The notes under the pieces: generated by a model
Database searches by the model: none
The model's input: only the letters and a program-made list of their open reading frames with translations
Told to the model about the DNA's origin: nothing
Assembly: GCF_900103805.1 (NCBI RefSeq)
Contig: NZ_FNIB01000010.1
Coordinates: 1 to 64,000 of the forward strand
From: Cryobacterium flavum
GTDB taxonomy: Bacteria; Actinomycetota; Actinomycetes; Actinomycetales; Microbacteriaceae
Reading direction: 5' to 3'
Length of the DNA: 64,000 nucleotides
In this document: positions 1-64,000 of the stretch, piece by piece
Layout: every line of letters begins with the position of its first letter
Numbering within the stretch: the first letter of the stretch is position 1
Position numbers and translations under genes: made by a program

Positions 1-13
1 GGGCAGATCTGTT

Positions 14-87
14 GGCCATGACTGGGCAGTTTTCATGGCCACCAGCGGGCATTTCTAGTGGCCGCCAGTGGGCCGTTCCTCATGGCC
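14..87. repeat. 23-bp tandem repeats resembling an IS21-type element end
   Basis: TGGCC recurs at a nearly constant step (GGCC at 14, 37, 60 and 84, so 23, 23 and 24 bases). Each unit continues with a variable A/C-rich stretch and GGGC. Arrays of short imperfect repeats of this size are known at the ends of IS21-family elements, where they bind the transposase. No transposase gene is visible to the right, so this is either the end of an element lying mostly left of the window or a solitary remnant. The assignment to IS21 is an inference from the repeat style, not from a match. Confidence 0.5.
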
Positions 88-220
88 CTTGACACACCGG
101 CTGGCTGTCGCGTTCGAGCTGCTCGAGAACGATGCGTCCGCCTTCAACGACGATGATGCAGGCGTCGTAGCGGTCGCTGACATCGATGAGCAGGGTGGGG
201 TTGGTTTTACTAACGGTCAT
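80..220 (-). CDS. small protein of unknown function (46 aa) next to the element end
   Basis: A 46-residue frame starts at ATG 220, preceded by a good ribosome site (AAAGGA about seven bases upstream). It is rich in beta-forming residues (LLIDVSDRYDACIIVVEGG) and ends within the last repeat unit. I do not recognise the family. Its stop codon inside the terminal repeat suggests that it belongs to the mobile element rather than to the chromosome. A longer frame beginning at 289 is possible, but the ribosome site favours 220. Confidence 0.4.
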   Translation of the reverse strand: MTVSKTNPTLLIDVSDRYDACIIVVEGGRIVLEQLERDSQPVCQGP

Positions 221-416
221 GCTGCGTCCTTTTACGAATAGAGAAGCGAGGCCGGATGGCCCCATGTGATCTCTATGCGCGCTCGCCAAAATCGGCTGGG
301 AGTCGGGCCGGGTCGAGTTACGAGTCGCTGGTGATCTTCGGGCTGGGAGTCGGGCCGCGTTGCGGGTGTGTGCAGCTCAATTCCAGCCGATTTCGCGCTG
401 TGCGCATAGAAACCGC

Positions 417-626
417 ATGGACACGATCACCGCACACATCATCCCCGAGCCCGGAACTACCAACATCGCTATCGCGGCATCTGTAGCCAATGCAACTCAG
501 ACGACGGCCGCAGCCGCGTGGGTGGCACGCACCCTTGCGACGGCGCCGCCCTTCACCGAAGAACGGCGGGCTCGGCTCGCCACCATTCTCCGACCGGCGC
601 CGCTCACGCTACATGTTGTCGTGTGA
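417..626 (+). CDS. small Ala/Thr-rich hypothetical protein (69 aa)
   Basis: A 69-residue frame starts MDTITAHIIPEPG and ends TLHVVV. The middle reads AAAAWVARTLATAPPFTEE followed by a basic RRARLATILR segment. That is reminiscent of short actinobacterial mobile-element proteins, but I cannot name it. It converges on the DUF262 gene. No strong ribosome site is visible before the ATG, and an upstream GTG could extend it. Coding status is uncertain. Confidence 0.35.
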   Translation: MDTITAHIIPEPGTTNIAIAASVANATQTTAAAAWVARTLATAPPFTEERRARLATILRPAPLTLHVVV

Positions 627-657
627 CCCGACTACGCGCGCGTTAGCGCGCAAGACC

Positions 658-1830
658 CTACCTGTTTCCTTTTGAACGGTTGTGGGGCACGCACAACATT
701 TCGCAGTTCCCCGAGTCGGTCTTGCCGCCCTTTGACCAAGCCGTGACATGATCTGCATCCATCTCGCTCAGCTTCCATGTGCGCGCTCTGTTGGAGTTGG
801 TGCTGATGGCGCAGTACGGGCAGTTCGAGACGTCCTGGGCTTTAGCCTTCGCGGCATCGGTCTGCTTTTTGTAAGCCAGCGCCTTGATTTTTTCGTCAAA
901 CAGCCGGATTGAAAGAAGCTGGGTCTTGATCTCGCCACCAAGTACAAACTCGTAGATATTCCTCCGAGTGTGGACATATGGATCGTCTCGCAACTCTTGA
1001 ACCCGCGCCTCGACGGTGGACGCGCTGTAAGCCGTCGAATGCCATTGCTCGTAGAAGCTCCCCCAATCCAGCCCACGCATCTCCTTGTCGGGAGGGCGCG
1101 AGAAGACGTTACTCACCCAGTCGATCACCGCGGTGAAATACATCGTCAACTCGGTAATGTTCTCATCGTGGCGGTGTAGCGCTAGATATGCGTCGACACT
1201 GAGATCGGCTGAGGACGCAACCCAATGCAGCGCTTCGGCCAGAATTTCCTGGCGCTTGGGATCGCCAGAGATATAGGACTGCCACTTCTGCATCTTGGCG
1301 TTGTTCGAGTTGCTGTACGCGGCCTTAGCCGCCGTAATGAACGGGCCAGAGTAGATGGCATTGAGCAGCTCCTGCTTGTTGAGCGGCACGCCAGCAATGT
1401 TGATCGTTTCGAACCATTGCTTAATTTCGGCTTCGGTACCCTCGCATGTGTAGATGTCGAGCTTGGTATCCAGGATCTTTTGTTTCAAGTCGGCCGGCAG
1501 CGACGAGAACGTCTGTTCTTTCCCGTCCACCTTGATGGCGAAGTCACCCGTCACGAAGCGGCCGAAGCTGGTTATACGTTGCTGCCCATCGAGGACTTCG
1601 AACTGTTCGCCTTCGACGTTGAAGTAGATCAGCCCCAGGGGGTAATCCTTGAGCATTGAGTCGATGACCGCGACGTCGCGTTTGCCGTCGTTGTAGATAT
1701 AGTTTCGCTGGTACTCAGGCTGAATGACAAGCTTGCCGTCTAGGCCGAAGAGGCCTTTCCCTTCATGTGCGTTGTAGATGAAACCTTCGAGGATCTCCTC
1801 GACCGTGTGATGTATTAGATTAGCTTTCAC
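658..1830 (-). CDS. DUF262-HNH nuclease (GmrSD/SspE-like effector)
   Basis: This 390-aa protein has an N-terminal DUF262 (ParB-like NTPase) domain, with [10 protein letters not shown] near residue 38 and the signature LDGQQRITS near 80. Its C-terminal HNH nuclease domain has zinc-binding C337 and C340, the catalytic segment DADHV (H361), then C380 and H383. The same architecture occurs in the type IV enzyme GmrSD and in SspE, which use the DUF262 domain to sense modified DNA or to license cleavage. The start is GTG at 1830, and the GTGA sequence overlaps the methyltransferase stop by four bases, so the two are probably translated together. The pair is most likely a restriction-modification or modification-sensing defence module. 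Whether the nuclease cuts unmodified or modified DNA cannot be told from sequence. Confidence 0.85.
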
Positions 1831-3026
1831 TTTGCATCCTTGCGGCGAATGAGAATGCGCTTGTACGTCGTGTAATAGCGGGGTTTCGTCAATCCGAGCT
1901 TGCGGTGACCGACGCTGATTCCACCGGTACCGCCTCCTGCGAAGTACGCTTGCACGAAGTCGGGACCGAGCATGGATACGCCCAGGTCTCGCATCGCGGC
2001 CATATCCTCGGCGCTGGCAACGATCTCAAATTGGTCCGGATTATATTTGTCCAAAAAGGTGATCGGGACACCCATGATCCCGTCGAAGTCACTAGGAATT
2101 GCGTCAACGTACGAAACCTCGATGGCATCGGGGAAGTTGTAGTACCGCTGGTACCCGACGCCGCGTATCTCCTTGTGCTTGCTGTACTTTATATGGTCTT
2201 CGATGGTCAAGAGCTGAAGTGGTTCGTGACGGCGGCCATGGTCAATATTCGTGAACCAACAGGCGTTGCCCAACCGCGTGAAGTCATGATCATCGTTCGG
2301 CGGGTACCCAAGCCTTTCAGCCTTGAGACGATCGGCTTCCTTGATAGTCGCGCCTTTCGGCACACCGAAGACCATGTCAGTCGCGTTGGCCGTGGCCCCC
2401 TTCCACAGTTTGTTTTCTTTTATCGGAGGAAAGATCTCGACGTATGTGGTGGCGTTGTTATTGCCGATTACCGAGAACTTTTTGCCCCCTTCCATTAGCC
2501 ATCCGACGAAGTCACGAAAGAGGCTAAAAGGAGGGTTGGTGATCACAATGTCTGCTTCATCGCGCAAGGCAGTCACCTCGAGGCTGCGGAAGTCGCCGCT
2601 ACCCTCCAGGTACTCCCATTGCAGGTCGTCGATGTTGACGACACCGTCCCCGTTGATGTCGTTGCGCTCCAGTACAAACTTCTTCCCGTTGAGACGCGTC
2701 TTGGTCTCGTCATACTTCGGATTTTCGGTCTCAAAAAGAGTCGGCTGGTAGAGGTCGCCTGCCGGATTACTTTCCGGCGCGTACGAAGTAGAGATGAGTT
2801 TCTTCAAGCCGAAGTCGACAAAATGGAGCGCGAAGAACTTCGCGAAGTTTGACCATTCCGGATCGTCGCACGGAAGTAACACCACCTTGTTGCGGAAGAC
2901 ATCAACGTCGTACTGGCGGTACGCGTTCATCTCCCGCTCGATGTCGGCCCACTGTGTGTAGAACTCGTCATTCTTCACAGCCTTAGCTGCGTTCAGGTTG
3001 GAAGTCTTGTTCTCTACTATCGACAT
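1827..3026 (-). CDS. EcoRI-type adenine-specific DNA methyltransferase
   Basis: This 399-aa protein belongs to the EcoRI methylase family of N6-adenine methyltransferases. It shows the family's N-terminal KNDEFYTQ (residues 18-25) and the catalytic motif IV TNPPF (N164-F167). I chose the ATG at 3026 because the start [20 protein letters not shown] matches the family's usual N-terminus; an upstream GTG at 3059 would add 11 residues. The family normally protects host DNA from a cognate type II nuclease. Here no EcoRI-like nuclease is present, and the only partner is the DUF262-HNH protein, translationally coupled at the 3' end. The target sequence cannot be predicted. Confidence 0.88.
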
Positions 3027-3139
3027 GGCGCGGTTTCGATCCCCCGGTATGCGCACCAAAAGATTTAAGTGCGTTTCACGTCCTCATCCTATCGATGGTG
3101 CACGAGGCCGGCCTTGCATGCAGGTGCGATGGAGGCCGC

Positions 3140-3580
3140 CTAAAGGCCGATCCGCAGGACCCTGTTCGCTTCAAGGTAATAGGAATTGAGTGCGTCCGGA
3201 TAGCCGGTGTCGGTGAGTGCTGCTTCCGTGAGCCGCACCGCAGCATCCTTCATGGATCTGGGGCCCAGGATGTACAGCGCCTGAATCGCCGCATGCACCA
3301 CTGCAGGATCGGGAGGCGTCTGCCCAGCCTCCATGGCGTCTCGTAGATGATTTACAGCCGCAGCATATGCGGTGTACGCCGTGTACCGCTGCTCGCGCAC
3401 CCATTTCGAGTGTTCCCGCCGCCCCTGGATGAAGGCGCCCAGCAGGCCGGCCAGTGCCACGACGAGAGCGCCGATGAGCGCCGACACCAGTGAAGTGGGA
3501 ATTCCGGTCGTTGCTGCCGCATCTTGTGCTGCGTAAAACATGCGGTAATCGTACCCCCCTCTCCACAGCGGCATCGGCAT
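3140..3580 (-). CDS. single-pass membrane protein of unknown function
   Basis: This protein is about 146 aa long, with one clear transmembrane helix (roughly residues 28-52, LVSALIGALVVALAGLLGAF). A basic turn GRREHSKWVREQR and a helical, probably cytoplasmic domain ending NRVLRIGL follow. The start is uncertain: ATG 3580 or ATG 3574 follow an AAGGA site, and another in-frame ATG lies at 3541. I do not recognise the family. One-helix proteins of this size are common in phage-defence islands, but no function can be assigned. It is divergent from the gene at 3747. Confidence 0.6.
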   Translation of the reverse strand: MPMPLWRGGYDYRMFYAAQDAAATTGIPTSLVSALIGALVVALAGLLGAFIQGRREHSKWVREQRYTAYTAYAAAVNHLRDAMEAGQTPPDPAVVHAAIQALYILGPRSMKDAAVRLTEAALTDTGYPDALNSYYLEANRVLRIGL

Positions 3581-3746
3581 CGTTCCTTCGGAGTAGCGAC
3601 TTTCCGATCTCAACCTCAACGGACGCCTAGTACGAGCTGCAACTCCGGCGGAGGTTCGACCTGAGGTCAGGCTCACGGCTGCTTGTTGACGCGTGGACTG
3701 ATCTGAGTTACAAGTCCTCGCAGGCGGACTCCAGTACGGTGGAGAG

Positions 3747-4226
3747 ATGGAATGGGAGGCCGCCCAATGGACAGCGCAAGAGGCCGTCGACGCCATGCTG
3801 TCCATGCCATACGAGCCGAGCCGCAACTTCAAGACGATCTGGCCAAGCATGTGGTGCGAGTTCGCTTCCATAGCAATTGCTGAGGCACTCCGAGTGCGAG
3901 CACTCGGCGACTGGACCTTTGTTCAAGCCGGACGTCCCGGCGAGGCGTCGGGTCATGCCTGGCTGGAATATCCTTCAGATAGCGGCAAGGTCGAATACTC
4001 GATTGACGCGACCCTTCATCAGTTCGCTCGGTACGACGAGCCCTACTTCGGACCGGGACGCACGCCGGCTGCGGCCGAGTTCACCACGACCAATTTCAAG
4101 GGCGCTTGGCGGGATTGGCCGGCTCTGTCGTTCCAGCCCCTCTGCTATGCCTTCGCAGATGCAACACTGCGCCAAATGGGCGAGTTCAATCAGCAGAACT
4201 CGACACCGAGATTGGAGCCACCCTGA
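3747..4226 (+). CDS. hypothetical protein with a transglutaminase/papain-like Cys-His-Asp pattern
   Basis: This 159-aa protein starts at ATG 3747, just after GGTGGAGAG. Three features stand out: WCEFASIAIAEAL (C37 at the head of a helix), SGHAWLEYP (H70 entering a strand) and YSIDATLHQF (D87). A Cys at a helix start followed by His and Asp in successive strands is the layout of transglutaminase-like cysteine proteases. The assignment is therefore a structural guess with no family match behind it. The protein is short for a transglutaminase domain and has no signal peptide. It is transcribed away from its membrane-protein neighbour. Confidence 0.55.
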   Translation: MEWEAAQWTAQEAVDAMLSMPYEPSRNFKTIWPSMWCEFASIAIAEALRVRALGDWTFVQAGRPGEASGHAWLEYPSDSGKVEYSIDATLHQFARYDEPYFGPGRTPAAAEFTTTNFKGAWRDWPALSFQPLCYAFADATLRQMGEFNQQNSTPRLEPP

Positions 4227-4259
4227 GGCGTTCGCAACCTGAGTACTCGTGCGTCTGGG

Positions 4260-4343
4260 GGCCACAGTTATTGACCTTTAAGGCCACTGGTCGATGTGGC
4301 CGCCAGCGCGCTCGGGGGCCACGAAATATTTCTGTTGGGGGCC
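4260..4343. repeat. GGGGCCAC-type repeats, possible second element end
   Basis: GGCC recurs at 4260, 4282, 4298, 4317 and 4340, often as GGGGGCCAC, and GGCCGCCAG here matches the third repeat unit at the left edge of the window. The spacing (22, 16, 19, 23) is less regular than at 14-87. The block lies in the gap between the hypothetical gene ending at 4226 and the Gabija helicase. It could be the remnant of another IS21-like end. The rest of the 280-base gap shows nothing else I can support. Confidence 0.3.
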
Positions 4344-4506
4344 GTCTGCTTAGCTCCTCCCGTCATGGGCACCAGGAGCATGCAGTCAAATATCTCGAGC
4401 GGCGATACCACCAGGCATCAACCGCTTCTTGCGCGCAGTGTTAACGCCGGGCCCTACACTTTCCGGGTGATCAAGAACCTCCATTAGACCCAGGGCTTGA
4501 CAATCC

Positions 4507-6189
4507 TCAGCGGACCGAAATCGCTTCCCAGTCCGCTTCCCGGAACCACGTGACGAGGTCGGCCGCATTTAGCGGATTGCTAGAAGCAATCTGCGCGAGA
4601 AATCGAGACGGCTGTCGCGCCCGTGCATACCCAGCATTTGTTGGAACGGAAGTCGCTCGGCTCAAGATTGCCCCGTGCCGGGCGCGGGATACCATGACGG
4701 ACAGGACCCGCGCCTCCTCCGTGATTTGGTCCGGCGTAGCCGCCATTGAAAACGGAATGAAGTCTTCCTCGACACCGACGACTACAACCCAGTCGAACTG
4801 TTGCCCTTTCCCGACGTGGCCGCTCAGCAGGTGAACTCCCGCGCTCGTAATAAGGGTGGATGCGTCGCCGATCTTGATGCGGCTACGGATGTCCTGAGGA
4901 CTGACCGAAGCGTTTAGCAGGTCGTCCACCCATCCGAGCGCGTCGACGGTACCCTTCAGGATATCGACGTCCACGATCGTTTCGATGCCAGCTGCTTTGC
5001 GGAGGAACGCCATTTTGTCCGAGGCACCCGAATACCCTGCGAGATCGAATCTGGCGAGCATGGCCTTGATCAGCTTGGCCGTGTCCGTATCAAGAACCCC
5101 GTCGTCCCATCTGAAATGTGGGAGGTCAGTTTGAGCGATTGCCTCGTCGACAAATCGACGACGCGGTCCTGTGCGAGCGATCACCCCGATCCGTTGGCCG
5201 GGGGCGCGGAGAAGAAGAGCGCGCGCTATCTTCACGATCCAAGCAGCCTCCGCATCGGCACTCTTGTGAGCTACCGACCCGGCCAGGCCGCCGGATGGCC
5301 ACGTTGCAGGGTCGGCGCATGTGAGCGCCTGGCCCGCCGTGAGCGACGCCAGGGAGTTCACCATGTTGATCACGGCCGGGGATGACCGGTGCGACTCGGA
5401 GAACTCAATAACAGTGGCGCATTCATCGCGGACTGCGCTGTCGATTTCCGAGGGGGCAGCACCTGCGAAGCCATAGATGCCCTGCGCCAGGTCGCCGGCA
5501 TAGGTCGTCCGGCCGTAACCGATGTAGTTCACAATACGAAGTTGCTGGGGAGTAAGGTCCTGATATTCGTCGACGACGACAGCGCCAAAATGCGCGACGT
5601 ATAGCGCGGCTACGTGTTCGTTGCTAAGTATGAGTTCGGCCAGTCGTGGCAGGTCGTCGTAAGTCAGCCGGCCTTCCACTTTCCTCAACTGCTCGATGTC
5701 CAGGGCCATGCCGATTCCCAAGCGTTCGAGTTCTACCTCGACTTGGTCATCGGTGAGCGCTTGCTGCTTTGTCTTCTGAAGCGCAGCCTTCACTTGGCTT
5801 TGATCGTCCCAAGAAGCGCGGCGAGTACGGAGTTGTTCGGAAACCCAATCGCTCTCGGGGAGCGTCAGCTCAGGGTCAAGACCGATCACGTTTGCATGCG
5901 CCCTGATTAATCGCGCCGCGAGCCCGTGGAAGTTCGCGACACTCACTCGGTCTCTCATAATGGACGGAGGCAAATACGCCTTGAGCCGCTCCTTTAGGTT
6001 GTCCCGGGCACGGTTGGAAAACGTGGTGACGAGGATTTTCTGTGGCGCGGAGATTTCCCCTCGGGTCAGTAGGCCCTGAATGCGGAGGGCGAGCGCTTCC
6101 GTTTTCCCGCATCCCGCGGGAGCGACGACGAGGAGATCTAGACCCGGATAGTCTCGGATTTCTCGCTGTTTTGGTGTTGGGGAGAACAC
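4507..6189 (-). CDS. gajB: UvrD/PcrA-like helicase, Gabija GajB
   Basis: This 560-aa superfamily 1 helicase has Walker A as APAGCGKTEAL (near residue 25), Walker B/motif II as VVDEYQDLTPQQ, motif III as AGDLAQGIYGFAGA, a motif V-like HVGKGQQFDWVVVVG and motif VI EEARVLSVMVSRARHG. It starts with GTG at 6189, directly after the TAG stop of the OLD-family gene, so the two are one transcriptional and probably translational unit. An OLD-type nuclease followed by a UvrD helicase defines the Gabija anti-phage system, in which GajA and GajB form a complex. It is slightly longer than the prototype GajB. The protein lacks the extra domains of housekeeping UvrD. Confidence 0.85.
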   Translation of the reverse strand: MFSPTPKQREIRDYPGLDLLVVAPAGCGKTEALALRIQGLLTRGEISAPQKILVTTFSNRARDNLKERLKAYLPPSIMRDRVSVANFHGLAARLIRAHANVIGLDPELTLPESDWVSEQLRTRRASWDDQSQVKAALQKTKQQALTDDQVEVELERLGIGMALDIEQLRKVEGRLTYDDLPRLAELILSNEHVAALYVAHFGAVVVDEYQDLTPQQLRIVNYIGYGRTTYAGDLAQGIYGFAGAAPSEIDSAVRDECATVIEFSESHRSSPAVINMVNSLASLTAGQALTCADPATWPSGGLAGSVAHKSADAEAAWIVKIARALLLRAPGQRIGVIARTGPRRRFVDEAIAQTDLPHFRWDDGVLDTDTAKLIKAMLARFDLAGYSGASDKMAFLRKAAGIETIVDVDILKGTVDALGWVDDLLNASVSPQDIRSRIKIGDASTLITSAGVHLLSGHVGKGQQFDWVVVVGVEEDFIPFSMAATPDQITEEARVLSVMVSRARHGAILSRATSVPTNAGYARARQPSRFLAQIASSNPLNAADLVTWFREADWEAISVR

Positions 6190-7794
6190 CTAGACGCTCG
6201 CCGCCTCTTGCAGAATGTTTTCGATACTGGTGATCGCCACGGCAGTCGACTCGGTCAGCATGCCCGCAATGACAATGGCCGCCTCGACTTTGTACCGGCG
6301 ACAGAAGGCAGCGACGTCTTGATCCGTGTAGGAGCCGTCGGCGCCGGTTGCGGCGCAGGCTTTGAGCTGGTTCGGGGTGAACATTGTTGACGCATGCAAC
6401 GCAGACCACACTGCCGATGCACCGATTGCCCGCACGTACTCGTCTTCCAAATCGATCCGCGAGACCCAGACGGAGTGACTGGGTAGATCTGCTTCAGCCA
6501 CGCCGAGGCGTTTGGCCGTGCTGACTTCGGCATCCTCGTCAACGAGCTGAGAGAGGGGGACGCGGAATCCCGTCGTCCCGAAAAGCTTTTCTACGGACGG
6601 CATGGCAGTTTTACTCCCCGCCTCGACGATCGAGACGCCGAGGCGGTCGAGATTGCGATCGGTGAGATCGGCAGCGCGCTCAAGGACGATGCGATCCGAC
6701 GGCCCTTCGACGGCGAGCACCCGACGGGATGTAAGCGGCTCGAGGCGATCGCGCACCCACCAGCGCACGACCAACTTCTCGTCTGCGGACAAAAATCCTG
6801 CCGCGGGCTGAACGACCTCGCCGCCTGCGCGCACCACGACTATAGAATCGGCGTCGAACGCGCTGACAATATCCGATGAATGAGTCGCGATGATCTTTTG
6901 ATTTGGATTGCTCTTCAGCAGTCGCGCGAGGCTGCGCTGACTCGTCGGGTGTAGATGCACCTCGGGCTCGTCGATACCCACCACATTGGCTCCGACGCTC
7001 ATGAGGTCGTAGAGCGCAATCGCGTATAGCGCTCGGGTTCCGTCGGATTGCGCGGAGAGGTCGTGCGCGACACCATTCTTTCTTACCTGAAGACGCACAT
7101 CACTGAGCGGATCATCGTCAGCGGCGGCTCCGGGAACGAACGATAGGTCGTCTCGATTGATCTTCTCGGGCAGTGCTTTCGAGAGCTGGCCAGCGAGTGA
7201 ATTGCGCAGCTTTTTCAGCGTCTTTGAATCACTCAGCGTGGCTGCGAGGCTGGTAGCGATCGCCTCAAAGTTTTCCTTTTCACTCCCGAGGTCGACAGCT
7301 TTGAGTATGTCGTCAAGGGCGGATCTACGATCCTCTCGCAGGTCCCGAGTCTGAGCGGTCGCGCTGAGGAACTTCCAACCTAGCCCCACAAGTTGGTCAC
7401 GCGACAGCTGGCGTCCCGTGCCACCCTCAGGTGCCGCACGTTCGATCGTCACAGTCTCACTGTCATCGACCGTCGCCGTCAGCCGAATGATGAGTCGCGA
7501 GGACGACGTCGCAGGGTCATGGTGAATCTCGTCGGGAAAAAGGGCCTGGTCGGCCGTTGTGAAATCCGCAAGCACCGCCTCGATCACGAAAGGTTGATCG
7601 GAATCTCTGAAGTCATCAATGCTGATCTGTGAGTAGAGCTGAGCCGTGCTCGCCCCGAGCAAAAACTCGAGGCAACGCAGGAGCGACGACTTGCCAACGT
7701 CGTTGGCACCCACCAACACGAGATGCTCCCGCACCTCAATTTGAAGATCGGCGAGCCGACGGTAATTCTCTACCTTAAGTCTTGTGAGCTTCAT
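6190..7794 (-). CDS. gajA: OLD-family ATPase/TOPRIM nuclease, Gabija GajA
   Basis: This 534-aa protein has an N-terminal ABC-type ATPase with Walker A GANDVGKSS (about residues 29-37), Walker B VVGIDEPEVHLHP and the H-loop IATHSSDIV. A C-terminal TOPRIM domain follows, with AVEGPSDRIVL (catalytic Glu) and the acidic LVDEDAE motif. This is the class 2 OLD layout of GajA, which nicks DNA when nucleotide levels fall during phage infection. The start at ATG 7794 (MKLTRLKVENYRRL) fits family N-termini; a TTG at 7809 would add five residues. It is the promoter-proximal gene of the pair. The 240 bases upstream hold no gene and should contain the promoter. Confidence 0.87.
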   Translation of the reverse strand: MKLTRLKVENYRRLADLQIEVREHLVLVGANDVGKSSLLRCLEFLLGASTAQLYSQISIDDFRDSDQPFVIEAVLADFTTADQALFPDEIHHDPATSSSRLIIRLTATVDDSETVTIERAAPEGGTGRQLSRDQLVGLGWKFLSATAQTRDLREDRRSALDDILKAVDLGSEKENFEAIATSLAATLSDSKTLKKLRNSLAGQLSKALPEKINRDDLSFVPGAAADDDPLSDVRLQVRKNGVAHDLSAQSDGTRALYAIALYDLMSVGANVVGIDEPEVHLHPTSQRSLARLLKSNPNQKIIATHSSDIVSAFDADSIVVVRAGGEVVQPAAGFLSADEKLVVRWWVRDRLEPLTSRRVLAVEGPSDRIVLERAADLTDRNLDRLGVSIVEAGSKTAMPSVEKLFGTTGFRVPLSQLVDEDAEVSTAKRLGVAEADLPSHSVWVSRIDLEDEYVRAIGASAVWSALHASTMFTPNQLKACAATGADGSYTDQDVAAFCRRYKVEAAIVIAGMLTESTAVAITSIENILQEAASV

Positions 7795-8034
7795 ACGTCC
7801 GCTTCGCAATCCTGCGGGCCAAAACTTTGGAGCGCTGCTCCATGTTGTCGGGCATCTAAAAGATATCCAGGGGCGGGGATAGTCAGATGCACATCACATT
7901 TGGGCATAGCCCAGTATCCCATTCGCGACGATCCCGGCCAATTGGCTATAAGTTCAGACTTCGCCCGCCTTGTAATCAAGGTTGTTCACCGGATGCTTGA
8001 TAGCTTCAAAGAAAATAGAGCCTCAAAAATCGCC

Positions 8035-8946
8035 TCATGATCCCCGTACCAGCGGCACGAGCATCGCGACTTCTTTCTTGCCGGCCAGCTCGAGCAGTGT
8101 GCGTTTGGTTTGGTCGCGGGAGTCCTGCGCCTGCGCTCGCAACACCTCGGCCAGCGGCGACCCACGGTCGAGTGCACCGGTGACCTGGTCGACAAACCGG
8201 GTCACCTCCGGCAACTGGATGCTGCGCGACAGTGACTGCAGCGCCGCCCCGATCGGCACCCCGATGTGCACGTCGGCGACGACCCCGGCGAATTCTCGCG
8301 ACAGCTCCCCCGAGCTCGTACGCGACACCCGGCGGATCGAGTCCAGGATGCCTTCCCCTGCCGACAGGGACAGGGTGAGGAATTCCAGAATGGTCGGCAG
8401 TTCGCTGCGCATGCGCGCCAAGCGTGCGGTCGCTGCGCGCTGGAGCAGCCAATCCCGCAGCATCGCCCCGCCGATCGCTGCAACGAACGGTACAACCAGA
8501 CGGGCGGGCAGCAAAAGTTCGGGCAGGGCAACGATGGTGACCACCGTTCCAACAGCGAACGCGAGCAACGCCCAGACCAATTGCACGGAGCGAAACTCCA
8601 GGACAGTTTTCGCCGAGCCGGACTGGTGCAGACGCCGGGCAACGGTGTCGCTGCCGCCGAGAAGACTCGACAGCCCCCGAGTGAGCGCGCCGAACAGTGG
8701 GGCGAACAGGCTGCCGAGCACGGGAAGCGGGTTCACCGTTCGCCGGGCCACAATGTGGCGCGCTTCCGGGGAAATATCGAGGATGTAGGGCACCACGCGG
8801 TCAATCAGTCGGGGCCGGGTCAGCCGCGGCGTCAGGCTAACGAGCGACCACAACCCCACACCGAGGCCGGTACCGCACAGTACGGCCCAGCCCAGTGCAG
8901 ACGAACTCAGGGCAGACGAACTCAGGGCGGCGCTCATCGACGACAC
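8035..8946 (-). CDS. tadC: Tad pilus inner-membrane protein TadC, 3' end lost to island insertion
   Basis: This is a type II secretion F-domain protein (303 aa) of the TadC kind, with an N-terminal helix, two central helices around residues 125-155 and the cytoplasmic helical bundle ending LLELAGKKEVAMLVPLV. Family members normally continue from this point into a last hydrophobic helix and a short tail of some 20-25 residues. Here the frame instead reads RGS and stops. The sequence change coincides with the border of the AT-richer island, so the gene was probably cut by the insertion, and the product is likely impaired. It follows tadB by four bases. Confidence 0.8.
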   Translation of the reverse strand: MSSMSAALSSSALSSSALGWAVLCGTGLGVGLWSLVSLTPRLTRPRLIDRVVPYILDISPEARHIVARRTVNPLPVLGSLFAPLFGALTRGLSSLLGGSDTVARRLHQSGSAKTVLEFRSVQLVWALLAFAVGTVVTIVALPELLLPARLVVPFVAAIGGAMLRDWLLQRAATARLARMRSELPTILEFLTLSLSAGEGILDSIRRVSRTSSGELSREFAGVVADVHIGVPIGAALQSLSRSIQLPEVTRFVDQVTGALDRGSPLAEVLRAQAQDSRDQTKRTLLELAGKKEVAMLVPLVRGS

Positions 8947-8950
8947 CCGC

Positions 8951-9808
8951 CTACGAAAACCATCGGCGTTCCTCCGGCAGACGGCCGAGGGCGATCATCA
9001 CTCGGTAGGCGATGACAGACAGGGCCAGGCCGCTCGCGATCACCACAATGCCAGCCGGCGAGTTGTAGGCGATGGCGGCTTCGGGGCGGGAGGCGAGCAG
9101 AACCAGAATGATCCACGGAGCTGCGACGCCGAGGCGGGCCGCATTGACCACCCACGACTGGCGGGCTTCCACCTCGAGCCGCACCGCGGCATCCTGCCTG
9201 AGCCAGGCGGCAAGGCTGCGCAGCACGAGGGTGAGGTCGCTTCCGCCGACCTCTCGCGCCATCCGCAGGGTTTCCAGAATGCGATCGGCGACCGGGTCGG
9301 CGAGGGAACGTTTGAGCTCGTCAACGCAGTACGTGAAATTGCCGGTGGCGCGGTATTCACGCTCGAACTGCGCGAACGCGGTGCGCGTCGCCGGCGGTCC
9401 GGCCTGGGCGAGGCTGCTCACGCTGTCGGGCAACGCCAGCCCGGAGCGCAGAGCCGACACCAGATGGTCGACGACGTCGGGCCACACCGTGCGGTTGGCG
9501 CGACGCCTGGCCGCCGCCCGCCACGACACGATCAGCCACGGCAGCAGCAGCCCGACCAGCCCGGCGACCGCGCTGAGCGCGAGAACAGCGAAGATTCCGT
9601 GCACCAGGGCAGCGGATGCCACCCCCGCGATCGCAGACAGCGCCAGGAACGCCGGCACCGGCACCGACCGCAGGCCGCCCTGAACCAGGCGCACCCGCAT
9701 CCGCTCCCCCACTCCGGCACGTTTGGGCGTGGATCCGGCCGGCCAGAGGAACGGGGCGAGAACGAGCACGAGACCGCTACCCAGCAGGCACCCCAGTACG
9801 AGAGTCAT
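8951..9808 (-). CDS. tadB: Tad pilus inner-membrane platform protein TadB
   Basis: This 285-aa type II secretion F-domain protein has hydrophobic helices near the N-terminus, around residues 55-95 and in two segments near the C-terminus. The cytoplasmic part contains WPDVVDHLVSALRSG and EREVGGSD-like segments (REVGGSDLTLVLRSLA) typical of TadB. With TadC it forms the membrane platform of the Flp/Tad pilus assembly machine. It overlaps the upstream tadA by four bases and is followed closely by tadC, so the three form one operon. It appears intact. Confidence 0.85.
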   Translation of the reverse strand: MTLVLGCLLGSGLVLVLAPFLWPAGSTPKRAGVGERMRVRLVQGGLRSVPVPAFLALSAIAGVASAALVHGIFAVLALSAVAGLVGLLLPWLIVSWRAAARRRANRTVWPDVVDHLVSALRSGLALPDSVSSLAQAGPPATRTAFAQFEREYRATGNFTYCVDELKRSLADPVADRILETLRMAREVGGSDLTLVLRSLAAWLRQDAAVRLEVEARQSWVVNAARLGVAAPWIILVLLASRPEAAIAYNSPAGIVVIASGLALSVIAYRVMIALGRLPEERRWFS

Positions 9809-11037
9809 GCGGCCCCCTGCCGCAACACCGACGCCGGGTCGACGCCGGCCGCACGAAACTTGGCGAGCTTCGTGGGGTGCGAACCGGTGGGCTCGAGGTG
9901 CCCGTGCGGCGAGAGGAACAGCGGGCTCGCCTCGATCGTCGACCCCGCCAGCTGGCCGCTCGGGGCGATGATCTCGGTGACCCGCCTTCGGCCGTGCCGG
10001 TCGATTTCGCAGTGCACCACGATATCAATGCAGCCTGCCACGGTCGGGAGCACGAACGAGGAGTCGATGTTGCGGCCGGCCAGCAGCGGCAGGGTCGAGA
10101 GCTTCGCGAGCGCATCCCTGGCACTGTTGGCATGAATCGAACACATCCCGGGCAGACCACTGTTGAGGGCGATGAGCAGGTCGAGACTCTCAGCCTCGCG
10201 CACCTCGCCGACGACGAGCCGGTCGGGGCGCATCCGCAGCGACTCCTTGATCAGGCGCCGCAGGGTGATCTCCCCGGTGCCCTCCAGGCTCGGCTGGCGG
10301 CACTGCATGGCGACGACGTCCCGCGCCGACAGATCGAGTTCGAAGGTTTCCTCGACGGTCACGATGCGTTCGCCTGGCCGGGTCGAGGAGAGCAGAGCGT
10401 TCAGCATCGTGGTTTTGCCGGTCTGCGTGGCACCGGACACCAGAATGTTCTGCCCGCCGAGCACGCAGATCCGCAGAAAATCAGCGGCCTGCTGGGTGAG
10501 CGCACCCAGCCCGACCAATTGGTTGAGGTCGCGGATGCGCCGGGTGAACTTGCGAATATTCACGGCCCAGTATTTGCGCGTTATGTCGGGGATCACCACG
10601 TGAAGACGGGAACCGTCGGGCAGGGAGGCGTCGACGAAGGGCGACGAGAGGTCGACGCGGCGGCCGGAGGCCTGCAGCATCCGCTCGACCAGGTCGCGCA
10701 CGTCCTGCTCGGCGAGCAACAAAGTCGTGAGCTCTGGCACGCCGTCGCGCGCCACGAATACTCGGGCCGGACCATTGATCCAAATTTCTTCGATCTCCGG
10801 ATCGTCGAGAAACGGCTGCAGCACGCCGAAGCCGGTGAGCGCTGCCACAACCTCGCGGGCGGCCTGGTGCTCGTCAGCGATCATTGGGGCGAGCCCGCCT
10901 AGCGCCCGCTCACTGTAGCGGCGCAGTTCGTCGCGCACATACTGCTCCACCAGGGTGTTGTTCGCTGCCAGGTCGACGCCTTCACGGCGCACCCGCATTC
11001 GCACTTGCTCTGTGATGATACGAACGGCTTCGGTCAT
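9805..11037 (-). CDS. tadA: Tad pilus assembly ATPase TadA/CpaF
   Basis: This 410-aa secretion ATPase belongs to the VirB11/CpaF family. It carries Walker A GATQTGKTT, an Asp-box-like VEETFELDL, Walker B RLVVGEVREAESLDLL and the His box GMCSIHANSARDAL. It powers assembly of Flp-type pili with TadB and TadC. It is the first gene of the leftward operon, and no tadZ-like gene lies upstream. Pilin and TadE/F genes, normally found after tadC, are absent from the window because the island begins there. Confidence 0.9.
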   Translation of the reverse strand: MTEAVRIITEQVRMRVRREGVDLAANNTLVEQYVRDELRRYSERALGGLAPMIADEHQAAREVVAALTGFGVLQPFLDDPEIEEIWINGPARVFVARDGVPELTTLLLAEQDVRDLVERMLQASGRRVDLSSPFVDASLPDGSRLHVVIPDITRKYWAVNIRKFTRRIRDLNQLVGLGALTQQAADFLRICVLGGQNILVSGATQTGKTTMLNALLSSTRPGERIVTVEETFELDLSARDVVAMQCRQPSLEGTGEITLRRLIKESLRMRPDRLVVGEVREAESLDLLIALNSGLPGMCSIHANSARDALAKLSTLPLLAGRNIDSSFVLPTVAGCIDIVVHCEIDRHGRRRVTEIIAPSGQLAGSTIEASPLFLSPHGHLEPTGSHPTKLAKFRAAGVDPASVLRQGAA

Positions 11038-11110
11038 CCCCGAATGATGGCCTGTTTTAAGAATTCTCGGGCAAGTTATGCACAGGGCTTGTTTTTCTGT
11101 TCCCTGAACA

Positions 11111-11151
11111 GCAAAAATAATCGCAACGGATGTCGGGCATCCGTTGCGATC
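11111..11151 (-). terminator. rho-independent terminator of the bdhA transcript
   Basis: ATCGCAACGGATG and its exact complement CATCCGTTGCGAT (11121-11151) form a 13-bp stem with a five-base loop. On the minus strand it is followed by TATTTTTG. It lies 45 bases beyond the stop of the leftward 3-hydroxybutyrate dehydrogenase gene and before tadA. Confidence 0.8.
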
Positions 11152-11195
11152 ATCCGTCAGGGCCAGCCTGGCCGGTGCAGTATGTCGACTCAGCG

Positions 11196-12005
11196 TCAGC
11201 GGGCCGACCAGCCGCCGTCCATCGTATAGCTCGAACCGGTGACCATGGCGGCGTCGTCGGAGGCGAGCCAGGCCACGAGCGAGCCGACCTCGGCCGGTTC
11301 CACCAGCCGCTTGATCGCGCTCTCGGTGAGCATGATCTTGCTGAGCACCTCGGCCTCCGGAATACCGTGCACGAGTGCCTGGTCGGTGATCTGCTTTTCG
11401 ACCAGGGGCGTGCGTACATAGCCCGGAGCCACACAGTTGCTCGTAACCCCGTGGGCGCCGCCCTCGAGCGCGGTCACCTTGGACAGGCCCTCGAGCCCGT
11501 GCTTGGCCGCCACGTAGGCGCTCTTGAACGGCGAGGCGCGAATGCCGTGCACCGACGACACGTTGATGATGCGTCCGAAATTGGCCGCGTACATCTGCGG
11601 CAGCACTGCCCGAATCAGCAGGAACGGCGCCTCCAACATGAGGGTCAGAATATTGTGAAAATCGGCCGGCGCAAAGGACTGGATCGGATTGATCCGTTGG
11701 ATTCCGGCGTTGTTGACCAGAATGTCGACGCCGTTCAGTGCCGTGGCCAGGGCCTCGTCGCTGAGGGCCTCGGTGTCCATCAGGTTGACGGTCCAGATCG
11801 ACCCGCCCACCTCCTCGGCCAGTGCCGTAGCACTAGCCGTGTCGATGTCGGCGACGACGACGTGCGCGCCGCGGGCGGCGAGCGCCCGCACGACGGCGGC
11901 GCCGATGCCGCTCGCACCGCCCGTGACCAGGGCGCGACGCCCCGCGAGGGGCTGTTCGGCGGTGGGAATAGCGCTGACGCTGACGGCGTCGGTGAGATCA
12001 GTCAT
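11196..12005 (-). CDS. bdhA: 3-hydroxybutyrate dehydrogenase (SDR family)
   Basis: This 269-aa classical short-chain dehydrogenase has the cofactor motif TGGASGIG near residue 30, NNAG, and the catalytic Ser-Tyr-Lys set in NVSSVHG and SAYVAAKHG. VTSNCVAPGYVRTPLVEKQI is the pattern of 3-hydroxybutyrate dehydrogenases. It would oxidise 3-hydroxybutyrate to acetoacetate with NAD. ATG 12005 is preceded by AAGGA at a good distance. It lies downstream of an MHS-family transporter and a divergent LysR regulator, suggesting an uptake-and-oxidation module for 3-hydroxybutyrate or a related acid. Other SDR substrates cannot be excluded. Confidence 0.82.
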   Translation of the reverse strand: MTDLTDAVSVSAIPTAEQPLAGRRALVTGGASGIGAAVVRALAARGAHVVVADIDTASATALAEEVGGSIWTVNLMDTEALSDEALATALNGVDILVNNAGIQRINPIQSFAPADFHNILTLMLEAPFLLIRAVLPQMYAANFGRIINVSSVHGIRASPFKSAYVAAKHGLEGLSKVTALEGGAHGVTSNCVAPGYVRTPLVEKQITDQALVHGIPEAEVLSKIMLTESAIKRLVEPAEVGSLVAWLASDDAAMVTGSSYTMDGGWSAR

Positions 12006-12048
12006 GATGTTCCTTAGATTGCACGATCGCTGCACGGGGCGGGTCGGC

Positions 12049-12081
12049 GAGAGGCGGGGCACCAACGGCGCCCCGCCTCTC
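12049..12081 (-). terminator. strong hairpin between transporter and dehydrogenase genes
   Basis: GAGAGGCGGGGC (12049-12060) pairs exactly with GCCCCGCCTCTC (12070-12081). On the minus strand no T-run follows, so it may act as a partial terminator, an attenuator or an mRNA-stabilising stem rather than a full stop between the MFS gene and bdhA. Confidence 0.5.
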
Positions 12082-12104
12082 GGACCGGGGTTACACAAGC
12101 CGGG

Positions 12105-13511
12105 TCAGTTGCCGGTACTCACGGGCTCGAGCCCGTGCTTGCGGGCGTCCACGGCGTCGACCTCGCGCAGCGACACTCCCTTGGTCTCCTTGAGAGTGAC
12201 TACGGCGACCACCGTGATCGCGCAGGCGACCATGATGTAGATGGCAACCGGAACCCAGGTGTTGTACTGCTGCAGAAGGGCGGCCGCGATGATCGGCGCC
12301 ATGGAGCCGGCCAGAATCGACGTGACCTGGTAGCCGAGCGACACCCCCGAATAACGCATGCGGGTCGGGAACATCTCAGCCATGATGGCGGGCTGGCCCG
12401 CGTACATCAGGGCGTGGAAGCACAAGCCCACCGTGACGGCGAGGATGATGAGCACGGGGTTCAGCGTGTCGAACATCGGGAAGGCGAAGAACGCCCAGGT
12501 GGCACCGAGCACAGCACCGGCCAGGTAGACGGGCTTGCGGCCGATGCGGTCGGAAAGCCGGCCGACCTGCGGAATCACGATGAAGTGCACGACGTGCGCG
12601 ATGAGCAGGGCGATCAGCAACTGCCCCGTGTCGTATTCGTGCACGGTCTTCAGGTAGACGATCGTGAAACTCACGATGATGTAATACAGGATATTCTCGG
12701 CGAACCGCAGCCCCATGGCTCCGAGAATACCCTTCGGGTACTTGCGCACGACCTCGAGCACGCCGTAGTTGATGGCCTTCTCAGCTTCAACCTGCGCGCG
12801 GGCCTCGAGAAAGATCGGGGCTTCGCTGACATGGGTGCGAATGTAGTAACCGATCACGACGATGATCGCAGAGAGCCAGAAGGCCACACGCCAGCCCCAG
12901 CTGAGGAACTGCTCGGGCGGAAGGATCCACGTCATAGTGAGCAGCACGAGCGTGGCGAGCAGGTTGCCCAACGGAACGGCGGCCTGCGGCCAGCTCGACC
13001 AGAAACCGCGGGACTGGTTCGGGCTGTGCTCGGCGACCAGGAGAACGGCGCCGCCCCACTCACCACCGACGGCGAAGCCCTGGATGAAGCGGAGGGCCAC
13101 GAGCAGCGCCGGAGCCCAGTAGCCGATGGTGTCGAAGCCGGGCAGACAGCCCATCAGGAAGGTGGCGGCACCGACCATGATGATCGTCACCTGCAGGGTG
13201 TGCTTGCGTCCGAGCTTGTCCCCGATCTGACCGAAGACGATGCCACCAAGCGGGCGGGCGATGAATCCGACAGCATAGGTGAGGAACGCGGCGATGATGC
13301 CGTCAAGCTCACTGCCGGCGTTAGGAAAAAAGACCGTGCCGAAAACCAGGCTGGCGGCAGTCGCGTAGAGGAAGAACTCGTACCATTCCACGACCGTGCC
13401 GACCATGGAAGCGGCGACAATCTTCTTGAGGCCGGATTTCTCGGTTTCGCTGCCAGCGGTGCGCGTGGCCTTGCCGGAACCGGCAGCCCCAACGCGTTGA
13501 TTGACACTCAT
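12105..13511 (-). CDS. MHS-family (metabolite:H+ symporter) MFS transporter
   Basis: This 468-aa transporter starts at ATG 13511 after AAGGAG. The N-terminus MVGTVVEWYEFFLYATAAS is the hallmark of metabolite:H+ symporters related to ShiA, ProP and KgtP. The MFS loop motif appears as GQIGDKLGRKHTLQ, and twelve hydrophobic segments can be counted. Members import organic acids, shikimate or betaines with protons. The adjacent dehydrogenase suggests 3-hydroxybutyrate or a similar short acid here, which is an inference. It is divergent from a LysR gene that probably controls it. Confidence 0.85.
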   Translation of the reverse strand: MSVNQRVGAAGSGKATRTAGSETEKSGLKKIVAASMVGTVVEWYEFFLYATAASLVFGTVFFPNAGSELDGIIAAFLTYAVGFIARPLGGIVFGQIGDKLGRKHTLQVTIIMVGAATFLMGCLPGFDTIGYWAPALLVALRFIQGFAVGGEWGGAVLLVAEHSPNQSRGFWSSWPQAAVPLGNLLATLVLLTMTWILPPEQFLSWGWRVAFWLSAIIVVIGYYIRTHVSEAPIFLEARAQVEAEKAINYGVLEVVRKYPKGILGAMGLRFAENILYYIIVSFTIVYLKTVHEYDTGQLLIALLIAHVVHFIVIPQVGRLSDRIGRKPVYLAGAVLGATWAFFAFPMFDTLNPVLIILAVTVGLCFHALMYAGQPAIMAEMFPTRMRYSGVSLGYQVTSILAGSMAPIIAAALLQQYNTWVPVAIYIMVACAITVVAVVTLKETKGVSLREVDAVDARKHGLEPVSTGN

Positions 13512-13670
13512 TATCTGTCTCCTTTGTGTCGTCAATGACACGTACTTGGCGTGAGGTGTGCGGGAAGGATTCGGTCGTCTACAACAGAAGCACGACTTGA
13601 CTGAGTATTCACGCACGACGGTCGGGCAACAAGAGCCAAAACGACAGAACGCGTGTGCATAATTGCAGAT
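13512..13670. promoter_or_regulatory. divergent promoter region between transporter and LysR gene
   Basis: This 159-base gap between oppositely transcribed genes must carry both promoters and, by LysR convention, the regulator's binding site. GCGTGA (13549-13554) and TCACGC (13609-13614) are inverted partners but lie too far apart to call an operator. I see no confident -35/-10 pair. Confidence 0.4.
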
Positions 13671-14597
13671 ATGACCTTTCCAGCGATAGGTACCGCTCCC
13701 AATCCCGACGATCTGCTCATCTTTCTGGCCGTCGCCCGCACCGGCCGGTTCACCACCGCGGCGGAGGGCCTGGGCCTGAACCACACCACCGTGTCGCGGC
13801 GCATCGCGGCCCTCGAAAAGGCCCTCGACGGTCGTCTGCTGGCGCGCGCCGTCGGCGGCTGGGAGCTGACCGAGCTCGGAGAACGCGCACGCACCGCGGC
13901 CGAGGGAGTGGAATCCGCCGTCACCCTGCTGCGTGGCTCCGACAGTGAAGCCCAACAGATCTCCGGCGTGGTGCGCATGTCGGCGACGGACGGCTTCAGC
14001 GCTTACATCGCGGCTCCGGCCGTGGCAACCCTGCAGCGACGGCATCCGCTGTTGCGGGTAGAAATCGTCACCGTCACCCGCCGCGCCCTGCAGCACCGTT
14101 CGGGGCTGGACATCGAGATCGTCGTCGGTGAACCCCAGGTGCACCGGGCCGAGTCCATTCTGCTCGGCTACTACAACCTCGGAATGTACGCCTCACGCCA
14201 GTACCTGAAGACCCACGGCACACCGACCACCATCGCCGAGCTGACCGAGCATCCGCTGGTCTATTTTGTGGATTCGATGCTTCAGGTCGACGACCTCGAC
14301 GCCCCCCGGCGGCTCGTCCCGCAGATGCGGGAGTCGCTCAGCTCCACCAACGTGTTCGTGCACGTCGAGGGAACCAGGGCCGGCGCCGGAATCGGATTCC
14401 TACCCTGCTTCATGGCCGATCAGCACAGTGATCTAGTGCGCCTGCTGCCGGAAGATTTTCAGGAACGACTGCCGTACTGGATGGTCCTCCGCACCGAGTC
14501 ACTGCGGCTGCCGGCGGTGGCGGCGCTCGTCGCTGCGCTCCGCGCCCAGATGGAGTCCTATGCGGCAGCGCTGCTCGGCAACGACCCCACCATCTAG
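13671..14597 (+). CDS. LysR-family transcriptional regulator
   Basis: This 308-aa protein has an N-terminal winged helix-turn-helix (LLIFLAVARTGRFTTAAEG, then HTTVSRRIAALEKAL), followed by a periplasmic-binding-like effector domain. The helix is close to that of LysR proteins with a short linker, such as those controlling organic-acid genes. I chose ATG 13671 (MTFPAIG) because the GTG codons at 13653 and 13655 have no ribosome site. It probably regulates the divergent transporter-dehydrogenase genes in response to their substrate. Confidence 0.85.
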   Translation: MTFPAIGTAPNPDDLLIFLAVARTGRFTTAAEGLGLNHTTVSRRIAALEKALDGRLLARAVGGWELTELGERARTAAEGVESAVTLLRGSDSEAQQISGVVRMSATDGFSAYIAAPAVATLQRRHPLLRVEIVTVTRRALQHRSGLDIEIVVGEPQVHRAESILLGYYNLGMYASRQYLKTHGTPTTIAELTEHPLVYFVDSMLQVDDLDAPRRLVPQMRESLSSTNVFVHVEGTRAGAGIGFLPCFMADQHSDLVRLLPEDFQERLPYWMVLRTESLRLPAVAALVAALRAQMESYAAALLGNDPTI

Positions 14598-14612
14598 ACT
14601 AGGAACACACCC

Positions 14613-14694
14613 GCGGGAGTGGTGGAATTGGCAGACACGCAGGATTTAGGTTCCTGTGCTTTCGAGCGTGGGGGTTCAAGTCCCCTCTCCCGCA
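14613..14694 (+). tRNA. tRNA-Leu (anticodon UAG)
   Basis: The acceptor stem GCGGGAG (14613-14619) pairs with CTCCCGC (14687-14693), and A14694 is the discriminator. The anticodon stem CAGGA/TCCTG encloses the loop TTTAGGT, giving anticodon TAG. The T arm shows GGGGTTCAAGTCCCC, and a class II long variable arm is present. The CCA end is not encoded. Confidence 0.95.
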
Positions 14695-14695
14695 C

Positions 14696-15373
14696 ATGGT
14701 CCCTATTTCAGCACTCGACAGCACGTTGAACGACGTACTCTCACATACGGGCGCCGTTCTTTTCTACCTGCTCATTTGGGGTCTGGTCTTCGCCGGAACA
14801 GCACTTTTTCTGGGCGTGTTCATTCCGTTCATCACCGGTGACTCGCTGTTGTTCGGTTCCGGCCTCGTGGCCGCTTCCACGGGCAACATCAACATCGTGA
14901 TCCTGGTCATCGGCACCGGCATCGCGGCGTTCCTCGGCGACCAGGTCGGGTTTCTGCTCGGTCGTCACTACGGGCGCGGTTACCTCGAACGTCACGGCGG
15001 TCGACGCACCCAGGCCGCGATCATCAAAACCGAATCCTTCTACCGCAAGTTCGGCTGGTGGTCCGTGGTCATCGCCCGATTCATGCCGTGGGCTCGGGTC
15101 TTCGTTCCGGTGGTCGCCGGCGTCGGCCGCATGAATTACTACAAATTTCTCACCAGCAATCTGCTCGGAGCGCTATCCTGGGGCGTCGGGCTCACCCTCA
15201 CCGGCTATTACGCGGCGACGATCCCCGGCGTCAAGAGTGCGGCGTACATTATCGCTGGCGTGCTCATCACGGCGTCGATCGTGGTCGGGTTTCGCACCTG
15301 GCGCATCGACCGCGCCCAGCGTAAAGCGGATGCCACGGCCAGAGACCTCGAAATCAGCCCCCCAGTCGGCTGA
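14696..15373 (+). CDS. DedA-family membrane protein
   Basis: This 225-aa DedA/SNARE-associated family protein, now viewed as a lipid-carrier flippase group, has several membrane helices. Family motifs are visible: FIPFITGDSLLFGSG (F/Y-x-P-G-like re-entrant loop), FLGDQVGFLLGRHYGRG and ARFMPWARVFVPVVAGVGRM. The apparent ATG lies one base after the tRNA-Leu discriminator, so the message would begin inside or with the tRNA transcript, and no separate ribosome site fits. A downstream start such as TTG near 14726 is possible. A second DedA gene follows. Confidence 0.8.
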   Translation: MVPISALDSTLNDVLSHTGAVLFYLLIWGLVFAGTALFLGVFIPFITGDSLLFGSGLVAASTGNINIVILVIGTGIAAFLGDQVGFLLGRHYGRGYLERHGGRRTQAAIIKTESFYRKFGWWSVVIARFMPWARVFVPVVAGVGRMNYYKFLTSNLLGALSWGVGLTLTGYYAATIPGVKSAAYIIAGVLITASIVVGFRTWRIDRAQRKADATARDLEISPPVG

Positions 15374-15493
15374 CCTACCCCCTGTTTCAGGGGGTGGCGG
15401 CCCGGCATTTTCTCACCATGAGGCGATACCCTGTGTCTCGGCATCCGCCGTCGTTACCCGAACGTCTGCCCCCCGCCGACTGGAGTTCCCCGC

Positions 15494-16231
15494 GTGATTC
15501 ACACCGCACTGATTCCCTGGCTCGACCCGACGCACATCATCGAGTCGGCCGGCCCCTGGGCCCTGCTCGTCGTCTGCGCGATCGTCTTTGCCGAGACCGG
15601 CCTCCTGGTCGGGTTTCTGCTGCCGGGCGACACCCTGCTGGTCATCACCGGACTGCTCGCCTTTCCCGCCGCCGGCGTCATCCGGATCGACATCTGGTGG
15701 GTGGCGCTGGCAATCGGCTTCGCGGCCTTCCTCGGCGGTGAGGTGGGCTATCTGATCGGGCATAAATTCGGTCCCCGCGTCTTTGAACGCAAGGAATCCG
15801 GCCTGTTCAGCATCAAGAACGTAGACCGCACGAACGCATTCTTCGTGCGATTCGGCGGCGTCGCCGTCATCGTCGCCCGGTTCGTTCCGATCGTGCGCAC
15901 TTTCGCACCGGTCGCCGCCGGCGTCGGCCACATGGACTACCGTAAATACACCCTATACAACTTGATCGGCGCACTGCTCTGGGGGGCCGGCCTCACCTTC
16001 GGCGGATACTTCCTGGGCTACATTCCACCGGTGGCCGAATTCGTCACGAAGTACATCGACCTGATCCTGCTCGGCGCAGTGGTCGTCACCCTCATCCCCA
16101 CGGTGTACCACTACGTGCAGTCCGTCGTGAAGGCCCGCCGGCTGCGCGGCCAGCCCACGAGCGAGACCGGCAGCCACCTGCTCGACCCCGAGACGTTCAA
16201 GACCAACCACAACGGGCGCCACGAGGGCTGA
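15494..16231 (+). CDS. DedA-family membrane protein (second copy)
   Basis: This 245-aa DedA-family protein starts at GTG 15494, with GGAG nine bases upstream. The motifs GFLLPGDTLLVITGLLAFP, GGEVGYLIGHKFG and ARFVPIVRTFAPVAAGVGHM are all typical, and it keeps the PGD motif that the first DedA carries as TGD. It has about five hydrophobic segments and a basic C-terminal tail. The two DedA proteins are in tandem but clearly diverged, so they probably handle different lipid carriers or have different regulation. Confidence 0.87.
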   Translation: MIHTALIPWLDPTHIIESAGPWALLVVCAIVFAETGLLVGFLLPGDTLLVITGLLAFPAAGVIRIDIWWVALAIGFAAFLGGEVGYLIGHKFGPRVFERKESGLFSIKNVDRTNAFFVRFGGVAVIVARFVPIVRTFAPVAAGVGHMDYRKYTLYNLIGALLWGAGLTFGGYFLGYIPPVAEFVTKYIDLILLGAVVVTLIPTVYHYVQSVVKARRLRGQPTSETGSHLLDPETFKTNHNGRHEG

Positions 16232-16253
16232 TCGGCTCAGGGCTCCAGCAAAT

Positions 16254-17162
16254 TCAACGGTGCTGGTGGTCTTCGTGCTCGGCGTGCTCGGTTGGTTCCA
16301 GCTGAAACGTCGAGTGTGCTACGTCGAAGTGTGTGCTGAGGCATCCGGACAGCTCATCGAGCAGAGCGTCAGTGCCGCGTGCGAGCACCGTCGCCTCCAC
16401 GACAATGTGTGCGGTGAACACATGGGCTCCGCTGGTGATGGCCCAGACATGCACATCGTGCACGGCGACCACACCGGCAGTGCCGAGGAGATGGCGTCGA
16501 ATCTCGCAAATATCGGTGTCGGCCGGCGTCGATTGGCTGAACACGCGCACCACGTCACGAAGCAGCACAAAGGCGCGCGGCACGATCATGGCGGCGATGA
16601 CCAGCGAGGCGACGGCATCCGCCCCGGTAAAACCGGTCAGGAGGATGACGATGGCCGCGACGATCACGGCGACCGACCCGAGCGCGTCCCCGAGTACCTC
16701 GAGGTAGGCGCCGCGCATGTTGATCGACCCAGCGGCCGCCGGGCGCAGCAGCATTATTCCGGCGATGTTCGCCGCCAGCCCGATGATGGCGACGATGAGC
16801 ATGGGAGTGGGCAGCACCGCGCTCTCGCTCGGACTAATGAGACGCGCGATCGCGGCGACCGAAACGGCGCCGGCCACGCCGAGCAGAATCAGACCGTTGA
16901 TCAGCGCGCCGAACACCTCGGCCCGTTGAAAGCCAAAGGTGGCCCGGTCGGTCGCCGGACGTGCCGCGACCACGGTAGCGGTCAGAGCGACGATGAGCCC
17001 GAACAGGTCGGAGAGCATGTGGCCAGCATCGGCCAGCAGCGCGAGCGATCCGGTCAGAGCGGCACCGATCACTTCGAGCAGCAGCACGGACGCCACGATG
17101 CCGATGGCGAGGGTCAGTCGCCGCCTGTTCGAGCCGGTGCCGTGCGCGTGATCGTGGCCCAT
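16254..17162 (-). CDS. cation diffusion facilitator (zinc/cadmium/cobalt exporter, CzcD type)
   Basis: This 302-aa CDF-family metal exporter has a His-rich N-terminus (MGHDHAHG) and C-terminus (HAEHEDHQHR), six hydrophobic segments, and the TM2 metal site HMLSD within LADAGHMLSDLFGL. The TM5 site reads EVLGD, with Glu in place of the first His/Asp, a variant I believe is common in actinobacterial members. The cytoplasmic C-terminal domain contains VVAVHDVHVWAITSG. It exports divalent metal, most likely Zn2+, using the proton gradient. Confidence 0.88.
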   Translation of the reverse strand: MGHDHAHGTGSNRRRLTLAIGIVASVLLLEVIGAALTGSLALLADAGHMLSDLFGLIVALTATVVAARPATDRATFGFQRAEVFGALINGLILLGVAGAVSVAAIARLISPSESAVLPTPMLIVAIIGLAANIAGIMLLRPAAAGSINMRGAYLEVLGDALGSVAVIVAAIVILLTGFTGADAVASLVIAAMIVPRAFVLLRDVVRVFSQSTPADTDICEIRRHLLGTAGVVAVHDVHVWAITSGAHVFTAHIVVEATVLARGTDALLDELSGCLSTHFDVAHSTFQLEPTEHAEHEDHQHR

Positions 17163-17237
17163 GGCTCAAGATTAGGGCGGGGAGGGGCCGGTCGCCAGCC
17201 GCTGGGCTAGTTGGGAATGAATGCCGTTCTCAGCACG

Positions 17238-17831
17238 CTAGGCCTGACCGAGCACCTCGCGCAGCACCGGTACGAGACCCTCCAACGCGATCGCCCGATG
17301 ACTGACCTGGTTCTTCACGTGGGCCGACAACTCGGCGGCCGAAATGGCGTAGCCCTCGGGCAGAAAGATCGGGTCGTAGCCGAACCCGTTGGCGCCGGCC
17401 GGTTCGAACAGAAGCTGCCCCGGCCATTCGCCGGTCACGGCCCGCTCGGTACCGTCGGGCAGGGCGAGGGCGGCCACACAGGTGAAGTGGGCGTCGCGGT
17501 GTTCCTCGGACACGTCACTAAGCTGCCAGAGCAGCAGGCGCAGGTTCTCGCCGGCGTCCTTGGCTGGCCCCGACCAACGCGCCGAGAAGATTCCGGGTGC
17601 GCCGCCGAGAATGTCGACGCAGATGCCCGAGTCGTCAGCGATCGCCGGCAGTCCGGTGTGCGCTGCGGCGGCACGAGCCTTGATCAGGGCGTTTTCGGTG
17701 AAGCTGATGCCGTCCTCGACCGGTTCGGGGCCGTCATAGGCGAGCACCTCCACACCGGGAAGTTGCGGGGCCAGAATGCGCCGAAGTTCCTCGACCTTAT
17801 GGGCGTTGTGGGTGGCCAGAACGATCTGCAC
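17238..17831 (-). CDS. rdgB: non-canonical purine NTP pyrophosphatase (RdgB/HAM1)
   Basis: This 197-aa enzyme hydrolyses dITP, dITP-like and XTP nucleotides to monophosphates to keep them out of nucleic acids. The N-terminal IVLATHNAHKVEEL, the catalytic FTENALIKA, the segment ADDSGICVDILGGAPG and GFGYDPIF are all family signatures. The GTG start at 17831 lies two bases beyond the rph stop. The rph-rdgB pairing is widespread in bacteria and supports the call. Confidence 0.95.
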   Translation of the reverse strand: MQIVLATHNAHKVEELRRILAPQLPGVEVLAYDGPEPVEDGISFTENALIKARAAAAHTGLPAIADDSGICVDILGGAPGIFSARWSGPAKDAGENLRLLLWQLSDVSEEHRDAHFTCVAALALPDGTERAVTGEWPGQLLFEPAGANGFGYDPIFLPEGYAISAAELSAHVKNQVSHRAIALEGLVPVLREVLGQA

Positions 17832-17833
17832 GA

Positions 17834-18568
17834 TCAGCTCGCCAGCGCGCTGGTCTGGAATTCGGTCAAGGTGACGGCGCCCTTCAGTGCGAGGTCGAGC
17901 AGAGTGTCGAGCTCGCTGCGGTCGAACGGCGCAGCCTCGGCGGTACCCTGCACCTCGACGAACTTGCCGCGCCCGGTGACGACGACGTTCATGTCGGTGT
18001 CGGCGCGCACGTCTTCGGTGTAAGCGAGGTCGAGCATGGGCACCCCGCCGATGATGCCGACGGACACGGCCGAGACACTGTCGATGAGCGGCTGCGCCTT
18101 CTGCGAGATGAACTTCTTGGTGCGTCCCCACTCGAGGGCGTCGGCGAGGGCTACGTAGGCGCCGGTAATGGCTGCGGTGCGGGTCCCGCCATCGGCCTGA
18201 AGAACGTCGCAGTCGAGCACGAGGGTGTTCTCGCCGAGCGCCTTCATGTCAACGACGGCGCGCAGGCTGCGGCCGATCAGGCGGCTGATCTCGTGGGTGC
18301 GACCGCCGATCTTGCCCTTGACCGATTCGCGGTCCATGCGGCTGTTGGTCGAACGCGGCAGCATCGAGTACTCAGCGGTGACCCAGCCCTTGCCCTTGCC
18401 GCTCATCCAGCGCGGAACGCCATTGGTGAACGACGCGGTGCAGAGCACCTTGGTGCGGCCGTAGGAGATCAAGGCCGATCCTTCGGCCTGGTCGCTCCAG
18501 CCACGCTCGATCGTGATCGGGCGCAGTTCGTCGTTGCTGCGCCCGTCGGCGCGCAGGGTTTCGGTCAC
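17834..18568 (-). CDS. rph: ribonuclease PH
   Basis: This 244-aa phosphorolytic 3'-5' exoribonuclease trims tRNA 3' ends. It starts [10 protein letters not shown] and shows [17 protein letters not shown], the RNase PH signature [17 protein letters not shown] and the conserved VDKSA-like [14 protein letters not shown] segment. Its length is normal for the family. It lies between murI and rdgB in a compact leftward operon. Confidence 0.95.
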
Positions 18569-18577
18569 GGTGTACTC

Positions 18578-19447
18578 CTAATGTTTCGGGTGTAGTGGGG
18601 ACTGTGGGGGCAGGCCACTGGCTGCTGCCAGGTCGGCGAGGTTGAGCGTGCCGGTCTCGATCAGGTCGACCCGGCTGACCTCCGGCCCGATCAGGCGATG
18701 GGCGAGGGCCAGAAAGTCCTCGGCGCTGTCGCCGGTGGCCTCGTACCGGTAGCTGGGCGGACTGGTGCGTGAACGTTCCAGGCCTTGGCTCACGAGCACC
18801 CGATAGACGTCATTGGCCGTTTCGGTGTCGCTTGAGACGAGGGTGACGCCCTCCCCCATCACGTAGGAGATGGCGCCGCGCAGAAAGGGATAGTGGGTGC
18901 AGCCGAGCACGAGGGTGTCGACCTGCGCTGCGCGGAGCGGCGCGAGGTATTCCTCGGCGACGGCGAGTACCTCGTCACCGGTCGTGACTCCGGCCTCGAC
19001 GAACTCGACGAAGCGCGGGCAGGCCTGGCTAAACAGGGTGATCTGGGGCGCGGCGGCAAAGGCATCGTTGTAGGCGCGCGAGTTGACGGTGCCGAGGGTG
19101 CCGATGACCCCCACGCGCTGGTTGCGAGTGGTGGCGACGGCGCGGCGCACAGCGGGCTGAATAACCTCGATCACGGGCACGCTGTAACGTTCGCGGGCAT
19201 CCCGCAGCATCGCTGCTGAAGCGGTGTTGCAGGCGATCACGAGCAGTTTCACGTCGTGCGCCACGAGATCGTCGAGCACATCGAGGGCGAATCCCCGCAC
19301 GTCGGCGATCTTCTTCGGCCCGTACGGCGAGTGGGCCGTGTCACCGATATACAGAATGGATTCGTTGGGTAACTGGTCCTTGATCGCCCGGGCGACGGTC
19401 AGGCCGCCCACTCCGGAATCGAAAATACCAATCGGTGCATCCGTCAC
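18578..19447 (-). CDS. murI: glutamate racemase
   Basis: This 289-aa enzyme makes D-glutamate for peptidoglycan. [13 protein letters not shown] is at the N-terminus, the two catalytic cysteines lie in VIACNTASA and [10 protein letters not shown], and there is a C-terminal extension ending PLHPKH. The start is GTG 19447 (VTDAPIGI); the open frame extends further upstream but without family similarity. It is the first gene of the murI-rph-rdgB operon and diverges from pncB, whose GTG lies 42 bases away. Confidence 0.93.
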
Positions 19448-19489
19448 GGTGATCAAGCCTAGCCCGACCAAGCGGATAAGCTGTGCCGG

Positions 19490-20851
19490 GTGACCCCGTC
19501 CCCCGCGTTCCTCGCTCCAGCACACCGTGGCCCAGCCGGCCTCACACCAGCACTGCGCACCGATCGGTACGAGCTCACGATGGTGGATGCCGCCATCCAG
19601 AGCGGCACCGCCGATCGTGCCTGCATGTTCGAGGCCTTCGCCCGCCGCCTGCCAGCCGGTCGCCGCTACGGCATCGTTGCCGGCACCGGTCGCCTGCTCG
19701 AGCTGATTCGTCAGTTTCGCTTCGACACCGACGAGCTGACCTGGCTCGCCGAGAACTCGGTCGTACGCACTCCCACCCTCGACTATCTGGCCGATTATTC
19801 CTTCAGCGGTAATGTCTGGGGCTACCAAGAGGGTGAAGCCTATTTTCCCGGATCGCCCCTCCTACTGGTGGAGAGCACCTTCGCCGAGGGCGTCATTCTG
19901 GAGACCCTCATTCTCAGTGTGCTCAACTACGACATCTCCGTTGCCAGCGCCGCCGCGCGCATGGTCTCGGTGAGCCTGGGCCGCCCGATCGCCGAGATGG
20001 GATCCCGGCGCACCAACGAGCACTCGGCGGTCGCCGCCGCCCGCGCCGCTTTCATCGCCGGCTTCGCATCGACCAGCAATCTGGAGGCCGGCCGCCAGTG
20101 GGGTCTGCCGACCATGGGTACCGCGGCCCACTCGTTCATTTTGCTGCACGACAGCGAGGAGGAAGCGTTCCAGGCGCAAGTGGATGCCTTTGGTTCCGCC
20201 ACGACACTTCTCGTTGACACCTACGATGTACCGGCCGGCATCGCCCTGGCGGTCAAGATCGCGGGGCCGGACCTCGGCTCGATTCGCATCGACTCTGGCG
20301 ATCTGCCCACCGTCGTTGCCGCAGCACGCGCGCAGCTCGACGCACTCGGCGCGGTCAACACGAAGATCACGGTCACCAGCGACCTCGACGAATTCGCCAT
20401 CGCGGCCCTGTCCGCCAGTCCGGTGGACGCCTTCGGCGTCGGTACCTCCGTCGTCACCGGGTCGGGCGAACCGGCCGCCGGCCTGGTCTACAAGCTGGTC
20501 GCGCACAAGGGCCACGGCGACGACTGGATCTCCGTCGCGAAAACGTCGACCGCGAAGCTCTCCATCGGCGGCCGCAAGAATGCACTCCGCCGAGTGGATG
20601 CCGTCGGTACCGCCCAGGAAGAAATCGTGCTGCTCGGCGACGGCCCCGGTAGCCCGTCCGACTCCGGCAGCGGCCTGGAGCGGGCGCTGCTGGTTCCGCT
20701 GATCCAGGACGGCCGTGTCGACGAACGGTACCTGGGAGCAGCCGGAACGCTGCGCGCACGCGCACACAACGCATCCGTTATGCAGGAACTGCCAATCGAG
20801 GCTTTTCGATTGGGGCGCGGCGAAGCCGTTATTCCCACCTCATACCGCTAG
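19490..20851 (+). CDS. pncB: nicotinate phosphoribosyltransferase
   Basis: This 453-aa NAD-salvage enzyme joins nicotinate to phosphoribosyl pyrophosphate. [18 protein letters not shown] is at the N-terminus. [21 protein letters not shown] and GTAAHSFIL follow, and [15 protein letters not shown] and [15 protein letters not shown] carry the phosphate-binding loops. It starts with GTG 19490, with no clear ribosome site, so it may be leaderless. It is transcribed away from murI and converges with the DUF3039 gene nine bases later. Confidence 0.93.
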
Positions 20852-20859
20852 CCGCGGAG

Positions 20860-21144
20860 CTACTTGGCCTTCATCTTCTCGTAGATGGCCTTGCAGGTCG
20901 GGCACACCGGAAACTTCTCCGGGTCACGGCCCGGTAGCCATTTCTTGCCGCACAGGGCTTTAACCGGCTTGCCCGAAATGGCAGATTCGAGAATCTTGTC
21001 TTTCGGGACGTAGTGCGAGAACCGTTCGTGATCGCCGGGCTCGATCTGCTCCTGGTTCAGGAGTTCTTCGAGCTCACGGTCGAGCGTGGACGTTCCGCCG
21101 CCGGGCTGGCCGGGTTCTGCAATGCTCGCACGAATTTCAGTCAT
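20860..21144 (-). CDS. DUF3039 family protein
   Basis: This 94-aa actinobacterial protein of unknown function matches DUF3039. The N-terminus is disordered and acidic. HERFSHYVPKDKI and a probable metal site follow: His at about 45, ALCGKKW, and the CPTC pair near the C-terminus. The Cys/His pattern suggests zinc binding. The gene is conserved in Microbacteriaceae beside nicotinate phosphoribosyltransferase genes in my recollection, which I cannot verify here. Confidence 0.82.
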   Translation of the reverse strand: MTEIRASIAEPGQPGGGTSTLDRELEELLNQEQIEPGDHERFSHYVPKDKILESAISGKPVKALCGKKWLPGRDPEKFPVCPTCKAIYEKMKAK

Positions 21145-21169
21145 GAGAACAGTCTAAGCAGTCGGCCGG

Positions 21170-22744
21170 TCAGGCGCGCTGGGCGGAGGCGAGCATCTCC
21201 GGACCGCGCCGGTCGAAGGCGCGAGATCCGACCCAGATTCCCACGACCACGGCGAGGAGGCCGAGGCCAAGGCCCGCGCCGAGCGCGCGCAGATGCCAGG
21301 CCGGATCCTCGAAGATTCCGAGGTAGGCGAAGATGAGCGCGGGCAGCGCCACCACGATCGATCCGGTGAAGGTCAGCGACTGCACCAGCGCCGAAGCGGT
21401 TTCTGAGGCCTGCGGCTGGGCGAACGGGCTGTCACCGGGTTTGGTCACCGGGTACGGAAAGCGGGTGGACGTATAGCTGGAGAAACCCAAACCAGCCAAG
21501 AGGATGCACGTGCTCACCCCCAGCATTGACGGCAACACCGACCAGTCTCCGTAGAACGAAATACTGACGGCCGAGCCAATACCGATGAGCAGGATGCCCA
21601 TGACGAGCGCGGGAACGAGCCGGCCGATACGGTCGGCCAGGCCGCGCGTTCCGGAAGCCACGTGCAGCCAGATGGCCGTGCTGTCGTAGGCAACGTCGTT
21701 GTGCATGGTCCAGCCGAGAAAAATGCACATGAGCGGCACTGGCACGAGAGCGAGGTAGTGCAGCGGCACGCCGACGATACTCAGCGGCAGGATCGCGATG
21801 ATCGGAACGATCGGAATCATGATCAGCGACACCCAATACCGCGAGTCGCGCGCCCAATAGGTGAAGGTGCGTGCGGCGATCGCGCCAACGGAACTGTGCG
21901 GCAACCGGTCGAACCAGCCCAGCCCTGAGTACTTTTTCGCCGCGGCCTCACGGCCAGGCGAGACCAGCATGCGGGCAACGACGAGCTGCCAAATGAGCCA
22001 CAGGGTGTAGGCAGAAACCGCAGCGATGAGCAGCTTGAGAATGGCAGCGCCCCAGGCGCCTGTGGAGGCATCCCCTGGAGCAGCCCACGCCGCGCCGAGC
22101 GGCGTCCAGCCCAAAATCGTGGCGAGGGTGGCCAGCAGGCCACGGCCATGGCGACCCCAGTCCGTGCTGAGCAGCACCACAACGAGTGGAGAAATCACGA
22201 CCAGCAGGACGACACCGATCATGCCGGTAAACTCCCGCGAGCGTCTGGTCGACAGGAGGAAGGCTGCCAGGGATGCGCTCACCCGCGACAGCAGAATGCA
22301 GGTCGCGAGGATCAGCGCGGCGGATACCAGAGCGAGCAGGGTCTGTCCGATGCCGCGCGACCAGGTGAAAACGGTGCCGAGCAGCACGATCGAAAGGGTG
22401 AGCGCCGGAACGCCGATCAGCGCCGAGCCGGCTAGACCGAGCGACAATGAACGGTTGGAAATTCCGAGGAACGCAAACTTGCGTGGGTCCATGCTGTCGT
22501 CGATGCCGACCACGATCGGGATGACCAGAAAGCCCAGCGCCACGGCCGATCCGGCCACAATAAGCGAATCACGAATGAGTGCGGGGTCTCCGACGAACCG
22601 CAGGGCGATCAGCGCAACGAAAATTGTGATGGCGACGCCGAGGCCGTAGAGCAGTCCGACGACGAGGCCGACGACCTGCCAAGGACTACGACGGAACAGG
22701 TTGGCGAGCAGCCGGAGTTTCAGTCCGAAAAATTGTGCAACCAT
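21170..22744 (-). CDS. ABC transporter permease, large multi-helix
   Basis: This 524-aa integral membrane protein has about twelve hydrophobic segments, short loops and a basic loop SPGREAAAKKYSGLGWFDR in the middle. The start MVAQFFGLKLRLLANLFRRSPW is typical of the membrane partners of ABC-2-like exporters in actinobacteria. It overlaps the 3' end of the ATPase gene by 25 bases, so the two proteins probably form one transporter. The substrate is unknown. Confidence 0.8.
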   Translation of the reverse strand: MVAQFFGLKLRLLANLFRRSPWQVVGLVVGLLYGLGVAITIFVALIALRFVGDPALIRDSLIVAGSAVALGFLVIPIVVGIDDSMDPRKFAFLGISNRSLSLGLAGSALIGVPALTLSIVLLGTVFTWSRGIGQTLLALVSAALILATCILLSRVSASLAAFLLSTRRSREFTGMIGVVLLVVISPLVVVLLSTDWGRHGRGLLATLATILGWTPLGAAWAAPGDASTGAWGAAILKLLIAAVSAYTLWLIWQLVVARMLVSPGREAAAKKYSGLGWFDRLPHSSVGAIAARTFTYWARDSRYWVSLIMIPIVPIIAILPLSIVGVPLHYLALVPVPLMCIFLGWTMHNDVAYDSTAIWLHVASGTRGLADRIGRLVPALVMGILLIGIGSAVSISFYGDWSVLPSMLGVSTCILLAGLGFSSYTSTRFPYPVTKPGDSPFAQPQASETASALVQSLTFTGSIVVALPALIFAYLGIFEDPAWHLRALGAGLGLGLLAVVVGIWVGSRAFDRRGPEMLASAQRA

Positions 22745-24183
22745 TCCATGCCCTCCGCGACCTTGCGCCCGCCGGCGAGTTCGACGAACCGATCTTCCAG
22801 CGTCTTCTCTCCACGCACCTCGTCGACGGTTCCCGCCGCCAGGACACGGCCCTGCACGATGATGGCAACGTGATCACAGACGCGCTGGATCAGGTCCATG
22901 CCATGGCTGGACAGCACGACGGTTCCGCCGGCGGCGACGTACTTCTGCAAAATCTCGGTGACGTTGACCGCGGAAACCGGGTCGACCGACTCGAACGGCT
23001 CGTCGAGCACGAGCACACGCGGGGAATGAATCATGGCGCAGGCGAGGGCGATCTTCTTGGTCATTCCGGCGGAGTAGTCGGCGACCAGACGGTTAAGGGC
23101 GTCCTCGAGGCCGAACGCTGCTGCCAGGTCGGCCGAGCGGGCGCGCACGGTGTCGTTGTCGAGGCCGCGCAGGGTGCCCGCGTAATAGAGGAGTTGTGCG
23201 CCGGTGAGGCGGTCAAAGAGGCGAAGTCGGTCGGGCAGAACGCCCATCACGCGCTTGGCCTCATTGGGCCGGGCCCAGACGTCGATACCGTGGACCAGGA
23301 CTTTTCCGGCGGTGGGCCGCAGCAGCCCGGTGATCATCGATAGGGTCGTGGTCTTTCCGGCCCCGTTCGGCCCGACGATGCCATAGAACGAACCGGCTCG
23401 AACGCTGAGGTCGAGATCGGAGACCGCGACGTTGTGACCGTACCTCTTCACGAGTCCGACGGCTTCAATGACGATCGGGGCTTGCACGATCGAAGTCGCA
23501 TCGGCGGCCGGCTTCACGGTCGGCTTCACGTCTCGGGGGCTAACGGACTTCACGGCTGGCTGTGCGGCCGTGCTGAGAGTGTCCGTGGTGGGCGTTGTCT
23601 GGACGGCCGGATCGCTGGTCGGTTCCGGCAGCGGTGCCACCGGCGTAGCAAGCGACGCTTCCGCTTCGATCGTGACGAGCGCATCGCGGGTCGCGTAGGG
23701 CCGCGTGGTTTCGTCGGTGGAATTCTCGGCGAGCGTCTGTTGATTCGGCCTGACCGACCCGGCAACGGCAGGGGATTTCGGCGTCGTCGGTTTCTTCGGC
23801 GTCGTCGACGTGCTCACGGTCGGCTTGCGCACCGCTGGTTTACGCACCGCGGGTTTGCGCGCTGCTGGTTGACGCACGCCGGCAGCCGGCCGGACAGTAG
23901 CCGCCTTGGTCACCGCAGGCTTGGCAGCAGGCTTCACCGCTGCCGGTTTGTCGGCAGTCGGCTTGGCAACAGCAGGCCTGGCAGCAGCTGGCCTGGTAGT
24001 CGCCGTCGTGCGCACGGCTGGCTCACGCACCGCCGGTTTGCGCACGGCTGGTTTGCGCACGGCTGGTTTGCGCATGGCTGGCTTGCTGGCCAACGGCTTA
24101 GCGGCGAGCGGCGCCGTCGACTCGGCTGCGCGGTTCGCGACAGACTCGTCGTCACGTTCGGGGTGGGGCGGCACAAAAGTCAC
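22720..24183 (-). CDS. ABC transporter ATP-binding protein with a repeat-rich N-terminal tail
   Basis: This 487-aa protein has an ABC ATPase domain starting only at about residue 237 (IVIEAVGLVKRYGHNV), with Walker A GPNGAGKTTT and the Walker B LVLDEPFESVDP. The signature appears as DYSAGMTKKIALA and the H-loop as SSHGMDL. The first 236 residues are low-complexity Pro/Ala/Lys/Arg/Thr, including tandem RKPAV units at residues 34-58 and 104-123. The GTG at 24183 has no ideal ribosome site, and a later start within the tail cannot be excluded. The ATPase is of the drug/Na-type exporter group and pairs with the overlapping permease gene. Confidence 0.8.
   Translation of the reverse strand: MTFVPPHPERDDESVANRAAESTAPLAAKPLASKPAMRKPAVRKPAVRKPAVREPAVRTTATTRPAAARPAVAKPTADKPAAVKPAAKPAVTKAATVRPAAGVRQPAARKPAVRKPAVRKPTVSTSTTPKKPTTPKSPAVAGSVRPNQQTLAENSTDETTRPYATRDALVTIEAEASLATPVAPLPEPTSDPAVQTTPTTDTLSTAAQPAVKSVSPRDVKPTVKPAADATSIVQAPIVIEAVGLVKRYGHNVAVSDLDLSVRAGSFYGIVGPNGAGKTTTLSMITGLLRPTAGKVLVHGIDVWARPNEAKRVMGVLPDRLRLFDRLTGAQLLYYAGTLRGLDNDTVRARSADLAAAFGLEDALNRLVADYSAGMTKKIALACAMIHSPRVLVLDEPFESVDPVSAVNVTEILQKYVAAGGTVVLSSHGMDLIQRVCDHVAIIVQGRVLAAGTVDEVRGEKTLEDRFVELAGGRKVAEGMEWLHNFSD
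23815..24084 (-). repeat. 15-bp coding minisatellite (RKPAV repeats), two clusters
   Basis: Two arrays of a 15-base unit, read on the minus strand as CGCAAACCAGCCGTG and near variants, lie at 24010-24084 and 23815-23874 within the ATPase gene. Each unit encodes Arg-Lys-Pro-Ala-Val with substitutions (Glu for Lys, Thr for Ala). The unit length keeps the frame, so copy number can change without breaking the gene. Confidence 0.8.
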
Positions 24184-24443
24184 TCCGCTAACCTACCAAG
24201 GACCGCTGCCCCGGGGGCGCGGAAGACGTCGCAGCCACCGTTTCAACCTGTGAGCACGCTCCACGCCGGGTCACGAAATGGACACGTGCTGAGCAGATTC
24301 TTCCTATGGAACGACCCAACAGGTTATGGTGAGATTGACATAACGGTGTGTCTTTACGTGAACATGTGGGTGAATCCTAAGCAAACTCTTCGCAACTGAG
24401 TGGGTTTTGCGGCGTGGCCCCAACCATTCTTGAGGAGATAATC

Positions 24444-25163
24444 GTGACGACGCAGGCAAAAGTGCGCGCAGTCAAGACGCAAGTTGTCATTCTGGCGGCC
24501 GGCATGGGCAGCCGCCTTGGGCGTTCGCTGCCCAAGCCGCTCACCGAACTGAACGACGGCCGCACGATCATGCAGCAGCAGTTCGACAACATCAACCACG
24601 CCTTCGGCAACGCTGCCAAGGTCACGATCGTCGTCGGGTACAAACTCGAGCACATCATCGAAGCGTTCCCGCAGGCCTCCTTCGTCTACAACGAAGAGTA
24701 CGATCAGACCAACACGTCGAAGAGCCTGCTACGCGCCCTGCAAGCGTCGAAGCCCGGCGGAGTGCTCTGGATGAACGGCGACGTCGTCTTTGACCCGGCC
24801 ATTCTCGACCGCGCGGCCGCCATGATGGCCCGCGACCAGTCTTTCGTCACCGTCAACACCGACAAAGTGTCCGATGAAGAGGTCAAGTACACCACGAGTG
24901 CCGAAGGCTACATCAAGGAACTCTCCAAGACCGTCAAGGGCGGCCTCGGCGAAGCCGTCGGCATCAACTACGTGTCGAGCGCCGACAAGGCCACCCTCAT
25001 CCGCCAGCTAAGCAAGGTGGCCGACCAGGATTACTTCGAACGCGGCATCGAGCTGGCCATCGAGCAGAACCGAATGCTGGTGGAGCCGGTGAACATCTCC
25101 GATTTCTACGCCGTCGAGGTGGACTTCGCTGAAGACCTTGAGCGCGCCAACTTGTTCGTCTAA
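24444..25163 (+). CDS. nucleotidyltransferase of the sugar/choline-phosphate NTP transferase family
   Basis: This 239-aa protein has the nucleotide-binding motif LAAGMGSRLG followed by LPKPLTEL, and WMNGDVVF with the metal-binding Asp. The C-terminus YAVEVDFAEDLERA resembles LicC-type cytidylyltransferases. It would activate a sugar or alcohol phosphate with CTP, UTP or GTP for surface polymer synthesis, but the substrate is not readable. The start is GTG 24444 after GAGGAGA. The 260-base gap upstream contains TTGACA at 24335-24340, a possible -35 without a convincing -10 partner. A terminator follows 12 bases after the stop. Confidence 0.75.
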   Translation: MTTQAKVRAVKTQVVILAAGMGSRLGRSLPKPLTELNDGRTIMQQQFDNINHAFGNAAKVTIVVGYKLEHIIEAFPQASFVYNEEYDQTNTSKSLLRALQASKPGGVLWMNGDVVFDPAILDRAAAMMARDQSFVTVNTDKVSDEEVKYTTSAEGYIKELSKTVKGGLGEAVGINYVSSADKATLIRQLSKVADQDYFERGIELAIEQNRMLVEPVNISDFYAVEVDFAEDLERANLFV

Positions 25164-25175
25164 CCGGCACACCAC

Positions 25176-25215
25176 ACGACAAAACCCTCACGCTTCGGCG
25201 TGGGGGTTTTGTCGT
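25176..25215 (+). terminator. rho-independent terminator after the NTP transferase
   Basis: ACGACAAAACCCTCACGC, loop TTCG, and a near-exact complement GCGTGGGGGTTTTGTCGT form a stem of about 18 bp, with A and T tracts inside the arms. It could work for both strands. It is the last chromosomal feature before the IS3 remnant. Confidence 0.88.
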
Positions 25216-25240
25216 TCTGGAAAGGTTTAACCGTTGCCAT

Positions 25241-25557
25241 CGTGCCCACACTTCGCGGGTACAAGACGCCCCGAGTGAAGCCGGTGCTGATCGCGACGGG
25301 ACCCATGCACGTGCGGTCGTGTTATGCCGACGTCGGCATAAGTCGTGGGACATTGCCGATCTGCGCACTCCGTGGCGGGGGAAGCCTTCAAGGCCCACTC
25401 GATCTTCGACATCTGGTCTCGCAAGATCGTCGGCTTCCGGGTCGAGAAGCGCGAGAGCAACCATCTAGCGGTGGACATGTTCGAGACCGCGTGGCGAGAG
25501 GCCGACCTCAAGCGTGAGCTCACACTACACGCCCACCACCAGAAGAACCCGGAATGA
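25241..25557 (+). pseudogene. IS3-family transposase fragment (orfB), interrupted
   Basis: Read across the 26-bp insertion described separately, this stretch encodes KPVLIATGPMHVRS, WDIADLRTPWRGEAFKA, HSIFDIWSRKIVGFRVE and LAVDMFETAWREADLK. This is the start of the integrase core of IS3-type transposases, including the first catalytic Asp in WDI. Both the helix-turn-helix part and the later catalytic residues are missing, and the frame ends in unrelated sequence after LHAHHQKNPE. It is a dead fragment. The remaining 320 bases up to idi hold no recognisable gene. Confidence 0.85.
25316..25347. repeat. 20-bp perfect palindrome flanked by a 6-bp direct repeat
   Basis: TTATGCCGACGTCGGCATAA (25322-25341) is a perfect palindrome, with GTCGTG on each side (25316-25321 and 25342-25347). 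Removing the palindrome and one GTCGTG restores the IS3 reading frame exactly. This looks like the footprint left by a departed mobile element with TTATGCCGAC ends and a 6-bp target duplication, or a miniature insertion. Confidence 0.8.
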
Positions 25558-25881
25558 TTCCGCACACAACCGAAAACACCCGCGCGAGCTGGCGTCGTCG
25601 GGATCAATTTGCCCGAGAAAATCGCCAGAAATCAACCCAAGTGACTCAAAACAGCTTGACGTTGATACTTGAAACAGCCGTTCGGGGCATGACCCTCAAC
25701 TTGGCTGTCGGCCCCGCGAAGGGTCTGTCTTTGCTTTCGGCTTGCCCGGCGGATGCCGGATTCGCTCCACGCAAGGCAGAGAATGAAGGTGTCGAAGTGG
25801 GTCGACAGAACGATCGAACAAAAATGTGAGCGCGCCGCTGGCGTAGATTTGAACTAGGAGACTTTCAGAGGATGGACCGAC

Positions 25882-26439
25882 GTGGCGAAGGATAGCTTGA
25901 CCGACGACCGCAACACTCTAGAGGTCGAGACCGTGGTGTTGGTCGCCGAGGACGGAACGCCCATCGGTACGGCCGACAAAGCGCTCGTGCATGACCTCGA
26001 TACTCCCCTGCACCTTGCTTTTTCCTGCCATGTATTCGATGAGCACGGGCGCATTTTGGTCACCAGACGGGCGCTGATAAAAAAAGCCTGGCCCGGCGTG
26101 TGGACAAACTCCTTCTGCGGTCACCCGGCACCCGGTGAAACCCTGGCGGATGCTGCCCTACGCCGGGCGAGCCATGAACTCGGCATCGGGCTGACCGAAC
26201 TCACCCTGGTCTTGCCCGATTTTCGGTACCGTGCAGTCGACGCGTCGGGAATCGTGGAAAACGAAATATGCCCGGTTTTCACGGCAGTCACGTACTCGAC
26301 GGTTGAGCCCCGTGCCGACGAGGTCATGGAATGGCGGTGGGTGACTCGCGACGACCTTGTGATGGCGGTGCGCACCACCCCGTGGGCGTTCAGCCCCTGG
26401 CTAACCCTGCAACTTCCCCTGCTCTTCCCTCACGACTAG
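25882..26439 (+). CDS. idi: isopentenyl-diphosphate delta-isomerase, type I
   Basis: This 185-aa Nudix-type enzyme interconverts isopentenyl and dimethylallyl diphosphate. The catalytic Cys lies in TNSFCGHPAPGE and the catalytic Glu in GIVENEICPVF; the metal-binding His residues are in VHDLDTPLHLAFSCHVF. It starts with GTG 25882 after AGAGGA. It supplies the last step after the mevalonate pathway encoded about 18 kb to the right, but is not linked to it. The length is normal. Confidence 0.94.
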   Translation: MAKDSLTDDRNTLEVETVVLVAEDGTPIGTADKALVHDLDTPLHLAFSCHVFDEHGRILVTRRALIKKAWPGVWTNSFCGHPAPGETLADAALRRASHELGIGLTELTLVLPDFRYRAVDASGIVENEICPVFTAVTYSTVEPRADEVMEWRWVTRDDLVMAVRTTPWAFSPWLTLQLPLLFPHD

Positions 26440-26681
26440 TTCGGCCCGATCGAACTCAGTTGTTTCACCCGCGAGCGTCAGCCCGGGACGAAAATGGCCA
26501 CGTGAACGCTGCATCGGCATCCGGAGTTGCCCGCAATGTTGTGGTCAGTGCGCCGCTGCACGCTTTGGCTCGAGATCATTTTGGTGACCATCGACATCGG
26601 CCTGGCCGCCCACTGTTTTGCGCGAGTCGGGCGCGCCCGACTCTAACCGGTGTCAACAGCAGCTCGCGGCTACGCCGCCGA

Positions 26682-28064
26682 TCATTCTACCAGAGCCTGG
26701 CCTCGTTTCTCAGGGAGTCCGAAGGTGCCGAGCGCGGCAACCACGAAGAACCCCGCGAAAACTGCAAAAAGCAGCCCCGTCCCGCCGGCCTCGCGCAGTA
26801 GGGGCACGGCCAGTGGTGCAAGGATGGCGGCAATGCGGCCATTGCCGGCCGCCCACCCCGCGCCAGTAGCCCGAATGCGAGTGGGATAAACCTCCGGTGT
26901 CACCGCGTAAAGTGCTCCCCACGCTCCGAGGTTGAAGAACGAGAGCAACATGCCCGCTGCGATCACTTGGCTGCTATCCGTTGCGATGCCAAACAGGGCA
27001 GCCGAACTGGCGGAGCCGATCAGGAAGACAGCGAGGGTGCTACGTCGGCCCCACCGTTCGATCAGATACGCCGATGCGGCATAGCCCGGAAGCTGCGCCA
27101 CGGTGATGATCAACGTATACGCGAAGGAACGCACCAGCGAGAAGCCGGAGGCGACCAGCACGGTAGGCAACCAGATGAAAGCACCGTAATAGGAGAAGTT
27201 CACGCAGAACCAGACCAACCACGGGGCGGCCGTGCGGCCACGCAGGCTCGGCGACCACAGCGCGGCGAAGCCCCCTGTGGAATCTTTTCGTTCGACTCCG
27301 CCCTGAACGGCCGGGTCCGATTCTGGGGGTGGAACCGTTACTTTGGCCGAGAGTTCGAATCGGCGAACGGTCGACTCTGCCTTTACAAACCGCCCACGCG
27401 ACTCGAGAAAACGAACCGACTCCGGAAGTCGCAGGCGCACGAACACGGCGTAGAGTGCCGGGGCCGCACCGACAGCCAAGGCCCAGCGCCATCCGTTCTC
27501 TGATGACGGCACGACGAGAAATCCGATCACGGCCGCTAGGGTCCAGCCAATCGCCCAGAACGATTCCAGCAGCACGATGATGCGACCGCGAATCCGTGGC
27601 GGCGCGAACTCGCTAACGAGGGTCGAGGCGACCGGAAGCTCGGCTCCCAGGCCGAGCCCCACGAGGAATCGCCAGGCGATCAGCACGGCCACCGATCCGG
27701 AAAGAGCGGATGCTCCCGTCGCCACGCCGTAAACGAGGAGGGTCAGCGCAAATACCTGGCGGCGTCCGATGCGGTCGGCCAATAGTCCACCGAGAACGGC
27801 GCCCACTGCCATGCCGACGAAACCGGCGGACGCGATCCAGGATAATTCCATGCCGGTCGTGTTCCATTGCACCGCTAATTGGGCCAGCACGAAGGAGATG
27901 AGCCCCACATCCATGGCATCCAACGCCCAGCCCAGGCCGGAGCCGACCAGAAGACGTCGATGTTCCCGCGTAAACGGCAGGGCATCCAATCGGGCGGTAC
28001 GCGTCAATCGTGCCGGGACGTTCACGGGCACTGCTCGATTGACATTTGCGGGAACTTCGGCCAC
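26682..28064 (-). CDS. MFS transporter, metabolite:H+ symporter (NiaP/sugar-porter-like)
   Basis: This 460-aa protein has twelve hydrophobic segments. The N-terminus LGWALDAMDVGLISFVLAQL and the loop GGLLADRIGRRQVFALTLL place it among MFS symporters for organic acids, nicotinate or sugars. LVGLGLGAELPVASTLVSEF is the usual TM4-5 motif. The substrate is not predictable. The GTG start at 28064 lacks a strong ribosome site. It follows the SUF operon in the same direction, but 54 bases separate it from the ygfZ-like gene, so co-transcription is possible. Confidence 0.82.
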   Translation of the reverse strand: MAEVPANVNRAVPVNVPARLTRTARLDALPFTREHRRLLVGSGLGWALDAMDVGLISFVLAQLAVQWNTTGMELSWIASAGFVGMAVGAVLGGLLADRIGRRQVFALTLLVYGVATGASALSGSVAVLIAWRFLVGLGLGAELPVASTLVSEFAPPRIRGRIIVLLESFWAIGWTLAAVIGFLVVPSSENGWRWALAVGAAPALYAVFVRLRLPESVRFLESRGRFVKAESTVRRFELSAKVTVPPPESDPAVQGGVERKDSTGGFAALWSPSLRGRTAAPWLVWFCVNFSYYGAFIWLPTVLVASGFSLVRSFAYTLIITVAQLPGYAASAYLIERWGRRSTLAVFLIGSASSAALFGIATDSSQVIAAGMLLSFFNLGAWGALYAVTPEVYPTRIRATGAGWAAGNGRIAAILAPLAVPLLREAGGTGLLFAVFAGFFVVAALGTFGLPEKRGQALVE

Positions 28065-28118
28065 ACGGTTTCCACTTCACTTGGACCAGAACAATCAACC
28101 AATATTTTACGCGCGTGA

Positions 28119-29309
28119 TTACCGTGGCACCGAGCCCCGGCGCGGCAGCCGAGAAACGGTTACTGTGGCTGCGGCGCCCGCGTCTGGCGGGACGATCACG
28201 ACTTGCCTGGCCGGAATATCGCAGCCGGCCGTTCGCACCAAAAGTTCGGCCGTTGGATCGGTGCCGCGTTTGATGACCGCGAGCGCGACCGTACCTAATT
28301 CAAAATGCCGGGCGACCGAAGTCACCCGCCCGACGATCTGGTCCGCACCGTCTTTGTTCGGTGCCACAACTTCGTCGCCGCGCGAGGGCCGCACACTGTG
28401 TTTATCAACACTGTGCGCATCTTCCGGGTAGAGCATCACGAGCCGGCGCGGGGGATGCCCGATGTTGTGCACCTTGGCCACCGTCTGCTGGCCGCGATAA
28501 CCGCCCTTGTTCAGGTGCACGGCTGTGCGCAACCAATCAAGTTCATGGGGAATCGTCTTTTCATCAACCTCCGAGGAAAAATGCGGCCGCCAGGCTGCTA
28601 TGCGCAAGGCCTCGAGGGCGTCCAGTCCAGCGACAGGAATATCGGAGGCGACGATCCCCGCCAGGGCGCTTCGCGGCACCAATACCTCGCTGTAGGTCCA
28701 GCCCGCCGCCGGATGCCTGGTCGCCTTCGCGTACTGAAATCCACCCGGGCCAACGCTCATCCACCGGTCCCGCCAGACCACGGGAAGCCCATGAGGGGCC
28801 GTCACCGGAAGCGTCGGCTGGCCGAGGGTGCCGATGGTCGCGAATTCGATGGAACGATCCAGCAGTTCTACCCGCAGCGCGAATTGCATGCTGCCCAACC
28901 ATGTGAGCAGCCCTGCTACTTCGTTTCGCTCCAGCAGCAGCCACAGATCGGTTCCGTCATCAAACAGGCGCACCGCATAGTCGATCCGCCCGGTCATATT
29001 GAGTAGAAGGGTCTCCGAGGATTCGCCCGGCGCCAAACCGGCGACACTCTGGCTGGTCAATGAATTTATCCAGCTGAGGCGATCTGGACCGCTGATGGTA
29101 ATCACGGCCCGGTGTGAGAGGTCCACGATCGCGGTTCCTGCAGCCAGTGCGCGCTGCTCGGCGAGCGGGTCCCCATAGTGGGCGGCCACTCCGGCATCGA
29201 CCGCCTGGTCGGCACCGACCGCGCCGGGCCGGTTCAGAAATTCGTTGAACACGACCGGCGCGTTCCCGACGGAGATCTGCGGAGCGAGCATTCCCTGCGT
29301 TGAATTCAT
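28119..29309 (-). CDS. ygfZ: folate-binding YgfZ/CAF17-like Fe-S assembly protein, altered signature
   Basis: This 396-aa protein of the aminomethyltransferase-like YgfZ family helps mature Fe-S enzymes. ATG 29309 follows GGAG. The domain shows WINSLTSQSV and LLLNMTGRIDYAVRL near the N-terminus. The diagnostic family motif K-G-C-Y-x-G-Q-E appears here as KGGYRGQQTVAKVHNIG, so the conserved Cys is Gly and the Glu is Gln. That change could alter or abolish the redox- or folate-linked role. It is the last gene of the SUF operon, 46 bases after sufT. Confidence 0.85.
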   Translation of the reverse strand: MNSTQGMLAPQISVGNAPVVFNEFLNRPGAVGADQAVDAGVAAHYGDPLAEQRALAAGTAIVDLSHRAVITISGPDRLSWINSLTSQSVAGLAPGESSETLLLNMTGRIDYAVRLFDDGTDLWLLLERNEVAGLLTWLGSMQFALRVELLDRSIEFATIGTLGQPTLPVTAPHGLPVVWRDRWMSVGPGGFQYAKATRHPAAGWTYSEVLVPRSALAGIVASDIPVAGLDALEALRIAAWRPHFSSEVDEKTIPHELDWLRTAVHLNKGGYRGQQTVAKVHNIGHPPRRLVMLYPEDAHSVDKHSVRPSRGDEVVAPNKDGADQIVGRVTSVARHFELGTVALAVIKRGTDPTAELLVRTAGCDIPARQVVIVPPDAGAAATVTVSRLPRRGSVPR

Positions 29310-29355
29310 CTGTCTCCATTGGGCGCCATCAACTGCCCGATATTGTCGTGCCTGG

Positions 29356-29907
29356 TTAGTACATTCCGAGTTGGAGCCGAGCGGCTTCCGACATCCTGTC
29401 CTGGCCCCACGGTGGGTCCCAAACCAGTTCGATATCGATCTCGCCGACGCCCGGAACCGCCTGAATTGCGGTGCGGGCATCCTCTTTGAGCACATCGCCC
29501 ATGCCGCAGCCCGGAGCGGTCATTGACATGTTGACTTCGACCCGGTGGGTGCCATCGGGCAGCGGCTCCGCCTGGCACAGATAGATCAGACCCAGATCGA
29601 CAACATTGATCGGAATTTCCGGGTCGAACACGTTCTTGAGCGCATCGAGCACCTGGTCCAGGTCAAACGGACCGTCATTCATATTCACGGTTTCGGCGAC
29701 CGGTCGGCTCAGACCGAGCGCGGCCGAGTCTTCGGCACTGATCCGAACGAGGTAGCCCATTGCGGTTTGGACGGTGACGCTCGCACCGAGGGTTTGCGTT
29801 ATGACAACCTGCTCGCCGGCCTGAAGCAGCATCGGCTGCCCGCCCGGAATCACCGTCGCCTGGCAGCTGTGTTCGAGTTCGACGATCTTGTATTGGCCTG
29901 AGTCCAT
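29356..29907 (-). CDS. sufT: Fe-S cluster assembly protein SufT (MIP18/DUF59 family)
   Basis: This 183-aa protein has an N-terminal half (to about residue 80) that is specific to SufT, and a C-terminal DUF59 domain with NVFDPEIPINVVDLGLIY and MTAPGCGMGDVL. It contains the conserved Cys that members use in cluster maturation. It ends WDPPWGQDRMSEAARLQLG, as in typical homologues. It lies three bases after sufU, so they are co-translated. Confidence 0.92.
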   Translation of the reverse strand: MDSGQYKIVELEHSCQATVIPGGQPMLLQAGEQVVITQTLGASVTVQTAMGYLVRISAEDSAALGLSRPVAETVNMNDGPFDLDQVLDALKNVFDPEIPINVVDLGLIYLCQAEPLPDGTHRVEVNMSMTAPGCGMGDVLKEDARTAIQAVPGVGEIDIELVWDPPWGQDRMSEAARLQLGMY

Positions 29908-29910
29908 CGG

Positions 29911-30411
29911 CTACTTCTCCGTCCCGACGACACGGCTGCCGTCCGCGCGGTCGTCACCTTCCAGCGCATTGCGCAACGCCTGCCAAGCCAGGGAGGCGCA
30001 CTTGACCCGGGTCGGGTACTCCCATACGCCAGAGAGCACCGCGAGCTTGCCCACCTCGGCCAATGCCGCTTCCCCCTCGGATTCGCTGGTGAGCATGGTG
30101 TGCACGCGAGCGAACAGCGTCAGGGCTTCCTCCTCGGCCAGACCCTTGACGGCCATGGTCATCATGGAAGCGGATGCCTGGGAAATAGTGCATCCGCTCC
30201 CCGTGAAGGCAACGTCGGTGATGACGCCGTCGGTGAGTTGAATGGCGAGAGTCAACTGATCGCCGCATAGCGGGTTAACGGCCTCGATCGAGCACGTCGC
30301 ACGGTCGATTGTGCGAAAATTCCGTGGCCGGCGGCCATGGTCGATGATCATTTCCTGGTAAAGACCCGCGATTCCCGCACTGACCGAAGCGATCCCTGGG
30401 CCGGCCGTCAT
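29911..30411 (-). CDS. sufU: Fe-S scaffold/sulfur acceptor SufU
   Basis: This 166-aa NifU-like protein has the three conserved cysteines in NPLCGDQLTL, GSGCTISQAS and VKCASLAW, which bind zinc and accept sulfur from SufS. LYQEMIIDHGRRPRNF is the usual N-terminus. ATG 30411 overlaps the sufD stop by four bases (ATGA). The C-terminal tail DRADGSRVVGTEK is unstructured. Confidence 0.93.
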   Translation of the reverse strand: MTAGPGIASVSAGIAGLYQEMIIDHGRRPRNFRTIDRATCSIEAVNPLCGDQLTLAIQLTDGVITDVAFTGSGCTISQASASMMTMAVKGLAEEEALTLFARVHTMLTSESEGEAALAEVGKLAVLSGVWEYPTRVKCASLAWQALRNALEGDDRADGSRVVGTEK

Positions 30412-31733
30412 GGAGCGACCACAGTGGCGTCACTCCCGAACCGGGTGGCGACCACGCGTTCCAACTGGGCGCGCAGTGGATCCAACTCGATCCGGTCCAC
30501 CATTTCGTGTACAAACGCGTAGATGAGCAGGCCCCTGGCCGCTTCCAGCGGGATGGCACGCGTCTGAAGGTACAGCAGAGCCTCCTCATCCATTTGGCCC
30601 ACCGCAGCACCGTGCGTGCACTTCACATCATCGGTATAGATTTCCAGCCGGGGCCTGGTGTCGACTTCGGCGCGGTCGGAGAGCAGTAAGTTCTTGTTCT
30701 TCTGGTTCGCATCGGTACCGTCAGCGCCATGACGAACCATAATGTGGCCGTTGAACACACCGTGTGCCCGGCCGTCCAACACTCCCTTATACAGCTGGTG
30801 GCTGGTGCAGTCCGTCGCGGCGTGATCGACGAAGATCGTGTTGTCGTGGAGTTGATCGCCCTGGGGCAGGTAGACGCCGTCGAGGCTGACCTCGGCGCCG
30901 ACGCCATCCAGTTGAACTCGCACCTCGTGCCGGGCGATGCTGGCGCCGAGCATGATGGAACGGGAAGAGAATCGGCTGCCCCGCCCTTGCCGCACGGACA
31001 GCAGCGCCACATGGAAAGCACTCGTCGGCTCGTTTTGCACCTTGTAGTGCTCAATGTGGGCGTCTTCGGCGAGGAGGAGTTCGGTGACGGCGTTGGTGCA
31101 ATACACGTCGGAATCGACCCCGGCGTAGGTCTCGACGATCGTGGCACGAGAGTGCGAATCGGCGATTATCACCGAACGTGGACTGAATATCAGCGGGACT
31201 CCACCGGTGTCGGAGAAGTAGACCAGCTGAATCGGCTCGTCCACGATGGTGCCGCTGGGAAGATGAATGAATGCGCCATCCTCGGCCAGAGCGTCATTGA
31301 ATGCTGCGAAGGCGTGACGCACTCCCGGTGCATGCGCGAAAAAGGGTTCGAGGCGGTCAGGCCCGGCTGCCAGCACCGCGGCCAGGGTCGTGACGACCGC
31401 ACCGGCCGGCACCCCGGTCACTCGCGAGAATTCGGACGAGAAATGGCCGTTGACGAAGACCAACCGTGGACCACCGAGATCGACCGCAGCCTCGTCGATC
31501 ATTTCTGCCGTCACCCGGATGCCAGATGCCACCGTGGCGGCATCGAACGGTACGGCGAGGATCGGGGCCAACCCGGTGTATTTCCAGTCCTCATCCTTGT
31601 GGGTCGGGAAGCCGTGCTCACCCACCCACTGGAGGGCGGCTACCCGCGCCTCGGCGAGCCAGGCGGGATCACGCGCGCCGAGCCGAGGTTCGAAGCCAGC
31701 GAGCACTCCGCTGGCCGCGCTCAGAACGGTCAT
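30408..31733 (-). CDS. sufD: Fe-S cluster assembly protein SufD
   Basis: This 441-aa beta-helix partner of SufB in the SufBCD scaffold has GFPTHKDEDWKYTGL near the N-terminus and the C-terminal core CTHGAAVGQMDEEALLYLQTRAIP with GLLIYAFVHEMVDRI. It overlaps both sufC (four bases) and sufU. SufD lacks its own cluster but is needed for iron entry. The protein appears intact. Confidence 0.93.
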   Translation of the reverse strand: MTVLSAASGVLAGFEPRLGARDPAWLAEARVAALQWVGEHGFPTHKDEDWKYTGLAPILAVPFDAATVASGIRVTAEMIDEAAVDLGGPRLVFVNGHFSSEFSRVTGVPAGAVVTTLAAVLAAGPDRLEPFFAHAPGVRHAFAAFNDALAEDGAFIHLPSGTIVDEPIQLVYFSDTGGVPLIFSPRSVIIADSHSRATIVETYAGVDSDVYCTNAVTELLLAEDAHIEHYKVQNEPTSAFHVALLSVRQGRGSRFSSRSIMLGASIARHEVRVQLDGVGAEVSLDGVYLPQGDQLHDNTIFVDHAATDCTSHQLYKGVLDGRAHGVFNGHIMVRHGADGTDANQKNKNLLLSDRAEVDTRPRLEIYTDDVKCTHGAAVGQMDEEALLYLQTRAIPLEAARGLLIYAFVHEMVDRIELDPLRAQLERVVATRFGSDATVVAP

Positions 31734-32506
31734 CGCGATATCCCGGCCGTGCTCAATCGACCTGCGTCAGCTTCCTGGGTACCGGTGTAGCCGTGCGCTT
31801 CGAGCTCGACGGCCAGGTCCTTGCCCCCGGAACGCACGATCCGGCCGGCGGTCATCACGTGCACCTGGTCGGGCACGATGTAGTCCAGAAGGCGCTGGTG
31901 GTGCGTGATGACGAGCATGCTGCGGCCTTCGCTCCGGAGGGCGTTCACCCCGCTGGCGACCACCCTTAGAGCGTCGATGTCCAAACCGGAGTCGGTCTCA
32001 TCCAAAATCGCGAGTTTGGGTTCCAGGATCGCCATTTGCAGGATCTCGTTGCGTTTCTTTTCACCGCCGGAAAATCCCTCGTTGACCGAGCGATTCATGA
32101 AGGTCTGGTCCATCTCAACGAGCTTCATCTTCTCCTGAGCCAGCGCCAGAAAGTCCACCGGATCCAGTTCTTCTTCTCCACGCTGGCGGCGCAGGGAGTT
32201 CAAGGCGGTGCGCATGAAGTACATGTTTCCGACGCCGGGAATCTCGACCGGATGTTGGAAGGCCAGGAATACACCGGCGGCAGCGCGCTCTTCCGGTGAC
32301 AAGGTCAGCAGGTCCTGACCCTCATACGTGACGCTGCCAGAGACCTGGTACCCCTCGCGGCCGATCAATACACTGGCCAAGGTGCTTTTTCCCGAACCGT
32401 TCGGGCCCATGATCGCGTGCACCTCACCCGGTTTCAGTTGCAGATTCACCCCTCGCAATATTTCTTTGTCCTCGATACTGGCGTGCAGTTCTTCGATTTT
32501 CAGCAT
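31730..32506 (-). CDS. sufC: Fe-S assembly ATPase SufC
   Basis: This 258-aa ABC-type ATPase powers the SufBCD complex. Walker A is GPNGSGKST, the signature FSGGEKKRNEILQMA, Walker B LAILDETDSGLDIDAL and the H-loop VITHHQR. ETDSGLDID is the form characteristic of SufC. Its ATG shares one base with the sufB stop (TAATG), a typical coupling arrangement. Confidence 0.95.
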   Translation of the reverse strand: MLKIEELHASIEDKEILRGVNLQLKPGEVHAIMGPNGSGKSTLASVLIGREGYQVSGSVTYEGQDLLTLSPEERAAAGVFLAFQHPVEIPGVGNMYFMRTALNSLRRQRGEEELDPVDFLALAQEKMKLVEMDQTFMNRSVNEGFSGGEKKRNEILQMAILEPKLAILDETDSGLDIDALRVVASGVNALRSEGRSMLVITHHQRLLDYIVPDQVHVMTAGRIVRSGGKDLAVELEAHGYTGTQEADAGRLSTAGISR

Positions 32507-33969
32507 TAGCCAACGCTTCCTTCCAGGCTTACGGTTAACAGTTTTTGCGCCTCAACGGCGAATTCCATGGGCAGCATCTTGAATACTTCACGGCAGAAAC
32601 CGTTCACAATCATCGACACCGCCTCTTCTTCCGGGATACCCCTCTGCCGGCAATACAGGAGTTGTTCCTCGCCGATTTTGGAGGTCGATGCCTCGTGCTC
32701 AACCTGCCCGGTCTGGTTCTTCACCTCGATGTACGGAAGCGTGTGTGCACCGCTGTCCTTGCCGATCAACAGCGAATCGCACTGGGTGAAGTTGCGGGCT
32801 CCGACGGCCGAATGTCGCATGTCCACCAGACCGCGGTAGGTGTTCTGCCCGTGACCGGCTGAAATAGCCTTCGAGATGATGGTGCTCTTGGTGTTCTTGC
32901 CGATGTGCACCATCTTGCTGCCGGTATCCGCTTGCTGACGTCTGGCCGTCAATGCCACCGAGTAGAACTCGCCGACCGAGTTGTTACCCTTAAGAACCAC
33001 GCCGGGGTACTTCCAGGTGATCGAGGAGCCGGTTTCCACCTGGGTCCAGGAAATCTTTGCATTGCGGCCGGAAGCCATACCCCGTTTGGTGACGAAGTTG
33101 TACACGCCGCCGTTGCCGTCGGCATCTCCGGGATACCAGTTCTGCACCGTCGAGTACTTGATCTGGGCATCGTCCAGTGCCACCAGCTCAACCACGGCGG
33201 CGTGCAGCTGGTTCGTGTCACGAACGGGTGCCGTGCAGCCCTCGAGGTAGCTGACATAAGCGCCCTCTTCGGCGATGATCAGGGTTCGCTCGAACTGGCC
33301 GGTGTCGGCGGCGTTGATGCGGAAGTAGGTGGACAGCTCCATCGGGCAGCGCACGCCCTTAGGGATGTAACAGAACGAACCGTCGGTGAACACCGCAGCG
33401 TTCAGGCAGGCGAAGAAGTTGTCGTTGTACGGAACCACGGAGCCGAGGTACTGACGCACCAGATCCGGATGCTCCTGAACGGCTTCCGAGAAGGAGCAGA
33501 AGATCACTCCAACCTCGGCCAACTTGTCTTTGAACGTCGTGGCAACCGAGACCGAATCGACGATCGCGTCGACCGCCACGCCGCTGAGACGCTCCTGCTC
33601 ACCGAGCGAAATGCCGAGCTTGTCGAACATCTCCCGCAGCTCCGGGTCGACCTCGTCCATGCTCTCCACGCGTTTTTTCGGCTTGGGAGCGGCGTAGTAA
33701 ATGATGTCCTGGTAGTCGACCGGCCCATAGGTGACGTGCTGCCAGGTCGGTGCCGTGAGCGTGGTCCAGTTCCGGTAGGCACGGAGCCGCCATTCCAACA
33801 GCCAATCCGGCTCATTTTTCTTGCTCGAAATCAGTCGGATGATGTCTTCGTTCAGCCCGCGGGGTGCGACGTCAGTTTCGAGATCGGTCACAAATCCATA
33901 CTGGTATTCCTGGTTCGCTAATGCGCGGACCTCGTCAGAGATACCAGTCGAGGTTGTGGGTGCACTCAT
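32506..33969 (-). CDS. sufB: Fe-S cluster assembly protein SufB
   Basis: This 487-aa scaffold protein shows [18 protein letters not shown] at the start, FSLGEQ-like [16 protein letters not shown], and [22 protein letters not shown] (Cys-containing core). The C-terminus [20 protein letters not shown] closes the beta-helix. Clusters are built at the SufB-SufD interface. A 50-base gap separates it from the ferredoxin gene upstream, the largest gap in this operon before the ygfZ boundary. Confidence 0.95.
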
Positions 33970-34019
33970 TTCGTCTCCATGTCAGTTGTTGTTGGCTGCG
34001 AGCAGCCCGATCGTTTCGG

Positions 34020-36456
<2,437 letters not shown>

Positions 36457-36474
<18 letters not shown>

Positions 36475-36494
36475 GACATAAGCATGTCCTAATT
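36457..36494 (-). promoter_or_regulatory. conserved 38-bp promoter/operator element, copy 1 (before sufR)
   Basis: This 38-bp stretch recurs at 43272-43309 with 36 identical positions. It contains ACATG-N7-CATGT (a perfect spaced inverted repeat) inside TTA...TAA ends, suiting a dimeric repressor such as SufR. On the minus strand a possible promoter is TTAGGA, 16 bases, TAATAG. Both the inverted repeat and the hexamers are kept in the two copies. Binding by SufR is inferred from position alone. Confidence 0.6.
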
Positions 36495-36591
36495 CAGCTC
36501 GGCTGGCAAGTCAACGCGCCGGTCCACCGTCTGGCAGCAACTAGAGTCGAGCAGGCGGTGGGGTCGTTACCCTCGAGTCAAAGGAGAACGC

Positions 36592-36954
36592 GTGCTTTTT
36601 CGCCAACTGGAATATTTTGTCGCTGTCGCACGGGAACGACACTTCGCGCACGCGGCTGCGGCCTGTCACGTTTCCCAGCCCGCCCTTTCCGCGGGAATCA
36701 GCAAGCTGGAGCAGGAACTCAATGTCTCACTGATCAACCGTGGTCATGCTTTTGAGGGGTTGACGCCGGAGGGCGAACTCGTGGTGATGCGGGCCAAACG
36801 GATTGTGGCGGAGCGTGACACGCTCAAGGCGGAGGTTCACGCTCTCAAATCCGGCGTGACCGGCGTACTGCGTCTTGGCGTCGTGCCCAGCGCATCGACA
36901 ACGGTCGCGCTACCGGTTGCGGCGTTCTGTGCCGCGCATCCGCTGGGCGCGACA
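36592..36954 (+). pseudogene. LysR-family regulator, truncated after the DNA-binding domain
   Basis: The first 121 or so residues are a good LysR N-terminus: FRQLEYFVAVARERHFAHAA, VSQPALSAGISKLEQEL, and a linker to GVTGVLRLGVVPSASTTVAL. After AAFCAAHPLG the similarity stops, and the frame runs on out of phase through the formate dehydrogenase remnant to 37113. The effector domain is lost. It may once have controlled the formate dehydrogenase gene beside it. Confidence 0.75.
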
Positions 36955-36986
36955 CCTGCCAAACCGGCGTCACAGAAAAAGGCCAC

Positions 36987-37877
36987 ATGGCCAAGATTCT
37001 TCTCGTCCTCTACCCAGATTCCGTCACCGGGTACCCGCCGCAGTGCGCACGCGACAGCATCCCTGTACTTGATAACTACCCAGAACGGGAGCTCGCGAGC
37101 GCTGACATCGTGATTTCCCAACCATTCTAGCCGGCCTATTTGACCGCAGAAAGGATCGCGAAGGCGCCAAAATTGAAGCTCGCGATCACGGCCGGCATCG
37201 GTTCGGATCACGTTGATCTCGACGCAACAATCAGCCACGGCATCACCGTGGTCGAAGAGACCTATAGCAACAGCATCAGTGTCGCCGAGCACGCTGTTAT
37301 GCAAGTCCTCGCTCTCGTTCGCAACTACCTCCCCTCGCACGAAGGGGTCGTCAATGGTGGCTGGAACATAGCCGACAGCGTCGAGCGCGCCTATGACATC
37401 GAGGGAATGAACGTCGGTGTCATCGCGGCCGGCCGCATCGGTCGTGCCGTTCTGCGCCGACTCGCACCCTTTGATGTTCACCTGCACTACACCGACAAGA
37501 ACAGGCTGTCCCCCGAAATCGAGCGCGAACTTGCGCTGACCGTCCACCCGGATGCGGCCTCGCTCGTGCGGGCCGTCGACGTGGTATCGATCCATGCACC
37601 GCTGCATCCACAGACGCATCACCTCTTCGACGACGCCCTGATCTCATCAATGAAACGAGGCTCGTACATCGTGAACACGGCCCGAGCCGAGATCGCTGAC
37701 CGCGACGCGATCGTTCGCGCGTTGGAGTCCGCGCAAATCGCCGGATATGCCGGCGACGTCTGGTATCCGTAGCCGCCAGCGGCCGACCACCCCTGGCGCA
37801 CGATGCCGCACAACGGCATGACCCGCCACGTGTTTGGGTCGACTCTGTCCGCTCAGACAGCGAGAGCACCGATGTAG
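36987..37877 (+). pseudogene. fdh: NAD-dependent formate dehydrogenase, decayed
   Basis: From ATG 36987 the frame reads AKILLVLYPDSVTGYPPQ, then jumps over an internal deletion to ERELASADIVISQPF. A TAG at 37128 replaces an expected Trp, and similarity continues through LKLAITAGIGSDHVDLDA, NSISVAEHAVM, VRNYLPSHEG and VGVIAAGRIGRAVLRRL to YAGDVWYP. A second TAG at 37770 replaces an expected Gln, and HPWRTMPHNGMT follows. The C-terminal 40-60 residues are gone. Two nonsense codons, one internal deletion and a lost tail make it a clear pseudogene of the D-2-hydroxyacid-dehydrogenase-type formate dehydrogenase. Confidence 0.88.
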
Positions 37878-37942
37878 TACTGGGGAACGCCGCGGTGACT
37901 GCGGTGGGATTCCAATCCGCTGGTTTGGAACTGCTGCCCGGG

Positions 37943-38173
37943 TCAGAGCGTGGTCAGCACCTGCTCACGCACCTGTTTGCGCAGGATCTTGCCGAGCAGG
38001 CGCGCGGGGTTGCATCCACCGGTGATAGTGAGTGCCTTAGCGCGGTCGACGATCGTGGGGAAGCCGTCCTCGTCGACGGTCGCGACGTCCCCGGTCACGA
38101 CGCCAGCCGCCCGGGAACAGCGTGGTTCTCTCCCAGGTCGTGGCACGCGTTCCAACCAGTGCCGCGGTCGCAA
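37943..38173 (-). pseudogene. remnant of an AMP-dependent acyl-CoA synthetase
   Basis: On the minus strand VTGDVATVDEDGFPTIVDR followed by AKALTITGG is the C-terminal hinge region of acyl-CoA synthetases/ligases. It is joined almost at once to GKILRKQVREQ, which resembles the very C-terminus (normally some 60 or more residues later), so an internal deletion has occurred. Nothing else of the enzyme is left. Together with the neighbouring pseudogenes it fills the region up to 38214. Confidence 0.65.
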
Positions 38174-38214
38174 ACACGTGCCGCGAGCGCCGGGTCACCG
38201 CAGAAACGCCGGTT

Positions 38215-39744
38215 TTACCGGTGGGCGGCGAGCAGCTCGCGGGTGAACGGATGCTGCGGCGCCGCAAAGAGATCGACCGCCGGCCCCTGCTCCACAACAA
38301 CGCCCTCCTTCATCACGAGGATCTCGTGGCTCAGTGCCCGGACCACGGCGAGGTCGTGCGAGATGAACACCATGGCGAGTCCGGTGGATTCCTGGAGAGA
38401 GGCCAGCAGCGCGAGCACCTGGGATTGAACCTGCGCGTCGAGCGCCGAGACCGGCTCGTCGCACACCAGGATGCTCGGCCGCCGTGCGAGCGCCCTGGCG
38501 ATCGCCACGCGCTGCCGCTGCCCGCCGGAGAGCTCGTGCGCGCGCCGGCCAAGCAGCCCTGTCGCCAGCGCCACCTGCGCGAGCAATTCCACCGCCCGAG
38601 CCGTGCGCCACCGGCGTGGAATCCCGTCGAGAGCGATAGCCTCCAACAGAATCTGCAGCACCGTCGACCGCGGGTCAAAGGCGCTCAGCGAGTCCTGGTG
38701 GATGATCTGGAGACATCCCCGCCGGGCCCGGCGCTGGGATTCCGGCAGGCCGCTCCAGGGCTCGCCGTGCAGCAGCACCGAACCGTGGTCGGGCGACTGC
38801 GTGCCCAGCAGCATCCGTGCCACGGTGCTCTTTCCCGAGCCTGACTCGCCCACGATGCCCACGGTGTGGCCGGCTCGCAGTTCGAACGAGACCCCGTCGA
38901 CGGCCGTCAGCGTTCCGTATGCCTTGGCGAGGTCGTGTGCGGCGAGCACCACGGGGCGCAGCTTCGGCGCCGTGGCCGTGCCCAGCGCGGCAGCGGCCAG
39001 CAACTGACGAGTATACGGATGCTGCGGCGCGGCAAACAGGGCGTCCGCGGCCTGCACTTCCACGAATCGGCCGTCCTTCATGACCGCCACCTGGTCGGCC
39101 AGCTGGCAGATGATCGACAGGTCATGGCTGATCAGCAACAGGGCGAGGCCAGATTCCTTCAGCTCACGCAGCAGTCGCACGACCTGCGCCTGCACCGTCG
39201 CGTCGAGAGCTGTCGTGGGTTCGTCGGCGATCAGCAGCGACGGCGATGCCGCCAGTGCCGCGGCGATAAGCGCGCGCTGGCGCAGCCCGCCGGAGAGCTC
39301 GTGCGGGTACTGCCGGGCACGCCGGGCCGGATCGGGCATGGCCACCTGCCGGAGCAGCTGCAGCACGCGGCGAGAACGGTCGACACGGCCGAGCTGCGGT
39401 TCGTGCACCTCGAGCGGTTCGGCCACCTCGGCGCCCACTCGGCGCAGCGGGTCGAGAGAGACCAGAGCGTCCTGGCTCACGAGCCCGACCCGCGCCCCGC
39501 GGAGGCCCCGCCAGCCTTGAGGGGAGAGGGCGCGGGCGTCGACGCCGGCCACCGTCAGTTCGTCAGCGGTGACCCCGGTGCCGGCGAGCCCGATCAGGCT
39601 ACGCGCGGTCAGGGTCTTACCGGCACCGGACTCCCCCACGATGCCGAGGCACTGCCCAGCCTCGATGCGAAACGACACCCCATCGACCACGGCGGCCCCG
39701 CCCGGCACGACGACGCGCAGGTTGCGCACACTCACGACGCTCAT
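38215..39744 (-). CDS. peptide/nickel-type ABC transporter, two fused ATP-binding domains
   Basis: This 509-aa protein has two ABC domains in tandem, like fused DppD and DppF: Walker A GESGAGKT (first) and GESGSGKST (second), with signatures LSGGLRQRALIAAAL and LSGGQRQRVAIARAL and Walker B LLIADEPTTALD and LVCDEPVSALD. The start is ATG 39744, overlapping the permease stop by four bases. It would energise uptake of oligopeptides, nickel complexes or siderophore-like compounds through the two adjacent permeases. It is the last gene of the operon. Confidence 0.9.
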   Translation of the reverse strand: MSVVSVRNLRVVVPGGAAVVDGVSFRIEAGQCLGIVGESGAGKTLTARSLIGLAGTGVTADELTVAGVDARALSPQGWRGLRGARVGLVSQDALVSLDPLRRVGAEVAEPLEVHEPQLGRVDRSRRVLQLLRQVAMPDPARRARQYPHELSGGLRQRALIAAALAASPSLLIADEPTTALDATVQAQVVRLLRELKESGLALLLISHDLSIICQLADQVAVMKDGRFVEVQAADALFAAPQHPYTRQLLAAAALGTATAPKLRPVVLAAHDLAKAYGTLTAVDGVSFELRAGHTVGIVGESGSGKSTVARMLLGTQSPDHGSVLLHGEPWSGLPESQRRARRGCLQIIHQDSLSAFDPRSTVLQILLEAIALDGIPRRWRTARAVELLAQVALATGLLGRRAHELSGGQRQRVAIARALARRPSILVCDEPVSALDAQVQSQVLALLASLQESTGLAMVFISHDLAVVRALSHEILVMKEGVVVEQGPAVDLFAAPQHPFTRELLAAHR

Positions 39745-40601
39745 CGTTGCCGCCCCGCCGCGCTGGCCTGCAGGTGCCGTCCGAGAACGCTCGTCGAGAC
39801 CACGGTCGCGGTGATCACGATTCCAGGGAACACAGCGATCCACCAGGCTGTAGCGAGAAAGTTGCGTCCCTCGGAGAGAATGAGCCCCCACTCCGGTATG
39901 GGCGGCTTCGGTCCGAGGCCGAGAAAACTGAGGCCGGCGGCGGCCGTGATGGCCGTGCCGATTCCCATCGTGGCCATCACGAGCAACGGCCCGAGCGTGT
40001 TCGGCACCACGTGCCGCAGCACGGTGACCGCCGGCGACACCCCGAGTGTGCGGGCGGCCTCCACGTAGCCGGCCCGCTTCACCACCAGGGTCTGTACCCG
40101 GGCGACGCGGGCATACGACGGAATCACCGCGATGGCGACCGCGATCAGCAGACTCGCCTCCCCCGGCCCGATGATCGCTATCACGATCAGCGCTAGCAGA
40201 AATTCCGGAAACGCCATCACGATCTCGATCGCCCGGCTCAATACACCGTCGCCGACCCGGCGCATCAGCCCGGCCAGAGAGCCGATCACCAGGCCCGCCA
40301 GGAGGGCAATCAGGGTAGCCCCGAAGCCGATCGCGAGCGAGTAGCGCGAGCCATAGATGACACGTGCGAACACGTCGCGGCCGGCCTGGTCGGTTCCAAA
40401 CGGATGCCCAGGGCCGGGCGCCAGCAGCGCAGCATCGATGTCCGTGCGCACGGCATCAGCCCCGGTGAACAACCGAGGAAACAACGCGGACAGCAAGAGG
40501 AGCAGTAGGAAGCCGGCGGCCACCCAGAGGGCCGGTGTGGGCATCCGGGTCACGCGTCGGGTGCGGGCGGTTCGGGAGCGCGCGGCGGCGAGAATGCTCA
40601 C
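39741..40601 (-). CDS. peptide/nickel-type ABC transporter permease (DppC-like)
   Basis: This 286-aa permease has six or so helices, an N-terminal membrane segment, GTDQAGRDVFARVIYGSRYSL (DppC/OppC signature), and the EAA loop EAARTLGVSPAVTVLRHVVP. GTG 40601 overlaps the previous permease stop by four bases. It forms the channel with the DppB-like protein. Confidence 0.9.
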   Translation of the reverse strand: MSILAAARSRTARTRRVTRMPTPALWVAAGFLLLLLLSALFPRLFTGADAVRTDIDAALLAPGPGHPFGTDQAGRDVFARVIYGSRYSLAIGFGATLIALLAGLVIGSLAGLMRRVGDGVLSRAIEIVMAFPEFLLALIVIAIIGPGEASLLIAVAIAVIPSYARVARVQTLVVKRAGYVEAARTLGVSPAVTVLRHVVPNTLGPLLVMATMGIGTAITAAAGLSFLGLGPKPPIPEWGLILSEGRNFLATAWWIAVFPGIVITATVVSTSVLGRHLQASAAGRQR

Positions 40602-41566
40602 GCGTAGGCCTGCTCGGTCGCCAGGCGCGGGTCGAGACGGTCGGCCACGAAGTCGACCAGCAGGTTGACCAACGAGAACGACACTGCGGCGAGCACAATA
40701 ATGCCCAGCACCACAGGCACATCCCGATTGACGATGGCGTTCAGGGCCACGCGTCCGAGTCCGGGACGGGCGAAGACGGTCTCTACCAGCACCGAACCGC
40801 CGAGCAAGGAACCGACGATGTAACCCGTGAGGGTGACGCTGTTCGCTGCGGCGTGGCGCAGGGTATGCCGCAGCACGAGGCGGGTCTGGCTCGCTCCACG
40901 GGCGCGCACGGTGTCGACGAAGGGCAGAGCGGCCGCGTCGTCGAGGCCCTGGCGCAACACCTGGCTGAGAATGCCGGCCACCGGAATGGCGAGGGTCACG
41001 GCGGGCAGCACGAGCGCGCCGAACCCGGCGGTGGCGACCACGGGGAACCAACCCAGTCCGAAGCCGAAAACACCAATCAGCACCAGGCCGATCCAAAACG
41101 TGGGCGAGGACACCGCCACGAGCTCGAGCAGGCCAGCCACCGGGCCGGTGCGCCTGCCGCGGCCGAGCAGCGCCGACCCGAACGCGAGCAGCACGGCGAA
41201 CGAGATGGCGAGGCCCATCAGTTGCATCGTCGGCGCGAGTTGCTGGCCGATCACCGCGGCGACGGGTTGCTGCATGCGATACGACGTGCCGAGGTCACCC
41301 TGCAGCAGGCGGCCGAGGTAGTGGAAATACTGCAGGAGAAGCGGGTCGACGAGGCCCCAGTCTGCTCGGATCTGGTCGCGCACTCGCTGCGACACGTTGC
41401 CGAGCCCCACGAGCACGTTCACCGGGTCGCCGGGGATCAACCGCAGCGAGAAGAAGCCCACGGTGGCGGCGCCCCACACCACGAGGATCATGCCGCCGAA
41501 CCGGCCGGCCAGGCGGGCGCCCGGTCGGCCGGATCGACGCGCACGGCCCTCGCGGTGCGCGGTCAC
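40598..41566 (-). CDS. peptide/nickel-type ABC transporter permease (DppB-like)
   Basis: This 322-aa permease shows RLIPGDPVNVLVG near the N-terminus, the DppB-type LGTSYRMQQPVAAVI, and the EAA loop TVRARGASQTRLVLRHTLRHA. The GTG start at 41566 overlaps the binding-protein stop, so the four genes are coupled throughout. The long region upstream of this GTG is not part of the protein. Confidence 0.9.
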   Translation of the reverse strand: MTAHREGRARRSGRPGARLAGRFGGMILVVWGAATVGFFSLRLIPGDPVNVLVGLGNVSQRVRDQIRADWGLVDPLLLQYFHYLGRLLQGDLGTSYRMQQPVAAVIGQQLAPTMQLMGLAISFAVLLAFGSALLGRGRRTGPVAGLLELVAVSSPTFWIGLVLIGVFGFGLGWFPVVATAGFGALVLPAVTLAIPVAGILSQVLRQGLDDAAALPFVDTVRARGASQTRLVLRHTLRHAAANSVTLTGYIVGSLLGGSVLVETVFARPGLGRVALNAIVNRDVPVVLGIIVLAAVSFSLVNLLVDFVADRLDPRLATEQAYA

Positions 41567-43215
41567 GGCGCGGTCGTGAGGGACGCCTCGTAGAAGAGCG
41601 GCTGCCCGTACAGATCGAAGCTCAGGTTCTCGATGGTCTTGATGTAGGCGGTGATGGCGGTGGGTACCGTGATCGGCACCATGACCACATGGGTCGCGTT
41701 CCACTGCTGCAGCTGCTGGTAGAGCGCTTCGCGTTCGGTCGGATCGCTCGTGGCGATGGCGTCGTCGAGCAGCTGGTCGACGACCGGGTCGGCCGTAGAC
41801 GAGCCGTTTTTATAGCCGCCGCTGTGCAGGTGGGCGCGCAGGACGTCGGCGTCGACGCTGGGGAAACTCCAGTCGGACAGGTCATAGTCGCGTGCGTCGA
41901 AGGCCTCGTAGTATTGGGCGATCTCACGGTTGTCGCGCACGATTTCGAACCCGATGTCGCGCAGGTCAGACTGCACCACGTCGCCGAGGCTTGCGTTGGC
42001 GTCGGAGACCGGGGTGTAGGCGAGCCACTGGGCGCTCAGTCGGGCTCCACCTTTGGTGCGGTAGCCCTCGGAGTCGCGCTCGGTCCAGCCGGACGCATCA
42101 AGCAGCGCATTGGCCTGGTCTGGGTCGAACGCCCAGCTGTCTTCGAGGCTCGGGTCGTAGGAGTTGGGCGTGGCCGGGGAGAGGATGCTCCAGGCGCGCT
42201 CCGCTTGTCCCTGGTAGATGGTCTCGACGGCCGGACCGATGTCGACCCCGAGCGCGAAGGCACGGCGCACGTTCTCGTCGGCGAAGACGCCGTGCGCCTC
42301 GTTCAGGAACAGGGTGTACGGCAGGCCAGGCATCGTCACGTTCTGGATGGAGAAGTCGTCGCCGATCTGGCTGACTGTGTTCGGAGTGATGTCGCTGGCG
42401 ATCTGCGCCTGGCCGCTCGTGAGGGCGCCCGTGCGCACCGAGGATTCGGGAAGGATGCGGAACTCGAGCGTGTCGATGGCGGGCGCGCCCTGATGGGAGC
42501 TGCCCTCCGGCGCCCAGTCGTAGTTTTCATTTGCGGTGAAGACGATGCTCTGGTCTGGCGTATATTCGCTCAGCACGTAAGGTCCGGTTCCCACCGAATT
42601 GCCCGGTCCACCGGCCGAAAGCTGCGCCGCGTTGTCCCGCAGAGTGGCCGGCGAGTAGAAGCCAAGCTTGGCGGTGCTCACCGCCTGCAGGAATGGCGCG
42701 TACGGCTGGCTGAAGTTCACCCGAACGGTGAATTCGTCGATGACCTCGGTGCCAGCGTAGAAGCCGCCGGTTTCGGCGTACCCGATCAGACTGGCAGCAT
42801 CCGCTGACGCCGTCTCTGGGGCGACGACGTGCTCGAAATTAGCCTTGACGGCCTCGGCGTTGAAGGGTTCGCCGTCGTGGAACGTGACCTCGCCCCGCAG
42901 ATCGAACGTGTAGTGCAGGCCGTCGTCCGAGATCTGCCAGGACGTGGCGAGCCATGGCACGAACGAGCCGTCGGCTTTCTCATAGACGAGGGAGTCGAAG
43001 GAGTTGCGCATCACCAGGGCGGTGGCCTGGAACGCCGACGAGTGGATGTCCATCTTGCCGCCGCTGAGCGTGCCGCCGTTGATGGCGTAGGTCAGCGTGT
43101 TCGCGTTGGCGGGGGCACTCGGGGAGGTGGCAGCGCATCCGGAAACCAGAGCGATGGCGGCAATGACGGCGGCGGCGGCGCGAAGTCGGGATGTTGAATG
43201 TGCGCGAGTGCGCAT
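41563..43215 (-). CDS. peptide/nickel-type ABC transporter substrate-binding lipoprotein
   Basis: This 550-aa SBP_bac_5 family protein has a lipoprotein signal peptide with lipobox LVSGC (Cys27). The mature part includes TWQISDDG-like SWQISDDGLHYTFDLRGEVT and TFHDGEPFNAEAVKANFE, typical of DppA/NikA/OppA proteins. The ligand may be a peptide, a nickel or iron chelate or another small molecule. The first gene of a four-gene operon, it sits 57 bases after the second copy of the 38-bp element, which links its expression to Fe-S status by inference. Confidence 0.9.
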   Translation of the reverse strand: MRTRAHSTSRLRAAAAVIAAIALVSGCAATSPSAPANANTLTYAINGGTLSGGKMDIHSSAFQATALVMRNSFDSLVYEKADGSFVPWLATSWQISDDGLHYTFDLRGEVTFHDGEPFNAEAVKANFEHVVAPETASADAASLIGYAETGGFYAGTEVIDEFTVRVNFSQPYAPFLQAVSTAKLGFYSPATLRDNAAQLSAGGPGNSVGTGPYVLSEYTPDQSIVFTANENYDWAPEGSSHQGAPAIDTLEFRILPESSVRTGALTSGQAQIASDITPNTVSQIGDDFSIQNVTMPGLPYTLFLNEAHGVFADENVRRAFALGVDIGPAVETIYQGQAERAWSILSPATPNSYDPSLEDSWAFDPDQANALLDASGWTERDSEGYRTKGGARLSAQWLAYTPVSDANASLGDVVQSDLRDIGFEIVRDNREIAQYYEAFDARDYDLSDWSFPSVDADVLRAHLHSGGYKNGSSTADPVVDQLLDDAIATSDPTEREALYQQLQQWNATHVVMVPITVPTAITAYIKTIENLSFDLYGQPLFYEASLTTAP

Positions 43216-43271
43216 AGGTGGGGTCTCTTCTCAGATACTGGTCGAACGGTGACGCATGTTGACTCCGCCTA

Positions 43272-43309
43272 GCGGTGGGCTATTAACATGACGTAAGCAT
43301 GTCCTAATT
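43272..43309 (-). promoter_or_regulatory. conserved 38-bp promoter/operator element, copy 2 (before the ABC importer)
   Basis: This copy is identical to copy 1 (36457-36494) at 36 of 38 positions. The differences are one base outside the palindrome and one inside the 7-base spacer. ACATG-N7-CATGT, TTAGGA and TAATAG are all kept. On the minus strand it retains the first codons of sufR (ATG TTA ATA GCC CAC CGC) and then a TAG, so it could encode a six-codon leader peptide. It lies 57 bases before the lipoprotein start and 34 bases from the mevalonate cluster stop. Confidence 0.65.
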
Positions 43310-43342
43310 TAACAACGACAGCAAATGACCGTCACCAACTAT

Positions 43343-45625
43343 CTACCGAATCTCGGTCAGGTAGGTGGTGTAACCGGCCCCGCGCAAGGCGGCACGGATC
43401 GGTTCGGCGCCAGCGGACCCAGCCACGGCGATCATCGCGCCGCCTCCGCCTCCGCCGGTCAGCTTGGCACCGAGGGCACCGGCCCGGCGGGCGATGGCGA
43501 CCATCTGCTCGAGCTCGGGACTCGAGACTTGCAGGGCATTGAGCAGGCCCTGGTTGATGTTCATCAGCTCGCCCAGTTCGACAGTGTCGCCTCGGCGCAG
43601 GGCGTCGGCCCCCTCCCCGACCAGGGAGTCGATCTGATCGAAGATCGCATCGTAACGCGCGGGGCGCTGCTGCCACGCCGCGCGCACGGCGGCCACGGTG
43701 TGCGAGGTCAGGGCGTGCATACCGGTGAGACCGATCACGATCGGAATCGGATTCGGTGTGACGATGTCGCGGATTTCGTGACCACTCGGAGCATCCGTTT
43801 TTTGAAAAAGAATCGGCCGACCGAACGTGGCAACGGTGTTGTCGATGCCGGACGGTGTGCCGTGCACGATCTTTTCGCACTCAAATGCCAGACTCGACAC
43901 TTGCTCGTCGCTGAGCCGAATGGAGAAGCACTCGGCGGTCGCCCGGATGAGAGCGACGGCGAACGCGGCCGACGCCCCTAGACCGCTCGCTCGCGGCAGC
44001 TCAGAAAACACGTCGACCCGAACGCCGGATTGCGGCAAACCCAGACGTGCGGCGATCAACGTGGCGACCCGGTGTGAGACGTCGGCGCTGATCGGTTCCT
44101 GCACCGAACCATCCGCGTCCCAGTCGGTGATGATCGGCGCCTGCCCAGGCGTACCGCGCCCGACCTCGGCGCGCACCGTGAGGCCGATGGGCGCGGCGAT
44201 GGCCCGCCGACCGTACACCACGGAGTGTTCCCCGAGCAGGATGATCTTGCCGTAACCGACGTGCCCGGCCGCACCCTGCGGTGCACGCGTGGGGGGCATG
44301 GCTGTTACTACGGCGGCGGGGGCGCTGGCGGCCAGCGGCGGGGCTTCAAGGTCTGCCAGAATTTGCCGCGCCTTCCACACCTTGATCTCGCCGCCGACGA
44401 CGAGCTGCTCCACAACCTCATCGAAGCGCGCCGGGCTGGTGCCGGCGGCCACCGCGACCGCCCGGGCGTGCAAGCGCATGTGCCCGTGTTGGATTCCCGT
44501 GGTGGAGAGCGCTTTGAGCGCGGCCAGGTTTTGGGCCAGCCCCGCCGCCGCCATGACCTCGGCCAGTTCGCGCGCCGACCCGATTCTCAGGATGCTGTGG
44601 GCGATTCGCACGGCCGGGTTTGATTCCACCTGCCCGCCGACCGTACCCACCTTGAGCGGCATCGTCAGCTCGCCGACCAGGTCACCAGCCGAGTTCGCCC
44701 GCCAGGTCGACAACGGCGCGTAGTGCTCACCGCGAGCGGCATAGGCGTGGGCGGCCGCTTCGATGGCTCGCCAGTCGTTGCCGGTCGCGATCGCGACGGC
44801 GTCGATGCCGTTCATGATGCCCTTGTTGTGGGTGGTAGCCCGGTAGGGATCCAGCTCGGCGAATTCGGCAGCCAGAATGATGCCGTCACGAACGCGGTCA
44901 CCGGAGTACTCCCCGGTGGCCAGCGCTACCTGCGGGATGACCGCGCGGGCACGCACGAGGGCACGATCAGTCAGGTTCGAGAGAATGCGCAGGAACACCC
45001 GCCCCGTGCTGATTCGCTCGACCAGGGGCGCAATGCTCTCGCACATTGAGTTGACGAGATTCGCCCCCATCGCATCGCGGGTGTCGACCAGCAGGTGCAC
45101 GACCAGCAGCTCACCGTTCTGCGCCGTCGCTCCCCGCAAATACACCTCGACACCGCGCGCGCCGCCGCCGCGGGCGACCATCTTCGCGTGGCCGCTGTTG
45201 GCGAGCCGCAGAATTTGTTCCGTCTGCGCGAGCAGAGCTAGACGCGCCAACGCCGGGTCGGCGACGTCAACGACCTGCACCTGGCCGATTAGTAGCGGCT
45301 CATCGGCCGTGCTGGTAAAACCGCCGTTTTGGCGCACCAGAAGCGCGGTGGAACTGACCGCCGCCACGATGGACGGTTCCTCCACCACCATGGGAATCAG
45401 GTAGTCGCGACCGTTGATCTGAAAATTGAGCCCGAGCCCCATCGGCAGGGAAAACACGCCGATCACGTTTTCGGTCAGTCGGTCAGCGGTTTCGGCGTCG
45501 AGCAGCCCGGTACCCGGCTGCAACATGGCATAGTCGGCATCGTTCAACGTGCCGCGTTTGTGCAACAAATCCAGTCGTTTCTGCACCGACAGCTGATAGA
45601 ACTTCGCGATGCGGGAGCCGGTCAT
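43343..45625 (-). CDS. fused HMG-CoA reductase (class II) and mevalonate kinase
   Basis: This 760-aa protein has two catalytic domains. Residues 1 to about 420 are class II HMG-CoA reductase: ENVIGVFSLPMGLGLNFQ (catalytic Glu), THNKGIMNGIDAVA (Lys), TGNDWRAIE (Asp) and HMRLHARAVAVAAG (His). After an Ala/Pro-rich linker, residues 443-760 are a GHMP-family mevalonate kinase: GKIILLGEHSVVYG, LPRASGLGASAAFAVAL, GTPSGIDNTVATFG and AKLTGGGGGGAMIAV. It thus makes mevalonate and phosphorylates it in one polypeptide. The ATG at 45625 overlaps the phosphomevalonate kinase stop by four bases. I see no stop, frame change or internal promoter between the domains. M443 could in principle start a separate kinase. 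Confidence 0.9.
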   Translation of the reverse strand: MTGSRIAKFYQLSVQKRLDLLHKRGTLNDADYAMLQPGTGLLDAETADRLTENVIGVFSLPMGLGLNFQINGRDYLIPMVVEEPSIVAAVSSTALLVRQNGGFTSTADEPLLIGQVQVVDVADPALARLALLAQTEQILRLANSGHAKMVARGGGARGVEVYLRGATAQNGELLVVHLLVDTRDAMGANLVNSMCESIAPLVERISTGRVFLRILSNLTDRALVRARAVIPQVALATGEYSGDRVRDGIILAAEFAELDPYRATTHNKGIMNGIDAVAIATGNDWRAIEAAAHAYAARGEHYAPLSTWRANSAGDLVGELTMPLKVGTVGGQVESNPAVRIAHSILRIGSARELAEVMAAAGLAQNLAALKALSTTGIQHGHMRLHARAVAVAAGTSPARFDEVVEQLVVGGEIKVWKARQILADLEAPPLAASAPAAVVTAMPPTRAPQGAAGHVGYGKIILLGEHSVVYGRRAIAAPIGLTVRAEVGRGTPGQAPIITDWDADGSVQEPISADVSHRVATLIAARLGLPQSGVRVDVFSELPRASGLGASAAFAVALIRATAECFSIRLSDEQVSSLAFECEKIVHGTPSGIDNTVATFGRPILFQKTDAPSGHEIRDIVTPNPIPIVIGLTGMHALTSHTVAAVRAAWQQRPARYDAIFDQIDSLVGEGADALRRGDTVELGELMNINQGLLNALQVSSPELEQMVAIARRAGALGAKLTGGGGGGAMIAVAGSAGAEPIRAALRGAGYTTYLTEIR

Positions 45626-46620
45626 AACCGGGCCCCTGGCGCGCCGAATTCCAACGGCACAACGGATGCCCCGGCGTCGGCCAGCGCACTTTCGAGGCGT
45701 TCGGCGGGCGCGCCGCTCGCGCTGAAGGCGAGCCCGACGTCGCCGCCGCCGGCGCCGGAGGTCTTGAACACGCCGCCAGCACGCTCGGCCACCGCGCGTA
45801 GCTCAAGGTGGCGCTCGGTCACGATGCCGGCCTGGGCGTGGGCGTCGAGCAGGGCCAGCGCCGTGAAGTAGTCATCGACCAGGCGCAGAAAACCGTCGCG
45901 GTCGGCGAGCGCTGAGTGCGCCGAGTGGGCGAGGCGGATCAGGCGCGCCAGGTCCTGGTCGTGCTGCGCCGGATTCTGCACGGCAAAATCGTTGACCCGA
46001 CCGACCAGATCGGTCGTCGCCGAGCCAGCACCGGTAATCACGGCCACAAGGCTGAGGTCGCTGGGCCACTGCATCTGCACGGGCGGAGTCTCGACGGTGT
46101 AGGAGAGCAGACCGCCGTACACGCTCGCGGCGACATCCCCGCCGCTGCCCGTGCCGTGTTGCGCGGCCCGATGGGCCGAATGAGCCAGAGTGAACAGCGC
46201 CTGCCGATCGAGGTGAAGCCCGGAGGCCTCTGCCAGGGCCGCAGTGAGCGCGCTGGCCACCGCGGCGCTTGATCCGAGCCCCAATTTATGGCCATCGCGC
46301 ACGAATGACGAGCTGTCCATGCTGATCTCGAACGGGCCAGAGCCGGCTGTACACGCCCGCACCGCCACACGCACCGCGTCGAACAGGCGCAGGGTCGAAC
46401 GGGTATGCGCGTCGAGGGTGGCGGGAAGGCGACCTTCCTCATCGAGGTCGAGATGCTGGATGCCCACGCTGGGGGCGTGCAGCCGCCACGACCCGGCAGG
46501 TATGACGGTAACGGTCACCCGACGATCGACGGCTGCCAGCAGCGCCGGCGCCCCGTGCAAGACGGCATACTCCCCAAGCAGAAACAATTTTCCGGGTGCC
46601 GACGACGAAAAGGATGCCAC
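45622..46620 (-). CDS. mvaK2: phosphomevalonate kinase
   Basis: This 332-aa GHMP kinase has the N-terminus FSSSAPGKLFLLGEYAVLHG, the ATP loop HKLGLGSSAAVASALTAAL and the third motif KTSGAGGGDVGLAFS. The gene order and the presence of separate mevalonate kinase and decarboxylase point to phosphomevalonate kinase. The GTG start at 46620 lies one base after the mvaD stop. Confidence 0.9.
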   Translation of the reverse strand: MASFSSSAPGKLFLLGEYAVLHGAPALLAAVDRRVTVTVIPAGSWRLHAPSVGIQHLDLDEEGRLPATLDAHTRSTLRLFDAVRVAVRACTAGSGPFEISMDSSSFVRDGHKLGLGSSAAVASALTAALAEASGLHLDRQALFTLAHSAHRAAQHGTGSGGDVAASVYGGLLSYTVETPPVQMQWPSDLSLVAVITGAGSATTDLVGRVNDFAVQNPAQHDQDLARLIRLAHSAHSALADRDGFLRLVDDYFTALALLDAHAQAGIVTERHLELRAVAERAGGVFKTSGAGGGDVGLAFSASGAPAERLESALADAGASVVPLEFGAPGARL

Positions 46621-46621
46621 G

Positions 46622-47614
46622 TCAGTCCAACCGGTAGGCGCTCGGGCCGAGAGCACTCGGGCGTACCTCGTGCACTCCGGCAACGTTCGACAGCGCCTCC
46701 TGAACCAGGGGCACATCCCCGGGTAGGCAGAGCACCTTCAGCTGCGGCCCGGCGTCGATGGTGAAGTAGGCCGGCACGCCGGACGCGCGCAGATCCCGAA
46801 CGGCGTGCATCGCCGCGACCGTCGCGGCGTTCCAATAGATCAGCGCCGGCCGGGTGGTCAGCATCAGGGCGTGCAGCTTGAGGCAGTTGTACTCGGAGAG
46901 TTCGCCCAGCCGCACGAAGTCGCGGGCGGCGATCGCGGCCCGCATATCAGCGAGATCACCGGGGGCCGTCGCCAGCCAGGCCGGATAGAACGGTGAACTG
47001 GCAGCGCTAGCCCCCATTCCGACGGTGGAGGTGATCGTTTTCGCACCCAGCTCGGTAATGACGACAACCACGGCGAGCGGCCAGTCCGCGCCGGTCAGCA
47101 GCTGCACGGCGTAGGAATCCGAGCCGTCAGCGGCGCTGCCGGCATGCATCTGGGCGTAGCCCCCGAAGATGGAACGGGCGGCCGAACCGGAGCCGTGCCT
47201 GGCCAGAATCGACAGTTGCCGGTCGGTGAGCGTGAGCCCGGCAGCGCCACTGGCAGCGACGGCGAGAGCGGCGAAACCGGATGCCGACGAGGCCAGCCCG
47301 GCTCCGGTCGGAAAATTGTTCGCGGACTCCACGACGGCGAACAGGTGCGTTCCTCGGGCCTGACGCACGAGATCGAGAACGCGGGCGACCTTGGTGGCCT
47401 CCTGCCGGCATCCGCTCAGCCAGAATTCATCGGCAGCGAGACCCGAACGAAAGGTCACCCGGGTATCAGTGAAGAGGGCATCGAGGGTGACGGAAATCGA
47501 TCCGACCGCTGGGGTATTGAGAACGACATCGTTCTTACCCCAATATTTGACCAGCGCGATATTGCTATGTGCGCGGGCGCGCGCCGTAGCGCCGGCCTCG
47601 AGGGTCTGTGACAC
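46622..47614 (-). CDS. mvaD: diphosphomevalonate decarboxylase
   Basis: This 330-aa enzyme converts mevalonate diphosphate to isopentenyl diphosphate. HSNIALVKYWGKNDVVLNTP is the diagnostic N-terminus, with FPTGAGLASSASGFAALAVA (ATP loop), GSGSAARSIFGGYAQMH, and YFTIDAGPQLKVLCLP at the end. It starts with GTG 47614, seven bases after GGAG, and is first in the leftward three-gene mevalonate operon. Confidence 0.95.
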   Translation of the reverse strand: MSQTLEAGATARARAHSNIALVKYWGKNDVVLNTPAVGSISVTLDALFTDTRVTFRSGLAADEFWLSGCRQEATKVARVLDLVRQARGTHLFAVVESANNFPTGAGLASSASGFAALAVAASGAAGLTLTDRQLSILARHGSGSAARSIFGGYAQMHAGSAADGSDSYAVQLLTGADWPLAVVVVITELGAKTITSTVGMGASAASSPFYPAWLATAPGDLADMRAAIAARDFVRLGELSEYNCLKLHALMLTTRPALIYWNAATVAAMHAVRDLRASGVPAYFTIDAGPQLKVLCLPGDVPLVQEALSNVAGVHEVRPSALGPSAYRLD

Positions 47615-47777
47615 AGGGCTGCTCCGATCGGTTCTGCCTCTATTTTAGCCGGGAGCCCCGACGGTATCCGGCCGAACCAGCCCGCGCCGGACTACTCGCA
47701 GCTTCGCCGACTAAAATGACGGTGTGTTCACGACCCGGTGCGGTCAAGCAAGCACCTGAAAAGTTAAGTAGACTCAG

Positions 47778-49253
47778 TTGGCTCCTGGAATAAGTGGTTT
47801 TTCCCTCTATCTCCCGCCGTATCGCGTGCAGCTCGAAGCGTGGTGTGCCTGGAATGACCAGCCTTGGGAGAAATTCCGCTCGGTGGTCGGCCGAAGTTTT
47901 CGCATGCGCGCCCCCGCGCAGAGCGTGTACACCTTTGCCGCCAATGCGGTGTGGCGCCTGATTCGGGACTACGACATCGACCCGTCCCAGGTTGGGCTGC
48001 TCGCGCTCGGCACCGAGTCGAGCACCGACAATTCTGCCGGCGCGGTCATCGTCAAGGGCATGGTCAATGAGGCCCTGGCCGCGGCCGGCCTGCCTCAGTT
48101 GGCTCGGGACTGCGAAGTGCCCGAATTCAAACAGGCCTGCCTGGGCGGCGTCTACGGCGTGAAAGCTGCGCTGCGCTATCTGGCAACGGATGGCCGCGGT
48201 CGCCAGGCCATCGTGGTGTGCGCCGATATTGCGGAGTACGCGCGCGGCGGCAGCGGAGAGCCCACGCAGGGTGCCGGCGCGGTCGCGATGCTGCTGGAGA
48301 GCGACGCGCGCCTGCTCGAAGTGGACCTCGCCGCAGCCGGCAGCGACTCCGACTACCGCGTGGCCGATTTTCGCAAGCCGTTTGCCCGTTTTCGCAATCA
48401 GCCGGCGCGCGATGACGGACAGGTGCAGGATCTGCCCATGTTCAACGGACACTATTCCACCAGCTGCTACATCGATGCCACCCACCACGCCATGACGGCC
48501 ATGCTGGAGAAACGCCCCGGCCGAAGCCTCGACTATTTTCACGACATCGACGCGGTTTTCATGCACCGCCCATACCACCAGATGCCAACGACCGGGTGGG
48601 TCATGGCCTTCCTGTTCGCTCTGGCTCATGATGACGACGGCCATGACCAGTTGCGCGCACTCGCTGCCGACGCCGGTGTCGATGCCGATCTGCTCCTCGA
48701 GGAGCTGCTCGCGCCATCACCGTTTCACGGTAACGGCGCCGATCTCGCCGAAAACACCGGCGACGTTTTTCCCCTGGCCCGCAAGGTGCGCAACCAGCTG
48801 CGCAAAACCCCGCTCTGGGACACGCTCGTCGAGGACAAGCTCAGGCTGGGCTCCGAAGCCATGCGCGACCTCGGTAATCTTTACACCGCTGCTCTTCCGG
48901 CCTGGCTCGCCGCTGGCCTGCAGCAGGCCCTGACCGATCGCATCGAGCTGACCGATCAGAACTGGTTGGCCCTCGGCTACGGCAGTGGCGACGCTGCGGA
49001 GGCGCTGCCACTGCGCGTTGTCGCCGGCTGGCAAGAAGCGGCCAGGCGAATCAATTTTGAGTCAGCCTTGGTTGGCGCGATCGATCTGAACGAAGCGCAA
49101 TACATCGATGTGCACGAGGGACGCCGCATCGAAAATATCGCCCCGCCCGCCCGCGATGAGTTCGTGATCGATCACGTCGGCACGTCGAATGGGCCGGACT
49201 TCTTCGATGAGGGCGTCGAGTACTACCGCTACGTCGTCGGCAGCGCCGAATGA
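47778..49253 (+). CDS. mvaS: hydroxymethylglutaryl-CoA synthase
   Basis: This 491-aa thiolase-fold enzyme condenses acetyl-CoA and acetoacetyl-CoA. The catalytic Glu lies in ALGTESSTDNSAG, the acyl-accepting Cys in FKQACLGGVYGVK, and the His in VFMHRPYHQMPTTGW. The start is TTG 47778 (MAPGISGFSLYLPPYRVQ). It is longer than the usual ~390-aa bacterial form, with extra segments in the C-terminal half. It is divergent from mvaD, so the 163-base gap between them carries both promoters. Confidence 0.9.
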   Translation: MAPGISGFSLYLPPYRVQLEAWCAWNDQPWEKFRSVVGRSFRMRAPAQSVYTFAANAVWRLIRDYDIDPSQVGLLALGTESSTDNSAGAVIVKGMVNEALAAAGLPQLARDCEVPEFKQACLGGVYGVKAALRYLATDGRGRQAIVVCADIAEYARGGSGEPTQGAGAVAMLLESDARLLEVDLAAAGSDSDYRVADFRKPFARFRNQPARDDGQVQDLPMFNGHYSTSCYIDATHHAMTAMLEKRPGRSLDYFHDIDAVFMHRPYHQMPTTGWVMAFLFALAHDDDGHDQLRALAADAGVDADLLLEELLAPSPFHGNGADLAENTGDVFPLARKVRNQLRKTPLWDTLVEDKLRLGSEAMRDLGNLYTAALPAWLAAGLQQALTDRIELTDQNWLALGYGSGDAAEALPLRVVAGWQEAARRINFESALVGAIDLNEAQYIDVHEGRRIENIAPPARDEFVIDHVGTSNGPDFFDEGVEYYRYVVGSAE

Positions 49254-49298
49254 ACCAAACGGGGCAGACCTGCGCCGACCGCGTTCTGCCTCTCGCTC

Positions 49299-51287
49299 CT
49301 ACTCGGTCGTGCCGATCGCGGGCTCGCCCTGCGCGTGCCGGGCACGCAGCCACGGAATGAGGCCGCCGACCAGGAGCATCTCAATCTGGCGGGTCGAAAG
49401 CTCGTGCCGCACGGAATAAGTCTCATCGCGGGTGGTGTTGCGAACGATAATCTCGGTGCCGTTGGTGAGAGCCTCGCGAATACCGTCGAGCACCAGCACG
49501 TCGCCCTGGCCAATGCGGTCGTGATCGGCGGCATCCGTGAATTGCAGCGCGAGCGCGCCGAAGTTCGCCAGATTCTGCCAGTGGATACGCGCAAACGAAA
49601 CCGCCAGCACAACCCGCAGCCCGAGGAATCGCGGGGTGATCGCTGCGTGCTCGCGAGAAGACCCTTGCCCGTAGTTCGCCCCAGCGACGATCATGTGACC
49701 GGTCGTGTCCCGGGTGAGTGCGGCGCGGGTTGGGTAGGTAGGGTCGACCTGATCAAAGGTGAATTCGGCGAGCTTGGGAACGTTGCTGCGAAACGGCAAG
49801 ACACGCGCACCGGCCGGAAGAATCTCATCCGTTGAAATATCATCGCCGACAATCAGGGCAACGGGAGCCTCGATGCGTTCGGCGAGCGGACCGAAGACGG
49901 GCAGCGACGAAATGTTTTCGCCCTTGACGAGCGCGACGGTGAGCGATTCCGCAGCGGGCAGCGGCGCCTCCAGCATAGTCAGGTTGACGCTGGAGAACTC
50001 CGGCAGGGTGATCGACGGATAGTCCATGTTAAACAGGTCAGCGAGATCTCTCGGGTCGGTGATTTTTCCGGTCAGCGCGGCTGCAGCCCCGGTCTCTGGG
50101 GAGCAGAGGTAAACCGAGTCTTCTTGCGTGCCCGAGCGGCCTGGGAAGTTGCGCGGCATGGTGCGCAGGCTGATGCTGCCGTTGGCCGGGGCCTGTCCCA
50201 TTCCGATGCACCCCATGCAGCCAGACTGGTGCAACCGCGCACCGGCCCCGATGAGATCGAGGGTGGCGCCCATCTTGGTCAAGTCCTGCAAAATCTGGCG
50301 GGAGCTTGGGTTGACGTCGAGCGACAGCCCGGGGAACGACTGCCGCCCCTTGGTGATCGCCGCGACGATCGCGAAGTCTCGCAGACCTGGGTTAGCGGAT
50401 GACCCGATCACCACTTGCTCGACCGGTCGGCCAGCGACTTCGCTGACCGGAACGACGTTGCCCGGCGAACTGGGCAGGGCGATCAGGGGAACGATCGAGG
50501 CCAGGTCTATCTCCTCGGTCACGTCGTAGGTCGCATCAGCATCGGCGAGTAATTCCACGAAGTCGTCCTCGCGCGCCTCGGCGCGTAAGAATGTGCGCAC
50601 CTGGTCATCGGCCGGGAACACTGTCGAGGTCGCGCCGAGTTCGGCACCCATGTTCGCGATCACGTGCCGATCCATGGCGGTCAGGGTGGCCAGCCCCGGT
50701 CCGTAATACTCGACGATGCGGTTGACGCCGCCCTTCACACCGTGGCGACGGAGCATTTCGAGAATGACGTCCTTGGCGCTCGTCCACGGCGGCAGCTGCC
50801 CGGTCAGGCGCACGCCCCAAATTTGGGGCATGCGAATGTAGAGCGGTTCGCCGGCGATGGCGAGCGCCACTTCGGTGCCGCCGACGCCGATGGCGAGCAT
50901 GCCGAGCGAGCCGGCCGCCGGGGTGTGGCTGTCCGAACCGACCATGGTCTTGCCGGGGATGCCGAAGCGCTGCATGTGCGTCGGGTGCGATACCCCGTTA
51001 CCGGCTTTGGAGAACCAGATGCCGAAGCGTTGGCAGGCGGATCGCAGAAAGTCGTGGTCTTCGGCATTTTTGCTGTCGGCCTGCAGCAGGTTGTGGTCCA
51101 CGTATTGCACCGACACTTCCGTGCGGGCATAGTCGAGACCGAGTGCCTCCAGTTCGAGCATGACCAGGGTACCGGTCGCATCCTGGGTCAGGGTCTGGTC
51201 GATTCGCAGGCCGATTTCGGTGCCGGGAACCATCTCCCCCACTACCAAGTGCGAGGCGATCAGTTTCTGAGCGACGTTGTAGGCCAT
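49299..51287 (-). CDS. acn: aconitate hydratase, monomeric (Aquifex-type)
   Basis: This 662-aa aconitase/isopropylmalate isomerase family protein has the N-terminal motifs MVGSDSHTPAAGSLGM and GIGVGGTEVALAI-like IGVGGTEVALAIAG. The cluster ligands lie in HQSGCMGCIGMGQ, and ANYGQGSSREHAAI marks the swivelling C-terminal domain. I chose ATG 51287, which has GGGAG at a good distance; a start at 51326 would add 13 unlike residues. It needs a 4Fe-4S cluster, so it depends on the SUF system. It follows the divergent HMG-CoA synthase by 45 bases, but in convergent orientation. Confidence 0.88.
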   Translation of the reverse strand: MAYNVAQKLIASHLVVGEMVPGTEIGLRIDQTLTQDATGTLVMLELEALGLDYARTEVSVQYVDHNLLQADSKNAEDHDFLRSACQRFGIWFSKAGNGVSHPTHMQRFGIPGKTMVGSDSHTPAAGSLGMLAIGVGGTEVALAIAGEPLYIRMPQIWGVRLTGQLPPWTSAKDVILEMLRRHGVKGGVNRIVEYYGPGLATLTAMDRHVIANMGAELGATSTVFPADDQVRTFLRAEAREDDFVELLADADATYDVTEEIDLASIVPLIALPSSPGNVVPVSEVAGRPVEQVVIGSSANPGLRDFAIVAAITKGRQSFPGLSLDVNPSSRQILQDLTKMGATLDLIGAGARLHQSGCMGCIGMGQAPANGSISLRTMPRNFPGRSGTQEDSVYLCSPETGAAAALTGKITDPRDLADLFNMDYPSITLPEFSSVNLTMLEAPLPAAESLTVALVKGENISSLPVFGPLAERIEAPVALIVGDDISTDEILPAGARVLPFRSNVPKLAEFTFDQVDPTYPTRAALTRDTTGHMIVAGANYGQGSSREHAAITPRFLGLRVVLAVSFARIHWQNLANFGALALQFTDAADHDRIGQGDVLVLDGIREALTNGTEIIVRNTTRDETYSVRHELSTRQIEMLLVGGLIPWLRARHAQGEPAIGTTE

Positions 51288-51464
51288 ATTGACTCCCTTG
51301 CTCTTGTGCGGGTCCGGTGTCGACAATCACGCATCGACGTTGTGCGCAGAGTCTCAATCTACGCGAATGCGGGATTAACGACCAGCGTTTGAGGGCGTGT
51401 GAGCAAGAGACCAGTAAGGGCCGGCTGGCAAGGGACCAAGTCAGGCTCCCATACGATAGATCAC

Positions 51465-52265
51465 GTGAGTAGTTATGCCCAGGTGCGCCCAGAACAGCGC
51501 ACGCCGATCGCACGGTATCGGCATTCGCTGTGGTTGCTGACCGAGCGCGACCTGCGCGTGCGCTACTCCACCTCGGTGCTCGGCTACTTCTGGTCCATTC
51601 TCGATCCGCTCGTGATGGCCGGCATCTACTGGTTCGTCTTCACTCAGGTGTTTGACAAAAACGTCGGCACCGACCCGTACATCGTGTTCCTGCTGGCCGC
51701 CCTGCTGCCCTGGATGTGGTTCAACGGCGCCGTCTCGGACTGCACCCGCGCTTTTCTGCGCGAGGCAAAGCTCATCCGTTCCACCCGCATCCCCCGCACC
51801 ATCTGGGTGAACCGCCTCGTACTCTCCAAAGGCATCGAGTTTCTCGCCTCGATTCCGGTGCTTGCCCTGTTTGCCATTCTGTACGGCGCCGAGCTGAACG
51901 CCGACGCGCTGTTCTTTCCCCTCGCCATTCTGATTCAGGCCGCCCTGACCGCGGGTGTCGGCCTGCTGGTCGCCCCGCTCGTGGTGTTCTTTCGCGACCT
52001 GGAGCGGGCCGTCAAACTCATTTTGCGTTTTCTGTTCTACGCCTCCCCCATCATCTACAGCACCACGGACCTGCCGCCCGAACTGCACTTCTGGGCCGCC
52101 TTCAACCCGTTGAACGGCATCTTCAGCCTCTACCGGGCAGCGTTCTTTCCCGAGCAACTCGACTGGTTCGCGGTCGCGATCAGCGCAGGTCTGTCCCTCC
52201 TCTTTCTCGGGCTCGGACTCCTGGTCTTTCGCCGCACCGAACGCGCCGTTTTGAAGGAGATCTAG
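51465..52265 (+). CDS. ABC-2 type exporter permease for a surface polymer (TagG/Wzm-like)
   Basis: This 266-aa membrane protein has about six helices: RDLRVRYSTSVLGYFWSILDP near the N-terminus, TRIPRTIWVNRLVLSKG, and YASPIIYSTTDLP. It starts with GTG 51465; an upstream GTG at 51399 is possible. It is the membrane partner of the overlapping ATPase and likely exports teichoic acid or a similar glycan. Confidence 0.87.
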   Translation: MSSYAQVRPEQRTPIARYRHSLWLLTERDLRVRYSTSVLGYFWSILDPLVMAGIYWFVFTQVFDKNVGTDPYIVFLLAALLPWMWFNGAVSDCTRAFLREAKLIRSTRIPRTIWVNRLVLSKGIEFLASIPVLALFAILYGAELNADALFFPLAILIQAALTAGVGLLVAPLVVFFRDLERAVKLILRFLFYASPIIYSTTDLPPELHFWAAFNPLNGIFSLYRAAFFPEQLDWFAVAISAGLSLLFLGLGLLVFRRTERAVLKEI

Positions 52266-53038
52266 TGGCCCAGGGGAAAGCGCCCATTCCAGGAATGCCG
52301 GTGATCTCGCTACAGGATGTCGGCATCCGCTTTCGCAGGAATCGGCGCGGACGTCGCAATTTCAAGGATCTCTTCGGCGCCAGCAAACGCCGCAGCCGGC
52401 CGGGCGAATTCTGGGCCCTGCAGCACGTCACCTTCAGCGTGCAACCGGGCGAAGCCATCGGTGTCGTCGGGCGTAACGGGCAGGGCAAGTCCACCCTGCT
52501 CAAACTCGTCACCGGCGTTGTGCTGCCCGACACGGGTACGGTGCACGTGATCGAGGGCGTCGCGCCGCTGATCGAAATCACCGGCGGGTTTGTCGACGAC
52601 CTCAGCGTGCGCGACAACGTGTATCTGACCGCGGGCCTGCACGGCATGACCCGCAAGCAGATCGCCGCACGCTTTGACGAGATCATCGAATTCGCCGAGA
52701 TCGCCGATTTCATCGACACCCCGTACAAGCATTTGTCGAGCGGGATGAAGGTGCGCATCGCCTTCGCGGTGATCTCCCGGCTCGAAGAACCCATTCTGCT
52801 GGTCGACGAGGTGTTGGCCGTGGGCGACAAGGCTTTTCGGGAGAAATGCTATCGCCGCATCGAAGAACTTCTCGCGGGTGGTCGCACCCTGTTCATCGTC
52901 TCGCACAATGAACGCGATCTGCGGCGATTTTGCACCCGCGGTCTCTACCTCGACAAGGGGGACTTGGTGCTCGACGGGCCGATCACCGACGTGCTCGCTC
53001 GCTATAACACCGACTACGGCGTCAAGCCTGCAGCCTGA
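52265..53038 (+). CDS. ABC transporter ATP-binding protein for a surface polymer (TagH/Wzt-like)
   Basis: This 257-aa ATPase has Walker A GRNGQGKSTLL, the signature LSSGMKVRIAFAV, Walker B PILLVDEVLAVGDKAF and the H-loop FIVSHNERDLRRF. The GTG at 52265 shares one base with the permease stop (TAGTG) and follows AAGGAG. It lacks the C-terminal carbohydrate-binding domain of some Wzt proteins, as TagH does. Confidence 0.88.
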   Translation: MAQGKAPIPGMPVISLQDVGIRFRRNRRGRRNFKDLFGASKRRSRPGEFWALQHVTFSVQPGEAIGVVGRNGQGKSTLLKLVTGVVLPDTGTVHVIEGVAPLIEITGGFVDDLSVRDNVYLTAGLHGMTRKQIAARFDEIIEFAEIADFIDTPYKHLSSGMKVRIAFAVISRLEEPILLVDEVLAVGDKAFREKCYRRIEELLAGGRTLFIVSHNERDLRRFCTRGLYLDKGDLVLDGPITDVLARYNTDYGVKPAA

Positions 53039-53040
53039 CC

Positions 53041-53355
53041 CTACCCAAGTCGCCGAGTCGCGAGAGCTTCCTGGGAACGACGAAAGTCGATCGCGATGTA
53101 GGCGTCGCGAGTCGGCGGTAGCTGCTCAACTGCTAGACCGGTCACGAGCTCACTCAATTCGAGTTGCAGCACGGCCGCCAGCCGAATAAGAGTGTACATC
53201 GTCGGGTTGCCGTGACCCCGGTCGATGCGGGCGTAATTCGAAACGTTGAGTCCGGCGAGCAGAGCGACGGACTCCTGATTGAGCCCGAGCGCCAGGCGGC
53301 GCTCCCGCAGGCGGAGGCCGAGCAGTCGGGAGGCTTCTGATTTGGGCTCAAGCAT
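53041..53355 (-). CDS. XRE-family transcriptional regulator
   Basis: This 104-aa protein has a Cro/C1-type helix-turn-helix (RLRERRLALGLNQESVALLAG, NVSNYARIDRGHGNP) near the N-terminus. The rest is a basic tail without recognisable motifs. It converges on the exporter ATPase with two bases between the stops. Target unknown. Confidence 0.85.
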   Translation of the reverse strand: MLEPKSEASRLLGLRLRERRLALGLNQESVALLAGLNVSNYARIDRGHGNPTMYTLIRLAAVLQLELSELVTGLAVEQLPPTRDAYIAIDFRRSQEALATRRLG

Positions 53356-53505
53356 TCCTCAGTTGTAGTGGCACAGAGGACTCTTGACTAGCGGGTGGAC
53401 ATTTGGCGAAACATAGTATTTGTAGTTCGGCGCCCGCCCGCGCGTCCAACGCGCGCCCCTCTGCACCACGTACACTCAACGAGACGCAACCGAGGAGAGC
53501 GAGCA

Positions 53506-54351
53506 ATGGCCAGGAAGAGCACACCGATGCTGTCGTCGACCGGCGGTACTCCACAGGGCGGCGCGCTGCCGAACGGGTTCGTCAGGGGCTTCGATCGGGT
53601 TCTGGCCGTTCACCGACCGGTTGTGCTCGCCCATATTCGCAGCATCCGACGGCGCAATCCCTACGCCTCCCCCGAGCAGATCGTGCGCATTCTGGAAAAA
53701 CGCTATCTGGCAGCCGTCACGGCCGGCGGCGCGGCTGTGGGCGCCACCGCGGTCATCCCCGGCGTCGGCACCGGCATCACGCTCGCCCTGTCTGGAGTGG
53801 AGACCGCCGGCTTTCTCGAGGCGACCGCGCTGTTCACCCAGTCGGTGAGCGAGGTACACGGCATCGCGGTCGAAGACCCGGAGCGAGCCCGCGCCCTCGT
53901 CATGACCATGATGCTCGGCCGTGAGGGCAGCGATCTGGTGCGGCAGCTCGCCGGGCAGGTGACCGGCGCGGGAACCGCACGAAACACCTACTGGGGTGAG
54001 CTCATCACCAACAGCCTGCCCCGCGCAATACTCGGCCCGCTGACCGACCGGCTCAAGAGTGCTTTTCTGCGCCAGTTCGCCACCCGCGGCAGCGCCAGCC
54101 TGCTCGGCAAGGCCCTGCCGTTTGGCATCGGAGCCGTGATCGGCGGTGCCGGAAACCACATTCTGGGCAACAAGGTCATGCACGCCTCACGCCTCGCCTT
54201 CGGCCCGGCACCGGCCGGTTTTCAGCCGGATCTGGAGCCCCGGGTGCGCGAGATCACGGTACGCGAAACGCGACGGGGCAGGTCGGTGGCCGCCGTGCCG
54301 ACCGCGCCGCCGGCATCCGCTTCGTGGCCGACGGATCCCTCAGCCACGTAG
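53506..54351 (+). CDS. membrane-associated protein of unknown function
   Basis: This 281-aa protein has a central hydrophobic Gly/Ala-rich segment (AAVGATAVIPGVGTGITLAL, about residues 75-95) and another near LGKALPFGIGAVIGGAG. The N-terminal part begins MARKSTPMLSS, with a good ribosome site (GAGGAGA). The C-terminal 40 residues are basic and Pro-rich. The amphipathic helices resemble EcsC-like proteins, but I cannot assign a family. It lies between surface-polymer genes but is transcribed separately. Confidence 0.6.
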   Translation: MARKSTPMLSSTGGTPQGGALPNGFVRGFDRVLAVHRPVVLAHIRSIRRRNPYASPEQIVRILEKRYLAAVTAGGAAVGATAVIPGVGTGITLALSGVETAGFLEATALFTQSVSEVHGIAVEDPERARALVMTMMLGREGSDLVRQLAGQVTGAGTARNTYWGELITNSLPRAILGPLTDRLKSAFLRQFATRGSASLLGKALPFGIGAVIGGAGNHILGNKVMHASRLAFGPAPAGFQPDLEPRVREITVRETRRGRSVAAVPTAPPASASWPTDPSAT

Positions 54352-54443
54352 CGTCGCGCGCCCGACTGCTGCACGCGCTGTGAGCGGATGCTCGCGCTGC
54401 CGGCCTGCCACGCGCGCGTGCAGCACCTGGCCGCGTCGCTTCA

Positions 54444-55718
54444 CTACTCGGCGTCGGGAATCGACGCCGGGTCGGGCACAATCGCGATATCAGCGTCGTG
54501 CACGGCCGCGAACCGATCCCACTCCTCCATCAGGTGCGCAACGGCCGCGTGCAGTCGCTCCGTCGCGACGCCCGGCGTGGTGTCGCCGAAGTAGCGCTGC
54601 ACCCACCCCTGCAGGCGTTCCACCACAGCCTCATCGTGCGTGAGCCGTTCGACGGCAGCCGCGATGCCGGCGGCGTTCTCGGCGTGCAACCACTCGCAGT
54701 CCGAGAGATACCCGCTGGTGTCGATCACGGCCGTCGGGTTCACCGGACGGGTGATGATGAGCGGCTTACCGGTGGCGAGTCGGTCGTAGACCATGGCGGA
54801 GATGTCGACGATGGCGACATCCGCTGCGGCCAGTTGCCAGCCGAGGTCAGGGCCCGCGTCGTAGACGTGCTGCGCGTGCGGGTTGCGGGCGTTGGCCGAA
54901 GCGATGGCGGCGATGATGCTCTTGTTGGCGGCACCGTAGGTGTGGTCGACGACACCGCTGCGCGGGTGCGGCCGGTAGATGACCCGGTGGGTGCCGGTAG
55001 CCAACAGGGCGGTGACCAGGGCGACCCCGTGGGTCGCGACTGACCCGTAGGCGGCAGCGCCCCGGTCGCCCTCCCAGGTGGGGGCGTACAGCACGACCTG
55101 GCGTTCATCTGGAGTGTACGGCAGTTCACCACTGAAGTAGTCGGCCTGGGGTCGCCCGATCTTGATGGCGCGCTTGTCGAAGTCGTAGTCCCAGAGCACT
55201 CGGTCCAGCCGGGCGAGAGCGGCGTCCCCGGCGACGAAGGAATAGTCGTAAGCCTTGAACTGATTGGTGATCATGTACATCTTGTCGCTCTCACCGTGGT
55301 TGATGAAAACGTGCCAGCAGCGCCCGTAGCGCATCATCTGGAAGTTGCGCGGGTTCTGGTTGACGTAGAACACGATGCGAATGTCCTGCTCGGCCACAAT
55401 CTGCTCGAGCTGTGGAACCGTGCGCACATAGGCAACGGGAACCGGTGACTCATCCATGAGCTTGAGGGTGCCGCCACCGGTACGGCTGAGCAGGAGCACC
55501 GGCCAGGTCTTGGCGAGTGTGGCGAGCGGCTGGTACCACTGCCGCATCTGGTACATGTTGACCGGCCCGTCGGCAAAGTAAACGGCGATCTTGAAGTGAT
55601 TATCTTCGCGCAGCTCGCGCGCCTTCAGCGGACCCTGGAGTCTGTGTTGGGCCTTGCGGGAGGCCACAACATCCTTGAACAGTTTGACTGCACGCCTGAC
55701 GTCTTTCCGAATTACCAC
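54444..55718 (-). CDS. CDP-glycerol glycerophosphotransferase-like protein (TagB/TagF family)
   Basis: This 424-aa protein has a glycerophosphotransferase domain: HVFINHGESDKM, KIGRPQADYF, VVLYAPTWEGD, HRVIYRPHPRSGV and VAIVDISAMVYDRLATGKPL, all typical of the teichoic-acid polymerase/primase family. It acts on a lipid-linked acceptor at the membrane face, with the donor CDP-glycerol or CDP-ribitol inferred. It lies 19 bases after the GT2 gene, in the same operon. Confidence 0.85.
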   Translation of the reverse strand: MVIRKDVRRAVKLFKDVVASRKAQHRLQGPLKARELREDNHFKIAVYFADGPVNMYQMRQWYQPLATLAKTWPVLLLSRTGGGTLKLMDESPVPVAYVRTVPQLEQIVAEQDIRIVFYVNQNPRNFQMMRYGRCWHVFINHGESDKMYMITNQFKAYDYSFVAGDAALARLDRVLWDYDFDKRAIKIGRPQADYFSGELPYTPDERQVVLYAPTWEGDRGAAAYGSVATHGVALVTALLATGTHRVIYRPHPRSGVVDHTYGAANKSIIAAIASANARNPHAQHVYDAGPDLGWQLAAADVAIVDISAMVYDRLATGKPLIITRPVNPTAVIDTSGYLSDCEWLHAENAAGIAAAVERLTHDEAVVERLQGWVQRYFGDTTPGVATERLHAAVAHLMEEWDRFAAVHDADIAIVPDPASIPDAE

Positions 55719-55737
55719 CGAACAAGACTACCTTCCG

Positions 55738-56625
55738 TTAAATGATCGGCGGGCGTCCGGCGCGGGTCATCCGCCAGACCGTGCGGGCTCGGAGCGGATG
55801 CCGCGGCCCCGGATCGCTCTGCCACCCTTCGCGCCAGCCGCCGAACCAGGCGCGCAGCGCCGGCCGGTTGCGGGGCGCCCAGCGCAGCACCTGAATGGCC
55901 GTCCACGAGCCCACGTACAGAGGTACCAACAGGGCGGGCAGATTGCGGCGGGCCAGCCAGACCCGGTTGCGGGCGTTCAGCCGGTAGTAGTCGGCGTGCC
56001 TGGTGGGCAGTATCACCGGGTGGTTGGCGACCAGGTCGCCGGCATACCAGGCGACCCGGCCCTGGTCCCAGACCCGCCAGGCCAGTTCAATTCCTTCATG
56101 GGCGTAGAAAAACGGTTCGGCCCAGCCGCCGGTCGCGTCGAAAACCGCGCGCGGCAGCAGCACAGCCCCCTCCCAGACCGAGAACACCGGTCCGGGCGTG
56201 GTCGCTTCACCCTTACGGATGCGGGGAATCCACCGCCGCGGCGATTCGATTCCGGCCGGGTCTTCGACGCGGGGCTGCAGCAGCCCGATCGTCGGGTCGG
56301 AGCGCAGCTTGCCGATCGCCTCGATCAGAAAATTCGGGTCGGGAATGCTGGCATCGTCGTCGAGAAAAAACAGGTACTCGCCGGTGACGCGCGACACCCC
56401 CCGGTTGCGGCCGGCCGGAATGCCGAGGTTGCTGGGGAGCCCGAGCGTCTGCACGCCGGCCGGCAGCTCGGTCGGCTGCCAGCCGTTGCCGACACAGACC
56501 ACGTCGAGCGTCACGCCCTGCTGTGCCAGCACCGAGCGGATGCCCCGGTCGAGGTCGACCGGACGGGTGCCCTGCGTGAGCACGACAACACCGACCGTCG
56601 GGACGGCCTCGTTAGGAACGGACAC
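55738..56625 (-). CDS. glycosyltransferase family 2
   Basis: This 295-aa protein has a GT-A fold: VGVVVLTQGTRPVDLDRGI, VCVGNGWQP, LGIPAGRNRGV and the metal-binding FFLDDDASIPD. YAHEGIELAWRVWD carries the usual acceptor-site Glu/Asp. The sugar donor is unknown. It overlaps the CDP-alcohol phosphotransferase gene by 14 bases. Confidence 0.87.
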   Translation of the reverse strand: MSVPNEAVPTVGVVVLTQGTRPVDLDRGIRSVLAQQGVTLDVVCVGNGWQPTELPAGVQTLGLPSNLGIPAGRNRGVSRVTGEYLFFLDDDASIPDPNFLIEAIGKLRSDPTIGLLQPRVEDPAGIESPRRWIPRIRKGEATTPGPVFSVWEGAVLLPRAVFDATGGWAEPFFYAHEGIELAWRVWDQGRVAWYAGDLVANHPVILPTRHADYYRLNARNRVWLARRNLPALLVPLYVGSWTAIQVLRWAPRNRPALRAWFGGWREGWQSDPGPRHPLRARTVWRMTRAGRPPII

Positions 56626-57436
56626 GTTTGGACGCCATGATGGCCACGAAATGCCCGATGAGTGACAAGAAAGCGAGGGGAACCAGAACGGCCAGCACGG
56701 CCCGGTCGACGAGCGGCTGCCCGACGAACAACCCGATCACGGCCGCGGCGAAGATCACCATGGTCAGTTCGACCGAGTGGTACAGCCGGTGGAATGGTAC
56801 GAAGCGGGCCAGCCGGCGCACCCGGGCGATCAGGCTCGAGGTGGGCGTCTTCTCACCGTGGGTATCGGCGAGCTTGGTCAGGCCGGCATTGGAGCGGGCG
56901 ACGTGCACCATGTCGTTGAGCGCCTTGTTCAGCACGATGATCAGGGCGAGCAGCAGCGCCAGGCTGGTCCAGAGAAAGTCGTCGGGCGATTCGAACGGGT
57001 AGGCGGCCGCCCGAATGCCAAGCGCGATGGGAATGAGCGACTCGGTGGAGTAGTGCCCAACCTTGTCCAGGAACACCCCGGCCGGCGAGGAAGTACCGCG
57101 CCACCTCGCCACCTCGCCGTCGCAGCAGTCGATGAGCATCTGCACCTGGCTGAGTGCGAGAGCGAGTAGCGCCCCCCAGATTCCGGGGATCAGCAGGGCC
57201 GCAGCGGTCGACCAGCCGGCCAGGATCATCAGCGCGGTCACACCGTTAGCGGAGATACGCGTCTTCAGCAGCATCCAGGTGAGGTACGGCGACAGGTCGC
57301 GCAGGTATAGGCTCGCCGTCCAGTGCTCAGCGTTGGCGCGCAGGCGCACCTCCGGCGGCTGGGCGACAGCGCGCAGATGCGCGATCGACTCCGGCCTGAC
57401 AGCGGGGTCGCGGGCGATATTCGGCGAACTGGTCAT
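56612..57436 (-). CDS. CDP-alcohol phosphatidyltransferase family protein, variant motif
   Basis: This 274-aa protein has six hydrophobic segments. The family motif D-x2-D-G-x2-A-R-x8-G-x3-D-x3-D is present as DCCDGEVARWRG, SSPAGVFLD, but the last Asp is His (LDKVGHYSTE). That Asp is considered the catalytic base, so activity may differ or the base may be replaced. It would transfer a phosphoalcohol from a CDP-linked donor to a membrane acceptor. It lies between two glycosyltransferases in a leftward operon, four bases after the previous gene. Confidence 0.82.
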   Translation of the reverse strand: MTSSPNIARDPAVRPESIAHLRAVAQPPEVRLRANAEHWTASLYLRDLSPYLTWMLLKTRISANGVTALMILAGWSTAAALLIPGIWGALLALALSQVQMLIDCCDGEVARWRGTSSPAGVFLDKVGHYSTESLIPIALGIRAAAYPFESPDDFLWTSLALLLALIIVLNKALNDMVHVARSNAGLTKLADTHGEKTPTSSLIARVRRLARFVPFHRLYHSVELTMVIFAAAVIGLFVGQPLVDRAVLAVLVPLAFLSLIGHFVAIMASKRVRS

Positions 57437-57440
57437 CTGC

Positions 57441-58484
57441 TCACCTTCCCGTGTGTGCCGTGATATTGCTGGTGAGTTTCAGGTAACCGAGCACGAACCC
57501 GATCCCCCAGCAGAAGTGAATGCAGGGTAAGACTACGAGAAAATTGAGGGACGCACGAAATCCGTCCGGCCGGGCAACTGCGAGCGTCGCAGCGACCACG
57601 ATGAGCAGATACCCGGCGGGAACGATCAGGCCCAGCAGCAGCCACGGCGCCGCACCGAGGGCGGCCTGCACCACGCCGACGATGCCCAGGAGCAGTCCGA
57701 GTGCCACTCCCAGCACCATCGCCGGCGGCACGAAATAGCGGATGCCGTTGGCCGCCGGATACCGCCTGGCCAGCTCACCGCGCCAGAGCCCGGTCGAGAG
57801 CATCTGCCGGGCCAGCTGGGCCAGGGTCGGCCGCGGGCGATAGAGCACACGCAGTTTCGGGGTGAACCAGACCGTGCCGCCTGCTTCGCGGAGGCGACGG
57901 TTCAGGTCCCAGTCCTGGCCCCGTTTGACGCCCTCGTCGAACAGGCCGACGTTCAGGATGCTCTCGGTGCGAAAGCAGCCGAGGTACACCGTTTCGGCGA
58001 CGCCTTCCGCCCCGCCAACGTGATGCGGTGTGCCACCGAGCCCGATCCGGGTGCCGTAAGCGCGGGCCACTGCGCGCTCGAATGCGCTGATGCCGCGGGC
58101 ATCCATGATGCCGCCGACATTGTCTGCTCCGGTACGTACGAGGGTCTCGACGGCGATGCGGGCGTACTCAGGAGGCAGCACGGAGTGCGCGTCGACGCGG
58201 ATGACCACCGCGTACTGGGAGGCACGGATGGCGATGTTCAGGCCGGCCGGAGTTGATCCGACCTCGTTGGCTACGACCCGAATGCGCGCGTCAACGGCGG
58301 CCATTTCCTCGACCAGTTCGGTCGTGCCGTCAATGCTCGGTCCGAGCGCCAGAGTGACTTCGAACGTTCCCTGGTAGTCCTGGGCGAGCAGGCTTTCGAC
58401 GGCGGCTCGCACGTGCGTCGCCTCGTTGAGAACGGGCATCACATACGACACCCCGGGAAGAAGACCCGTACCACGTTGGTGCAC
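57441..58484 (-). CDS. glycosyltransferase family 2 (ExoA-like)
   Basis: This protein of up to 347 aa has YVMPVLNEATHVRAAVESLLAQDY, VIRVDAHSVLPPEYA (metal-binding region) and GQDWDLNRRLREAGG. A C-terminal block of three or four membrane helices, as in the ExoA-type enzymes, anchors it. GTG 58451 (VSYVMPVL) is an alternative start. It is first in the operon that ends with the glycerophosphotransferase-like protein. Confidence 0.85.
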   Translation of the reverse strand: MHQRGTGLLPGVSYVMPVLNEATHVRAAVESLLAQDYQGTFEVTLALGPSIDGTTELVEEMAAVDARIRVVANEVGSTPAGLNIAIRASQYAVVIRVDAHSVLPPEYARIAVETLVRTGADNVGGIMDARGISAFERAVARAYGTRIGLGGTPHHVGGAEGVAETVYLGCFRTESILNVGLFDEGVKRGQDWDLNRRLREAGGTVWFTPKLRVLYRPRPTLAQLARQMLSTGLWRGELARRYPAANGIRYFVPPAMVLGVALGLLLGIVGVVQAALGAAPWLLLGLIVPAGYLLIVVAATLAVARPDGFRASLNFLVVLPCIHFCWGIGFVLGYLKLTSNITAHTGR

Positions 58485-58580
58485 CTGGCTGGCCAGCTTT
58501 CCGGTTATTGGGTAGGACGATCGAGCCTACCAGCCCACGAAATGGCCGTGCGCCCGGTGGTACGCACCCACTGACAAACA

Positions 58581-58612
58581 CATCGCGCCGCCGGCGAGCC
58601 GGCGACGCGATG
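58581..58612 (-). terminator. hairpin terminator after the HtrA-like protease gene
   Basis: CATCGCG pairs with CGCGATG, and the inner GCCGG pairs with CCGGC around CGAG, in 58581-58612. On the minus strand TGTTTGTC follows. It lies 24 bases beyond the protease stop and before the glycosyltransferase start. Confidence 0.65.
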
Positions 58613-58635
58613 TGGGAAGGAACAGAAGCGAGCGG

Positions 58636-60327
58636 TTAGCTTGAGAGCTCGCCGACCGTGACCGAGACGGTGATCGACTTGCCGTCCCGCACGTAGGTGA
58701 GATCGGCGCTGCCGCCGGCCGGGAGCACCCGCACCTGCGCGGTGAGGTCGATCGAGTCCGTGATCGGCACACCGTTGAAGTTGGTGATGACATCGTCGGC
58801 GGCCAGACCGGCCTTGGCAGCGGCGCCACCGGAGGTGACCTCGCTGATGAGCGCACCAACCGTGCTGCTGGTCGAACTGGACGCGTCCTTCACGCTCGCA
58901 CCGAGCAGGCCGTGGGTGGCCTTTCCGTTGGCGATGATCTCGTCGGAGATGCGCTTGGCGAAGTTCGACGGGATGGAGAACCCGACGCCGATGCTGCCGG
59001 CGGCCGACGAGGAGGTGGTGCTGCCGGCGCTCGCTATGGCCACGTTGATGCCGACCAGTTCACCGCTGCCGTTGAGCAACGCGCCGCCGGAGTTGCCGGG
59101 GTTGATGGCGGCATCCGTTTGAATCACCGGGAGCGCAATGCTGGCGGTGGCGGCCTGCGAGCCCTGCGACGGGGTGCCGTCCTGGTTCGGAAAGTCGAAG
59201 AAGAACGGGTTCTGGCTTTGGCCTTCGTCGGGCGTTGTGGTGTCTGGCGAGGTGGGGGCGGCCGAGCTCGCGACGGTGATGCTGCGATTCAAAGCGCTGA
59301 CGATGCCGTCGGTGACCGTGCCGGAGAGGCCGAGCGGGGCGCCGATGGCGATGGCGCTGTCACCGACGTTGAGCTCGGAGGAATCGCCCCAGGTCATGGG
59401 AGTGAGACCGCTCGCGTCGGTCAGTTTGATCACGGCGAGGTCGGAAATGGGGTCGGTGCCGACCAGGGTCGCGGCGTAGAGCTTGCCGTCGTTGCTCTTG
59501 ACCTCGATTTTCACATCGGAGGCTGCGCCGTCGAGGGTGACCACGTGGGTGTTGGTGAGCACGTAGCCGTCGTCGGTGAGAATGACGCCGGAGCCGGTTC
59601 CGCCCGCTGAACTGCTGGACACGTCGATGGTCACGACGCTCGGCGAGGCCTTGGCCGCGACGGCGGTGATCTGGTTGACGCTCTTGGTGTTGTTCACCAC
59701 GACGTTGCTCGGGCCGGAGGCCTGGCTGACGGGTACACCGTTGTTCTGGCCGTTCATCATGAGGGCGGTAATGCCGGCGCCGGACGAACCGCCGACGAGC
59801 GCACCAATGGCGAGGGCCGCGATCAGCGCGACACTACCCTTGCGGCGACCGGATTCCTTGGTCTTAGCGGCGAAGGGCTGGCTGGGATAGGCATCCGTCG
59901 GGTAGGAGTCTGCTGTCGCATAGGCCTGGGGTACGGCGTTCGGGGCGTAGGCGGAGGACGACGCTGTCGGGGTCTCGATCGGGCGACCGAAGGCATCCGT
60001 CGGGTCGGAATCCGTGGGGTAGGCAACCGTTTGGTTGGCGGCGGGAGAGCTGTCAGCGGGGACGTTGTCTGCGGGCCGGTTCTCGGCGGATGCGTTCACG
60101 ACGGGCTCCGGTGAAACGGATGCTGCCGGCTGGCTCGGTGCTGCAACGACCGGTACGGCGTTCGATGGCGGCGCAGTAGGGGCCGAGGGCGCGGCCGGTA
60201 CGTCGGTCGGTGGCACCGTCGGTGGTGTGCTGGGCGGGGTAGCCTCGCCGGAATCATTCACTTCAAAAGCGGCGGCATCATCGGACCTGTCGGGGGTGGT
60301 GCCGGAATCATTGGTGTTGTCAGTCAT
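58636..60327 (-). CDS. HtrA/DegP-like serine protease, membrane-anchored
   Basis: This 563-aa protein starts at ATG 60327 after AAGGAG. The first ~160 residues are disordered and rich in Pro/Ala/Thr/Ser. One membrane helix (about residues 163-187, SVALIAALAIGALVGG) follows. The trypsin-like domain has His in LTNTHVVT, Asp in DPISDLAVIKL and Ser in NPGNSGGALLN. A C-terminal PDZ domain ends GKSITVSVTVGELSS. Such S1C proteases degrade or sense misfolded exported proteins. Confidence 0.92.
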   Translation of the reverse strand: MTDNTNDSGTTPDRSDDAAAFEVNDSGEATPPSTPPTVPPTDVPAAPSAPTAPPSNAVPVVAAPSQPAASVSPEPVVNASAENRPADNVPADSSPAANQTVAYPTDSDPTDAFGRPIETPTASSSAYAPNAVPQAYATADSYPTDAYPSQPFAAKTKESGRRKGSVALIAALAIGALVGGSSGAGITALMMNGQNNGVPVSQASGPSNVVVNNTKSVNQITAVAAKASPSVVTIDVSSSSAGGTGSGVILTDDGYVLTNTHVVTLDGAASDVKIEVKSNDGKLYAATLVGTDPISDLAVIKLTDASGLTPMTWGDSSELNVGDSAIAIGAPLGLSGTVTDGIVSALNRSITVASSAAPTSPDTTTPDEGQSQNPFFFDFPNQDGTPSQGSQAATASIALPVIQTDAAINPGNSGGALLNGSGELVGINVAIASAGSTTSSSAAGSIGVGFSIPSNFAKRISDEIIANGKATHGLLGASVKDASSSTSSTVGALISEVTSGGAAAKAGLAADDVITNFNGVPITDSIDLTAQVRVLPAGGSADLTYVRDGKSITVSVTVGELSS

Positions 60328-60444
60328 CGGGTGCTCCTTCCAAGCGTTGCCAGCTTTGCGCCCAAACCTGAACGTTCGATATGTACACACTGAGAGCATT
60401 CAATGATCAAGCCGAGACGTTGCCGAGGCGATAGTTTGGAAACC

Positions 60445-61674
60445 ATGCAGCACTCTTCACGGGTCGAACCAGCCCTGACCATTTCCGGCGCCTGGCAACG
60501 CACAGCCAGAGGTGCCGGACTTCTCGCCGCGGACGGCAGCGTTGCGGCGAGCATCTTCGCCGAGATGAGCGCTCTCGCCGCGCGCACCGGTGCGATCAAC
60601 CTCGGACAGGGCTTTCCTGATGAAGACGGGCCGGCCGTGGTGCTCGAGGCGGCCCGCCAAGCGATCAGCGACGGAGTGAACCAGTACCCGCCGGGCCGAG
60701 GCCAGCCGATTCTGCTCGAGGCGATCGCCCGGCACCAGCAGCGGTTCTACGGACTGACTCTCGACGCGGGAAGCGAAATCCTGGCGACTGCGGGAGCGAC
60801 CGAGGCTCTCGCCGCGACGATTCTGGCACTGATCGAGCCCGGAGACGAGGTCGTCACCTTTGAGCCCTTTTACGACGCGTATGGCGGTCTGATCGGCTTG
60901 GGCGGAGGCATCCATCGCACCGTGCCGCTGCGTGCCCCCGATTTTCAGCCGGACCTGGACGCGCTGCGGGACGCGGTCACCGACCGCACCCGGCTGATCA
61001 TCGTGAACGATCCGCACAATCCCACCGGAGCGGTCTTTCCCCGCGAAACGCTCGAGCTGATCGTGGAGCTCGCCAACCAGCACAACGCACTCGTGGTCAC
61101 CGATGAGGTCTACGAACACCTGACCTTTGGCGCGCCGCACATCCCGATCGCGACCCTGCCGGGAGCGTGGGAACGCACGGTCACCATCTCCTCGGGCGGC
61201 AAGACGTTCAGCCTCACCGGCTGGAAGGTGGGCTGGCTGAGTGCGCCGGCCGCCATCGTCACGGCGATTCTCGCGGTCAAGCAGTTTCTCACCTACGTGA
61301 ACGCGGCGCCGTTCCAGCCGGCGATCGCCGTGGGGCTCGGCCTGCCCGATGCGTACTTCGATGGAATCGCCGCCGATATGAAGGCCAAACGTGATGTGCT
61401 GGCGCCCGGTTTGCGGGCGGCCGGTTTTGAAATCAGTGTGCCGCAGGGCTCGTATTTCATCGTGGCGGATGCGACACCGCTCGGCTTCACCGATGGCACC
61501 GAGCTGTGCCGAAAGCTGCCCGGGCTGGCCGGGGTGGTCGCGGTGCCGATAGCCGCGTTCTGCTCCCCCGGCAACCGGGCCGAGTACGCGCCCCTGGTGC
61601 GTTTCGCTTACTGCAAGAAGGAGCCCCTGCTCGAGCAGGCCTCGGCCCAGCTGGCGGCCCTCTCCCGTTCATAA
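60445..61674 (+). CDS. PLP-dependent aminotransferase, class I/II
   Basis: This 409-aa aminotransferase has NLGQGFPDEDGP and GVNQYPPGRGQPILLEAI near the N-terminus, VNDPHNPTGAVFP, and the PLP lysine in SSGGKTFSLTGWKVGW. The pattern resembles kynurenine/methionine aminotransferases (MtnE, YbdL) and DapC-like enzymes; the substrate is undetermined. ATG 60445 was chosen over 60403 because the extra N-terminus is unlike homologues. It is divergent from the protease gene. Its TAA stop lies inside the left arm of the inverted repeat. Confidence 0.87.
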   Translation: MQHSSRVEPALTISGAWQRTARGAGLLAADGSVAASIFAEMSALAARTGAINLGQGFPDEDGPAVVLEAARQAISDGVNQYPPGRGQPILLEAIARHQQRFYGLTLDAGSEILATAGATEALAATILALIEPGDEVVTFEPFYDAYGGLIGLGGGIHRTVPLRAPDFQPDLDALRDAVTDRTRLIIVNDPHNPTGAVFPRETLELIVELANQHNALVVTDEVYEHLTFGAPHIPIATLPGAWERTVTISSGGKTFSLTGWKVGWLSAPAAIVTAILAVKQFLTYVNAAPFQPAIAVGLGLPDAYFDGIAADMKAKRDVLAPGLRAAGFEISVPQGSYFIVADATPLGFTDGTELCRKLPGLAGVVAVPIAAFCSPGNRAEYAPLVRFAYCKKEPLLEQASAQLAALSRS

Positions 61675-61759
61675 CTCCTGCAATTTCTGCGACACCGGGT
61701 TCTGAACGCCGCAATGACACGGAACTTTCGCTGACGGCATAGGAATTGCAGGAGTTATG
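61670..61759. repeat. 16-bp perfect inverted repeats 58 bases apart
   Basis: CATAACTCCTGCAATT (61670-61685) and AATTGCAGGAGTTATG (61744-61759) are exact complements. The 58-base spacer has no strong structure that I can see. No T-run follows on either side, so it is a poor terminator. The element may be a REP-like or miniature inverted-repeat sequence. It sits between convergent genes. Confidence 0.7.
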
Positions 61760-61791
61760 CACCCCAGCGCATGAGTGGGGGTGACGCGGGG

Positions 61792-62865
61792 TTACGACGC
61801 TAGAGCGGGGTAGTCGGTGTAGCCCTCGGCACCGTCGGCGTAGTAGGTGAGCGGGTTGGGGTCGTTCACGGGAAGGTCGTTCTGCCAGCGATGCACCAGG
61901 TCGGGGTTCGCGATGGCGGCGCGCCCCACGACCACAGCGTCGGCCACGTCGTCCCGCACCAGGGCCAGGGCTTCGTCGCGCGCGGTGATGGCGCCGAATC
62001 CGCTGTTGACCAGGAACACGCCGCCGAAGCGGATGCGCAGGTTCTGCACGAATTCTCCGCGCGGGTCGGCGTGCAGCACGCTGAGGTAGGCCAGGCCGAG
62101 CGGAGCCAGACCGTCGACGAGGGCACCATAGGTGGCCGCGAGGTCGGTGGCATCCGTTTCGAGCGCGTCCTGAATGTTGTGTTCCGGTGAGATGCGGAGG
62201 CCCACCTTGTCGGCGCCGATCGCCGCGGCGACGGCGGTCACGACATCGATGACGAACCTGGCGCGTCGTTCGGGTGAACCGCCCCAGGAGTCGTCGCGCA
62301 CGTTGGAGGCCGGTGACAAGAACTCGTGCAGCAGGTAGCCGTTGGCGCCGTGCAGTTCAACGCCGTCGAATCCGGCCGCGATGGCGTTCTGCGAGGCGAG
62401 CACGAACTCGGCGATGATGCCGGGCAGTTCCTCGGCCGTCAGCGCGTGCGGCACCGGGTAAGCCTGCTTGCCGTCGTAGGTGCGGGTGGTGCCATTGATG
62501 GCGATGGCGCTCGGCGCGACGACGGGGAAGCCGCCGTTCGTGGCCTCGTGAGTGACCCGGCCGGCGTGCATGACCTGGGCGACGATGCGACCGCCGGCGG
62601 CGTGCACCGAGTCGGTGACGGCTTTCCAGCCGGCCAACTGTTCCGGCTCGACCAGCCCGGGCTGGCCGGGGAAGCCCTGGCCGGCGTGGCTCGGGTAGGT
62701 GCCCTCACTCACGATCAGGCCGAGCGAGGCGCGCTGCGTGTAGTGCAGGGCGACCAGGTCTCCGGGCACACCGGACTGGCCGGAGCGGATGCGGGTCAGC
62801 GGCGCCATAACGAGACGGTTGGGGAGTTCGAGGTCGCCCAGGTTCAGCGGAGAAAAGAGATTCAC
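61792..62865 (-). CDS. NADH:flavin oxidoreductase of the Old Yellow Enzyme family
   Basis: This 357-aa TIM-barrel flavoprotein has FSPLNLGDLELPNRLVMAPL (FMN site), VEPEQLAGWKAVTDSVHAAGG, VELHGANGYLLHEFLSP (active-site His/Asn), and DSWGGSPERRARFVIDVV. It reduces activated alkenes or nitro compounds with NAD(P)H. I chose GTG 62865 (VNLFSPL); GTG 62871 and a longer start upstream are possible. The C-terminus TYYADGAEGYTDYPAL is typical of NemA-type members. Confidence 0.9.
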   Translation of the reverse strand: MNLFSPLNLGDLELPNRLVMAPLTRIRSGQSGVPGDLVALHYTQRASLGLIVSEGTYPSHAGQGFPGQPGLVEPEQLAGWKAVTDSVHAAGGRIVAQVMHAGRVTHEATNGGFPVVAPSAIAINGTTRTYDGKQAYPVPHALTAEELPGIIAEFVLASQNAIAAGFDGVELHGANGYLLHEFLSPASNVRDDSWGGSPERRARFVIDVVTAVAAAIGADKVGLRISPEHNIQDALETDATDLAATYGALVDGLAPLGLAYLSVLHADPRGEFVQNLRIRFGGVFLVNSGFGAITARDEALALVRDDVADAVVVGRAAIANPDLVHRWQNDLPVNDPNPLTYYADGAEGYTDYPALAS

Positions 62866-63059
62866 GGGCACTTCTTTCACAATCAGCCGGCAATCAGACC
62901 GGACACGTTCGTTGGGGGCACTAGGTGGATCCTGGGTGCCCGTAGGCAGCAACGGGCCACAGGCGCGCGATATTCCTGCCTGTCAATTGGCTGGACGGCC
63001 GCGTGCAGTTGGATGGCCAGGCGGGCAATCCGGTTGGTCTGCGGCACCGAACTACCACC

Positions 63060-64000
63060 ATGAGCATCTTGATGTCCCGACCAGCGATCCGAAACCACGC
63101 CGTGTCACCGCTCTGCGCTCTGGACTCACCGAAGCCCGGTCCGCGCCCCGGCCCCCACGTTCCCGCCCGGCCAAAACCGGCACCACCGGCCACCGCGCTG
63201 GGCTACAGCCCGTTCCCGCTCGACTCGGATGCCCGCCACTTCGGCCTCACCACGAGTTCCATGCGGCTTAGGGGCGGAACGGTCACGGTACGGCACGGAC
63301 GCCGCAGCGCGAGTACGACCGCGACCATCCTGCTGCACGGCGCCGCCGGGTCATGGACCACCTGGACACCCCTGCTTCAGGCCGCCGATGCGACCGCCCG
63401 CGACCTGACCGATCTCATCATCCCCGACCTGCCGGGGTGGGGTGACTCGCCACTTCCGGCCGACCGTTCGACGCTCGGCCTCGAGTCGATGGCCGAGCTG
63501 GTCGCCGACCTGGCGCGCTCCCTCGGCTACGAACGCTGGAACGTTGTGGGTCACTCCATGGGCGGGTTCATCGCACTGGCGCTGGCGGCGAGCGAAACGC
63601 GCGCCACGGCATCCGTCGGCCTGGTCTCGGCCACCTCGTTTTCGGTCCAGGACAGCGTTCGGCACCCAGTTCGCCGGTTCTTTGCGCTGCCTGCTTTCTC
63701 AGCGCTGTTCCAGACCATGCGGATGCTGCAACTCGCTGGCCCGCTCGGCCGCGACCTGGTACGGGCGGTCACGCGCTTCGGCCTGCTGCGCTTCCTGGTG
63801 GCTCCACTGTTTCGGTACGGCCAAGCCGTCGATGCAAGCGTGGTCGCCGCCCTCGGCGCCGAGATGCGGCCGGCCGGTTTCGTGCTGGCGGCGACCCGTG
63901 CCGGCGCCTACGACGCCTCCGCAAGCTGGGCGCAGATCAGCTGCCCGGTGCGCTCCGTGCACGGCGACCGAGACGTGTTCGTCACGGCCCAGGACGACCG
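63060..64000 (+). CDS. alpha/beta hydrolase, continues beyond the window
   Basis: From ATG 63060 an open frame runs to the window end (313 codons). After a Pro-rich N-terminal stretch of about 50 residues, the hydrolase core shows LLHGAAGSWTTWTPLL (oxyanion-hole loop), PDLPGWGDSP, and the nucleophile elbow VVGHSMGGFIALALA with catalytic Ser. SVHGDRDVFV near the end is the acid-strand motif, so the His should lie beyond 64000. ATG 63060 is the most upstream in-frame ATG I can support; a start nearer the core is possible. Substrate unknown. Confidence 0.82.
   Translation, partial: MSILMSRPAIRNHAVSPLCALDSPKPGPRPGPHVPARPKPAPPATALGYSPFPLDSDARHFGLTTSSMRLRGGTVTVRHGRRSASTTATILLHGAAGSWTTWTPLLQAADATARDLTDLIIPDLPGWGDSPLPADRSTLGLESMAELVADLARSLGYERWNVVGHSMGGFIALALAASETRATASVGLVSATSFSVQDSVRHPVRRFFALPAFSALFQTMRMLQLAGPLGRDLVRAVTRFGLLRFLVAPLFRYGQAVDASVVAALGAEMRPAGFVLAATRAGAYDASASWAQISCPVRSVHGDRDVFVTAQDD

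Follow-up and report, generated by a model that had tools for sequence, protein, structure and literature searches.

The start of sufR, which encodes the Fe-S repressor SufR, and the region upstream of a peptide/nickel-type ABC importer carry the same 38-bp element in the cold-living bacterium Cryobacterium flavum, and its sequence makes this element very probably the SufR operator. We consider it likely that both copies are SufR operators within promoters and that a piece of the sufR promoter was fused to the importer, thereby bringing the importer under SufR. This reading builds on the repeat itself, its uniqueness in the genome, its conservation at sufR, its promoter geometry and the restriction of the importer copy to one lineage.

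The repeat and the genes it precedes

Direct comparison within the window (the whole analyzed stretch of 64,000 nucleotides) confirmed the match reported in the original prediction: positions 36457..36494 (copy 1) and 43272..43309 (copy 2), both read on the minus strand, are identical in 36 of 38 bases in direct orientation and both contain ACATG-N7-CATGT. Copy 1, with the 31-base core AATTAGGACATGCTTATGTCATGTTAATAGC on the minus strand, extends over the first six codons of sufR, start codon (36474, minus strand) included. Copy 2, oriented to its gene in the same way as copy 1, stops 56 bp short of the ATG (43215) of the solute-binding protein. The predicted locations, at the start of the Fe-S repressor gene and before a lipoprotein-permease-permease-ATPase operon, are thus both correct, with the ATPase being one two-domain ORF of 558 aa.

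On the minus strand, sufR (35713..36474) heads the suf genes in the order sufR-S-fdx-B-C-D-U-T. It is followed by sufS (34337..35716; TIGR01979 above cut-off), a ferredoxin gene (34020..34340; FdxA_Actino, NF045480 above cut-off), sufB (32506..33969), sufC (31730..32506), sufD (30408..31733) and sufU (29911..30411), the latter four assigned by family scan, and a sufT-like gene (29356..29907; FeS_long_SufT, TIGR03406 above cut-off). A ygfZ-like gene (28119..29495) and an MFS transporter gene (26682..28064; PF00083), both on the minus strand, also belong to the SUF cluster. The ygfZ-like ORF matched no NCBIfam family at E 1e-25; it shares 72.9% DNA identity over 1081 columns with the ygfZ region of genome G213, which passes TIGR03317. 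The MFS transporter is 64% identical to the one downstream of sufU in genome G257. The best NCBIfam match of the sufR product, TIGR02702, scores 84.2 bits and thus below its cut-off of 178.8, the model being cyanobacterial. Its cluster-binding cysteines C182, C186, C199 and C227 are present in 28, 29, 29 and 29 of 29 homologs, and their spacing equals that of residues 171, 175, 188 and 216 given for C. glutamicum in the available part of PMC11995493. By its sequence, the regulator is an actinobacterial SufR homolog.

The importer genes lie on the minus strand as well: the solute-binding lipoprotein (41563..43215), NikA-like or TIGR04028-like by family matches, permease 1 (40598..41704), permease 2 (39741..41096) and the ATPase (38215..39891), the latter three given as longest ORFs with the true start probably downstream. 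SBP_bac_5, two BPD_transp_1 permeases and an ABC ATPase, all passing the Pfam gathering scores within one operon, identify a family-5 peptide/nickel-type ABC importer. The best NCBIfam matches of the solute-binding protein are TIGR04028 (246 bits, below the cut-off of 468.5) and nickel_nikA (211.8 bits, below the cut-off of 393), and the closest solved chains are NikA proteins. The proposed role of the importer in iron or sulfur supply is based on this NikA-likeness of a solute-binding protein that scores below the NikA cut-off. A metal chelate, a peptide and a sulfur compound all remain candidate substrates.

The two near-identical copies are 6.8 kb apart. Searching the genome of C. flavum (4.04 Mb, 42 contigs, 99.99% complete) with a 25-base core and up to 3 mismatches yielded the two copies and nothing else, compared with 2.4e-5 matches expected by base composition and 0 found with the reversed pattern as control. 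The 38-bp element was absent from all others of 199 genomes drawn from the family, a draw including C. flavum itself and three other genomes of the genus. The bare ACATG-N7-CATGT motif, suggested beforehand for a genome scan, turned out to be unspecific: at up to one mismatch it occurred at 12 places in the genome (3 of 12 exact) vs 19 in the control, and was rejected as a scan motif. Two such similar copies at this distance could point to a dispersed or mobile repeat with no promoter role, as the original prediction had considered, but the genome holds only the two, the pattern search found none in the 47 genomes of the genus that are devoid of sufR, and the position at sufR is orthologous. 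This explanation is extremely improbable and was rejected on the basis of the genome-wide counts in C. flavum and the genus.

Conservation at sufR and promoter geometry

Homologs of sufR were located in 60 related genomes and their upstream regions compared. They share a common block, AATTAsGtmACAatgrTGTTGTGnAAT, at or near the predicted start. A matrix derived from 25 regions upstream of sufR in other genera, of which L020 and L027 are probably misplaced, gives the two copies scores of 21.2 and 18.5; among 127,948 positions in the window these are the two highest, the third reaching 12.9. The T-to-C difference of copy 2 at position 17 of the 31-mer also occurs in 5 of the 25 sites. Order-wide, the operator form is closer to CACA/CAAC-N-GTTG, with ACATG-N7-CATGT being a local form; the Cryobacterium element does not match CAAC-N6-GTTG exactly, since its arms differ, and the order-wide matrix bridges both forms. 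Within the genus, the repeat arms of the sufR sites co-vary (ACATG/CATGT in some, ACACA/TGTGT in others), paired changes preserving the inverted repeat at two of five positions. The covariation score of 0.371, compared with a shuffle mean of 0.212, was reached by 3 of 500 shuffles, and two of the five covariation measures were no higher than in the shuffles.

Calling sufR at E ≤1e-30 and the importer binding protein at E ≤1e-150 identified 10 and 11 bearers, respectively, among 57 genomes of the genus: seven genomes carry both, four the importer only, three sufR only and 43 neither (Fisher p 1.2e-4, relatedness ignored). A pattern search tolerating up to 3 mismatches was positive in 9 of the 57 genomes, all of them sufR-bearing (control 0), and in none of the 47 genomes without sufR; the sufR-bearing genome that was missed, G257, has an element closer to the order-wide form. 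The short order-wide model R1 (150 of 218 candidates scored in a first look) gave one hit each, within ~110 bases of sufR, in 13 of 15 genomes of other families and none in the remaining two, 14 of the 15 having themselves supplied sites to the model. It also had hits in 4 of 13 other genomes of the genus, and at E ≤10 found neither copy in C. flavum, for which reason it was replaced by a genus model. This model (R2), built from sufR sites only with copy 2 left out and run on 14 genomes, yielded 15 hits at E ≤1, of which 11 are at sufR and four elsewhere. The element precedes sufR at all 11 loci of all ten sufR-bearing genomes (two loci in G269), and R2 had no hit at E ≤1 in the four importer-bearing genomes that have no sufR.

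This distribution also bears on the idea that both operons are controlled through the element by a different metal or redox regulator, e.g., the product of the LysR-type ORF (36592..37113) lying divergent from sufR. We regard this as very improbable, since the motif goes along with sufR in other families of the order as well as within the genus, the LysR-type ORF is short (173 aa, with only a DNA-binding domain in Pfam), and different genes, such as aconitase in G226, occupy its place in other genomes.

The reading of the element as SufR operator gains a geometric frame from S. avermitilis, where, according to the consulted section of PMC11995493, SufR binds CAAC-N6-GTTG overlapping the -10, the last G being the transcription start. 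Laying this geometry on copy 1 assigns CATGCT (36481..36486, minus strand) as the predicted -10 and the A of the sufR ATG at 36474 as the start; the sufR transcript is therefore predicted to be leaderless. The inverted repeat overlaps the -10 and the start of sufR, and a predicted -35, TTGCCA (36504..36509, minus strand), lies 17 bases from the -10. T and G are found at the first and third hexamer place, 17 bases upstream of the -10, in all 11 sufR loci of the genus. For copy 2, the same computation places the -10 CATGCT at 43296..43301 and a possible -35, TTGCTG (3 of 6 bases matching TTGACA), at 43319..43324, again 17 bases apart on the minus strand. The predicted -10 lies inside the element in both copies. 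Consensus sigma-70 promoter scans found no promoter at either copy.

The importer copy and other sites away from sufR

All four R2 hits away from sufR in the 14 genomes precede SUF-associated genes: the importer in the window and in C. aureum (G258, Hh31), an MFS gene in G272 and ygfZ in G213. The window and C. aureum are 98.3% identical over 18.8 kb, and they are the only 2 of 11 importer orthologs preceded by the element, which makes the importer link lineage-specific. The other nine orthologs, including that of the sister species C. levicorallinum (G231, Hh34), are free of it; the link is therefore young or dispensable. Upstream of the importer, six of these nine (G231, G269, G221, G226, G267 and G257) share a stretch like GGTACGTTTGATGGGCGGAGTCA. 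Its right end, GGCGGAGTCA, is kept directly after the element in the window and C. aureum, indicating that the element replaced the left part of an older upstream stretch.

The sufR start and six codons survive in copy 2, forming on the minus strand a leader ORF (43269..43289, from the predicted transcription start at 43289). In the window this ORF reads MLIAHR and then a stop, which is absent in C. aureum. A separate ATG, 74 bases downstream of the predicted transcription start, belongs to the solute-binding protein. Between the window and C. aureum there are 0 differences in the element and 4 in the remaining intergenic region, too few for a proof of constraint. A terminator scan found none between the preceding mevalonate gene and the importer, so that read-through could drive the importer regardless. 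Given the missing terminator, copy 2 might be a fossil scrap of a lost second sufR locus, with weak or no SufR binding and irrelevant to an importer that is read from the upstream mevalonate operon. The similar scrap with a sufR N-terminal remnant in G213 and the nine orthologs managing without the element fit this as well. Nevertheless, the -10, the 17-base spacing, the T-T-G start of the -35 and the full operator are all preserved in copy 2, which is intact in two genomes and ranks second in the window by the other-genera matrix; we therefore judge a fossil to be rather unlikely and favor a captured promoter.

The remaining two sites have a comparable setting. In G272, a GTG belonging to the element starts a reading frame that runs on into a 462-aa MFS transporter, and upstream there are remains of a ferredoxin gene as well as a stretch resembling the intergenic region between fdx and sufR of G213. 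The same MFS gene is located downstream of sufU in G257; the window and C. levicorallinum have it downstream of their suf genes. In G213, the element is followed by the sufR N-terminal remnant and then ygfZ, with lipB divergent. Importer and suf genes share one contig in five of the seven genomes carrying both (window, G258, G269, G272 and G257) and lie on different contigs in G231 and G226. The order in G269 is importer ATPase, then element and sufR on the same strand; in G272, sufR-B-C-D-U and then the importer follow on one strand. This contig sharing makes it plausible that SUF loci carry the importer, MFS transporter and ygfZ genes as cargo, and that internal deletions, in loci that had been duplicated, left the sufR promoter fused to the gene that remained. 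An insertion scar, i.e., a cassette flanked by duplicated target, was rejected as unsupported: C. levicorallinum has importer plus mevalonate genes and sufR plus the LysR-type gene as separate stretches, with the element only at sufR.

Proposed regulation and relation to known SufR systems

In the proposed mechanism, a dimer of holo-SufR ([4Fe-4S]) would bind the inverted repeat, cover the -10 and the transcription start and thereby repress sufR-suf. Upon loss of the cluster through iron shortage, oxidation or nitric oxide, SufR would leave and the SUF genes would be transcribed, sufR from its leaderless start. In the C. aureum lineage, a sufR promoter piece comprising the operator, the -10, the start and the six initial codons would have become attached to the importer operon as copy 2, displacing older upstream sequence. 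As such a piece, copy 2 should subject the importer to repression by holo-SufR and to induction together with SUF, and its presence points to an importer that is switched on by a shortage of Fe-S clusters. Probably, a SUF locus was duplicated and then underwent an internal deletion that joined the sufR start to the importer; in the relative G272, the importer lies directly downstream of the suf genes. We infer binding by SufR, repression of the importer, the deletion route and the supply role from these arrangements. The claim that SufR controls both operons is thus supported in part: both copies appear to be SufR-type operator/promoters and copy 2 is placed where it could control the importer, but the motif proposed for it is a local rather than the order-wide form. 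Since operator type and position fit such control, the importer is best read as a new SufR target, although, contrary to a general extension of the SUF regulon, this is no general SUF feature, with 9 of 11 orthologs having no element.

The arrangement at sufR resembles that of S. avermitilis, where the operator also overlaps the -10 and ends at the sufR transcription start, and sufR heads the suf operon; it differs from CAAC-N6-GTTG there in its ACATG/CATGT or ACACA/TGTGT arms and in the second copy before an importer (PMC11995493, as far as the accessible text extends). In M. tuberculosis, Rv1460 (SufR) is likewise a repressor encoded by the first gene of the suf operon and has a leaderless transcript. 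Its site, ~20 bp upstream of the start codon, can be likened to the one here, and the sections at hand describe no captured operator copy before an importer (PMC6034842). A wider sufR-dependent transcriptome is described for this species (PMC10848736, excerpt). Cyanobacterial SufR control also extends to a suf-neighboring gene, ftrC, which in PCC 7942 is reached by co-transcription, in contrast to the separate promoter copy and the transporter gene involved here (PMC13421787, in the portion available). A review describes SufR as dedicated to the suf locus (PMC8593673, in extract), and the part of the literature on SufR regulons and ABC transporters that was surveyed names no importer as direct SufR target.

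A more far-reaching and tentative idea is that the sufR promoter acts as a portable Fe-S switch, fused several times within one genus, by deletions within duplicated SUF loci, to genes traveling with the SUF cluster: the importer in the C. aureum lineage, the MFS transporter of G272, read in frame from the leaderless start that was captured, and ygfZ in G213. A single-target regulator might thus become a supply regulator, with the importer taking up an iron- or sulfur-bearing compound for cluster building. If SufR does control the importer, uptake by this system would be tied to Fe-S cluster supply, and the recent second site would illustrate how an Fe-S repressor with a single target acquires further ones.

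Elements at other genes in related genomes

At locus L102 of the related genome G272 (G272:C23:8001-28000), an MFS transporter gene is found together with a captured sufR operator (predicted) at positions 5822-7230, with a GTG inside this operator serving as the in-frame start codon of the gene. A ferredoxin remnant lies alongside, and the arrangement is apparently a deletion fusion. At locus L103 of genome G213 (G213:C1:9000-27000), positions 8173-9603 hold a SufR-type element followed by an N-terminal sufR remnant and ygfZ, with lipB-lipA lying divergently. Genome G269 carries sufR at two separate loci (L100 and L101), each with its own element, which suggests either a duplicated SUF locus or an assembly derived from a mixed sample.

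Genes beside sufR in the window

Window positions 36592-37772 hold a short LysR-type ORF of 173 aa, together with an ORF that resembles formate dehydrogenase and is missing its ends. Within the matching stretch, C. levicorallinum contains ~700 additional bases; thus, both window copies look truncated.

Leader ORF and mevalonate genes

Ahead of the importer, a six-codon leader ORF (MLIAHR, then stop) is located at window positions 43269-43289; in C. aureum this stop is absent and the frame continues. HMG-CoA reductase and mevalonate kinase are joined in a single 760-aa ORF (window 43343-45625). In C. aureum Hh31 (L099, 2544-4018), the HMG-CoA synthase match is split into two pieces in differing frames, a probable frameshift. 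The 760-aa ORF adjoins further mevalonate genes and SUF; Fe-S enzymes are not required by the mevalonate route but by the alternative one.
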